Source of the DNA: an uncultured Armatimonadota bacterium
GTDB lineage: Bacteria; Armatimonadota; Fimbriimonadia; Fimbriimonadales; Fimbriimonadaceae
NCBI GenBank assembly: GCA_903833215.1
Contig: CAILEM010000125.1
Span: forward strand, 74,743 to 112,621
Direction of reading: 5' to 3'
DNA: 37,879 nt
Shown here in pieces: positions 1 through 37,879 of this stretch (position 1 is its first letter; each line of letters opens with the position of its first letter). The notes under the pieces were generated by a model. That model saw only the letters and a list, made by a program, of their open reading frames with translations. It did not search any database and was not told the origin of the DNA. A program made the translations under genes and the position numbers.

Positions 1-1
1 G

Positions 2-1714
2 GCCTCGGTACCCATTGGACATCATCCGGCTGAGATTGACGTCGCTGGTGATGAACTCCTGATTCCCAGCTCGGGCAGTGATGCCATCGATCACGTAGCG
101 ATAAAAGGGTTGAAGCACCGAGTCCACAAACTCTTCCCGAATCAACCTGTAGGAGCGGCACCGGCCTCGCTCGTGTTGTCGCCTGATGGTGGAACCGCAT
201 TCATTGCTTGCAGCGGCAGGAACTCCATCCTGAAGGTTGATATGCGCAGCGAAAAGCTGTTGGGCGAGTATCCGACTGCCTGGTATCCGACGACAGTGCG
301 GCTCAAGAATGGTCATCTCTATGTCGCTGGCACGAAGGGCGTCGGAGAACGAGGTCTGGACGACACTCCTAAAGGGCATAACTCCTGGGACTTGACTGGT
401 GCGCTGTGTGTCATCGACGTCTCCGAGAAACCTCAGCCAATCGCTTTCCTCCCCGAACCAGCAGCGAGGCGAGATATCGCACCAACACCGATGCCCGAAC
501 GCGTTGGGGAGCGAAGCCTCATTAAGCACGTTGTCTACGTCATCCGGGAAAACAGAACCTACGACCAGATATTCGGAGACATGAAAGAAGGCGATGGAGA
601 TCCCTCGCTCTGCAATTTCGGTGAATCCGTGACTCCAAACGCGCATGCCTTGGCTCGCGAGTATGGGCTCCTTGATAATTACTACTGCAATGGAATTTGT
701 AGTGCGGATGGACACTCGTGGGCAACAGAAGGAAACACGACTGCGAACCTGGAGAGAAGTGTCCCAGGATGGCCCCGAAGTTATCCATTCGGTGATGACG
801 CTCTCAACACTAGCTCAACCGGATTTTTGTGGGATGATGCCCTTGAAGCCCACAAGTCATTTCTGAATTTCGGTGAATTTGACTACGCGTCAACGGCCAA
901 CAAAGAAACCTATTTTGACTGCCTGAAAGAGCACTACGCGGGCACCAGCAATATCAAATTTAAGCAAAATATCGGAGTCGCTAGGATGGCGAAGTTCGCC
1001 GAGCCAGGCTTCCCTGGGTGGGATTTATCGATCCCCGATGTGTTGCGTGCAGATATCTTTATTCGAAGTTTGAAGAAGATGGAGGCAAAGGGAACCATGC
1101 CCGACCTCACCATCCTGTACCTTCCCTGTGATCACACTGGTGGCCCAGTCACGGCAAGGGCTCAGGTTGCCGATAACGACTTGGCGCTTGGAATGTGTGT
1201 GGAGGCTTTGACCAAAAGTAAGTTCTGGAAGGACACATGCGTATTCGTCGAAGAGGATGATCCCCAAGCCGGTTGGGATCACGTTGACGGACACCGAAGT
1301 CCCTGCCTTGTGATCTCGCCATATTCACGAGGGCTTGGCCGGATCAGCGATTTCTATAATCAAACTTCGATCCTTCGTTCTATTGAACATATCCTTGGCC
1401 TCAAATCCAAGAGTTGGTTCGTATCCACGTCCCCGGTCATGTTCTCCTGCTTCACATCAAAATTCGATGCCACGACTTACACCGCGAAACCCAATCAAGT
1501 GTCTCTCGATGAAACATCTCAGAAGAAGGTGGTCTCTAGGTTTGATGTCAGCAAACCCGACCTGATTGATGACAAGGCCTTCAATCGCTCGATCTGGAAA
1601 GAGACGATGCCCGGCAAACCTTATCCGGCAGCTTTTGAAGGCGCTCATGGCAAAGGGCTCGCCTCCAAGGGACTCGTCACCTTGCCATTGATGGAAAAGA
1701 CGGATCGAGACTAG
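2..1714 (+). CDS. YncE-like beta-propeller / phosphoesterase fusion protein, 5' end missing
   Basis: The reading frame is open to the left edge of the window (first full codon at base 2), so the gene begins outside; the TTG at 110 has no role as a start. The visible N-terminal part reads like the last blades of a YVTN/YncE-type beta-propeller (SPDGGTAFIACSGRNSILKVD). It is followed by a phosphoesterase domain of the PF04185 / alkaline-phosphatase superfamily type, with the entry motif VVYVIRENRTYDQIFGD, the segment DGHSWATEGNTTANLERS, and the metal-site-like VEEDDPQAGWDHVDGHRSP. This matches the family often named bifunctional YncE family protein/alkaline phosphatase family protein. These are usually exported, but the signal peptide would lie off the window. 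The substrate is unknown. Its TAG stop overlaps the stop of the convergent exporter gene. Confidence 0.85.
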   Translation, partial: ASVPIGHHPAEIDVAGDELLIPSSGSDAIDHVAIKGLKHRVHKLFPNQPVGAAPASLVLSPDGGTAFIACSGRNSILKVDMRSEKLLGEYPTAWYPTTVRLKNGHLYVAGTKGVGERGLDDTPKGHNSWDLTGALCVIDVSEKPQPIAFLPEPAARRDIAPTPMPERVGERSLIKHVVYVIRENRTYDQIFGDMKEGDGDPSLCNFGESVTPNAHALAREYGLLDNYYCNGICSADGHSWATEGNTTANLERSVPGWPRSYPFGDDALNTSSTGFLWDDALEAHKSFLNFGEFDYASTANKETYFDCLKEHYAGTSNIKFKQNIGVARMAKFAEPGFPGWDLSIPDVLRADIFIRSLKKMEAKGTMPDLTILYLPCDHTGGPVTARAQVADNDLALGMCVEALTKSKFWKDTCVFVEEDDPQAGWDHVDGHRSPCLVISPYSRGLGRISDFYNQTSILRSIEHILGLKSKSWFVSTSPVMFSCFTSKFDATTYTAKPNQVSLDETSQKKVVSRFDVSKPDLIDDKAFNRSIWKETMPGKPYPAAFEGAHGKGLASKGLVTLPLMEKTDRD

Positions 1715-3348
1715 TGGGCATCCACTGCGACCTTTGCTGGCTTTGATTTTTTCAGCAGAAGAATCGCAGGAGCTGTCACCAGAAAGAAGATGAGGATCAT
1801 GATAAAGGAATCATTGAAACTGCTCACCTGAGCCTGCACCGACACCGTTCGATTGAGTGCGGCATAGGCAGCACGATGGGCGTCGGCAGTTCCATAGCCG
1901 TGGATCTGGAAATTGTGTACAAGCCCTTGGAATCGCGTCTCAAATTGAGGGTTTCCGGCATAGATGTAATTCACAAGGTTTGCCCTGTGAATATCCGTTC
2001 GATGGGTTAAGTACGTTCCCAGAATCGCAATACCAAACGAGCCACCCAACTGACGGGCGAGGTTGATGAGCCCGGAAGCCTGTTGAGCTTCCTGGGGGCT
2101 AACACTCGCGTATGCCACCTGATTGATAGGGGCAAATAGAAAGCCAAGACCGAAGCCACGGATCAGCAGCGAAAGGCGCGTGTCCGCCTCTCCGCTGATG
2201 ATAGTCAAATGTCCCAAATCCCACATGGAGATCATGAAGATCGACATTCCGATGATGATGAGGACTCGAGGATCCACCAGGGCTTTCTTCCCGTTGAGTA
2301 GTCGGCCACAGAGGAGGGCGCTTGTAGCAGTAGCGAGACCTCCCGGAAGCAGTACGAGTCCAGTCTTTGTCGGGGTGAAATTGAGAATGGTTTGGGCAAA
2401 AAGGGGGAAGAGGTAAACGCCCCCGTACAACCCAAAACCGAGCGCAATGAAGAGGAAAATCGCAGAACTAAGTGTCTTGTTCTTCAGAATGCGGAAGTTC
2501 ACAACGGGATGGGTATTGCGGGGCGATAGCTCCCACCACATGAGGGTCCCGAGGGTTATCGTCGAGAGCATCGTCAGTTTGACGATCATGGCGTCGTTGA
2601 ACCAGTCCTTCGATTGGCCCTGTTCCAAAACGTACTGAAGGGAGCCTAGGCCAACCGTCATCAGGCCTATACCAAGCCAGTCCACCGTTCCTGCCTTTGA
2701 GGCTTGGATGGAGTCCTCAAGAAATGACGTCACAAGGAAGAACGAGACGATCCCAATAGGGATATTGATGAAGAAGCACCAGTTCCAAGTGTAATTGTCA
2801 GTAATCCAACCTCCCAAAGTTGGACCTAGTGTTGGCGCCACGATGATTCCCATGAGGAAGATCGCTTGCACGATGCCTTGTTGCTCGGTTGGGAATATCT
2901 GCCGAAGTGTCGCCTGAGCGGTGGAGAGGAGCGCCGCGCCGCCTGCTCCTTGAACGATTCGCCAGAAGACGAGCTCGATAAGGGTGTGAGACATCCCGCA
3001 GAAGAACGACGCGAAAATGAAGAGAAGGATTGAAAACCCTAAATAGCGCTTGCGTCCAAAACGAGCCGCTAGGAAGGCAGTCATGGGCAGGACGACGACA
3101 TTGGATAGGATATAGCCCGTCGAAACCCAGCCAATCTCCTCAAAGGTCGCACCCAGATTTCCTGCCATCTGGGGCAAGGCGACGTTGACGATGGTGGTGT
3201 CGAGCACCTCCATTATCGCGGCTGTGATCAACCCTAAGAGGATCCACCAGCGGTATTGGCTTACCCCGCTTAAGGCTGCGGCAGGAATTGGCCCGCTACT
3301 TTGTTTTGTCGCGACACCGGCCGCCCCTGATTTTGAAACTTTTATCAA
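1711..3348 (-). CDS. DHA2-family MFS multidrug efflux transporter (EmrB/QacA type)
   Basis: This 545-residue membrane protein has about 14 hydrophobic segments, the DHA2 (EmrB/QacA) length and topology. Family motifs are visible: LDTTIVNVALPQ in TM1, the loop AARFGRKRYLG (motif A), RIVQGAGGA in TM4 and the antiporter motif GPTLGGWITD in TM5. Members exchange protons for lipophilic drugs or metabolites across the inner membrane. The start is a TTG at 3348 with GGAG six bases upstream; no good ATG start lies nearby. It sits 42 bases downstream of a small anchored protein on the same strand, so the two may be co-transcribed. EmrB proteins usually pair with an HlyD/EmrA periplasmic adaptor, but the upstream protein is not one. 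The substrate cannot be told from sequence. Confidence 0.93.
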   Translation of the reverse strand: MIKVSKSGAAGVATKQSSGPIPAAALSGVSQYRWWILLGLITAAIMEVLDTTIVNVALPQMAGNLGATFEEIGWVSTGYILSNVVVLPMTAFLAARFGRKRYLGFSILLFIFASFFCGMSHTLIELVFWRIVQGAGGAALLSTAQATLRQIFPTEQQGIVQAIFLMGIIVAPTLGPTLGGWITDNYTWNWCFFINIPIGIVSFFLVTSFLEDSIQASKAGTVDWLGIGLMTVGLGSLQYVLEQGQSKDWFNDAMIVKLTMLSTITLGTLMWWELSPRNTHPVVNFRILKNKTLSSAIFLFIALGFGLYGGVYLFPLFAQTILNFTPTKTGLVLLPGGLATATSALLCGRLLNGKKALVDPRVLIIIGMSIFMISMWDLGHLTIISGEADTRLSLLIRGFGLGFLFAPINQVAYASVSPQEAQQASGLINLARQLGGSFGIAILGTYLTHRTDIHRANLVNYIYAGNPQFETRFQGLVHNFQIHGYGTADAHRAAYAALNRTVSVQAQVSSFNDSFIMILIFFLVTAPAILLLKKSKPAKVAVDAH

Positions 3349-3390
3349 TAATGTCTCCGAGGGGCCGCGACAATGGAGCCCAAATTGCGG

Positions 3391-3951
3391 CTAACCGCCT
3401 TGTTGCTCTCCACGTAATTGAGCGAGAAAATCGAGCCGCTCGTCGGGACTCATCGTGAACCACATCATGCGAAATGCATCGCGCTGGGTATTCGTCATCG
3501 TGTTCATAATGACGCGAAACATATTTCGATCGGCGATCTCAACGCTATTATCCGTCGGCACGGCGCTTGCCATGTCGCCTATATCATCGAGATAACTAAG
3601 GTCCTCTTCGGCCGCCGCGGTTTCATCTGCCGACGGTGCAGGGGTGGTTTCTGCGACCGAGTTGGGAGTTCCCGGAGCTACGGTTTGTGGCGTAGCCCCT
3701 GGGACATCACCGACAATGACGGGCGTTTCGTCCACCACCGGCTGATCGACAGGAGTACTGGCGAATGGATCGGGAGGTAGTGTCGAATTCGGAATGGGGC
3801 GTTTGATCTTTCGCGCTGGCTCGACAGCCTCTGTTTTGGCAGCGACCGCCACCGGCTTCACGTCGGATTGCACCGACTGTGCCCGTACGTAAACCGTAAT
3901 CGCGACGATCGCGACACAAAAAACTCCAAACGTCTTGTTGCTGATTTCCAT
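3391..3951 (-). CDS. Hypothetical N-terminally anchored protein with Pro/Thr/Ala-rich linker
   Basis: I do not recognise this 186-residue protein. Residues about 7-25 form one hydrophobic segment (signal anchor or signal peptide ending near VRAQS). Residues about 30-125 are low-complexity, rich in Pro, Ala, Thr, Val and acidic residues (for example TLPPDPFASTPVDQP). Residues about 130-186 look helical and conserved in style (NMFRVIMNTMTNTQRDAF, TMSPDERLDFLAQLRG). The layout of anchor, flexible linker and small helical C-terminal domain suits an envelope protein whose C-terminal domain reaches a periplasmic partner. The DPF in the linker is loosely like pilus-assembly lipoproteins, but this is weak. 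The gene begins with ATG at 3951 and precedes the exporter by 42 bases. Confidence 0.7.
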   Translation of the reverse strand: MEISNKTFGVFCVAIVAITVYVRAQSVQSDVKPVAVAAKTEAVEPARKIKRPIPNSTLPPDPFASTPVDQPVVDETPVIVGDVPGATPQTVAPGTPNSVAETTPAPSADETAAAEEDLSYLDDIGDMASAVPTDNSVEIADRNMFRVIMNTMTNTQRDAFRMMWFTMSPDERLDFLAQLRGEQQGG

Positions 3952-4089
3952 GCAAATTCTCGACCTAATTCAAGGGGAGTTCCACATTAAGAATACGACA
4001 ATCGAGCCGACCAAGTTCTCACACCGGTGAGTCGATTGAGTGGTCTCTAACCCAATATTGGCAAGCTGAACAAGCGCTGCGCTATGAAC

Positions 4090-5394
4090 TCATTCTTCGT
4101 GCGACTGTAGAGTCTTTTCATCGCTGTCGTATTCAAGGAGACCTGCGTAGCGGCCCCAGTTTAGGGCTGTTTCAAACTGATTTCGTGCTTCCTCGTCACT
4201 GTAGTGCTCATCGAGAATGTCTAGGAAGAAATCTTCATGGACTGGCTTACCGCGGGTGGATAAGAGTACTTCGTGGATGGTCCGGACCATCGGGGCAAAG
4301 GTCAGAGCCTGCTCTCTAAAGATCGTTCTCGCCTGCTCAACTTCAGCGTCCGCAAACGTTCTACCAATCTCAGTCAGAGTCACATCGCCCTCTTTGACTG
4401 TCGCGAATCCAAGCAAGACTGCGGCGTCCAGGATAGGCAGAAGATCATCCGCTTCGATTCGTAGGCGATCGGAAATGACGGCCACGTCTTCAGGGCCACC
4501 GTATTCTTCAACAAGCTCAAGGAGGCCGCTAATGGCACCTGGTCGAGCATGGGGAAGGAGAGAGATATCCAGGATTGATCGACTTTCACTGGCCACCGGC
4601 ATGATCTTTGTGTCCGGGTTCGTCATGATCGTGTAAACGTGGTCAGCCATGGCGCGGAAAGCGCTTGAATTACGCTCACGGGGCCTTTCAAGGCCAACCC
4701 TGATTTCTCCACGAATTCGCCCAGGGTTTGAAGACATAACCACAACACGATCTGCGAGCATGATCGCCTCTTCGATGTTGTGTGTGACCAGAACGACGCT
4801 CTGAGCTGGGAAGTGTCCAGCCTCCCAAAGGTCGGCAATTTCGCCACGAAGGTTTTCGGCAGTGAGGACGTCAAGCGCACTAAATGGCTCGTCAAGCATC
4901 AACACGCGAGGCTGTACGACAAAGGCCCGGGCGAATCCTACTCGCTGCTGCATTCCGCCAGAGAGTTCACGCGGATAGGCTTTCTCAAATCCTTCGAGAC
5001 CGACCAAGCGAAGCGCTTCGGCGGCTCTCGAGTGGACTTCTTGGTTTGACAGGCGCTTTGACTCGAGACCAATCTCAACATTCTCAACGACGTTGAGCCA
5101 TGGCAACAGCGCGAAGCTCTGGAAAACCATGGAAACGTCGGGGTTGGGCCCATCGACGGCGACTCCGTTGCTGTAAACGGTCCCTCTGGTCGGTTTTGTG
5201 AGTCCAGCAACACTCCGCAAAAGTGTGCTTTTTCCGCTTCCACTTCGACCGAGGAGGGCGACGATTTCGCCAGGCATAACCGTGAGGCTAATGTCTTCAA
5301 GAACCGTAAAGGAACCGCCTGATTCTGGCTTCGGATACACCTTGCATACGCCGTCAATTCTAAGCAGCGGTTGGAGTGGGGTTGCGATGGCCAT
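4090..5394 (-). CDS. ABC transporter ATP-binding protein with C-terminal AAA-associated domain
   Basis: The first ~260 residues form an ABC ATPase of the nitrate/sulfonate/taurine (NrtD/SsuB/TauB) group: Walker A GRSGSGKST (49-57), Q-loop VFQSFALLPWL, signature LSGGMQQ (144-150), Walker B LMLDEP (165-170) and H-loop VLVTHNIEEA. All catalytic residues are present. Residues about 300-420 form an extra helical winged-helix-like domain (ISGLLELVEEYGGPEDV, then GFATVKEGDVTLTEIGRTFADA) that matches the AAA-associated C-terminal domain (PF09821) found on a subset of these ATPases. Its role is unknown, perhaps regulatory. The start ATG has AAGGAA eight bases upstream and lies 12 bases after the permease stop, so the two genes form an operon. 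The substrate is unknown. Confidence 0.93.
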   Translation of the reverse strand: MAIATPLQPLLRIDGVCKVYPKPESGGSFTVLEDISLTVMPGEIVALLGRSGSGKSTLLRSVAGLTKPTRGTVYSNGVAVDGPNPDVSMVFQSFALLPWLNVVENVEIGLESKRLSNQEVHSRAAEALRLVGLEGFEKAYPRELSGGMQQRVGFARAFVVQPRVLMLDEPFSALDVLTAENLRGEIADLWEAGHFPAQSVVLVTHNIEEAIMLADRVVVMSSNPGRIRGEIRVGLERPRERNSSAFRAMADHVYTIMTNPDTKIMPVASESRSILDISLLPHARPGAISGLLELVEEYGGPEDVAVISDRLRIEADDLLPILDAAVLLGFATVKEGDVTLTEIGRTFADAEVEQARTIFREQALTFAPMVRTIHEVLLSTRGKPVHEDFFLDILDEHYSDEEARNQFETALNWGRYAGLLEYDSDEKTLQSHEE

Positions 5395-5406
5395 GACGTA
5401 ATTCCT

Positions 5407-7149
5407 TTATCCAAGGCGGTAGCGGGTCTCAGCAAGGGCATAGAGCCTTCGCCAAAACAGACGGTTCGTGGCAACCACGAAGATACACATGAAAGATACT
5501 CCGAGAACAATTCTGGGAGAGTCTCCAACCGTGGTGGCGCTGGCGATATAGGCACCAATTCCATCGGCCTTTAGAGACTTGTTACCCCAAGATACGATCT
5601 CAGAAACGATGCTTGCGTTCCATGCGCCACCAGAAGCGGTAATCGCACCTGTTACCCAAGCTGGAAAGATGGCGGGAAGGATCAGCTTTCGCCATAGCGG
5701 CCAGCCTTTCAATCGCATATTGGTCGCCATCTCTCTTAAGTCGTTGGGAACAGCCATGGCACCGGCAATGGTGTTGAACAGGACGTACCACTGGGCACCT
5801 AAAATCATCAGCATGACCGAGCCGAAGTTAAGGCTCAAGCCGATCTTGAGAAATAGGATGGTTGCGGCAGGGAACAAGAAGTTAGCAGGGAACGAGGCGA
5901 GGATAAGCACGACGGGCTGGGCGATGCGTGCGAGTTTGGGATTGAACCCGATGGCGACTCCAACCGGCGTCCACACCAGCGACGCAAAAGTCAGCAGGCA
6001 GATGACTCGGAAGAATGTCAGAAGCCCGAGCCCCATTACAGTGGCAACCTCTCTTAGGGGAACTTCGGTGCTAACGATATGGACGCCCAGTGCAAGAGCG
6101 GCCATCACGATCATTCCTATTCCAACACCGAACAGAAGATCGGTGTTGAATCGGGCCTTTCGCTTACGCCAAGGGAGATTCAGGTTGGCTCGCCGAGGGA
6201 GTTTCAGTCGGAATCTTGGCAATCGACGCTGAACTCTTCTCCAGGACTTTCCAAGAATTCGCGGCAACTTTGACGACCGTAGCAAATCCAGAACCCAGGA
6301 GGATGCCTGAGTGGATGCGCTGCTCTTGTCCATGCGGAATTTTTCCGCCCATGCGACCACCGGACGCCAGAACAACTGGTCAATGACGATGATCAGGATG
6401 ATCATTGTCAGGATCGCCATGCTCAGTGCATGTAGGTTCTTTTCTAAGACCGCCTTAGCGACATAGGATCCCAGCCCGGGCAGGGTGTAACTCTGGTTGT
6501 TGACTGTGATCGCTTCGGTGACTGCGACAAAGAACCACCCACCACCGAAGCTCATCATGGCGTTCCAAACCAGGCCAATCATTGAGGCAGGAACTTCAAC
6601 CGAAATGAAGCGACGCCACTTCGAGAATTGGAAAACGGTGGCCGCCTCATCTAGCTCCTTCGGCAAAGTGATCAGGGAGTGATAGAACGAGAAGGTCATG
6701 TTCCAGACCTGACCGGTGAAAATGGCAAACAAAGAGGCCATTTCGAGACCGAGGAGGCTTCCCGGGAATAGGGACATGAACCAGAACACGGTCACAGACA
6801 GAAATCCGAGAACAGGCACGGACTGCAAAATGTCGAGGAGAGGGATCAGGACCAGCTCTGCTTTGCGACTTTTCGCGCAGGCGTATCCGTAGCCGAATGT
6901 GAACAGCACAGACGCGATCAGACCGATAAACATTCGCAGCGTAGAGCGTGCTGCGTAGTACGGCAAATTGGCGGGATTCAAACTGATCTTTGGCTGCATC
7001 ACCGGTGGCTTGAACGCCACGAAAAAGCCAGAGCCAACGTGGGCGATACCGTATAGCAACACAAAGAGCCCAGCCAAAATTACGATGTCTGGGAGACCAA
7101 TCGGGCTGCGTGGAAGGGCGTACTTGGGCGGAAAAGCGCGACGAATCAA
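5407..7149 (-). CDS. ABC transporter permease, two fused permease domains
   Basis: The protein contains two complete BPD_transp_1 permease domains in one chain, separated by a basic cytoplasmic linker (residues about 275-330, many Arg/Lys). The second half carries an EAA-type loop, WRKLILPAIFPAWVTGAITA; the first has the equivalent WRRFISVEVPASMIGLVWNA. Such tandem permeases pair with the AAA-associated ATPase encoded just downstream. I chose TTG at 7149 (580 aa) because GGAGGGG lies 8 bases upstream of it; the longer frame begins with GTG at 7179 (590 aa) but would place that ribosome site inside the gene. No substrate-binding protein is encoded next to it, although the nitrate/taurine class normally needs one. 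The substrate is unknown. Confidence 0.9.
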   Translation of the reverse strand: MIRRAFPPKYALPRSPIGLPDIVILAGLFVLLYGIAHVGSGFFVAFKPPVMQPKISLNPANLPYYAARSTLRMFIGLIASVLFTFGYGYACAKSRKAELVLIPLLDILQSVPVLGFLSVTVFWFMSLFPGSLLGLEMASLFAIFTGQVWNMTFSFYHSLITLPKELDEAATVFQFSKWRRFISVEVPASMIGLVWNAMMSFGGGWFFVAVTEAITVNNQSYTLPGLGSYVAKAVLEKNLHALSMAILTMIILIIVIDQLFWRPVVAWAEKFRMDKSSASTQASSWVLDLLRSSKLPRILGKSWRRVQRRLPRFRLKLPRRANLNLPWRKRKARFNTDLLFGVGIGMIVMAALALGVHIVSTEVPLREVATVMGLGLLTFFRVICLLTFASLVWTPVGVAIGFNPKLARIAQPVVLILASFPANFLFPAATILFLKIGLSLNFGSVMLMILGAQWYVLFNTIAGAMAVPNDLREMATNMRLKGWPLWRKLILPAIFPAWVTGAITASGGAWNASIVSEIVSWGNKSLKADGIGAYIASATTVGDSPRIVLGVSFMCIFVVATNRLFWRRLYALAETRYRLG

Positions 7150-7506
7150 GTGGAAGTCCCCTCCGGTTAGAATTCGCACACAAGAATGTGGCGGGCGAAG
7201 GGTTTGTACCCTGAAAACGGGATTTCACGCCTGTAAATCTTTTCTCAAGGATTCGACCCAATCTTCGTTATCTATTGCGGTTCCTTGCCCAAACATTAAG
7301 CGTGGTAACCAGAAATGAGTCTAACTTTCCTGCGCCGGAAGAACTTCAGGGCATAGGAGGCTATTTTTCTCGGATTGCACTGGCGATTGGCTCAAAAGTG
7401 CGTTCACGTAAATGCGTGACTACCTGTTATGTAAAGAATTGGCTAAACTTCCAGCAATAAAGCGATATTCTATTCAACCTTAAGAAATTCTCAGTTTGGA
7501 ATCAAA
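7150..7506. other. Divergent intergenic region between the ABC permease and the prepilin-like gene
   Basis: About 350 bases with no convincing gene. The short plus-strand frame at 7275-7460 lacks a ribosome site and coding character. The right half becomes AT-rich toward the prepilin-like gene and must hold its promoter. TATTCT near 7470 could be a -10 box, but no good -35 lies 17 bases upstream. A short interrupted repeat TCACG/CGTGA surrounds TAAATG near 7405-7420. I see no recognisable riboswitch consensus. Confidence 0.5.
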
Positions 7507-7899
7507 ATGAACAACAAGCAAAGCCGCACTCGACGTAAAGCATTTACACTCATCGAACTCTTGGTAGTCGTCCTGATCTTGGGCATCCTTACCGCCGTCG
7601 CACTACCGTCTTACATCAGCTCGGTGAATGCCGGTCGTCAAGGTGCAGCAAACGCAAATTCTCGAGCGCTGGCTACTGCGGTTCAGACCAAGGCTCTTCA
7701 AACGGGCACGTATGACTCGACTTTGGCGAACTATGCTACCGACATGGGTGGCGCACTCCCAACTAACCCATGCACCGGAACAACTACCGGTTATGTCATT
7801 ACCCCAGGCACATCAAACTGCACTGTCGCGGCCAGCGCAGGAACGGCCTGTGGCACTTGGACCCCTGCCACCTTCACTGTCGGTTTCAAGGGCGGCTAG
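7507..7899 (+). CDS. Type IV prepilin-like protein (GspG/PilA N-terminal methylation domain)
   Basis: This 130-residue protein has a class III signal: a basic leader (NNKQSRTRRKA) followed directly by FTLIELLVVVLILGILTAVALP, the hydrophobic helix of type IV pilins and type II secretion pseudopilins. Glu5 of the mature protein is present. The residue before the cleavage point is Ala rather than the usual Gly, which prepilin peptidases tolerate. The globular part is short and rich in Ala, Thr and Gly, with three cysteines (NPCTG, SNCTV, TACGT), so one may be unpaired. It could be a pilin, a minor pilin or a pseudopilin. No pilus assembly gene lies beside it, so the machinery must be elsewhere. 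A hairpin follows the stop. Confidence 0.9.
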   Translation: MNNKQSRTRRKAFTLIELLVVVLILGILTAVALPSYISSVNAGRQGAANANSRALATAVQTKALQTGTYDSTLANYATDMGGALPTNPCTGTTTGYVITPGTSNCTVAASAGTACGTWTPATFTVGFKGG

Positions 7900-7908
7900 T
7901 ACTTCCCG

Positions 7909-7945
7909 ATAACGGCCAAGGCTTTTTGTTCGCCTTGGCCGTTAT
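7909..7945 (+). terminator. 14-bp perfect hairpin after the prepilin-like gene
   Basis: ATAACGGCCAAGGC (7909-7922) and its exact complement (7932-7945) enclose a 9-base loop TTTTTGTTC, starting 10 bases after the stop codon. The stem is GC-rich, but no T-run follows (only TATG), so it may be a partial terminator or an mRNA-stabilising element between this gene and the next gene 20 bases on. That would give more transcript of the prepilin-like gene than of its neighbour. Confidence 0.65.
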
Positions 7946-7965
7946 TATGTGCGAGGGTCATTCCA

Positions 7966-8313
7966 TTGGCAAAAAAAACACAGAAAAAGCGCTTTCCGAT
8001 TTGGGCCATACCCATCATCTTTGGACTGGCATGTTTCTTCGGCACCCTAATGTGGAAATCGATGGTGGAGAAATCCCTTGAGAAGCGTCAAGCGTATGTC
8101 CTAGCAAGAGAGGCCTTCCACGTTATGCACCCAGAAGCAGACTTGCCATTGGCAGCCAAGGGTCTTGTTTGGACGGAAGAGGGAGCCGACAAGTACGTCC
8201 TTGAGGCTGACGGAGCCAAAGTCTTGGGCGGCAACCGAACCCCGGCTAGGTGGATTGTCAATCTTCGCCATGAGGGCGGTCAGTGGATGGTTGACGAATC
8301 CCGTTGGAAGTGA
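7966..8313 (+). CDS. Small single-pass membrane protein of unknown function
   Basis: The 115-residue product begins with a lysine-rich stretch (AKKTQKKRF), then one hydrophobic helix (residues about 11-30, IWAIPIIFGLACFFGTLMW), then an ~80-residue soluble domain ending RWIVNLRHEGGQWMVDESRWK. I do not recognise the family. The positive-inside rule puts the C-terminal domain outside the cytoplasm. The start is TTG at 7966 with GAGGG about eight bases upstream; a later ATG near 8050 would cut through the membrane helix. The WIVNL...GGQWMVDESRW ending resembles small domains of secreted NTF2-like or lipoprotein families in style only. It follows the prepilin-like gene across a hairpin and may act with it. 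Confidence 0.7.
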   Translation: MAKKTQKKRFPIWAIPIIFGLACFFGTLMWKSMVEKSLEKRQAYVLAREAFHVMHPEADLPLAAKGLVWTEEGADKYVLEADGAKVLGGNRTPARWIVNLRHEGGQWMVDESRWK

Positions 8314-8383
8314 CGTAACACCACTCCGAGATTACCGACGCGACCTCGAAGTGATGCTAGGATCGCCCAATCGCTGGCGATGT

Positions 8384-9391
8384 CTATGGAGTTTTGGCGA
8401 CTGGTTGGCGAAAACCTCGTTCGATCGCATCGTTCGGGTCAGTTGAGACCGGGCCATCACGCCAGAGCCATCGCATCATGTCGGGCATGATTGCCCCTCC
8501 AAAGCGCTGACCGTGATTGTTCATGCCCCAAGAATAGTTGAGGTCGTAACCCTTTTTCGTCAGAGCCTTCATGAGTTTGACGTTTTGCAGGAACCAATCC
8601 CATCGCTCGTCGTAGACGCCGTTTCGAACCCCACGATTGTCGTTACGCCCATCACAAAGGAAGATGCGAATCGGTTTCTTCTTGGACTTCAGCACGCGCT
8701 CGGAGTAAACATCTCCGCCGTGGATGTTCGTAAAGCTTCCAACATTGCTTAAGACCTTGCGAAAGGCATTCGGGCGCTCCCATGCGACCATAAAGGCGGC
8801 AATGGCACCCGAACTGGAACCCCCAATGCCACGCATTTCCGGGTCCTTCGAAATGTTGTAGTCCTTCTCAAGTGCGGGAAGAAGTTCTTCTGTGATGATT
8901 CGGGCGTATTTGTCGTTCGGTGTGTTGTATTCAACTCCCCTATTTGTAAATCCATCCCCCCAACCGGCCTTTGGCGAGGGTTCGGTTTGTTGAGGTGTGC
9001 GCCCGGGATTGATGAAGACACCGATCATCACGGGGATCTCCCTGCGATAGATCAAATTGTCCATGACGTTCTGAGCACGCATATCGGCATTCTCATCCTT
9101 GAACGCCTGTCCATCTTGGTAGACCATCAGCGCGGTTGGAATTTTGGGATCATATTGTGCCGGTACGTAAACCCAATAGGTGTGTTGAGTGCCCGGATAT
9201 ACATCGCATTTGAGCGTGAATGGGCCCTTGATCTCACCTTTAGGTACGCCCTCCTGAGGATAGGAATCTGGACCCAGACGATACTGTGAGTCGGGGTTGG
9301 GGCGGCGCTGGTTGGCGTTGATCTGCGAAACACCTACCATCGCCGCGCCTGTTAAAAGGACTCCGAACGCAAAGCTTGCTGCAATTTTCAT
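8384..9391 (-). CDS. Secreted esterase of the enterochelin-esterase-like family (alpha/beta hydrolase)
   Basis: A 335-residue exported alpha/beta hydrolase of the PF00756 (esterase D / Fes / IroE / mycolyl-transferase-like) family. The start is ATG at 9391: it has GAAGG just upstream, opens a clear signal peptide ([20 protein letters not shown]), and lies 3' of a good promoter, whereas the longer frame from 9463 would begin upstream of that promoter. The nucleophile elbow is [11 protein letters not shown] (about residue 190), a likely acid is in [11 protein letters not shown], and the histidine is in [10 protein letters not shown]. Members hydrolyse esters of siderophores or of acylated or feruloylated polysaccharides. 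In a glycan-degrading genome a carbohydrate esterase role is plausible, but the substrate is unknown. The gene is convergent with the small membrane protein gene. Confidence 0.88.
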
Positions 9392-9453
9392 ACTTCGTAC
9401 CTTCTTCCCCTCAGATTTCCTGAGCCACTCAGACCCGATTGGGATTTCGGCAA

Positions 9454-9482
9454 AGTATAGCAACGCGACCCAAGTCCCTCAA
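9454..9482 (-). promoter_or_regulatory. Sigma-70-like promoter for the secreted esterase gene
   Basis: Read on the minus strand, TTGAGG (9482-9477) and TATACT (9459-9454) are separated by 17 bases. The -10 box matches consensus at five of six positions and the -35 at four. The predicted start near 9447 gives a leader of about 55 bases to the ATG at 9391. Confidence 0.6.
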
Positions 9483-9510
9483 GAGTCACAGGTGAAAATG
9501 AGCGATAGAG

Positions 9511-10491
9511 CTACCATTTAAAAATAATTCCCATCGAGTCTCCTCTTGAACTGTTCGCAAGGGAATAGGCTGATTCAGCCTCTTCGGGTGAGAAGAAGTG
9601 GGTATTCATTCCAGTCAGGATGAACCGTTGGCTCTGAACGAGCCTAAAGAACAGGCGTGCTATGCCCTGAGGATCTCGATCTGGATAGCGAGTGTTGTCG
9701 TGTGCGCCATGGATCGTTAGGCCCCTTGTGACGAGGTCAGGAGTCAGCCGCTGGTCACTCGGAGTACCCGTATCTCCGATCACAAGAACACGCCCTTGAG
9801 TCTTCACTAGACCTAATGCCGCTTCAAAGACAGGTGCGTAACCCGTCGCATCTACGACGACGTCCGGAGGGCCAGACATGAGATCTTCAACATCTTGTTT
9901 GGCATCAAACACTGACCTGTCTAGCGTGAAAGTGGCGCCGCCATGCTTGGCTATTTCAAGTCGCTTTGGCATTGCGTCAAGCACCAAAACTTGTTCAGCA
10001 CCGCAGGCGACTGCCCAGCGCAACGTCATTTGCCCGATGGGGCCAGCACCGATGATCGCAATGCGATCACCGAGCTTTATTCCAGCGTTCCTAACGCCGT
10101 TATGTGTAATATGGCCAAGAGCAAACCAAACTGCCTCTTCGGGTTCGACTCCGTCTGGAACGGGAAGACATGCTTCTTCGGCAACCACGTGGTAGCTGGC
10201 ATGGCCACGTCGATGGGCAACACGCTGGCCCACATTCAGTCGAGAAACTTCTGTTCCTACTTCCTCAACGACGCCAACCGTGGAGTAGCCGGGTTCGAAC
10301 GGGTATTTCACCCAGCGATCCCAGTGGGTTCCAGGGGCAAACAACCTGTTGAAGCAGATGTTCTCGGTGCCAGTGCTCATGAGGGAAGCCTCGGTTCGCA
10401 CCAACACCTGTGTCGAGCCCACTGGCCCTACACTGTTCGTAACGACTTCAAGTTGCCCCTTGCCCGTAAAGAGAATCTGCCTTCGATCCAT
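9511..10491 (-). CDS. Zinc-independent MDR-family dehydrogenase (BchC-like)
   Basis: This 326-residue medium-chain dehydrogenase/reductase has a clear Rossmann segment (IAIIGAGPIGQMTLRWA, about residues 150-166) followed by VLVLDAMPKRL, which suggests NAD(H) use. The catalytic zinc site is absent: the place of the usual Cys holds SLMSTGTEN, and the usual GHE is GYS. The four-Cys structural zinc loop is also missing. This pattern is known from BchC-like and inositol-cluster relatives that act without zinc. The start ATG has a strong GGGAGG five bases upstream, which lies inside a hairpin (10495-10521). It follows mscL on the same strand by 48 bases. The substrate is unknown, probably a sugar or polyol alcohol. 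Confidence 0.85.
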   Translation of the reverse strand: MDRRQILFTGKGQLEVVTNSVGPVGSTQVLVRTEASLMSTGTENICFNRLFAPGTHWDRWVKYPFEPGYSTVGVVEEVGTEVSRLNVGQRVAHRRGHASYHVVAEEACLPVPDGVEPEEAVWFALGHITHNGVRNAGIKLGDRIAIIGAGPIGQMTLRWAVACGAEQVLVLDAMPKRLEIAKHGGATFTLDRSVFDAKQDVEDLMSGPPDVVVDATGYAPVFEAALGLVKTQGRVLVIGDTGTPSDQRLTPDLVTRGLTIHGAHDNTRYPDRDPQGIARLFFRLVQSQRFILTGMNTHFFSPEEAESAYSLANSSRGDSMGIIFKW

Positions 10492-10494
10492 AAT

Positions 10495-10521
10495 CCCTCC
10501 CGAAAACGCTTTTCGAGAGGG
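10495..10521 (-). promoter_or_regulatory. Hairpin that includes the ribosome binding site of the MDR gene
   Basis: On the minus-strand RNA, CCCUCUCGAAAA (10521-10510) pairs with UUUUCGGGAGGG (10506-10495) over a GCG loop: 12 pairs with one U-G. The 3' arm is the Shine-Dalgarno sequence, and the stem ends three bases before the ATG at 10491. On the plus strand the same position is a C-A mismatch, so the hairpin is complete only in the direction of the genes. It may terminate mscL transcripts or hold the MDR mRNA in an untranslated state. Confidence 0.6.
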
Positions 10522-10539
10522 CAGACCGTTGCCTAAGGC

Positions 10540-10965
10540 TTATTTCTTAAGCAAAGCATCTCTGATCTCTATAAGCAGTTCCTCTTGTTTTGACAGGGCA
10601 GCAGGAGCCGGTGTTTCCGCTTCTTTCCTTTTGAGTTTGTTGATCGCTTTCACAACGAGGAAAACGCTGAAAGCAACGATCAAGAAGCTCAGGATCGTAT
10701 TGAGGAAAGCTCCGTAATTGAGAGTAACCGCTCCGACTTTGTGGGCCTCTTCAATCGTTGAATATGGGCCAGGTGTCTTGCCTTCTTTGAGGATGGCGAA
10801 CTGCTGATTGAAATCAACCTTCCCGACAATCAAGCCAATCGGAGGCATGATCACGTCTTTCACAAGCGAAGTCACAATCGATCCAAAGGCACCGCCGATG
10901 ACGACACCCACCGCCAGATCCATCACGTTGCCTTTGACTGCGAATTCCTTGAATTCTTTAAACAT
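10540..10965 (-). CDS. mscL: Large-conductance mechanosensitive channel MscL
   Basis: A 141-residue inner-membrane channel that opens under membrane tension and releases solutes on osmotic downshock. The N-terminal amphipathic helix and TM1 ([20 protein letters not shown], then [24 protein letters not shown]) are highly typical, with the gate region [12 protein letters not shown] periplasmic loop of about 45 residues contains FNQQF and LNYGAF. TM2 is [22 protein letters not shown], followed by a basic cluster and a C-terminal helix ([16 protein letters not shown]). I start it at ATG 10965; the frame is open 23 codons further, but those residues are foreign to the family. It is divergent from the osmC-like gene, which is also often linked to osmotic or oxidative stress. 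Confidence 0.97.
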
Positions 10966-11033
10966 TTGGTGTTTGTACCCGAAGTAGGGCAGATGATAAC
11001 GATGATCTCCCGAGAGTCGTAAAAGGAATAGCA

Positions 11034-11489
11034 ATGCCTACACTCCATGAGTATCCAGTGCGTGTCGAATGGTCCGGAGGAAGAGACGGACGTGGACTCG
11101 CGACGGCGCACAACAGCGGAACAAATCTCGATATCACGGTTCCCCCCGAATTTCAGGGCCCAGGAGGAACTACCAACCCTGAGGAACTCCTTACGAGCGC
11201 GATTGCTTCCTGCTATTCGATCACCTTTGGAATTATCGCTGCCAACCGCAAATTGCCGATTGAGAAACTTGAGGTCAGCGCAACCGGTGTCGTCGAGCAG
11301 CAGGGGATGAGCTTTACCTACAAGCAGATCACGATTCGACCTCACATCACCTTGACCGCTGGTTCCACGGAAGAGCAAGCCAAAGCTACGCTGGATAATG
11401 CTCACAAAGCCGACAACTACTGCATCGTAACCAACGCTGTTAGGGGCAAGGTCGAAGTCACGATCGAGCCTACCGTTAGCATTGCGTAA
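11034..11489 (+). CDS. OsmC/Ohr-family peroxiredoxin-like protein
   Basis: This 151-residue protein belongs to the OsmC family of thiol-dependent hydroperoxide reductases. The two conserved cysteines are at about 60 ([12 protein letters not shown], preceded by NPEELL) and 130 (NYCIVTNAV), the spacing needed for the reactive Cys and its resolving partner. The GTTNPEELL segment supplies the conserved Glu. It begins at ATG 11034 with AAAGGA upstream. It would act in the cytoplasm on organic peroxides. It more closely resembles the OsmC/YhfA group, which may be called OsmC or SACOL1771-like, than Ohr. The divergent neighbour is mscL, 68 bases away. Confidence 0.92.
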
Positions 11490-11506
11490 GGCCAAGGCGC
11501 AGCGGC

Positions 11507-12313
11507 TTAGACCTTTGAACTGATGAAGGCTTCCGAGATGACTTTGCCTTCCCACTCTTTTGCCAATGGAAGCCCGGCGAGTGATGCGAGGGTGGGACAG
11601 GTATCGAAGATGCGGATCGGAGTCTTAAGTTCTTGCCTTGGCACGATGGATGGTCCCGCAAGCACCCAAGGGATTGTCATGTCTTCATCCATCTCGGTGC
11701 CGTGAGACCTTCCGTGCCCTCCGTGGTCACTCACGACTAACACATTGGGCTCGATGCCCCTCTCGGCATAGGCGCTTAGCACATGAGATACACAAGCGTC
11801 GGCGTTTGAGATGGCATCAATATATGGTTCTGACATCCAACCATGATCATGTCCGGCGATGTCCGTATAACCCAGATACACGAAGACCAAATCGAAGTCG
11901 ATGCGCCGAATATGATCTGCCGCCGACCTAGCGATAATCCAGTCCGACTCAGCATACGAAGGGTCGTTATGCAGATAGACGATGCTGGGGCTATCCGGAG
12001 CCATTAAGTCCCTGAGTTCTCCCCAGTTGAAGAACATGCCTGTGGTGAGTTGGTTTGCCTTAGCGACGTCGAACAAACTGGGCACGGGGCGAGCCAGGGG
12101 TTGAAAGGTATTGGTTGTGATTCCATGCCGAGGAACATCTACACCCCGGTGCATGGAGGTGTGACAGGGAAGTGTCACGGATGGCATCACGGTTCGGGCG
12201 GATAGCGACCAACTTCCATTGGCGATCAAACGATCAATGCAAGGAGTTTTCGCTGCGGTCAACCCGTCTGGGCGCATTCCATCGATGGAGAAGAAGATGA
12301 CTGGGTTAAGCAT
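11507..12313 (-). CDS. Type I phosphodiesterase / nucleotide pyrophosphatase-family protein
   Basis: A 268-residue metalloenzyme of the alkaline phosphatase superfamily (PF01663, NPP-like). The two-metal site can be read off: D11 in FFSIDGMRPD, nucleophile T47 in MPSVTLPCHTSMH, D151 and H155 in GYTDIAGHDHG, and D196-H197 with H204 in VVSDHGGHGRSHG. All ligands appear intact. There is no signal peptide, unlike many family members, so it probably works in the cytoplasm. Substrates in the family are nucleotide diesters, phosphonates or sugar and lipid phosphodiesters; this one cannot be told. It lies 37 bases downstream of the large SARP-type regulator on the same strand and may share its transcript. 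Confidence 0.88.
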   Translation of the reverse strand: MLNPVIFFSIDGMRPDGLTAAKTPCIDRLIANGSWSLSARTVMPSVTLPCHTSMHRGVDVPRHGITTNTFQPLARPVPSLFDVAKANQLTTGMFFNWGELRDLMAPDSPSIVYLHNDPSYAESDWIIARSAADHIRRIDFDLVFVYLGYTDIAGHDHGWMSEPYIDAISNADACVSHVLSAYAERGIEPNVLVVSDHGGHGRSHGTEMDEDMTIPWVLAGPSIVPRQELKTPIRIFDTCPTLASLAGLPLAKEWEGKVISEAFISSKV

Positions 12314-12350
12314 TTGGGTTTGTCTGCCAATGTATGTGGCGGTTACTTAG

Positions 12351-15320
12351 TCACGAAGCAATCATTTGGGCTAGCTCAATGGGCTCAAGAGTTCGACCGA
12401 GGGCCCATGCCTCGCTGACCTTGTCTATCGGAAGGGTAATGAAGACGGACTCTTTGAGTTTCTCGAATTCCTCTTGTTCAACATCGTAGTTCAGGGCGCC
12501 CGAAACTTGATGTTGGGATTCCACAAAACCTAGAAGGGTCGCAGCAAGTCGAGATTTCCCTTGCTTGACTGCGAGATGAGCATTTTCGAGGAAAAACATT
12601 TGAACGTGATACGTTTCCTCTGGATTCTGAAGCCATGCCCGATCTAGGTGCGCGCGTGAGGCGTCGTAGTCGCCAGCCCGACGTTCGAGCTTAGCGAGAA
12701 TGAGCATTGCTCCTGTCGCAAGAGGCTTTGCGCCGATTTCCTCGAAAAGGTTGAGCGCCTGCGCGAGGTGATGGCGAGCCAAGTCATGGCGTCCTTGGAT
12801 CAATGCCAAATTTCCCAGATTATTCAGGGCATGGGCGATACGATGGCGATTTTCCGCCTCCCGAGCGACGGTAAGACTTTGTTCGTAGTATCCCTGGGCG
12901 TCGTCGAATTTTCGGAGTTCGACAGACGTGTTGCCAAGTGCGATCCATGTCCGAGCCAGCAAATACTTGTCTTCGAGTGCCTTCGCCCTTCGAAGGTTGT
13001 CCTGAAGCAACTCGACGGAGCGTCCGTAGTTGCGTGTTCGATGAGCTTCCTGTTGGAGGTTAATCTGTGCGTAAACGATGCCGCGGCTATCGTTTAGCTG
13101 ATTCCACGCCTCAAGGCACTCCATGTGGTAACGAGCTGCCTGTTCGAAGTCGCCTCGAATCCACATCAAGCGCGAGAGTCGTGTCTTTGCATTGACCAAG
13201 ATTCGTGGCGAAACGGTGTGCTCTGCATCCAAAGCGGCCAGGCAAGTTTCGATCCAACGTCGGCCCTCGCGAGTCCTCCCCCGGAATTCCCAAAATTCCG
13301 CCAAATTGGCAGAAAGGGCGAGTGCCGATTCGACAAGGTGATGCTCCAAATACCAGTGAAATGCAGCAGCGAGGTTTGCATACTCTGAGTCCAACCGAAC
13401 TGTCCAGTGAGGTTGCTCCGAACTGCGCATGGCTTCTGAGCCACGCTCCGCAAGTTTTGAGAAATAGGTGGCATGGAGGTTCTGCGTTTCAGCCTGATCA
13501 GACGCCGGTAAGTGGTCCGCGGCGTAGTCTCGCATCGTGTCGAGCATTCGAAACCGCGTCTCATCAGGGTCAGAATCCTCTGACTGAATGAGCGACTGTT
13601 CCATCAAGCCCTCCATTGCACGCAGAACGTCTGGCTTTTGGCAAACCTCGGCGGCAGCATCTAAGCTCCAACCACCGTTGAAAACCGAGAGTCGAAGGAA
13701 AAGTGTCTTTTGCTCTGGCGGCAGCATGTTGACGCTGGAGTCGATGACTGCCAGCATCGTTCTGTGCCGTGGGCTAATATCGCGCCGACGACTTTCAAGA
13801 AGGGCAAAGCGATCGGTAAGTAAAGCCAGCATTTGGCCCGGCGAAACCGTTTTCGCCCAGGAGGCTGCAAGTTCTATCGCCAACGGAAGGCCCTCAAGCC
13901 GCTCAGCAAGCAGGCGAATGACTTCGAAATTGCGATTCGTTAGCTGAAAGTCCGGAAGCGAAGCTTGAGCACGGTCAACGAATAGCGCCACGCTCGGATT
14001 CACCATGAGCTCCTCGATTGTCGAGGTCTCGGAAGGCGATGGTAGTGGAGCTAACGAATAGCATCGCTCAATTTCTATTCGTATTGGGCGGCGAGAGGTA
14101 ACTAAGCACTTTAGGCGTGGTGCCATATCCAGCAGTGACTGAATAATCTTTGCACCATCCGCCACAAGATGCTCAAAGTTGTCGAGGATCAAGAGGGTCG
14201 ATTCATTCTGTCGGATTCGCTTTGCAACGTTTGCGGGGTCGACAATTCCGAGCGCGCTCGCAATGCTTTCCTCGATCTGACGGGCATCCTGTAAGTCCGC
14301 GAGCGGAACAAAATACGTGCATCCCTGAAAGTCAGCCTGAATGTTGCTTGCGGTTTGAAGAGCGAGTCGGGTTTTACCGCAGCCTCCAACTCCGGTGATT
14401 GTCACCAGCCTCACGTCGGCATCCGTGAGCATCGCTTTTAGGCGTTCAAGATCATGCTCCCGTCCGACGAACCGGTTTGGTGCCAACGGAAGCACCGGAG
14501 TAGGTTCTGGTGCAAGGGGAACGGAAACAGGTGTGCTCGGCGGAACAACTACCCTAGGGGCTTTTGGTGCCGATGAACGCTTGGCAGACGCCTCTCGCTG
14601 GAGGTTGATCGCCTCATCGGACGGCGTTTCTCCCTCCGCACTCAGAATTCTGGCGAGCTCTTCGAACTGTCGCTTTGCCGCAGTGGGACGTCCGGCATCG
14701 ATGTAGAGTTGCATCAAATCGCAATGCGTCCCCTCGTCGGTTGGATCGTCTTTCAGCAAGAGCGTCGCTGCCCTTATCGCTAAATCAAGGTCATCGGTAT
14801 CTCGACTAGCTTCAAGAAGGTCAAACAGTGCCCCTGAGTAGGAATCAGCCAGTCTTAGCTGCTCAAGGGTTGCCCATTCGGCGTAGATTCCCTTCAGGAA
14901 TTCCCCCGAATACAAATCCACTGCTCGTTTGAGATAGGCCTTCTTTTCTTCAGGAATGTCCGTCGTTTCAGCAGCCTGGATCATTCGTAAGAACTCTCCG
15001 GTATCGGTTTCGATGGATTCAGGGTTGAGTCGAATGGTTCGTTGGTCGGTTACAAGCACTGAGCCGTGGATCACGCCAGGAGGCTCTAGCTGTCTGCGTA
15101 ATGAGGAAACAGCCTGGTTCAGTCGGTTTCTCACCGCAACAGGATCAGCACCCGGCCAGAGCAGCTCGGCGAGGACCTCTCGTGGGTGGGCAACACTGGT
15201 GTCCAAAGCGAGATACGCGAGGAGAGCACCGGTTTTTTGGGTTTGGAATCGCGTGATGGTGCGATCGGACTGAATGACCCGCAGCCCTCCCAACATCTCG
15301 ACCCTCCACGGTAGCGACAT
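12351..15320 (-). CDS. SARP/AfsR-type transcriptional regulator: wHTH-BTAD-NB-ARC-TPR
   Basis: A 989-residue signal-transducing ATPase regulator. Residues 1-~100 form an OmpR-type winged helix (VEMLGGLRVIQ, then LAYLALDTSVAHPREVLAELLWP). Residues ~105-245 form the bacterial transcriptional activation domain (BTAD). A Pro-rich linker (~250-280) leads to an NB-ARC/STAND ATPase with P-loop GVGGCGKT (310-317), Walker B LLILDNFEH (376-384) and GLPLAIELAASW. Tetratricopeptide-like helices fill about 640-960. Such proteins bind ATP and switch on target genes when the TPR part senses a signal. I start at ATG 15320, matching the family N-terminus (MSLPWRVEMLGGL); the frame is open to 15437, but those residues are not domain-like. 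Its targets are unknown; the divergent sugar genes at 15532 and the phosphodiesterase behind it are candidates. Confidence 0.93.
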   Translation of the reverse strand: MSLPWRVEMLGGLRVIQSDRTITRFQTQKTGALLAYLALDTSVAHPREVLAELLWPGADPVAVRNRLNQAVSSLRRQLEPPGVIHGSVLVTDQRTIRLNPESIETDTGEFLRMIQAAETTDIPEEKKAYLKRAVDLYSGEFLKGIYAEWATLEQLRLADSYSGALFDLLEASRDTDDLDLAIRAATLLLKDDPTDEGTHCDLMQLYIDAGRPTAAKRQFEELARILSAEGETPSDEAINLQREASAKRSSAPKAPRVVVPPSTPVSVPLAPEPTPVLPLAPNRFVGREHDLERLKAMLTDADVRLVTITGVGGCGKTRLALQTASNIQADFQGCTYFVPLADLQDARQIEESIASALGIVDPANVAKRIRQNESTLLILDNFEHLVADGAKIIQSLLDMAPRLKCLVTSRRPIRIEIERCYSLAPLPSPSETSTIEELMVNPSVALFVDRAQASLPDFQLTNRNFEVIRLLAERLEGLPLAIELAASWAKTVSPGQMLALLTDRFALLESRRRDISPRHRTMLAVIDSSVNMLPPEQKTLFLRLSVFNGGWSLDAAAEVCQKPDVLRAMEGLMEQSLIQSEDSDPDETRFRMLDTMRDYAADHLPASDQAETQNLHATYFSKLAERGSEAMRSSEQPHWTVRLDSEYANLAAAFHWYLEHHLVESALALSANLAEFWEFRGRTREGRRWIETCLAALDAEHTVSPRILVNAKTRLSRLMWIRGDFEQAARYHMECLEAWNQLNDSRGIVYAQINLQQEAHRTRNYGRSVELLQDNLRRAKALEDKYLLARTWIALGNTSVELRKFDDAQGYYEQSLTVAREAENRHRIAHALNNLGNLALIQGRHDLARHHLAQALNLFEEIGAKPLATGAMLILAKLERRAGDYDASRAHLDRAWLQNPEETYHVQMFFLENAHLAVKQGKSRLAATLLGFVESQHQVSGALNYDVEQEEFEKLKESVFITLPIDKVSEAWALGRTLEPIELAQMIAS

Positions 15321-15531
15321 TCCGTTATTATGGGGCGATGTACGTATGTGGATCGACCTGCGATGAACCGTAGTTCGGCAAAAATTCTCTGAAAGCGTGA
15401 CGTGTAAACCGGGAGGTCGTCCTCGTTTTAGCATCAATTTAGGGGATTCATCGCAGCTTTTGTAAGGCGTCGGTAATCTACGTAATAACCTCGGTACATT
15501 TCCAGGAACCTTTTAAGGGGTGCACTAAACG
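15321..15531. promoter_or_regulatory. Divergent promoter region between the SARP-type regulator and the sugar isomerase gene
   Basis: About 210 bases. On the plus strand, TTGTAA (15460-15465) and TAATAA (15483-15488) are 17 bases apart and could drive the isomerase operon, though the -10 match is poor. AAGGGG about 11 bases before ATG 15532 is its likely ribosome site. No clear direct repeats of the kind bound by SARP proteins were seen. Confidence 0.3.
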
Positions 15532-16389
15532 ATGATTCTCAAGTCAATCAATTATTGGTCAATGTCTGGCGGGCTGGAAGGATCGCTTGATGTTTCGACA
15601 TTTCTTGCCGCAGCGAAGAAGTACGGCTATGATGCGGTCGAACTTTGTATTGGCGAGTCGGGAGCCTTGGGACTTGATGTTTCAGAGGCACGCTGCAAAG
15701 AGATCGCGGCAGAGGCGGACGAACTTGGTTTGATGATTCCCAGCACCGCATCTGGCCTTTACTGGTCACGCGCTCTTGGAGACGCAACCGAAGCGGCGCG
15801 CGCCCAAGCACTTGATGATTTGAAGAAGATGCTCAGAATTTCGGGTTGGCTCGGAGCCAAGACGCACCTGACCATTCCGGGGGCGGTTGAAGTCTTTTTC
15901 TTGCCAGAACGTGAGATCCTCGACTATTCGCATGTGTGGACTCACGCAACAGACGGTCTGAAAGCTGCGTTGCCCTTCGCCGAAGAAGCTGGCGTGAGGA
16001 TGGGAATTGAGAATGTCTGGAACAAATTCCTCCTTAGCCCCATGGAAATGCTTCGCTTCCTAGAGCAGTTTGATAGTCCATTCATTGGCTCCTATCTGGA
16101 CGTCGCCAACGTTCTTCCATTTGGCTATCCAGAGCAGTGGCTTCGCATTTTGGGCAGCAAGATCGTCGGAATTCACTTCAAAGATTTCAGAAAAGCGGTC
16201 GGCACGATCGAGGGATTCGTCGATCTACTTGAGGGTGACGTCAATTGGCCAGAAGTCATGAAGGCTATCGATGAGATCGAGTACTCCGGACCGGTCGTGG
16301 GAGAAATGATCCCTTACTACAAGCACTATCCTGAGGTTAGGTTGGCAAACACTTCGACCGCGATGGACGCGATTCTGGGGCGGATTTAG
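15532..16389 (+). CDS. Sugar phosphate isomerase/epimerase-family TIM-barrel enzyme
   Basis: A 285-residue AP-endonuclease-2/xylose-isomerase-like TIM barrel. The four metal ligands typical of sugar epimerases can be placed: Glu in MGIENVWNKF (about 158), Asp in SYLDVANV (about 190), His in GIHFKDFR (about 216) and Glu in VVGEMIPYY (about 263). The pattern resembles L-ribulose-5-phosphate 3-epimerase (UlaE/SgbU) and hexulose-6-phosphate isomerase relatives, and more broadly IolE/IolI-type enzymes. The exact sugar is unknown. The stop is followed one base later by the start of a Gfo/Idh/MocA oxidoreductase, so the two are translationally coupled and probably handle the same sugar: the oxidoreductase makes a keto-sugar that this enzyme isomerises, or the reverse. 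Confidence 0.9.
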   Translation: MILKSINYWSMSGGLEGSLDVSTFLAAAKKYGYDAVELCIGESGALGLDVSEARCKEIAAEADELGLMIPSTASGLYWSRALGDATEAARAQALDDLKKMLRISGWLGAKTHLTIPGAVEVFFLPEREILDYSHVWTHATDGLKAALPFAEEAGVRMGIENVWNKFLLSPMEMLRFLEQFDSPFIGSYLDVANVLPFGYPEQWLRILGSKIVGIHFKDFRKAVGTIEGFVDLLEGDVNWPEVMKAIDEIEYSGPVVGEMIPYYKHYPEVRLANTSTAMDAILGRI

Positions 16390-16390
16390 G

Positions 16391-17566
16391 TTGAGTAAAT
16401 CACTTCGAATCGGTGCCATCGGTTACGGTCTCCGCGGTGGCTTGTCGGTGATTTCCCATAAGCCAGAAGATGGGGTTGAGTTGGTCGTACTGGCTGATCC
16501 AAGCGAAGCGGCTCAAACCGCCTTTTTGGAAAAGGTCCCCGGGGCGACCGTTACGGCGAATTACCTCGACTTCCTGGAAATGAACCTGGATGCGGTGTTT
16601 GTGACTTCGCCCGACTGGTTACACGAGGAACAGGCTTCGACGCTTCTCGCGGCTGGAATCGGTGTCTATCTTGAGAAGCCAATGGCGATCACGACTGAAG
16701 GGTGTGACCGCATCCTCCAGGCGGCCAAAGATGGTGGCGGCAAGCTTTTTGTCGGGCACAACATGCGCCACTTCGGTGTGGTCAAAAAGATGAAGGAGTG
16801 GATTGATGAGGGCCGAATCGGTGAAGTCAAAGCCGCTTGGTGCCGCCACTTCGTCAGTTACGGTGGCGATGCCTATTTCCGAGACTGGCATGCCGATCGG
16901 ACCAAATCGACCGGGTTGTTGCTCCAGAAAGGAGCCCACGACATCGATGTCATTCACTGGCTGTGTGGTGGTTATTCCAAGACGGTAACCGCTCTCGGCG
17001 ATCTTGCTGTCTATGGCAAGATCGAGGACCGAATGACTCCTGATGAATCGATCAAGGTGGCTTTTCGGTCGACCTGGCCACCGGCCTCGCTGGACAAGTT
17101 GAACTCAGTTGTCGACGTCGAAGACATCAATATGATGTTGATGAAGCTGGATAACGGAGTTTTGGCCTCCTACCAACAGTGCCACTTCACGCCGGATGCG
17201 TGGCGTAATTACACCATTATCGGCACCGAAGGTCGAATCGAGAACATTGGCGATGCCCCAGGGGCAAGCACGATTCGGCTTTGGAACAAGAACCACCAAA
17301 AGTACGCCGAGCATGGCGACCTTGAGTTTGAGGTGCCCGTCGCTACGGGTGGACATGGTGGGGCAGATGAGCAAATTGTCGCTGAGTTTATCGACTACCT
17401 GCGAACTGGCGTGATGGCGGTGACTTCTCCAATCGCCGCACGCCAAAGCGTTGCCGCCGGTGTGGCAGCAACGTATTCGGTCCGGCACGGTGGTCAGCCG
17501 GTCGACGTTCCCGAGCTTGATCCCGCCCTAGCCAGCTACTTCGGAGGAGAGACCCCTTCGGTGTAG
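16391..17566 (+). CDS. Gfo/Idh/MocA-family NAD(P)-dependent oxidoreductase
   Basis: A 391-residue oxidoreductase with an N-terminal Rossmann fold (IGAIGYGLRGGL, an atypical but readable dinucleotide loop) and the family's EKP motif (YLEKPMAI, E95-K96-P97), whose Lys contributes to catalysis. The C-terminal sugar-binding half has GLLLQKGAHDIDVIHWLCGG, with the His/Asp set of the family. It starts with TTG one base after the isomerase stop; the next upstream in-frame codon is that stop, so the start is tightly constrained. It would oxidise a sugar, inositol or glycoside at a ring hydroxyl using NAD(P). There is no signal peptide. The 3' end faces a convergent gene of the same superfamily across an inverted repeat. 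Confidence 0.92.
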   Translation: MSKSLRIGAIGYGLRGGLSVISHKPEDGVELVVLADPSEAAQTAFLEKVPGATVTANYLDFLEMNLDAVFVTSPDWLHEEQASTLLAAGIGVYLEKPMAITTEGCDRILQAAKDGGGKLFVGHNMRHFGVVKKMKEWIDEGRIGEVKAAWCRHFVSYGGDAYFRDWHADRTKSTGLLLQKGAHDIDVIHWLCGGYSKTVTALGDLAVYGKIEDRMTPDESIKVAFRSTWPPASLDKLNSVVDVEDINMMLMKLDNGVLASYQQCHFTPDAWRNYTIIGTEGRIENIGDAPGASTIRLWNKNHQKYAEHGDLEFEVPVATGGHGGADEQIVAEFIDYLRTGVMAVTSPIAARQSVAAGVAATYSVRHGGQPVDVPELDPALASYFGGETPSV

Positions 17567-17620
17567 GGGAAGGGCATGCCCTGCTTACCTAATGTTGGTA
17601 AGTTACAGCGGCAGCAGGTA

Positions 17621-17823
17621 AGCGAGGCACGCCTTAATGTCAAACAGTTTTGGCAGAATGGTCTTGTTCTGTAGCTGTAGCATGGTTTTTGGCAGCGCAC
17701 CCAGCTCGCGGCTTGAACCCATTTTTGGTCTTGGCGAGCGGTCCGAACGCCGGTACAAGACATCCGGCGGCTACGGCGGCTGTTGAAATACCAAAACTGT
17801 TTGACATTAAGGCACGCCTCGCT
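17621..17823. repeat. 33-bp inverted repeat flanking a 137-bp structured spacer
   Basis: The arm 17621-17653 reads as the reverse complement of 17791-17823 at 31 of 33 positions. The two differences fall inside GGCACGCC, which stands in the same orientation in both arms (17626-17633 and 17811-17818). The right arm ends on the stop codon of the following minus-strand gene. The spacer holds further pairing, for example GTCTTGGCG with CGC..CAAGAC. A separate hairpin CTTACC/GGTAAG (17584-17602) and a 12-bp palindrome AGGGCATGCCCT (17571-17582) precede it. No transposase and no clear target duplication are visible. It could be a miniature element, a REP-like composite or a bidirectional terminator. 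This entry also accounts for the 255-base gap 17567-17821. Confidence 0.75.
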
Positions 17824-18802
17824 AGTGACTGTAGATTTGGCGGATCTCTTCGAGGGTCGTCTCAAGGGACTGGCGCGAGGTTTGCGGAGTTACGATTTCA
17901 AGTGGTAATCCGGCAGATAGGCGGTCCACAAAATACTTGAGTTCGTGGTAGTAGCCTCCGAGATCCGAGATGTTGCCACCACCGGCCGCTTCCATCTTAG
18001 GAATTTCAGGGACGACTGGTTCCTTGCCGTCTTCATAAATCGTCAGGGGGCCGGCATCCATGATCGCCGCACCCTTTTCGAAGATGGCTCGGAAGGCATG
18101 CTTGAACGGCGTTGAACTTGGAAGGTTCCAGCCACCCTCAAGGTGGGCGATCGTCTTTCCGTAAGTCATGGTGGTGAAAACTTGACCGGGACCTCGGTCG
18201 TCGACTGAACCCCATGAATGAATCGAATCTGGCTTGCCCAGAAGGTAGTGAACAAAATCAGTGTCGTGAACATGCATGTCCAAAACGCCACCACCAGATT
18301 TCGTCGAGTCTGCCAACCAGTTGTCGCTTGACCAACTCGGGAACGCTCCATAACGGGTGAGATTTACGGAAAGGAGGTTGCCGAGGGTGCCATTGTCGAC
18401 CAGCTTTTTCAGAATCGCATACTCCGGCCAGAACCGGATGCAGTGCCCGATCATGAGCGTCACTCCCGCCTTAGAACACTCCGATATCATCGCGTCTGCC
18501 TCGTCAAGGTTCAAAGCCATAGGCTTTTCGCAGAACACGTGCTTTCCAGCCTTCGCAGCCTCAATGGTGTAGTGGCTGTGGAGATATGTGGGAAGGCAAA
18601 TGTCAATCACGTCGAGTGACTCGCCTTCTAGCATTGCCTCAAGTGAGGGATATGCCTTAAGGCCAAACTCACCGGCATATTTCTCGACGACATCTGGTTT
18701 GATGTCGGCGGCAGCGACCAACTGTGCGCCTTCAAGCGTTCGATACACATTCGCATGCATCCGGCCCATGAAGCCGCAACCAACTAATCCAACTCTCAAC
18801 AT
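17822..18802 (-). CDS. Gfo/Idh/MocA-family oxidoreductase (second copy)
   Basis: A 326-residue NAD(P)-dependent sugar oxidoreductase. The Rossmann motif is textbook (MLRVGLVGCGFMGRMHA), the EKP motif is CEKPMAL (E92-K93-P94), and the catalytic segment is SGGGVLDMHVHDTDFVHYLLG. I start at ATG 18802, which begins directly at the first beta strand; the frame is open to a TTG at 18823, but neither site has a strong ribosome sequence. It shares the superfamily with the convergent gene at 16391 but differs clearly in sequence, so it is not a recent duplicate. It is divergent from a secreted glycosidase gene 81 bases away, suggesting that it processes the released sugar. Its stop codon lies in the right arm of the inverted repeat. 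Confidence 0.92.
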   Translation of the reverse strand: MLRVGLVGCGFMGRMHANVYRTLEGAQLVAAADIKPDVVEKYAGEFGLKAYPSLEAMLEGESLDVIDICLPTYLHSHYTIEAAKAGKHVFCEKPMALNLDEADAMISECSKAGVTLMIGHCIRFWPEYAILKKLVDNGTLGNLLSVNLTRYGAFPSWSSDNWLADSTKSGGGVLDMHVHDTDFVHYLLGKPDSIHSWGSVDDRGPGQVFTTMTYGKTIAHLEGGWNLPSSTPFKHAFRAIFEKGAAIMDAGPLTIYEDGKEPVVPEIPKMEAAGGGNISDLGGYYHELKYFVDRLSAGLPLEIVTPQTSRQSLETTLEEIRQIYSH

Positions 18803-18883
18803 GTCAGGTTTATGTTGGCCCAATTACTCTAAAACATGCATTTAGGCGGTCTTTAGTCGGCACCGGTAGTCTGGGTCCCAACG

Positions 18884-20851
18884 ATGCGACTTACAAGATC
18901 GGTCTGCCTTGGCGTCCTCCTTTCCACCATCTTTTCAGTTTCTCCGGCAGATACCGGCAAGATATTCACCTTATCGAATGACCGAGTCCGAGCTCGTTGG
19001 CAAGTGAAACAGGGGCACCTAAGGGCTCTAGACCTAACGGATTTGCATTCGCATCGGGTCGTAGATCTCTTATCTGGAGATCTGTCAATGGACATCTCGG
19101 GGCGTGGCACTCTCCACTCCAGCCAGATGAAGGTGGTCGGATTGCCGCAGATAACCACGTTGACGGCGGACAGGCAGTCCTCCAAATTGAGTGATCGGCT
19201 TGGTGGCACTCGGCTTACGGTTCAGCTAGCAGTGCCAGACGGTTCTGTCCTCTTGACGATGCAGGCCGTGCTTCGATCTGGGGCTCGGTATTTACGGCAA
19301 GAGATTTCAGTGGCAGCCAATGGACGCGACATTCCCCTGAAGCTGCTACATCTCATCGATTTGCCATCCAAGGACTTCGTCGTATGCGGTTCCGCGACGG
19401 GTTCGCCGCTTGCAAGCGATTACTTATTTGCTGGCGTTGAGGATCCGCTGTCGCTATCGAAAGTTGCCGGTGGTCGGGCATTGAGTTGGCTGGATCGAAA
19501 GCTGCCGATTCGTAAAGGGCAGCAACTAACTGTGTCCAGCGTTATTGGGTTCACTGAACCCGGACAACTGCGAAGAACGTTCCTGACCTACACTGAGCGC
19601 GAACGAGCTCATCCGTATCGGACGTTTCTCCACTACAACTCGTGGTATGACATCGGCTATTTCACTCCTTATGACGAGAAGGACTGTCTAGGTGCAATTA
19701 AGGCCTTCAGTGAGGAACTCGTGCAGAAGCGAGGAGCCAAGATGTCATCCTTCCTTTTCGACGACGGGTGGGATAACACCAAGACGGTTTGGGAGTTTCA
19801 TAAAGGTTTTCCGAATGGATTCCTTCCTGTGAAGGATGCAGCACAACAGATCGGCGCTTCGCCTGGAATTTGGCTCTCGCCTTGGGGCGGTTATGGAGAC
19901 CCGAGGGATGTACGCCTCAAAACGGGTAAGGCGCAAGGATATGAAATCGACTCGGAAGGATATGCTCTGTCTGGCAAGAAGTACTTCAAGCGCTTTCATG
20001 ACGTCACCCTCGATCTCGTGCAGAAGTACGGCATCAACCAGTTCAAACTTGATGGCACAGGAAGTCCTGATAAGCAGTTTCCAGGGAGCGCCTTCGGCAG
20101 TGACTTTGAAGCCGCCATCCAACTTATTCATGACTTGAGGCTTGCTAAGCCAGACCTCTTTATTAACCTGACAACGGGTACTTGGCCGTCGCCGTTCTGG
20201 ACGCGATACGCCGATTCCATTTGGCGCGGAGGCGAAGACCACTCCTTTGCTGGAGTTGGCTCCGATCGCCAAAAGTGGATGACTTACCGTGACGGCGACA
20301 CTTACAATGGAGTTGTTCGGAAGGGGCCACTCTATCCACTCAACTCCTTGATGTTGCATGGAATCATTTATGCCCGCCACGCTCACCATCTCAACACTGA
20401 TCCGTCGAATGATTTCAAGGCGGACGTTCGAACCTATTTCAGCAGCGGGACGCAGTTGCAGGAGCTCTACATCACTCCATCTCTTCTGACTTCTCAGAAT
20501 TGGGATGACCTTGCCGAAGCGGCAAAATGGTCACGAAGTAATTCGGATGTCCTTGTCGATACTCACTGGGTCGGCGGCAATCCGATGAAATTGGAGGTGT
20601 ATGGTTGGGCATCATGGACCCCGAAAAAGGGAATTTTAAGCCTAAGAAATCCCAGCGATAAGCCTCAAGCATTCTCCGTAGATCTTCAGCGCGTGTTTGA
20701 ACTTCCTGCGAATGCGGCTCGCGCGTACAGACTCACCAGCCCTTGGAAGGAAGTCCAATCGCGGAACCCCATCGATCTGGTCGTTGGCAAATCCAAAGTG
20801 ATTGATTTGAAACCGTTCGAAGTGTTGGTGCTGGAGGCTAAGGCGAAATGA
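18884..20851 (+). CDS. Secreted GH36-like (alpha-galactosidase clan) glycoside hydrolase
   Basis: A 655-residue exported protein: signal peptide at residues 1-~21 (SVCLGVLLSTIFSVSPA), an N-terminal beta-sandwich (~25-240), a TIM barrel (~245-520) and a C-terminal beta domain (~560-650). The barrel has FLFDDGWDN (DDGW, 293-296), GIWLSPWGGYGDP, NQFKLDGTG with candidate nucleophile D390, and IWRGGEDHSFAG with candidate acid/base E451 or D452. This is the GH36/GH27/GH31 clan layout. GH36-like alpha-galactosidase or a related retaining alpha-glycosidase is the best call, but it is divergent enough that the linkage is unsure. Its TGA overlaps the next ATG (ATGA), so the two are co-translated. Confidence 0.85.
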   Translation: MRLTRSVCLGVLLSTIFSVSPADTGKIFTLSNDRVRARWQVKQGHLRALDLTDLHSHRVVDLLSGDLSMDISGRGTLHSSQMKVVGLPQITTLTADRQSSKLSDRLGGTRLTVQLAVPDGSVLLTMQAVLRSGARYLRQEISVAANGRDIPLKLLHLIDLPSKDFVVCGSATGSPLASDYLFAGVEDPLSLSKVAGGRALSWLDRKLPIRKGQQLTVSSVIGFTEPGQLRRTFLTYTERERAHPYRTFLHYNSWYDIGYFTPYDEKDCLGAIKAFSEELVQKRGAKMSSFLFDDGWDNTKTVWEFHKGFPNGFLPVKDAAQQIGASPGIWLSPWGGYGDPRDVRLKTGKAQGYEIDSEGYALSGKKYFKRFHDVTLDLVQKYGINQFKLDGTGSPDKQFPGSAFGSDFEAAIQLIHDLRLAKPDLFINLTTGTWPSPFWTRYADSIWRGGEDHSFAGVGSDRQKWMTYRDGDTYNGVVRKGPLYPLNSLMLHGIIYARHAHHLNTDPSNDFKADVRTYFSSGTQLQELYITPSLLTSQNWDDLAEAAKWSRSNSDVLVDTHWVGGNPMKLEVYGWASWTPKKGILSLRNPSDKPQAFSVDLQRVFELPANAARAYRLTSPWKEVQSRNPIDLVVGKSKVIDLKPFEVLVLEAKAK

Positions 20852-21855
20852 TCTCGTCTGCGCTCGTCGCCCTTTACCTTTTCGGGGGGCAGATTCACCC
20901 TAAAACTCTCGTTTTGCTGGGTGGCCCGTTGTCGCAACAGATTGCGAAGAGCGTTCCACAAGCAACGACGCCAGTTCCTTTCCACGTAAAAGTTGTGCTA
21001 GAACAGGGTGGCCTGATCTCGAGTGCCTCCGTTCAGCAAGTCTTAAAGGCAAATCCAGATTTCGTGCTACTCGAGCCTGGTTTCTCGGCAGTCGGGCGGG
21101 AGTGGCCCACTATTCGCGATCGGTTTGTACCATCTATCGAGGCAAATATTGAGACGATCCGTAAAGCTCCAAGCCATCCGAAAGTTTTCGTGTGTTTGCC
21201 GCCGCCAGTGTTGCTCGGCTCAGACGACATGCGAGCCAAACAACTTGAGACGGAAATTGTTCCGCTTTTGAAGCAGGCAGCACGCGAAACCAACTGTACG
21301 ATCCTTGACTTTGAAAGTGCCCTTCGTGCCAGGCTTGATTTGGTCGACGGTATGCGACCCACGGAAATGGGTGCGCAAATCCTTGCCGACACCGTTGCTG
21401 ATGCAGTCGCGGTCGGAAGAAAGGCAAATTGGCGCATAACTTACGTGGACAGCCAGGAATTGGATGAGGGGCCCGCGAAGAACGCGATAGATGGTGACGT
21501 CGATACTTACTGGCACACCAACTACAGCACAACCTCCGAGCATTACCCCCATGAACTCCAGATAGACACCGGTTCCGTGAGGACGATTGGAGGTTTCTCC
21601 TATTTCCCACGCCAAGATGGCGTGAACGGTCGGGTTGCCAAGTATGAGTTCTATGTCAGCATGGATGGAAAGTCATGGGGCGAGCCGATGGCGATCGGAC
21701 AGTTTCGTCGCACGAGTGACCTCGTAAAAGTCTTCTTCGAGAAGCCCGCTCAGGGACGATTTATTCGATTTCGCGCTCTCAGCGAGCAGCAGGGGCAAAT
21801 CTGGGCTTCGGTCGGAGAACTTGACATCCTAAAGTTCTATCCAAAGCGTCATTAG
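20848..21855 (+). CDS. Degenerate SGNH-hydrolase-like domain plus F5/8C (CBM32) module, probable non-catalytic protein
   Basis: A 335-residue protein whose start overlaps the glycosidase stop. A short hydrophobic N-terminus (SSALVALYLFGGQ) may direct export. Residues ~20-190 follow the SGNH/GDSL esterase order, but the key positions are changed: block I, normally GDS, is LVLLGGPLSQ (21-30), and block V, normally DGxHP, is DGMRPTEMG (167-175), with Arg in place of the catalytic His. The block II/III equivalents (VLLEPGFSA, VFVCLPPP) also lack the usual Gly/Asn. Residues ~197-332 form a discoidin/F5-8C (CBM32-like) module (NAIDGDVDTYWHT, GGFSYFPRQDGVNG, GRFIRFRALSE). I infer a sugar-binding partner of the glycosidase rather than an esterase. 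Confidence 0.78.
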   Translation: MISSALVALYLFGGQIHPKTLVLLGGPLSQQIAKSVPQATTPVPFHVKVVLEQGGLISSASVQQVLKANPDFVLLEPGFSAVGREWPTIRDRFVPSIEANIETIRKAPSHPKVFVCLPPPVLLGSDDMRAKQLETEIVPLLKQAARETNCTILDFESALRARLDLVDGMRPTEMGAQILADTVADAVAVGRKANWRITYVDSQELDEGPAKNAIDGDVDTYWHTNYSTTSEHYPHELQIDTGSVRTIGGFSYFPRQDGVNGRVAKYEFYVSMDGKSWGEPMAIGQFRRTSDLVKVFFEKPAQGRFIRFRALSEQQGQIWASVGELDILKFYPKRH

Positions 21856-21861
21856 TGACCG

Positions 21862-22608
21862 ATGGGTGTTCTTGTTGAGATTTGCTGCGGGTCCGTTGAG
21901 GACGTCATTCAGGCAGAGAAGGGTGGCGCTCATCGTGTTGAGCTTTGCTCGGCCCTCGCGTTGGGTGGACTGACACCCTCTGCGGCGACGATCATCGAGG
22001 CCAAACGGCACACGAAGCTGCCCGTGATGGTGATGATTCGACCCCGTAGCGGAGGGTTCTGCTATTCCGAAGTCGAGTTCTCGACGATGGAACGAGAAAT
22101 GGAAATTGCGGCAGAACTGGGTGCGGACGGTTTTGTGTTTGGAGTCCTCACCCCAGAAGGGCAAGTTGATGTACGCCGCACGAAACGTCTTGCAGACCAT
22201 TCACATGGTCTGCCCATTGTGTTTCATCGTGCCTTTGACGTGACTCCTGACCCATTTGAGGCATTGGATCAGATCATGGAGATAGGAATGACTCGCCTGT
22301 TGACGAGTGGTCAGGTGCCTAAATCGTTGGAAGGTGCCTCACTTATTCGCTCACTTATTCAACGTTCCGGTGGTCGTATCGAAGTGATGGTTGGAGGAGG
22401 AGTCCGCATCGGAAATGTAGCGGAGGTCGTACAGCAAACCGGTTGCCGTCAGATACATCTCTCTGCTCACAGTCAACACATCGATACGTCGACATACGCC
22501 AATAGGGCGATATCATTTGGGGCCAGTCATAGTGCCCTCGAAGAGCATGTGAGTGTGGTTGATTACTCAGTTGTTGCGGCAATTGTGCAGGTTGCAGGGC
22601 AGGTCTAG
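21862..22608 (+). CDS. cutC: CutC-family protein
   Basis: A 248-residue TIM-barrel protein with the CutC signature: VEICCGSVEDVIQAEKGGAHRVELCSALALGGLTPS is the family's N-terminal block (cited in part: ALGGLTPS), followed by MIRPRSGGFCYS, GADGFVFGVLTPEG, FHRAFDV and RLLTSGQ. It starts six bases after the SGNH-like gene stop, in the same operon as the secreted glycosidase. CutC was first named for copper tolerance in E. coli, but this role has been disputed and the biochemical activity remains unclear. The barrel and genomic habit in sugar-utilisation clusters of other bacteria would also fit a carbohydrate-related job. All hallmark residues appear present; no truncation. Confidence 0.93.
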   Translation: MGVLVEICCGSVEDVIQAEKGGAHRVELCSALALGGLTPSAATIIEAKRHTKLPVMVMIRPRSGGFCYSEVEFSTMEREMEIAAELGADGFVFGVLTPEGQVDVRRTKRLADHSHGLPIVFHRAFDVTPDPFEALDQIMEIGMTRLLTSGQVPKSLEGASLIRSLIQRSGGRIEVMVGGGVRIGNVAEVVQQTGCRQIHLSAHSQHIDTSTYANRAISFGASHSALEEHVSVVDYSVVAAIVQVAGQV

Positions 22609-22624
22609 TCAGGAAGCACCATCC

Positions 22625-22661
22625 TGGAGAGGCCGGGCGTCTTGATGGAGAGGTAACTCTC
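22625..22661 (+). promoter_or_regulatory. Duplicated ribosome-site sequence and start-adjacent hairpin before the DUF1003 gene
   Basis: TGGAGAGG occurs twice, at 22625-22632 and 22646-22653. The second copy is part of GAGAG-GTAA-CTCTC (22648-22661), a 5-bp stem with a GNRA-type GUAA loop, ending at the base before ATG 22662. The hairpin would cover the Shine-Dalgarno sequence; the upstream copy could act as a standby site. Confidence 0.45.
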
Positions 22662-23246
22662 ATGGCAGATTCAACTGAAACCAACAATTCCACGCCTATC
22701 TCAGAAATCTGGGCCAAGCTGCGCCCGCCCAAGTTTGAGCGGACTGCACCACCTGTGAAAAACGCCAATGCTCTGCACGAAAAGGAGATGTCTCCACTTG
22801 ACAAGTTCGCTGTAAAGATCACGGACAAAGTGGGTTCGATGGGGTTCTTCCTCATCATCTTTACATGGACCTGTCTTTGGTGTGGCTACAATATTCTGGC
22901 GACACTGGTGCCAGGCCTCCATTGGACGGCTTTCGATCCGTTCCCAGCATTCGTCGCCTATCTGTTGATCAGCAACGTCATTCAGATCTTCTTGATGCCA
23001 CTGATCATGGTGGGGCAGAATCTACAGGGCCGACACTCCGAAATTCGCGCTGAACTCGACTTTGAGATCAACAAGAAAGCCGAGCAAGAAGTTATGGTGA
23101 TTCTTCGCAACCTGGAACATAACACGGACTTACTTATCCAGTTGATGAAACACTCGGACTGTCGTGTCTCCGAAGAGGAGATTCGGGCGATCACAGTAGA
23201 AAAAGAACTCGCCGCACAGATATCCACTGTAAAACCTGGTGCCTAA
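22662..23246 (+). CDS. DUF1003-family two-TM membrane protein
   Basis: A 194-residue protein with the DUF1003 core: DKFAVKITDKVGSMGFFLII leading into TM1 (about 58-80), FDPFPAFVAYLLIS into TM2 (about 95-118), then IMVGQNLQGRHSEIRAELDFEIN, followed by a helical coiled-coil tail (KKAEQEVMVILRNLEHN). The conserved pattern (GSMGF, FDPFP, LMPLIMVGQN, RAELD) is nearly complete. No function is established for the family; the tail may mediate oligomerisation at the inner face of the membrane. The ATG has GGAGAGG about nine bases upstream, inside a small hairpin. A strong terminator follows the stop. Confidence 0.92.
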   Translation: MADSTETNNSTPISEIWAKLRPPKFERTAPPVKNANALHEKEMSPLDKFAVKITDKVGSMGFFLIIFTWTCLWCGYNILATLVPGLHWTAFDPFPAFVAYLLISNVIQIFLMPLIMVGQNLQGRHSEIRAELDFEINKKAEQEVMVILRNLEHNTDLLIQLMKHSDCRVSEEEIRAITVEKELAAQISTVKPGA

Positions 23247-23251
23247 ACGCA

Positions 23252-23281
23252 AGAAGGGCTCAGCACAAGCTGAGCCCTTCT
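23252..23281. terminator. Bidirectional terminator hairpin between DUF1003 and cytochrome genes
   Basis: AGAAGGGCTCAGC (23252-23264) pairs perfectly with 23269-23281 over the loop ACAA. It starts five bases after the DUF1003 stop and lies 13 bases from the stop of the convergent cytochrome gene, so it can serve both. A long U-run is lacking on either side, but the 13-bp stem is strong. Confidence 0.85.
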
Positions 23282-23294
23282 GTAATATGTTTCG

Positions 23295-23684
23295 TTACTT
23301 AGCTTTTGCGCCAGCTTTGATCCAGCTTCCGATGAGTTCGATGTCTGCCTTGGCAAGAGGACCCTTAGGTGGCATTTTCTTTCTGCCTGTGCCTGCGATC
23401 AACGCATAGAGGAAGCTCTTTTCCGGGTGACCGGCAGTGATGACAGGACCATCGTCGTTGCCTTTCATCAGTCCTGCATAGCTCTCAAGATTCATCATCG
23501 CCTTCGGCTTTGGTGCCTTGTGGCAGTTGATGCAGTTTTTGTCGAAGATGGCTTGGACCTGCTTGTAGGTGACCGGACCGGCCTTCTTTTTGGCACCTTG
23601 ACCGAAGGATACGGCGGACAGGGCTGAGATGGCGACCAACATCGCGCTAATAACGAGAACTGAGGACTTGGCGTTAGGCTTCAT
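23295..23684 (-). CDS. Small exported c-type cytochrome (planctomycete-type domain)
   Basis: A 129-residue exported monohaem cytochrome. The heme motif is CINCH in DKNCINCHKAPKPKA, and a likely axial Met is in RKKMPPKGPLAK. The context MMNLESYAGLMKGNDDGPVI...GHPEKSFLYALIAG is the short cytochrome c domain common in Planctomycetes and Armatimonadota (PSCyt1-like). A signal peptide spans about residues 1-30 (SSVLVISAMLVAISALSAVSFGQG). I start at ATG 23684, which opens the signal peptide; the frame continues 15 codons upstream to 23729, but that adds a polar extension. It ends with a Lys-rich tail (IKAGAKAK). It probably carries electrons in the periplasm; no partner oxidase or dehydrogenase is near. 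Confidence 0.88.
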   Translation of the reverse strand: MKPNAKSSVLVISAMLVAISALSAVSFGQGAKKKAGPVTYKQVQAIFDKNCINCHKAPKPKAMMNLESYAGLMKGNDDGPVITAGHPEKSFLYALIAGTGRKKMPPKGPLAKADIELIGSWIKAGAKAK

Positions 23685-23818
23685 AGTGATTACGCGGCTC
23701 GTCACCCAAGGCGCAAACCGATGCCCCATACGATAACCGTTTTTCCATCACGTTCGCTACCTGACGAGCATTAATGTTTTCTAAGTCGATGGAACGCCTC
23801 TATTGAATCTGGCATAAA

Positions 23819-23853
23819 GGCATCCGGAGCACTCCTTTTCTGCTCCGGATGCC
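23819..23853 (-). terminator. Terminator hairpin downstream of the ECF sigma factor gene
   Basis: GGCATCCGGAGCA (23819-23831) and its exact complement (23841-23853) enclose nine bases. Read on the minus strand it lies 12 bases after the sigma factor stop and is followed by TTTATG. The 13-bp stem is GC-rich. It insulates the sigma gene from the cytochrome gene downstream. Confidence 0.75.
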
Positions 23854-23865
23854 ATTTAGGACTCT

Positions 23866-24510
23866 CTAGGAGATGGCGAGAGATCGCTGCCGTCGAATTG
23901 GCAATGTGAAGAGCCTTCTTGAAGGCTTCAAGACGCCATGCAGACTCCGCCTTGCTCGGCTAAGGCGACTTTTGACCGTCCCGATCGGGAGATTGAGGAC
24001 TTCTGCGATAGATTCGTAGGTCATTTCTTCCGCATGGTACATCACCAAGATCGTTTGATGATGCTCGGGAAGACGCGCGAGCGCTGAGTGAAGCACCGTC
24101 ATCCGTTCGATGGTTTCGACGTATTCGTGAGCGCTGGGTGACCCGTCAACGGCACACATTTGGAGTTGTCCTTCATCGTGAGGAGCCATGTCTTCCAAAC
24201 TGACAGAAGGTCGACACCTGGCCCGCTTCCGATGATCGAGAAAGCAATTTGTCTCGATACGATACAACCAAGTTGTAAATGAACTGTCTCCCTTGAAACG
24301 ATCCAGCGACCTCAAAACCCTCAAAAATGCGTCCGCCACAATGTCGGCGGCTTCATCCGGGTTGTTCGTGAGGCGGAAAGCAAACTGATAGGCCCTCTGT
24401 TGGTGCCTCTTAACGAGTTCGTCGAATGCTCCTGTGTCGCCTCTACGAATTCGTTCGATGATAACTGCGTCCGCCGGAGCGGTTTTTTCCGTGTTGTATC
24501 TGCTCTCCAT
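23866..24510 (-). CDS. ECF-type RNA polymerase sigma factor
   Basis: A 214-residue extracytoplasmic-function sigma factor. Region 2 (about residues 25-95) includes GAFDELVKRHQQRAYQFAFR, DEAADIVADAFLRVLRSLDRF and FTTWLYRIETNCFLDHRKR, which bind core polymerase and the -10 element. Region 4 (about 138-192) includes LARLPEHHQTILVMYHAEEMTYESIAEVLNLPIGTV (helix-turn-helix; quoted partly as YESIAEVLNLPIGTVKSRL) and contacts -35. A basic C-terminal tail follows (RRLFTLPIRRQRS). No anti-sigma gene lies directly downstream, where a partner is usually encoded; a terminator follows instead. Control may come from a distant partner or from transcription alone. The ATG at 24510 has no clear ribosome site. 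Confidence 0.93.
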   Translation of the reverse strand: MESRYNTEKTAPADAVIIERIRRGDTGAFDELVKRHQQRAYQFAFRLTNNPDEAADIVADAFLRVLRSLDRFKGDSSFTTWLYRIETNCFLDHRKRARCRPSVSLEDMAPHDEGQLQMCAVDGSPSAHEYVETIERMTVLHSALARLPEHHQTILVMYHAEEMTYESIAEVLNLPIGTVKSRLSRARRSLHGVLKPSRRLFTLPIRRQRSLAIS

Positions 24511-24590
24511 TGCGGGTCAGACGACAATGGGTGGAAAATTGCGGACTCAGGCGCAAAAATGGCAATATCAATCCGTACAAAGGCCTCTTT

Positions 24591-25178
24591 CTAGGCCCTC
24601 ACGGGGTGCTGGGAACTGCAGGCGTCAAATCTGAAACAGTCTTCGACATGGTCATTGATGAGTCCGACGGCCTGCATAAACGAATAACAGATCGTTGGAC
24701 CGACAAACCGGAATCCACGTTTAAGGAGCGCTTTGCTCATTTTTACGGAGAGTTCCGTCTGCGCCGGTAACTCTTGCATTGTCTTCCAACTGTTTTGAAC
24801 GGTAACTCCGTCAACAAAAGACCAGATGACATCGGAAAAGGAACCACCTGCAGCCTGAATATCCACGACTCTTTGTGCGTTATTGATGGTTGACAAGATC
24901 TTTGCGCGGTTTCGGATAATGCCCGGATCAAGCATCAGCCTTTCGACATCGTCCGTCGTCATCAGCGCGACCTGATTGGGGTCGAAACCCAAGAACAGGT
25001 TCTGATATCCTTCTCGCTTCTTGAGCACCGTTTCCCAACTCAGCCCGGCTTGGGCTCCTTCAAGCGTAAGCATCTCAAACAACAAGCGATCATCTCGCAC
25101 AGGGACACCCCACTCTTCATCGTGGTAAGTCCGACATGGCTCAGAAAGAGCCCAAGCGCATCGATTAATGTTTTCCAA
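24591..25178 (-). CDS. tag: DNA-3-methyladenine glycosylase I
   Basis: A 195-residue base-excision repair enzyme that removes N3-methyladenine from alkylated DNA. The Tag zinc site is complete: C7 (NRCAWA), H19 (YHDEEWG), H177 and C181 (NDHVEDC). The catalytic-pocket Glu is E40 (LTLEGAQAGLSWETVL). The helix-hairpin-helix body is seen in MLDPGIIRNRAKILSTINNA. The start is TTG at 25178, placing the first zinc Cys at position 7 as the family requires. The gene is divergent from the dioxygenase gene; with starts at 25178 and 25231 their upstream regions are only 52 bases long and shared. Confidence 0.96.
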   Translation of the reverse strand: MENINRCAWALSEPCRTYHDEEWGVPVRDDRLLFEMLTLEGAQAGLSWETVLKKREGYQNLFLGFDPNQVALMTTDDVERLMLDPGIIRNRAKILSTINNAQRVVDIQAAGGSFSDVIWSFVDGVTVQNSWKTMQELPAQTELSVKMSKALLKRGFRFVGPTICYSFMQAVGLINDHVEDCFRFDACSSQHPVRA

Positions 25179-25230
25179 TGGAACTATTCTATTTGGTTTC
25201 CTGAGGGGTCATGATAGTAGACAGGAAGTT

Positions 25231-26241
25231 ATGAGTGCCCCAGAGACTACACACCCTTGGCTCACTGTAGAGCCCTACAAAGTCAGCGTCGAACAGTATC
25301 GATCTTTCAAGAAGGACGGATTTCTGATTGTTCGTGGCTTGGTGCTTGCGGATCATGTTGACGAGCTCCTGAGACATACCGAAGACCTCATGTACGGACG
25401 GGTCGAACTCCCTGGAGTTGAGCCGCCCGCACCTGATACCACGATGCTTGAGATGGAAAAGAGACTGCTTAGGATCCACATGATGCATCGTGAAGTGGAA
25501 ATCTGGGAGCGTTACCTACTTTATCCTCGCGTTTTGGATGTAGTGCAGGCACTCACTGGACCTGACGTCTTGGCAATGCAAACCATGATGTTCATCAAAG
25601 GCCCGGGGCAGGATGGGCAAGGATTCCATCAAGACACTTACTACATTCCAACCTTTCCAGATAGCCTCCTCGGCGCATGGATTGCGCTCGATCGAGCAGA
25701 CACTGAAAACGGGTGCCTACGAATGTCTACAGGCAGTCAAGTGGAACCGATCTATCCACCCACGACAGGCTATGGCTACGGGGATTGGGGTCTCTTGGAC
25801 CTGCCGACTGTGGCGGGAGTTGGTGGGCACAGCAATAGCGATGAAGATCCAAGTAACGAGCTTCGGCCGATTGCGAAGAAGTACCTTGAACAAGAGGTCC
25901 CTGCGATTATGGAACCTGGGGATGTAGCCTTCTTTGGAGGTCATATCCTTCACCGGTCCTTCGGAAACAAGACGCCAGATCGGACGCGTCGGAGCTTCGT
26001 CAACCACTACTGCAATGCCCGTAGTTTCACGACCTGGGATGGTGGGAATCAGAACCACATTCTTGCGCGCGGCAATTCGCACCTACCGTTTGCTCTTCCC
26101 AAATTTGGAACGCCGTGTGCGGCCAATTCCCCAAGTAGAGTTTCGATCAGTGACAATCCCCTGTCACCACCGATGATGATGGCAACGCCTGAAGGTGTCA
26201 TGGAGCCGCAGATCCCAGAAGGTGGGGACCACGACGACTAG
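25231..26241 (+). CDS. Phytanoyl-CoA dioxygenase (PhyH)-family Fe(II)/2-oxoglutarate oxygenase
   Basis: A 336-residue non-haem iron oxygenase of the PhyH family. The iron ligands are visible as HxD in GFHQDTYYI (H133, D135) and the distal His in GGHILHRSFGNKTPDRTRRSF (about H241), with a downstream Arg for 2-oxoglutarate. The substrate loop MMHREVEIWERYLLYP and GAWIALDRADTENGCL are typical. I start at ATG 25231 with AGGAAG just upstream; the frame is open 21 codons more, but that extension overlaps the divergent tag gene. Members hydroxylate fatty acyl-CoA, ectoine or small natural products; the substrate here is unknown. The TAG stop shares the four bases CTAG with the stop of the convergent gene. 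Confidence 0.9.
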   Translation: MSAPETTHPWLTVEPYKVSVEQYRSFKKDGFLIVRGLVLADHVDELLRHTEDLMYGRVELPGVEPPAPDTTMLEMEKRLLRIHMMHREVEIWERYLLYPRVLDVVQALTGPDVLAMQTMMFIKGPGQDGQGFHQDTYYIPTFPDSLLGAWIALDRADTENGCLRMSTGSQVEPIYPPTTGYGYGDWGLLDLPTVAGVGGHSNSDEDPSNELRPIAKKYLEQEVPAIMEPGDVAFFGGHILHRSFGNKTPDRTRRSFVNHYCNARSFTTWDGGNQNHILARGNSHLPFALPKFGTPCAANSPSRVSISDNPLSPPMMMATPEGVMEPQIPEGGDHDD

Positions 26242-26819
26242 CCGCGATTGAACATGGACATCAGTGTGCCCTTTAACTTGCCGAACAATCGGATGTTGTT
26301 CTCAAGCGAAGGATTACTGTTCGGCAAATCTCGGCGATCCTCAATTCGTCCTTGATAACTTGGGAGTTCCTGGAGCATAACTTTGATGCTTGGAAGATCG
26401 GTTGGATCGACGCCAGCCACTTCCCAAACGCCAGGAAGCTTTCTCTTTGCCCAATGGAGAAGTGCTGTCGACACTGGTTCCTCGGTATCCCAATATTGAA
26501 TGGCGTGGCAAGCGTTGGCTGCGCACAAGAGGTTGCTGTCCGCGATGCTCAGAACGACTTCGTCGGCAAATTGTGGGCCATAGATTTGTACCCACCCGTG
26601 GCCAGTATGCCCTACCATCTGAAGAACCTTAAGGCGGACATTCATATCGTCAGGGTGGACAAGGCAACGTTTCAGGGGCCCGCAAATTTGCGGGTGTCCG
26701 GGACCCAACTCTTCTAGAGCCTGCTGGAATAGATATGGACTAACCGCATTAGCCCGTCCAAGTTCCAGCATGTGCAAAGCATCCACTGCTTCGTCTACAT
26801 ACTGCGAAGTCTCCGCCAT
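26238..26819 (-). CDS. Hypothetical HEAT-like helical protein
   Basis: This 193-residue protein has no family I can name. It is rich in paired helices of about 30-40 residues (YVDEAVDALHMLELG; PQICGPLKRCLVHPDDMNVR; FADEVVLSIADSNLLCAANA), a spacing like HEAT or armadillo repeats, so a protein-binding scaffold is a reasonable guess. Seven-residue hydrophobic patterns recur; there is no signal peptide and no membrane segment. The ATG at 26819 has GGAG about nine bases upstream. It starts 86 bases after the fucosidase stop on the same strand and could be the last gene of the long operon, though the gap is larger than those within it. Confidence 0.72.
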   Translation of the reverse strand: MAETSQYVDEAVDALHMLELGRANAVSPYLFQQALEELGPGHPQICGPLKRCLVHPDDMNVRLKVLQMVGHTGHGWVQIYGPQFADEVVLSIADSNLLCAANACHAIQYWDTEEPVSTALLHWAKRKLPGVWEVAGVDPTDLPSIKVMLQELPSYQGRIEDRRDLPNSNPSLENNIRLFGKLKGTLMSMFNRG

Positions 26820-26905
26820 GATTTGTTCTCCACAACACTGTGCGTGTTCACTTTATCACTACGCGCCAAAACATGCGAATTGTTATTGATCCTAGTCGCC
26901 GTCCG

Positions 26906-28186
26906 TTACTCCCTACCCGCGCCAACGTACAACTCTATGGGGTGATCGAATTCCAATTTAAAAACCGTCGAATTAGCATCAATCGCTTCTTCCGGCATAT
27001 CGATCCAGAGCATGCCGGGTGTCTCGCCTAAGCCCCCGATCGTCTTGTGTGTGAGCATTTGACCAGAGCTCAAAACAGATACTTTTGCGGGTGGTTTCAG
27101 AAGTCCTTTGACGGCGATTTGGTCGAAAGGCTTGTCGAAAATCATCAGGTACAGAACGTCCTTGGCTTTGTTCATCGTGGACGCGCCATAGAACAACCCT
27201 CCTGGAAGCCCAGCCACAGTGCCATAAACTGCTTCGGAGTGTCTTCGAATCCAGTCTCCTAGCCCTTCGAGCCTTTCGACTTGCTCTGGCTGAAGGCGAC
27301 CATCTTCGTAGGGGCCTACATCCAGCAGCATATTGCCGCCCATACCGATGGTTTCGGCAAACATCCGCACGAGTTGGCGAACAGACTTGTGATTGGTGTC
27401 CTGTCCCTGGTAACCCCAAGAGTCGTTCACCGTAACACAAAACTCCCAGGCTCCTTTGGGTGGAACGATTGGGATGCCTTGCTCTGGGGTCGCATAGTCG
27501 CCATAATCGCGAAGTCGTGAGTTGAAAATGGCTCCTGGCTGCCAGGCTTGGAGTTGATCGCGCAAACCTTTCATATCGAATTGGTCTGAATCGCGCTCCC
27601 ATTCACCGTCGAACCAATAGAGGTCGAGTTCGCCAAATTGAGTCGATAACTCCTCAAGCTGCTGGCGGTGGAACTTCAGAAAGTTTGCCCATCGCACTGG
27701 ATCCTGCTGGTCCGCTTCGCAGTATGCAAACCGATTGCCGAAACGAGAAGTGGCATATTCGGCGGGATCGTCTACCTTCGGCAGGATCGTTGCATAGTCG
27801 GGGTGAGACCAATCAAGGTGGGAGTAATAGAACCCGACCTTGAGGTTATGGCGTCGTAAGGCTTCAACGTATGGCGTGATCAGGTCTCTGCCCGCAGGAG
27901 TTTTATTGACGACGCTCAGGTCATTCGCTTTCGTGTCCCACAGTGCCACGCCATCGTGGTGTTTGGTGGTGAGGACGGCATACTTGGCACCGACCTTCTC
28001 AAAAAGCTCTGCCCAAGATTCTGGATCGTAGTTCGAAGCGGTGAAGCCCGAAAGCTGCGACATGTACTCTTCGTAGCTCACTTTGCCGTTGAAGAAAGAC
28101 CAAGACTCGTCAATTCCTTTGACGGCGTAGATCCCGTAGTGGATAAAGATCCCGAGCTTGGCGTCCAGAAACCATTGCTGCATCAT
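26906..28186 (-). CDS. GH29 alpha-L-fucosidase
   Basis: A 426-residue glycoside hydrolase family 29 enzyme that releases L-fucose from fucosyl glycans by a retaining mechanism. Hallmarks: WFLDAKLGIFIHYGIYA at the N-terminus (H16), AVLTTKHHDGVALWD (H76-H77), KVGFYYSHLDW, and LDLYWFDGEWE with D193 as the likely nucleophile; GGNMLLDVGPYEDGRL follows in the barrel's end. A C-terminal beta domain covers about 335-426. There is no signal peptide, so it would act in the cytoplasm on imported oligosaccharides. It is the second-last gene of the minus-strand operon and names its sugar: L-fucose is the probable inducer and substrate of the whole cluster. Confidence 0.95.
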   Translation of the reverse strand: MMQQWFLDAKLGIFIHYGIYAVKGIDESWSFFNGKVSYEEYMSQLSGFTASNYDPESWAELFEKVGAKYAVLTTKHHDGVALWDTKANDLSVVNKTPAGRDLITPYVEALRRHNLKVGFYYSHLDWSHPDYATILPKVDDPAEYATSRFGNRFAYCEADQQDPVRWANFLKFHRQQLEELSTQFGELDLYWFDGEWERDSDQFDMKGLRDQLQAWQPGAIFNSRLRDYGDYATPEQGIPIVPPKGAWEFCVTVNDSWGYQGQDTNHKSVRQLVRMFAETIGMGGNMLLDVGPYEDGRLQPEQVERLEGLGDWIRRHSEAVYGTVAGLPGGLFYGASTMNKAKDVLYLMIFDKPFDQIAVKGLLKPPAKVSVLSSGQMLTHKTIGGLGETPGMLWIDMPEEAIDANSTVFKLEFDHPIELYVGAGRE

Positions 28187-28228
28187 CCCGACAAGTTTAA
28201 GCCTTTCTCGCCAGACTATTCACGTTTC

Positions 28229-28966
28229 TTAACCAGTTTTTGCGCGATACCAGTATCGATATAGCGGTGTGTATCCGATCTTGCTGTAGAGACTAACGGC
28301 GGGGGTATTCGTTTCGACGACTTGGAGATACGCGGCGGTCGCGCCCCTCTCCTTGCCCCACTTCATCATGTTGAGGACAAGCTGATTGCCAAGGCCCATT
28401 CTGCGGAATTGGGTTGACGTGACGATGTCGAACAGTCCGATCCAACCTCTCTCGACAACGGCCAATCCGATGGCTGCAGGTTTGCCGTCGTGCCAAACCG
28501 AAGCGAAACCGTGATCGGGAACGATATTCGAAAGGATCTTCTCAAAGTAGGGCAGACGACCAGGGTCAATTTCCAGCATCGCCGCAGCAAGATCAAACCA
28601 AGCTGCCGATAAATCTGATTCAACGCGATAGTCAACGGACGGCACGGCGCGAAGTTGGTCGAGGTCGTGGGTCATGACCATTGCGTTGCCTTCGATTTGG
28701 TAGCCGCGATTGGCCAAGTTTGAATCTATTGTTGAGGAGTCATACAATCCTGCGAACTTGAAGACCGGGGAAGTATTGAAGCGCGAGTAGGCTTCCTCGC
28801 AAAAGTCAATTTTGAAGTCAAGAGGCAGTGTCGATGGGCCGAGGAAGTTGACGGAATTGGCTCGGCGCGTATGGTTCCCTGAGAGTCTCAGTACCCAATG
28901 ATCAAAGTGAACTTGGCGGACACCGGGCCACGCATTCAGGGCCAGTTCCTCAAGTAATTCGTTCAT
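28229..28966 (-). CDS. GNAT-family N-acetyltransferase
   Basis: A 245-residue GNAT protein. The C-terminal half (about 115-245) carries the acetyl-CoA motif A as TSTQFRRMGLGNQLVLNMM (R/Q-x-x-G-x-G/A) followed by ATAAYLQVVETNTPAVSLYSKIGY, the classic beta5-helix ending. The N-terminal half (about 1-110, NAWPGVRQVHFDHWVLRLSG, then RRANSV) matches a helper domain often found in front of such GNATs. The substrate is unknown; an amine or aminosugar is possible. It begins two bases after the SDR stop and is followed by the fucosidase 42 bases on, placing it firmly in the operon, though its chemistry has no clear slot in fucose breakdown. Confidence 0.9.
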   Translation of the reverse strand: MNELLEELALNAWPGVRQVHFDHWVLRLSGNHTRRANSVNFLGPSTLPLDFKIDFCEEAYSRFNTSPVFKFAGLYDSSTIDSNLANRGYQIEGNAMVMTHDLDQLRAVPSVDYRVESDLSAAWFDLAAAMLEIDPGRLPYFEKILSNIVPDHGFASVWHDGKPAAIGLAVVERGWIGLFDIVTSTQFRRMGLGNQLVLNMMKWGKERGATAAYLQVVETNTPAVSLYSKIGYTPLYRYWYRAKTG

Positions 28967-28968
28967 GG

Positions 28969-29781
28969 CTAACCCGAATACAGGGTGAGTCCTCCGTCAA
29001 TCCGTAAGGCCTGGCCGTGCACAAAGCTCGCCATGTCGCTGGCAAGAAATGCAACACCGTTGGCAATCTCACGCGGGTTGGCGTACCGATTCAAGCTGTA
29101 GCCTTCCTCCATGAATGTTGGATCCGTCTTCCGAGTGGCCATGAACCGACCCGTTTTGGTTGCACCAGGACTCACCACGTTGACTCGGACGCCTTGCTCC
29201 CGGGTCTCTGCCGCCAAACATCGAGTGTAGTGAACGATTGCTGCCTTTGCCGATCCGTAGGCGACTTCAGTGTCGCGGCCGAAGTGAGCCGCAGCCGATG
29301 CGATGTTGACGACCGCCCCTGTATGTCGCTCCATCATTCCAGGGACGATGGCACGACACATCAGCATGGTGCCAATGAGGTTCCGATCAAACAGGGCTCG
29401 GATGTCTTCCAGCTTTACGCCAAGGGCATCATTTGGATTTGGCTTTCCACCTTGCGCAGCGATATCGCCTCCCGCGCAATTCACAAGGACAGAAATGGGT
29501 CCAAGTGTGCTCTCCACCGCGGCCACCATCGCCTGGGTTGCCGATTCGTCCGAGATATCTCCGGTGACTGCCATTGCTCGAACACCCAGGGCGGCAATAC
29601 TTGCCGCTGAGGCATCAAGGTCGGCAAATTCGCCAAATTCGGCTGGGGCCTCTTGGCTTCGATCATGGATTGCGACGTCGGCACCGAGTTCGGCAAGTCG
29701 GTGGGCAATGGCGTAGCCAAGTCCGCGTCCAGACCCAGTTACAAGGGCGATTTTTCCTTCGAGCATCTTTGCGTCGTTCAT
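28969..29781 (-). CDS. SDR-family NAD(P)-dependent oxidoreductase (operon copy 2)
   Basis: A 270-residue classical short-chain dehydrogenase. Cofactor motif TGSGRGLG (about 15-22), NCAG in place of NNAG, catalytic Ser-Tyr-Lys in NIASAAAHFG and VAYGSAKAAI, and the closing FLASDMASFVHGQALRIDGG. I start at ATG 29781, whose ATGA overlaps the Nudix stop; the frame is open a further 44 codons inside the Nudix gene. Asp in the helix after the Rossmann turn (AIHDRSQ) suggests NAD. It is a candidate L-fucose dehydrogenase or 2-keto-3-deoxy-L-fuconate 4-dehydrogenase; both steps in known pathways are done by SDRs, and the operon encodes two SDRs and one MDR. Confidence 0.92.
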   Translation of the reverse strand: MNDAKMLEGKIALVTGSGRGLGYAIAHRLAELGADVAIHDRSQEAPAEFGEFADLDASAASIAALGVRAMAVTGDISDESATQAMVAAVESTLGPISVLVNCAGGDIAAQGGKPNPNDALGVKLEDIRALFDRNLIGTMLMCRAIVPGMMERHTGAVVNIASAAAHFGRDTEVAYGSAKAAIVHYTRCLAAETREQGVRVNVVSPGATKTGRFMATRKTDPTFMEEGYSLNRYANPREIANGVAFLASDMASFVHGQALRIDGGLTLYSG

Positions 29782-30236
29782 GAGAAATTTTCGGTGAGGA
29801 GATTCAGGGGTGCTGGCGCTTTCTGTGAAGCGTCGTTGATGATTTGGCGAATTGTATCTGGACTCACGAGATCTTTGTCGGGCAGTAGCTTTGCCTCGGT
29901 GATGTCCCACCATCGAGCGGCAAGAATCTCATCGCCTGCTCTCGCCAATTCTGGGGTGCGAACCGTCGCCGCAAATACGAATCGTATCGCATGATAACCG
30001 GTGCGGCCGATTCCCGAGTAGATTCCCACGAGGCCGTTCAGGTCTGCTTCGACCAAGGTTTCTTCAAAGAACTCTCGTTTAGCCCCACTCACCAAGGACT
30101 CACCAACTTCAAGGTGCCCCCCTGGGAGGTTCCACTTGCCATGGTTCTCCGGTTTGGATTCCTGAACCAGTAACACATGTTCGCCGAGCAGAGCGATCGT
30201 GCTCACATGGATAAGGATGCGCCGAACTTCGCTCAT
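29778..30236 (-). CDS. Nudix-family hydrolase
   Basis: A 152-residue pyrophosphohydrolase. The Nudix box GGHLEVGESLVSGAKREFFEET (cited partly: GGHLEVGES and REFFEET) matches GX5EX7REUXEE, with all metal-binding Glu present. The strands before it (ILIHVSTIALLGEHVLLVQE and KWNLPGGHL) fit the ADP-sugar/NTP subgroup. It would cleave a nucleoside diphosphate linked to another group, perhaps a nucleotide sugar or a damaged NAD(P). Both ends show ATGA overlaps: its start with the MDR stop and its stop with the SDR start, so it is translated as part of a chain. A housekeeping-type enzyme embedded in a sugar operon is unusual. Confidence 0.93.
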   Translation of the reverse strand: MSEVRRILIHVSTIALLGEHVLLVQESKPENHGKWNLPGGHLEVGESLVSGAKREFFEETLVEADLNGLVGIYSGIGRTGYHAIRFVFAATVRTPELARAGDEILAARWWDITEAKLLPDKDLVSPDTIRQIINDASQKAPAPLNLLTENFS

Positions 30237-31246
30237 GGTCGCAGTGCGATTTTGATAATGTCGCCTCGATTGGAGATCAGCTTTTCAAAGGCCTCTTGTC
30301 CTTGCTCCAACGGCATCACTTCCGTCCACGGATCGAAATGAGTGCCACCACGTATGACGAAATCGAGTGCGGCGGCATAGTCGAATTCCGTGTAGGCGAA
30401 GCTTGTCTGAAGTCGTACTTCACGGCGAACGAGGTCATAAAAGTCAAACGATGTCGGCCCTTCATCGAGTCCGAGGAGCAATGCGGTTCCACCTTTAGAA
30501 ACCACCTTTGCCGCGGCGTTGCGAGTATGGGTATTTCCAACCGCATCGATGGCGACGGGCACACCGAAACCATCAGTTAGGTCGAGGATCGCTTGCACCG
30601 CATCCGACGACGATGGGTCGACAATATTTGACGCGCCCAGCTTTCGTGCGACCTCGGCCCGTAACGCGTTCGGCTCAGAAACCGCGATGACATTGAGACC
30701 CCGTGCCTTTGCGACCGTCAAGATGCACGCTCCCAGCGTGCCGCCGCCAAGAATGACAGCAGAGGGCAACAAACCCGCCGAGGGTGGGATCATCGACAGA
30801 ATGTGAAAGGCATTCGCGAGCGGTTCCACCATGACGGCGGCCGCATCTGACACGGATTCTGGTAGCGGGTGAACATTTCGCTCGGGTACCACGACGAATT
30901 CAGCGAAGGCGCCCGGGGTGCTGTCCATTCCGAGCAGTCGCCAGTTGGCGCAACAGTTATGACGTCCGGCCCGGCAAGCAGGGCAGGTGCCGCAGCATAT
31001 TAATGGATTTACCGAAACTCGATTACCAACGAGTTGCGGGTTTCCCTCTACGACATGACCCACTGTCTCGTGCCCCAAAACCAGGCCGGGCTTGCGTCTG
31101 GCGCTGTGGCCCAGGAAGCCGTGGACGTCCGATCCACAGATTCCGGTTGCTGAGATCCGGACCTTAACTTCTTGCGGACCTGGAGTAGGTTCGGGGCGTT
31201 GTTGAATTTCAACCGCCTTGAGTGCGCTGTAAACAAGTGTTTTCAT
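30233..31246 (-). CDS. Zinc-dependent MDR-family alcohol/sugar dehydrogenase
   Basis: A 337-residue dehydrogenase of the sorbitol/threonine dehydrogenase type. The catalytic zinc ligands are visible: Cys in [11 protein letters not shown] (about 36), His-Glu in LGHETVGHV (about 58-59) and Glu in [10 protein letters not shown]. The structural zinc loop is complete with its cysteines ([16 protein letters not shown]). The cofactor fold is [16 protein letters not shown] start at ATG 31246, which overlaps the SDR stop as ATGA and has GGAGG 11 bases upstream; four codons earlier another ATG directly abuts that GGAGG. It would oxidise a secondary alcohol of a sugar or sugar acid with NAD(P). A role at 2-keto-3-deoxy-fuconate or at fucose itself is inferred from context. 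Confidence 0.93.
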
Positions 31247-32013
31247 TGGGCTGTCCATCCTCCATCAACATAAACGGTGCTGCCAGTAACGAACGAGGAG
31301 GCATTCGACGCGAGGAAAACGGCAACGCCAGCAATTTCTTCCAGTTCGCCCCATCTTCCCATCGGTATCTTTGATACGAAGGCTTTGTATTTTTCCGGGT
31401 CTTCCAGAAGAGGTTTATTCATGTCTGTTCCAAACGGGCCAGGGCAAATGGTATTCACCGTGACCCCTTTCTGGGCCCATTCGAGCGCCAGCACGCGGCT
31501 CAGGTTCGCGACTCCGGCTTTCGCGGCACAGTAGGGAGCTCTCCCAGGCAGAGCAACCGCACCCAGAATGCTGCCAAGGTTGATCACCCGCCCCCAACCT
31601 CGCTCACACATTTGGGGCCCAAGAATTCGTGAACAAAGGAAGGGTGCCTTGAGATTGATGCCAAGGACGGCGTCGAAATCTTCCTCGGAGAGCTCTTGGG
31701 CCAAGCCTCGTGTGTTGATACCAGCGTTATTCACAAGGATATCGATGGGGCCCAACTCGCTTTGAACCAGATCAATCGCCGATTGGACTTGGACGCTGTT
31801 TGTGAGGTCTGCTGTGGCAAACATCGTCCGTCTGCCCGTTTGAGCTGCGATGGCGTCGGCAGTCTGACGGCACTCAGATTCTGTCCGGCTCACGATACCG
31901 ACGTCCGCACCCGCTTCCGCCAGGGCGTTGGCAATGACCTTGCCCAATCCCTTTGACCCGCCGGTGACGAGGGCACGTCTTCCGTCGAGTCGAAAACTTT
32001 CGAGCACTTTCAT
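31243..32013 (-). CDS. SDR-family NAD(P)-dependent oxidoreductase (operon copy 1)
   Basis: A 256-residue short-chain dehydrogenase of the gluconate 5-dehydrogenase/KduD-like group: TGGSKGLGK cofactor loop, NNAGINTRG, Ser in [14 protein letters not shown] active-site pair, and the ending [14 protein letters not shown] start at ATG 32013, whose ATGA overlaps the TIM-barrel stop as with the next three junctions; an alternative ATG four codons upstream (32025) exists. The helix after the Rossmann turn begins VSRTESE with Arg, which hints at NADP use. It fits an oxidation of fucose to its lactone or of the keto-deoxy acid. It differs well from copy 2, so they probably serve different steps. Confidence 0.92.
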
Positions 32014-32984
32014 TTCGGTAGCCATCCAAGTTGCTGCATATTCTTCACACTCTTTTCCATCTGTTCTACTTCGTAGGCCGAGACCTGTTCACTGGTTTCA
32101 CCGCGTTCCAAGGGAGTCCTGTAATCTTCGCCGGCAGGAATCGCATTGATCGTGGAGGCATTGAGGCAGGCCTTGATCTGGTCAGGTGTCCGTTCTGGGT
32201 ATCCGTTCCACCATTCTTTGGTTAATAGACGGACATGGCGAGACTCGAGTGCCCCTGGTTCCAGCGAAGCTGTCAGTTGCTGGTGGTGATTGGCAAGAAT
32301 CGTATGGATCTCGGCAAGCGGCACTGCACCATCGCCAATAGCGCATCGGACGAGACGGTATCCCTCGGGAGTTGCTTGCGCCCGGTAGTCCTTAAGGTGA
32401 ACGTGACGAACATTAGGAGCAACGCGTTTTGCGAAGGAGATCGGGTCCTCTCCGACGGCAAGTGGGTTTCCCGTGTCCAGCGTGATTCCCATGGCGGGAC
32501 CGCCGATCTCACAAAACTCAAGAAGCTCTTCACTTCCAAAGTCTTGGTGATTCTCGATGGCGAGACAGAGACTCGCATCCGCGAAGGCAGGGCCAGTTTC
32601 GACGAGTTTGGTCCGAATGTCGCGGTTGAGCTCAGTCCACTTATCTCCCTGTGCCGCTCGGTCGCCGCAAAGGATTGGAGACAGATGGGTGCGCACGGTT
32701 CGGACTCCCAATTGATGGGCGACGGGAATGGATTCAGTGATGCGGTCTAGCGGCCAAGGACCGCTAATAATGGGCTCCAGGCCCGCTTCCTGGATGCGGT
32801 CCCTAACTCTGTTTCGTTCGTCATCGGAGAGGGCGCTTAGGTGCAGAAAGTGGAACTCGATGCAGCACGCCTTTGTGGACTCCGCGAGTTCGATGAACCA
32901 CCAAACATCCTTTGGTTTCGGCAGGTTTGCTTGCAGCCCGAGGGTGCAGCAGAGCCCATATGGGTTCGGGCCGACTTTGAACAT
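32010..32984 (-). CDS. Xylose-isomerase-like TIM-barrel enzyme of sugar metabolism
   Basis: A 324-residue AP-endonuclease-2-fold protein. The metal ligands are readable: Glu in [10 protein letters not shown] (about 146), Asp in [11 protein letters not shown] (about 172), His in HVHLKDYRA (about 198) and Glu in ASLEPGALE. The residues C-terminal of the barrel (about 265-324) form a helical extension with [11 protein letters not shown] start at ATG 32984, two bases past the FAH-gene stop; the frame is open 28 codons further, but inside the FAH gene and without family character. Relatives include epimerases, inosose dehydratase (IolE) and 3-dehydroshikimate dehydratase, so isomerase and dehydratase are both possible. 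Position between a hydrolase and dehydrogenases makes it a candidate for the otherwise missing dehydratase. Confidence 0.88.
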
Positions 32985-32986
32985 CG

Positions 32987-33793
32987 CTATGCTTCGTCGA
33001 TAACGGGGTTTGTGAGCGTTCCGATGCTCTCGATTTCGATGGAAACGGTGTCTCCCGCCTTCAGCCACGTTGGAGGCTTGTGTGCCATTCCGACACCGTG
33101 AGGCGTGCCCGTGAGAATCACGGTGCCAGCCGCCAAGGTCGTGCTACCACTTAGGAATTCGATAAGGGCAGGAACATCAAAGATCATGTCGTTTGTATTC
33201 CATGACTGAACCTCTTTGCCATTGAGGATCGTTTTGATGGCGAGGCGATTGGGATCGGGAATCTCATCCGTGGTGACAATCGCGGGCCCGAGGGGGCAGA
33301 AAGTATCGAAACATTTGCCACGACACCACTGGCTACCGCCACGCTTGATCTGCCAATCTCGCGCGCTAACATCATTGGCGCACGTGTATCCGAGCACGTA
33401 CTCAAGGGCGTTCTCACGGCGAACGTTTTTGCAGTTTTTGCCGATAATCACGGCAAGTTCGCATTCGTAATCCACTTCATCGCTGGCCAAAAAAGTTGGG
33501 AGGATAATCGGGTCGCCAGGGTTCTGAACGGTATTGGGAGTCTTGATGAAAAGAATCGGGTACTCGGGGATCTTTGCCCCCGACTCTTCGGCATGGTGCC
33601 GATAATTCAGGCCGACAGCCATCACCGAATTGGGAACGAGGGGAGCCAGGAACTTACTGACACTGAGAGTTTTTCCCGTTGGGAGCAGTTCGCCAAACAG
33701 GTCGCCTTCTAGTCCGCTGACGGTTCCGTCAGGGTTCAGCGAGCCAATTTGTTCTTGTCCTAATTCGTCAAGCACACGGACGATTTTCATCAT
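32987..33793 (-). CDS. Fumarylacetoacetate hydrolase (FAH)-family protein, candidate 2,4-diketo-3-deoxy-sugar-acid hydrolase
   Basis: A 268-residue FAH-fold enzyme. The metal-binding acidic residues are E110 and E112 in DYECELAVIIGKN and D141 in CANDVSARDWQ; VGLNYRHHAEE, ILFIKTPNTV and ILTGTPHGVGMA are the usual core blocks. The length is the short bacterial form. In non-phosphorylative L-fucose/L-rhamnose pathways a protein of this family splits 2,4-diketo-3-deoxy-L-fuconate (or -rhamnonate) to pyruvate and lactate; here that reading rests on its neighbours, including the fucosidase. Other family members are isomerases, decarboxylases or acylpyruvases. The start is ATG-ATG at 33793/33790; neither has a strong ribosome site. 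It is the first enzyme gene of the operon. Confidence 0.92.
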   Translation of the reverse strand: MMKIVRVLDELGQEQIGSLNPDGTVSGLEGDLFGELLPTGKTLSVSKFLAPLVPNSVMAVGLNYRHHAEESGAKIPEYPILFIKTPNTVQNPGDPIILPTFLASDEVDYECELAVIIGKNCKNVRRENALEYVLGYTCANDVSARDWQIKRGGSQWCRGKCFDTFCPLGPAIVTTDEIPDPNRLAIKTILNGKEVQSWNTNDMIFDVPALIEFLSGSTTLAAGTVILTGTPHGVGMAHKPPTWLKAGDTVSIEIESIGTLTNPVIDEA

Positions 33794-33837
33794 CCAGAGT
33801 TTGCACGATTAGGGTTAGGATTAGGTCACGTCGGCAA

Positions 33838-34125
33838 TTAGTTGCGACGTGCTTTACTTCTTGATCGTCCGAGAGCCTTTTGTTGTGATAACTGCTCCAG
33901 TTGACCAAGAACCTCGTCAGTCTCGTCTTTTTTATCCGGGTTCGCAATGTAGGCTTGGGCACCAGCGATGAGGCCAAATCCGACAGCGGTGATGGATAGC
34001 AGGGCGATTGCGAGTCTGTAACCAGTGATGTAGCCAAACAGCCAAATCACGGAACCCAAAATGACGGACGCAAGCAGACCTGCTTGTATCCCGGCACGTA
34101 AGCGCTCAACCCTTTCGGATCTCAT
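33838..34125 (-). CDS. Small two-TM membrane protein with coiled-coil tail, first gene of the operon
   Basis: A 95-residue protein: a basic N-terminus (MRSERVERLRAGIQ), two hydrophobic helices (about 14-34 and 37-60), then a charged tail with heptad-like EVLGQLEQLSQQKAL and a basic end (GRSRSKARRN). I do not recognise it. The start ATG 34125 is chosen over 34152 because the longer frame would include the promoter -10 box. No Shine-Dalgarno is seen, and the predicted transcript begins at or next to this ATG, so it may be read as a leaderless message. The FAH gene follows 44 bases on. A transport-accessory role is a guess only. Confidence 0.65.
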   Translation of the reverse strand: MRSERVERLRAGIQAGLLASVILGSVIWLFGYITGYRLAIALLSITAVGFGLIAGAQAYIANPDKKDETDEVLGQLEQLSQQKALGRSRSKARRN

Positions 34126-34131
34126 GCCACA

Positions 34132-34160
34132 GTTATACCGGCGATTACACAAATGTTCAA
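34132..34160 (-). promoter_or_regulatory. Sigma-70-like promoter of the fucose-type operon
   Basis: On the minus strand, TTGAAC (34160-34155) and TATAAC (34137-34132) lie 17 bases apart. The -10 matches at five of six positions. The expected start point, about seven bases beyond, falls at 34125, the A of the first ATG. An operator-like palindrome (34166-34178) sits just upstream of the -35. Confidence 0.55.
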
Positions 34161-34165
34161 GTCAA

Positions 34166-34178
34166 TTTAACCGTTAAA
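34166..34178. promoter_or_regulatory. LacI-type operator-like palindrome, promoter-proximal
   Basis: TTTAACCGTTAAA is a perfect 6-bp inverted repeat about one central C, placed at roughly -41 to -53 of the predicted transcript. LacI/GalR-family proteins bind AT-flanked palindromes with a central CG, and the TTTAACCG half also occurs at 34315-34322. No LacI gene is in the window. Confidence 0.45.
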
Positions 34179-34235
34179 CCTCATGTTGAGAATAAATTGG
34201 CAATTCTTTGCCTAGTTTTCAGGTTTTGTTTTTCC

Positions 34236-34265
34236 TGAATTCAGGTTCATTTGAACCTGAATTCA
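34236..34265. repeat. 14-bp perfect palindrome with TT centre
   Basis: TGAATTCAGGTTCA (34236-34249) is followed, after TT, by its exact reverse complement (34252-34265). Each half also contains an internal palindrome around GAATTC. It lies between the two operator-like sites and downstream of the lactonase gene stop, reading in either direction. It could end lactonase transcripts or bind a dimeric regulator. The rest of the 34153-34375 gap shows no gene. Confidence 0.7.
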
Positions 34266-34313
34266 AGGGAGACACGACGCGAGTAACCAAAGACACCAAA
34301 CTTGTTTTGCATT

Positions 34314-34329
34314 GTTTAACCGGTTTAAC
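34314..34329. promoter_or_regulatory. LacI-type operator-like site, promoter-distal
   Basis: GTTTAACCGGTTTAAC contains the 8-bp palindrome AACCGGTT (34318-34325) with AT flanks, a typical LacI/GalR half-site arrangement. It lies about 148 bases from the proximal site, a distance at which repressor looping is possible. It is only 46 bases from the stop of the lactonase gene. Confidence 0.45.
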
Positions 34330-34375
34330 TTCGGGAGAATAAATGCATGCAGCCTTTGTGTGCCTTTTGAATCCA

Positions 34376-35236
34376 TTAAGGCGCCGAAATTTGTGATCGA
34401 AACTCAGGAATGCCTGCTACTCCAGCGGAAACTTCGAACAAGGCTCCGGCAAGGGGGCCATCGGTTTCTTTCACATTGCCTCCAGCGGTAGTGATGTACA
34501 TCACGTCGTAATTTTCACCACCGAAAGCCACGCAGGAAACCTTTCTGGCCGGCAGGTTTAGCCGTGTGAGCTCAACCCCTTCGGGCGAGTATTTCACAAT
34601 GCAGCCGCCATCCCACCGTGTCGACCAAATATCGCCATTTCCGTCGACGGTCATCCCATCCGGCCATCCGCCTCCTTCTTCGGTTGTGATCAGCACCCGC
34701 TGGTTGGTAAGTTCTCCCGTTGATCTCTCGTAGTCAAACACATAAATCGTGCGCTTGCCGGTATCGGTGTAATACATTTGCTTAAGGTCAGCGGTAAACC
34801 CCATCCCGTTCGAACAACCGATTTCTTGAAGGAGAAGGTGAATCGAACCATCGGTGTCTAGCCGGTACAGCCGCCCAAGGCGGTCCTTTGTTGGCATGGT
34901 TCCACAGAAAACACGGCCCTCAGGGTCGGCAATGACGTCGTTAAAGCGAGTCTCCCACTCATCGGGGATCTCTTCAAGAACGGTGGTGAGGGTGCCATCC
35001 CGAAGAATCTTGACGGCCCCCCTTGCCATGAAGAGGAGAAGGGAACCGTCCTTTTGTAGCGTCATCCCGCCAACGGGCTCGCCTTCAAAGCACACTTCAT
35101 GGTGACCCGATGCAGGTTCATAGCGAAAAAGGCGACCATTCGGGATATCTGTCCAGTAGACGCGTTTTTCGTCTGGGTGCCACAAGGGGCCCTCTCCAGT
35201 GTGGCAAGCGTAGTCAGCGATTAATCGTGGTTCCAT
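34376..35236 (-). CDS. SMP-30/gluconolactonase-family sugar lactonase
   Basis: A 286-residue six-bladed beta-propeller of the SMP-30/LRE family. Metal ligands are in place: Glu in TGEGPLWHP (about 15), Asn in TRFNDVIAD (about 98), Asn in CSNGMGF (about 142) and Asp in GWPDGMTVDGNG (about 192). Such enzymes open aldonolactones to aldonic acids (gluconolactone, L-arabinonolactone, L-fuconolactone and others). There is no signal peptide. GGGGAG seven bases before ATG 35236 marks the start. It stands upstream of the fucose-type operon on the same strand but is separated from it by a 223-base regulatory gap, so it has its own promoter; it fills the lactone-opening step of the proposed pathway. Confidence 0.93.
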   Translation of the reverse strand: MEPRLIADYACHTGEGPLWHPDEKRVYWTDIPNGRLFRYEPASGHHEVCFEGEPVGGMTLQKDGSLLLFMARGAVKILRDGTLTTVLEEIPDEWETRFNDVIADPEGRVFCGTMPTKDRLGRLYRLDTDGSIHLLLQEIGCSNGMGFTADLKQMYYTDTGKRTIYVFDYERSTGELTNQRVLITTEEGGGWPDGMTVDGNGDIWSTRWDGGCIVKYSPEGVELTRLNLPARKVSCVAFGGENYDVMYITTAGGNVKETDGPLAGALFEVSAGVAGIPEFRSQISAP

Positions 35237-35282
35237 AAGCAGCTCCCCTAAACGATACTTTGAGTGGGGTAGGTTCTAGCCT

Positions 35283-36791
35283 ATGTCTGTTGAGTATTTG
35301 AAGCGGATTTTGAGTGCACGCGTTTACGACGTGGCGATTGAGTCTGCACTCGACTACGCTCCTCTGCTTAGCGAACGGCTCAATAATCACGTTTGGCTCA
35401 AGCGGGAAGATACACAGCCCATCTTCTCCTTCAAACTCCGCGGCGCCTACAACAAGATGGTTCGCTTGACGCCGGCGGAGTGTAAACCGGGGGTTGTCGC
35501 CTCCTCAGCTGGCAATCATGCTCAAGGGGTTGCTTTGGCCGCGGCAAAGCTTGGTATCCAGGCAACGATCGTCATGCCACGAACGACTCCGGAGATCAAA
35601 GTCGATGCCGTGCGCCGACTTGGGGCCACCGTTGAATTGCACGGAGACAACTACGACGGCGCTTACGAATTTGCTTCAAAGCTCTGCGCTGAAAAGGGTT
35701 GCACGTTTGTCCATCCCTACGATGATCCCGACGTCATCGCTGGCCAGGGAACGGTTGGGATGGAGATCCTAAAGCAGCACGGTGGAGACCTCGACGCGAT
35801 CTTTGTCCCTGTCGGCGGCGGGGGCTTGATTGCTGGCATCGCCGCCTTTGTCAAAGAAATGCGACCCGAGATTCGAGTGATTGGCGTCGAGCCGGAAGAT
35901 GCCGATGCAATGTCTCAATCGCTCGCCGCCGGCAAACGCGTTCGGCTCGAAACGGTCGGAACATTTGCTGATGGCGTTGCGGTTCGGCAAGTTGGAGTCG
36001 AAACGTTCCGCATCGCCCAAGAATGGGTGGATGAGATCGTTGTGGTTTCGAATGATGCGATTTGCGGTGCTGTCAAAGAGGTTTATGAGGATCGACGGTC
36101 AGTCCTAGAACCCTCCGGTGCGTTGGCTTATGCGGGTTTGAGGGAATTCGCACTGCGGGAGAACATCACAGGAAAACAGTTGGTCGCGATTGCGTCTGGG
36201 TCGAACATGAACTTTGACCGGCTCCGGCACATCAGCGAACGGGCTGAGATTGGCGAACGGCGCGAGGCGGTCATTGCCGTCAACATCCCCGAGAAACCCG
36301 GCAGCTTTAGGCAGTTCTGCTCTGATATCGGCGCTAGAAACGTGACGGAATTCAACTACCGCTATGCCGACTCATCTCAAGCCACGGTGTTCGTCGGACT
36401 TCAGATTAAGAATGGAGCGGAGATTGCGGCCGTCATGGATGACCTAAGAGAAAGTGGGTACCGCACCGTGGACCTCACCGATAACGAAGTCGCAAAGCTC
36501 CACGTTCGGCATATGGTGGGTGGAAAGGCGCCGCAAGTGGGCAAAGAAATTGTGCTGAACTTCCAGTTTCCCGAGCGACCAGGGGCTCTGATGAACTTCT
36601 TGCAGAAGATGGGCGAGCGATGGAACATTAGCCTATTTCACTATCGCAACCACGGTGCCGATTTTGGCCGGGTTCTGGTGGGGCTGCAAGTGCCTCCTGC
36701 GAATGCCGGCGAACTTCGAACGTTCCTCAGTGACCTGGACTATTCCTATACCGATGAATCTGACAATCCGGCGATCGGTCTGTTTCTTTAG
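35283..36791 (+). CDS. ilvA: Threonine ammonia-lyase (threonine deaminase), biosynthetic type
   Basis: A 502-residue PLP enzyme converting L-threonine to 2-oxobutanoate, the first step to isoleucine. The catalytic part (about 1-320) has the PLP lysine K51 in PIFSFKLRGAYN, the SSAGNHAQGVA loop and the phosphate-binding PVGGGGLIAG; GSNMNFDRLRH ends it. Two ACT-like regulatory repeats follow (IPEKPGSFRQFCSDIG at about 336 and FPERPGALMNFLQKMG at about 425), the long biosynthetic form inhibited by isoleucine, rather than the short catabolic TdcB form. The ATG at 35283 is 46 bases from the divergent lactonase start. It ends in a region with a hairpin before map. No other isoleucine gene is in the window. 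Confidence 0.96.
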   Translation: MSVEYLKRILSARVYDVAIESALDYAPLLSERLNNHVWLKREDTQPIFSFKLRGAYNKMVRLTPAECKPGVVASSAGNHAQGVALAAAKLGIQATIVMPRTTPEIKVDAVRRLGATVELHGDNYDGAYEFASKLCAEKGCTFVHPYDDPDVIAGQGTVGMEILKQHGGDLDAIFVPVGGGGLIAGIAAFVKEMRPEIRVIGVEPEDADAMSQSLAAGKRVRLETVGTFADGVAVRQVGVETFRIAQEWVDEIVVVSNDAICGAVKEVYEDRRSVLEPSGALAYAGLREFALRENITGKQLVAIASGSNMNFDRLRHISERAEIGERREAVIAVNIPEKPGSFRQFCSDIGARNVTEFNYRYADSSQATVFVGLQIKNGAEIAAVMDDLRESGYRTVDLTDNEVAKLHVRHMVGGKAPQVGKEIVLNFQFPERPGALMNFLQKMGERWNISLFHYRNHGADFGRVLVGLQVPPANAGELRTFLSDLDYSYTDESDNPAIGLFL

Positions 36792-36865
36792 GGAGGGCGA
36801 AAATCAAAGCGGTTTCGTGTTAACGTGGAGCAAGATTTGAAAGGAAGAACGATACGAATTGCATG

Positions 36866-36886
36866 AGTGGGTATTTGTGGCCCACT
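36866..36886 (+). terminator. Hairpin with T-rich tail between ilvA and map
   Basis: AGTGGG (36866-36871) pairs with CCCACT (36881-36886); an added T-G wobble extends it to seven pairs over an 8-base loop-like spacer, followed by TAACTTTCTT. It lies 74 bases after the ilvA stop. The stem overlaps a tiny frame ATG AGT GGG ... TAA (36863-36889, eight codons), which has no well-spaced ribosome site. Confidence 0.4.
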
Positions 36887-36902
36887 TAACTTTCTTGACA
36901 CA

Positions 36903-37679
36903 ATGATAAAACTTAAGACAGTCAGCGAAATCGATGCGATGGCAGTTGCGGGCAAGGCCGCCGCTCATGCCTTGCGGGCAATGAAGAGTGTCGCCGCACC
37001 AGGCATGACGACGATGGATTTGGAAGACATCGCACGGTCAGAGCTTCAGACGCACAATGCCAGACCCGCTCTACTTGGGTACCACCCTCGATTCAGCAAG
37101 GTGCCATACGAGTTTGCGACGTGTATCTCGGTTAATGACGAAGTCATCCATGGCCTCCCTTCACGGCAACGAATCCTTCGTGAGGGAGATGTGGTCGGGC
37201 TTGACCTGGTAGCCGACGTCGATGGTTGGCTTGCAGATACGGCAATTACCATCGTGGTAGGAAAGGGTAGCCCGAAAGCCCAAAAGCTTCTTTCCGTCAC
37301 CCAAGAAGCTTTGCGACATGGGATTGCGAAGGCGACAGCAGGCGCTAAGATGGGAGACATTTCAAGTGCAGTCCAGCGGCTTGTCGAGAGAAACGGCTTT
37401 GGAGTGATACGAGAACTGTCCGGTCATGGAGTTGGAACCGAAGTGCACGAGGAAGGTATCGATGTCCCTAATTTCGGAATTGCAGGAAAAGGACTACCTC
37501 TTCAAGTCGGTATGACATTTTGCATTGAACCGATGGTTACAGCGGGGGCACCCGGTATCAAGCACCGACCGGGCGATCCTTGGGCGGTCGTAACAAGAGA
37601 TGGCTCTATTGGGGCCCATTTTGAGCATACGGTTGCTATCACAGAAAGTGGCGCACGGATTCTAACCGCCCTTTCGTAA
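36903..37679 (+). CDS. map: Type I methionine aminopeptidase
   Basis: A 258-residue cytoplasmic dimetal protease that removes the N-terminal Met from new proteins. All ligands are seen: His in NDEVIHGLPS, Asp in VGLDLVADVDG and LADTAIT, His in LSGHGVGTEVHEE, Glu in FCIEPMVT and Glu in FEHTVAIT. I start at ATG 36903, giving the typical opening IKLKTVSEIDAM; the frame is open 12 codons further to a GTG at 36867, which would run through a hairpin. No N-terminal zinc-finger extension is present. The ribosome site is weak. A short hairpin overlapping the stop codon may end the transcript. Confidence 0.96.
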   Translation: MIKLKTVSEIDAMAVAGKAAAHALRAMKSVAAPGMTTMDLEDIARSELQTHNARPALLGYHPRFSKVPYEFATCISVNDEVIHGLPSRQRILREGDVVGLDLVADVDGWLADTAITIVVGKGSPKAQKLLSVTQEALRHGIAKATAGAKMGDISSAVQRLVERNGFGVIRELSGHGVGTEVHEEGIDVPNFGIAGKGLPLQVGMTFCIEPMVTAGAPGIKHRPGDPWAVVTRDGSIGAHFEHTVAITESGARILTALS

Positions 37680-37682
37680 GGG
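37669..37682 (+). terminator. Short hairpin over the map stop codon
   Basis: CCCTT-TCGT-AAGGG (37669-37682) spans the TAA stop at 37677-37679 and is followed by TTCTTTAA. A 5-bp stem is small, but the T-rich run makes a weak intrinsic terminator possible. Confidence 0.35.
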
Positions 37683-37879
37683 TTCTTTAAGCTTCAGTAT
37701 CAGAGGGGGACACTTCTTGTTCCTTTTACGCCTTTTTGCGGGTCTATGGGGTTTTCCGTGGGTTGAGTTCAAGCTTTCCGAGGAAGAAGAGTATGGCAAT
37801 TCTGAAGCTTTCAAACTGTCTAAAACCTCTTGCGACGGTCTTAACTTCTTGAATGGATGCATTGATCGACTCTGCATAA
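37683..37879. other. Right-end stretch without a supported gene
   Basis: The last ~197 bases hold no frame with coding character. A minus-strand frame through 37662-37877 is basic and serine-rich and overlaps the map stop, so it looks accidental. On the plus strand, GAGGAAGAAGAGT precedes an ATG at 37793, but the frame stops after 19 codons. Confidence 0.4.

Follow-up and report, generated by a model that had tools for sequence, protein, structure and literature searches.

A probable non-phosphorylative aldose oxidation operon in an uncultured Armatimonadota bacterium, with its likely dehydratase encoded on another contig

Related pathways and gene content of the operon

Route 3 of the non-phosphorylating L-fucose pathway comprises FucM, FucA, FucB, FucC, FucF, and FucG, and its L-fucono-1,5-lactonase is an amidohydrolase of cog3618 (PMC11199699, PMC6336799). 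The YcjQ-YcjR-YcjS system of Escherichia coli interconverts glucosides and gulosides (PMC11543891). Further points of comparison are the non-phosphorylated L-rhamnose pathway (LRA5/LRA6), E. coli DgoD, and the myo-inosose-2 dehydratase IolE. A literature search for a pathway of this kind in Armatimonadota found none, returning the Fimbriimonas genome paper only.

The window analyzed here is a 37,879-nucleotide stretch of DNA from an uncultured member of the Fimbriimonadaceae. Positions 26906-35236 hold ten minus-strand genes that mostly overlap or abut, with intergenic gaps of -16 to +44 bases and a single exception of 223 bases, and thus form a real operon. From its first to its last gene, the operon reads as follows:

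34376..35236, minus strand: lactonase of the SMP-30/gluconolactonase family, 286 aa (PF08450, 243.5 bits)
33838..34152, minus strand: small open reading frame (ORF), 104 aa (62% identical homologue directly upstream of the FAH gene in congeneric genome G004)
32987..33793, minus strand: FAH-family hydrolase (PF01557, 256.6 bits)
32010..32984, minus strand: TIM-barrel protein, xylose-isomerase-like, 324 aa (PF01261, AP_endonuc_2)
31243..32025, minus strand: SDR2, short-chain dehydrogenase with a YxxxK motif (PF13561, 220 bits)
30233..31258, minus strand: zinc-dependent medium-chain dehydrogenase, MDR (PF08240 and PF00107)
29778..30236, minus strand: NUDIX hydrolase (PF00293)
28969..29781, minus strand: SDR1, short-chain dehydrogenase (PF13561, 176 bits)
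28229..28966, minus strand: GNAT-family acetyltransferase (PF00583 and PF24553)
26906..28186, minus strand: GH29 alpha-L-fucosidase (PF01120, 279.7 bits)

A first-pass annotation had read this run as an L-fucose-type operon without its expected dehydratase. The seven genes that it named were all recovered in place, each in its Pfam family; the GNAT, NUDIX, and small ORF genes belong to the same run and had gone unmentioned. The small ORF had no match in Pfam. As that annotation had noted, the window contains no enolase-superfamily gene, and all matches of the genome to MR_MLE_C lie on other contigs. No transporter gene was present within the operon. SDR1, SDR2, and MDR, the three candidates for an L-fucose 1-dehydrogenase and an L-KDF 4-dehydrogenase, all scored below the curated equivalog cut-offs among the models listed.

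The order FAH-TIM-SDR2-MDR-SDR1 recurs in four congeneric genomes, and the gene run is therefore not a product of chance. Orthologues in these operons were 58 to 78% identical for SDR2 and 61 to 68% identical for MDR. In one of them, G016, the order is ENO1-SMP30-FAH-TIM-SDR2-MDR-SDR1, where ENO1 is the dehydratase described below and the SMP-30 orthologue (56% identity) sits between it and FAH. GH29 is the last gene in three of the five genomes (the G019 and G012 copies being 83 to 84% identical), and the operons of G004 and G016 lack it. The GNAT gene is also found in the operons of G019 and G012. The NUDIX gene between MDR and SDR1 occurs in this operon only and is absent from the four congeneric ones (L027-L030).

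The best NCBIfam match of the FAH protein was 2,4-didehydro-3-deoxy-L-rhamnonate hydrolase (NF053535, the sole specific hydrolase model; 215.9 bits, below the cut-off of 500), and it matched L-2,4-diketo-3-deoxyrhamnonate hydrolase (PDB 8gsr) at 180.9 bits. From its sequence, its predicted substrate is a 2,4-diketo-3-deoxy sugar acid, from which it would release pyruvate together with a hydroxy acid. The operon thus resembles the L-rhamnose pathway in a hydrolase homologous to 8GSR but differs from it in the below-cut-off score of that hydrolase and in the additional TIM-barrel and GH29 genes. With L-fucose route 3 it shares clustered dehydrogenases, a lactonase, an FAH-type hydrolase, and an enolase-superfamily dehydratase in the genome (in G016, within the operon). 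However, the lactonase here is of the SMP-30 family instead of a cog3618 amidohydrolase, the dehydratase belongs to the DgoD type and is not known as a fuconate dehydratase, there is a third dehydrogenase as well as a TIM barrel, and no mutarotase or transporter gene is included.

The operon is likely to encode a 'route III' non-phosphorylative aldose oxidation, with ENO1 as the dehydratase and the TIM-barrel protein as an additional step. The sequence of dehydrogenase, lactonase, dehydratase, second dehydrogenase, and FAH hydrolase proposed by the first-pass annotation fits the genes. The dehydrogenase steps would be divided among SDR2, MDR, and SDR1, the assignment of each being provisional, and the SMP-30 protein would open the lactone. 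ENO1 would then carry out the dehydration from its separate contig, and FAH would split the final 2,4-diketo-3-deoxy acid into pyruvate and a hydroxy acid; with a 6-deoxyhexose as the sugar, the latter would be lactate.

The dehydratase ENO1

The 6.22-Mb genome was searched by family profiles, and three proteins exceeded the MR_MLE_C family cut-off for the enolase superfamily. One of these, ENO1 (392 aa; G000:C129:84856-86031), is encoded on another contig than the operon and is the sole enolase-superfamily sugar-acid dehydratase of the genome. The second scored as a cis-3-hydroxy-L-proline dehydratase (604 bits versus a cut-off of 500), while amino-acid racemase/epimerase models were nearest to the third, below cut-off. 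ENO1 scored 326.8 bits against the galactonate dehydratase model NF010624, above its cut-off of 311, and was 41% identical to E. coli DgoD over 367 aligned residues. The metal ligands of DgoD and its H185, H285, and E310 are matched in ENO1 (D199, E225, E251, H201, H301, and E326). Judged by its sequence, ENO1 is a D-galactonate-dehydratase-type enzyme. ENO1 proteins nevertheless form a group of their own (75 to 92% identity), and they are encoded beside an SDR gene, beside a ceramidase-like gene, or with the present operon, rather than among the dgoK-dgoA-dgoT genes that flank dgoD in E. coli.

Among the 61 genomes compared, ENO1 was present in all five that carry the operon. Its orthologues (78 to 92% identical) were found in exactly the four congeneric genomes with the operon and in none of the other 56 relatives searched, where the next best match was 32% identical. 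ENO1 heads the operon in G016 and is unlinked to it in four of the five congeneric genomes, so co-regulation in those four would be hypothetical. Across 291 genomes of the phylum, ENO1 occurred in 25 and the TIM-barrel protein in 38, with both in 17 (3.3 expected); by genus the overlap was 10/16 (p about 3e-5 by Fisher test, without correction for phylogeny). Because eight phylum genomes carry ENO1 without the TIM-barrel gene, ENO1 must also serve elsewhere. Three Planctomycetota genomes with TIM-SDR2-(MDR)-SDR1 also carry ENO1 at 80 to 85% identity.

The dehydratase is therefore not missing from the genome but encoded elsewhere by ENO1, one of two options left by the first-pass annotation, and the suspected missing enzyme is now a named gene with the G016 operon as a comparison point. 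The genome-wide search that it had called for did yield an enolase-type dehydratase; its specificity for L-fuconate is conjectural, the enzyme being DgoD-type by model and active site.

Apart from ENO1, the only other sugar-acid dehydratase found was a YjhG/YagF D-xylonate type, whose gene adjoins another FAH-type gene. As both this enzyme and the IlvD of the genome are unlinked to the operon, an IlvD/Edd route was kept as a remote alternative. A UxaA (altronate-type dehydratase) route was ruled out, as no protein of the genome matched PF04295.

The TIM-barrel protein and its partner SDR1

The TIM-barrel protein scored 60.1 bits against PF01261 (gathering score, 31.1). In an alignment of 30 sequences, E144, D170, and E242 were invariant and H196 nearly so; these four residues correspond to the metal ligands of the superfamily. 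Its AlphaFold2 model (pLDDT 95.9) matched D-tagatose 3-epimerases (Z 23), an isomerase (Z 26), and YcjR (Z 20.8) and also aligned to IolE and the 3-dehydroshikimate dehydratase AsbF (Z 21 to 22). As epimerases, isomerases, dehydratases, and C-glycoside enzymes are not separated at Z 20 to 26, assignment of a function from fold was dropped. A literature search for the Art22 isomerase yielded no paper.

SDR1 (at least 44% identity) lies downstream of the TIM-barrel gene at 66 of 74 loci in several phyla, the pair being common to Armatimonadota, Planctomycetota, Chloroflexota, Acidobacteria, and rhizobia. The rhizobial unit consists of a sugar ABC transporter, an SDR, TIM, and SDR1 without a further pathway enzyme, and the Planctomycetota unit is TIM-SDR2-MDR-SDR1. 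For some TIM loci of other phyla, the flanking regions were scanned with Pfam and gave unrelated genes only. SDR1 orthologues were present in seven TIM-bearing genomes of the phylum and in none of the eight with ENO1 but no TIM. This widely shared pair may add a step to known non-phosphorylative pathways. The TIM-barrel protein probably contributes an extra keto-sugar epimerase/isomerase step, most likely as a metal-dependent enzyme that would act on a keto intermediate from SDR1, its usual partner.

The first-pass annotation had instead offered the TIM barrel as a replacement dehydratase, which would dehydrate the aldonate in a variant pathway by an IolE-like mechanism. Indeed, its superfamily holds both IolE and AsbF, to which the model aligns, and no dehydratase gene was found near the rhizobial TIM loci. 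However, despite the shared superfamily and fold, it reached 25.1 bits against the IolE model TIGR04379, for which the cut-off is 290, and the epimerases and the isomerase match its fold no worse than the dehydratases do. Moreover, IolE-type dehydratases require a beta-hydroxy ketone, which an aldonate does not offer, and the operon is accompanied across genomes by a genuine dehydratase of the enolase type. Since ENO1 is the first gene of the G016 operon, which also includes TIM and FAH, the TIM-barrel protein need not be a dehydratase, and this role is very improbable.

By analogy to YcjS-YcjR-YcjQ, the TIM-barrel protein, SDR1, and either SDR2 or MDR could form an oxidize-epimerize-reduce module that would interconvert sugar stereoisomers and supply the oxidative pathway, a narrower version of the epimerase/isomerase role preferred above. 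The TIM-SDR1 linkage, the rhizobial and Planctomycetota units, the distribution of SDR1 among phylum genomes, and the fold matches to YcjR and ketose 3-epimerases all point this way. In the E. coli system, a TIM-barrel epimerase stands between two sugar dehydrogenases next to a sugar ABC transporter, and the rhizobial loci are analogous in gene architecture. In contrast, the dehydrogenases here are SDRs, the TIM-barrel protein is not shown to be a sequence-level YcjR orthologue, the fold match fails to split epimerases from the dehydratases and hydrolases of the superfamily, and its more distant homologues (families f12 and f13) are not accompanied by an SDR1 orthologue. Such a module is a distinct, if tentative, possibility. 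Alternatively, SDR1 could be the 2-keto-3-deoxy acid 4-dehydrogenase and TIM could act on its product or a side product, making the pair the lower half of the pathway. In G075, the next gene downstream of ENO1 is SDR1 (60%), and TIM immediately follows FAH in a different cluster, as such a role would suggest. It is nonetheless unlikely, as SDR1 is missing from the eight genomes with ENO1 but no TIM, and MDR-type enzymes are known for that step or the first one (PMC6336799).

The sugar oxidized

Gene content, gene order, conservation, co-occurrence, protein families, and catalytic residues were observed, whereas the sugar (L-fucose or another), the step of each dehydrogenase, and the reaction of the TIM-barrel protein are inferred. 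The GH29 gene makes L-fuconate, and hence L-fucose, a plausible substrate. For a 2S acid such as L-fuconate, an enolase-superfamily enzyme would be expected to use a KxK lysine as its base. ENO1 has no KxK lysine, and L-fucose may therefore be the wrong sugar. The genome further carries an L-fucose isomerase gene on C129, about 5 kb from one for a class II aldolase, and has four FGGY-kinase matches. Thus, of the 'L-fucose-type' operon of the first-pass annotation, the kind of pathway fits, while the fucose label is unproven because ENO1 is DgoD-type and an L-fucose isomerase is present.

The operon might instead serve L-fucose indirectly at most, its own sugar being a 2R-configured aldose (e.g., D-galactose, D-fucose, or L-rhamnose), with L-fucose degraded via the isomerase route. 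The DgoD active site of ENO1, the isomerase, aldolase, and kinase genes, and the G004 and G016 operons without a fucosidase gene are consistent with this. However, the GH29 gene ends the other three operons, L-fucose isomerases accept D-arabinose too, and fucose pathways use the same FAH and dehydrogenase families, which leaves a 2R sugar possible but somewhat doubtful. A rather unlikely combination is that TIM and SDR1, with SDR2 (and MDR), would be a widely shared, uncharacterized bacterial stereo-inversion module acting by oxidation, epimerization, and reduction on an unphosphorylated sugar or sugar acid and coupled here to a non-phosphorylative degradation route, letting a D-galactonate-type dehydratase handle an otherwise wrong configuration.

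The operon and its probable dehydratase

In the 6.22-Mb, 168-contig genome of the Fimbriimonadaceae bacterium (G000), which contains the window at 74743-112621 of contig C125, all genes named for this region by the first-pass annotation were found among ten consecutive minus-strand genes; its list was correct but omitted the GNAT, NUDIX and small ORF genes.

26906-35236, minus strand: operon of SMP-30 lactonase, 104-aa ORF, FAH-family hydrolase (FAH), AP_endonuc_2 TIM barrel (TIM), short-chain dehydrogenase SDR2, zinc medium-chain dehydrogenase (MDR), NUDIX, short-chain dehydrogenase SDR1, GNAT and GH29 fucosidase

Intergenic gaps ranged from -16 to +44 bases, with the exception of 223 bases after the lactonase gene. 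The NUDIX gene (29778-30236), located between MDR and SDR1 with 4-base overlaps, occurred only in G000 among the five operons compared. On the plus strand of the window (15532-17566) lies a second pair, judged from sequence to be an AP_endonuc_2-type TIM barrel and a Gfo/Idh/MocA-type oxidoreductase, with a further oxidoreductase nearby (17822-18823).

The statement that the window holds no enolase-superfamily gene stands, as every match of G000 to the Pfam domain MR_MLE_C was located on other contigs. Three proteins passed the cut-off for this domain in a genome-wide family search. The first scored above the cut-off of a cis-3-hydroxy-L-proline dehydratase model, and the second was nearest to amino-acid racemase/epimerase models, under their cut-offs. 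The third, ENO1 (392 aa, contig C129), scored 326.8 against the NCBIfam galactonate dehydratase cut-off of 311; it was 41% identical to Escherichia coli DgoD, whose metal ligands it shares and whose H185, H285 and E310 have equivalents in it.

The TIM gene was found in five of the 61 genomes compared across genus, family and order: G000 and four relatives (G004, G012, G016 and G019; 52 to 58% identity). ENO1 was present at 78 to 92% identity in exactly these TIM-bearing genomes, the best match elsewhere being 32%. By chance, such a five-in-sixty-one coincidence would have a probability of ~2e-7, or of 6e-5 if only the genus (20 genomes) is considered; neither value is corrected for descent. 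In G016, ENO1 is part of the operon itself (L039, 6131-7309), in the order ENO1, SMP-30 (ending at 8204; 56% identical to the window SMP-30), FAH, TIM, SDR2, MDR, SDR1. Given this co-occurrence and gene order, the expected dehydratase is present in G000, located elsewhere in the genome, which was one of the two alternatives proposed, and, like that of the textbook pathways, belongs to the enolase superfamily. ENO1 was either split off from the operon in G000 or added to it in G016.

Distribution of ENO1

Of 291 phylum genomes, 25 carried ENO1 orthologues, which formed a tight group (75 to 92% identity; all others, ≤49%), and 38 carried TIM homologues. Both occurred together in 17 genomes, versus 3.3 expected; by genus, the overlap was 10/16 (Fisher p ~3e-5, uncorrected for phylogeny). 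Eight genomes encoded ENO1 without TIM, and ENO1 is thus not tied to TIM. In a distant genome of the phylum (G075), SDR1 (60%) directly follows ENO1; FAH (66%) and TIM are found in a second cluster, together with two SDRs and a ceramidase-like gene.

The TIM-SDR2-(MDR)-SDR1 arrangement was accompanied by an unlinked ENO1 (80 to 85% identity) in three Planctomycetota genomes; a ceramidase-like gene clusters with this ENO1 in all three, and an SDR does so in two of them. This identity is unusually high between Armatimonadota and Planctomycetota and is suggestive of transfer. A cluster of ENO1, often with an SDR (27 to 33%) and a ceramidase-like protein, was common to both phyla (G000 contig C129, 84856-86031 and neighbours; L163-L165, L217-L219).

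The TIM-barrel protein and SDR1

SDR1 (at least 44% identity) was located downstream of TIM in 66 of 74 loci, and the two form a recurrent unit outside the phylum. Most loci of Mesorhizobium, Kaistia and their relatives comprised a repressor and a sugar ABC transporter (both assigned by eye rather than by a model), an SDR, TIM and SDR1, with FAH and the dehydratase absent. The Planctomycetota order was TIM, SDR2, MDR, SDR1; three of these loci (L056, L094, L106), judged from sequence, carried a second TIM-barrel-like gene (~286 aa) after TIM-SDR2-(MDR)-SDR1. In a 30-genome test, SDR1 orthologues were found in seven TIM-bearing genomes and in none of the eight with ENO1 but without TIM, indicating that SDR1 goes with TIM rather than with ENO1.

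The earlier suggestion that TIM itself acts as the dehydratase retains little positive support, as TIM scored 25.1 against the IolE model cut-off of 290 and the operon already has a proper dehydratase partner in ENO1. Structural matches of the AlphaFold2 model of TIM (pLDDT 95.9) included Art22, an isomerase (Z 26.1, rmsd 2.6, 251 residues), as well as ketose 3-epimerases (Z ~23) and AsbF, IolE and YcjR (Z about 21 to 22), so the reaction cannot be read from the fold. The standard pathway requires two dehydrogenases, whereas the operon encodes three; moreover, most lineages have two dehydrogenases around TIM. TIM would thus most simply be a keto-sugar epimerase/isomerase, analogous to YcjR of E. 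coli, the partner of the dehydrogenases YcjS and YcjQ (PMC11543891).

Proposed pathway and candidate substrate

The operon would work like route 3 of L-fucose oxidation (FucM, FucA, FucB, FucC, FucF, FucG; PMC11199699; PMC6336799), from which it differs by its predicted DgoD-type dehydratase, SMP-30 lactonase and additional TIM/SDR step. The first-pass reading of a non-phosphorylative L-fucose-type pathway fits as far as a non-phosphorylative aldose pathway is concerned. The GH29 gene, which is the last gene in three of five operons, argues for L-fucose. ENO1, however, lacks the KxK lysine and has the DgoD-type histidine, which argues against it: in the enolase superfamily, this histidine is associated with acids of 2R configuration, and L-fuconate has the 2S configuration. 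Furthermore, G000 encodes an L-fucose isomerase (L216, 6084-7898; C129), with the gene for a class II aldolase (12806-13534) at a distance of ~5 kb, so that L-fucose or D-arabinose may also be handled by an isomerase route beside the operon. Four FGGY-kinase matches were found in G000 as well. Weighing these genes and the ENO1 active site against GH29, we name the operon a non-phosphorylative aldose pathway, with L-fucose as a possible substrate. On contig C124 (L006), a YjhG/YagF-type D-xylonate dehydratase adjoins another FAH-type gene, probably constituting a separate pentose pathway.
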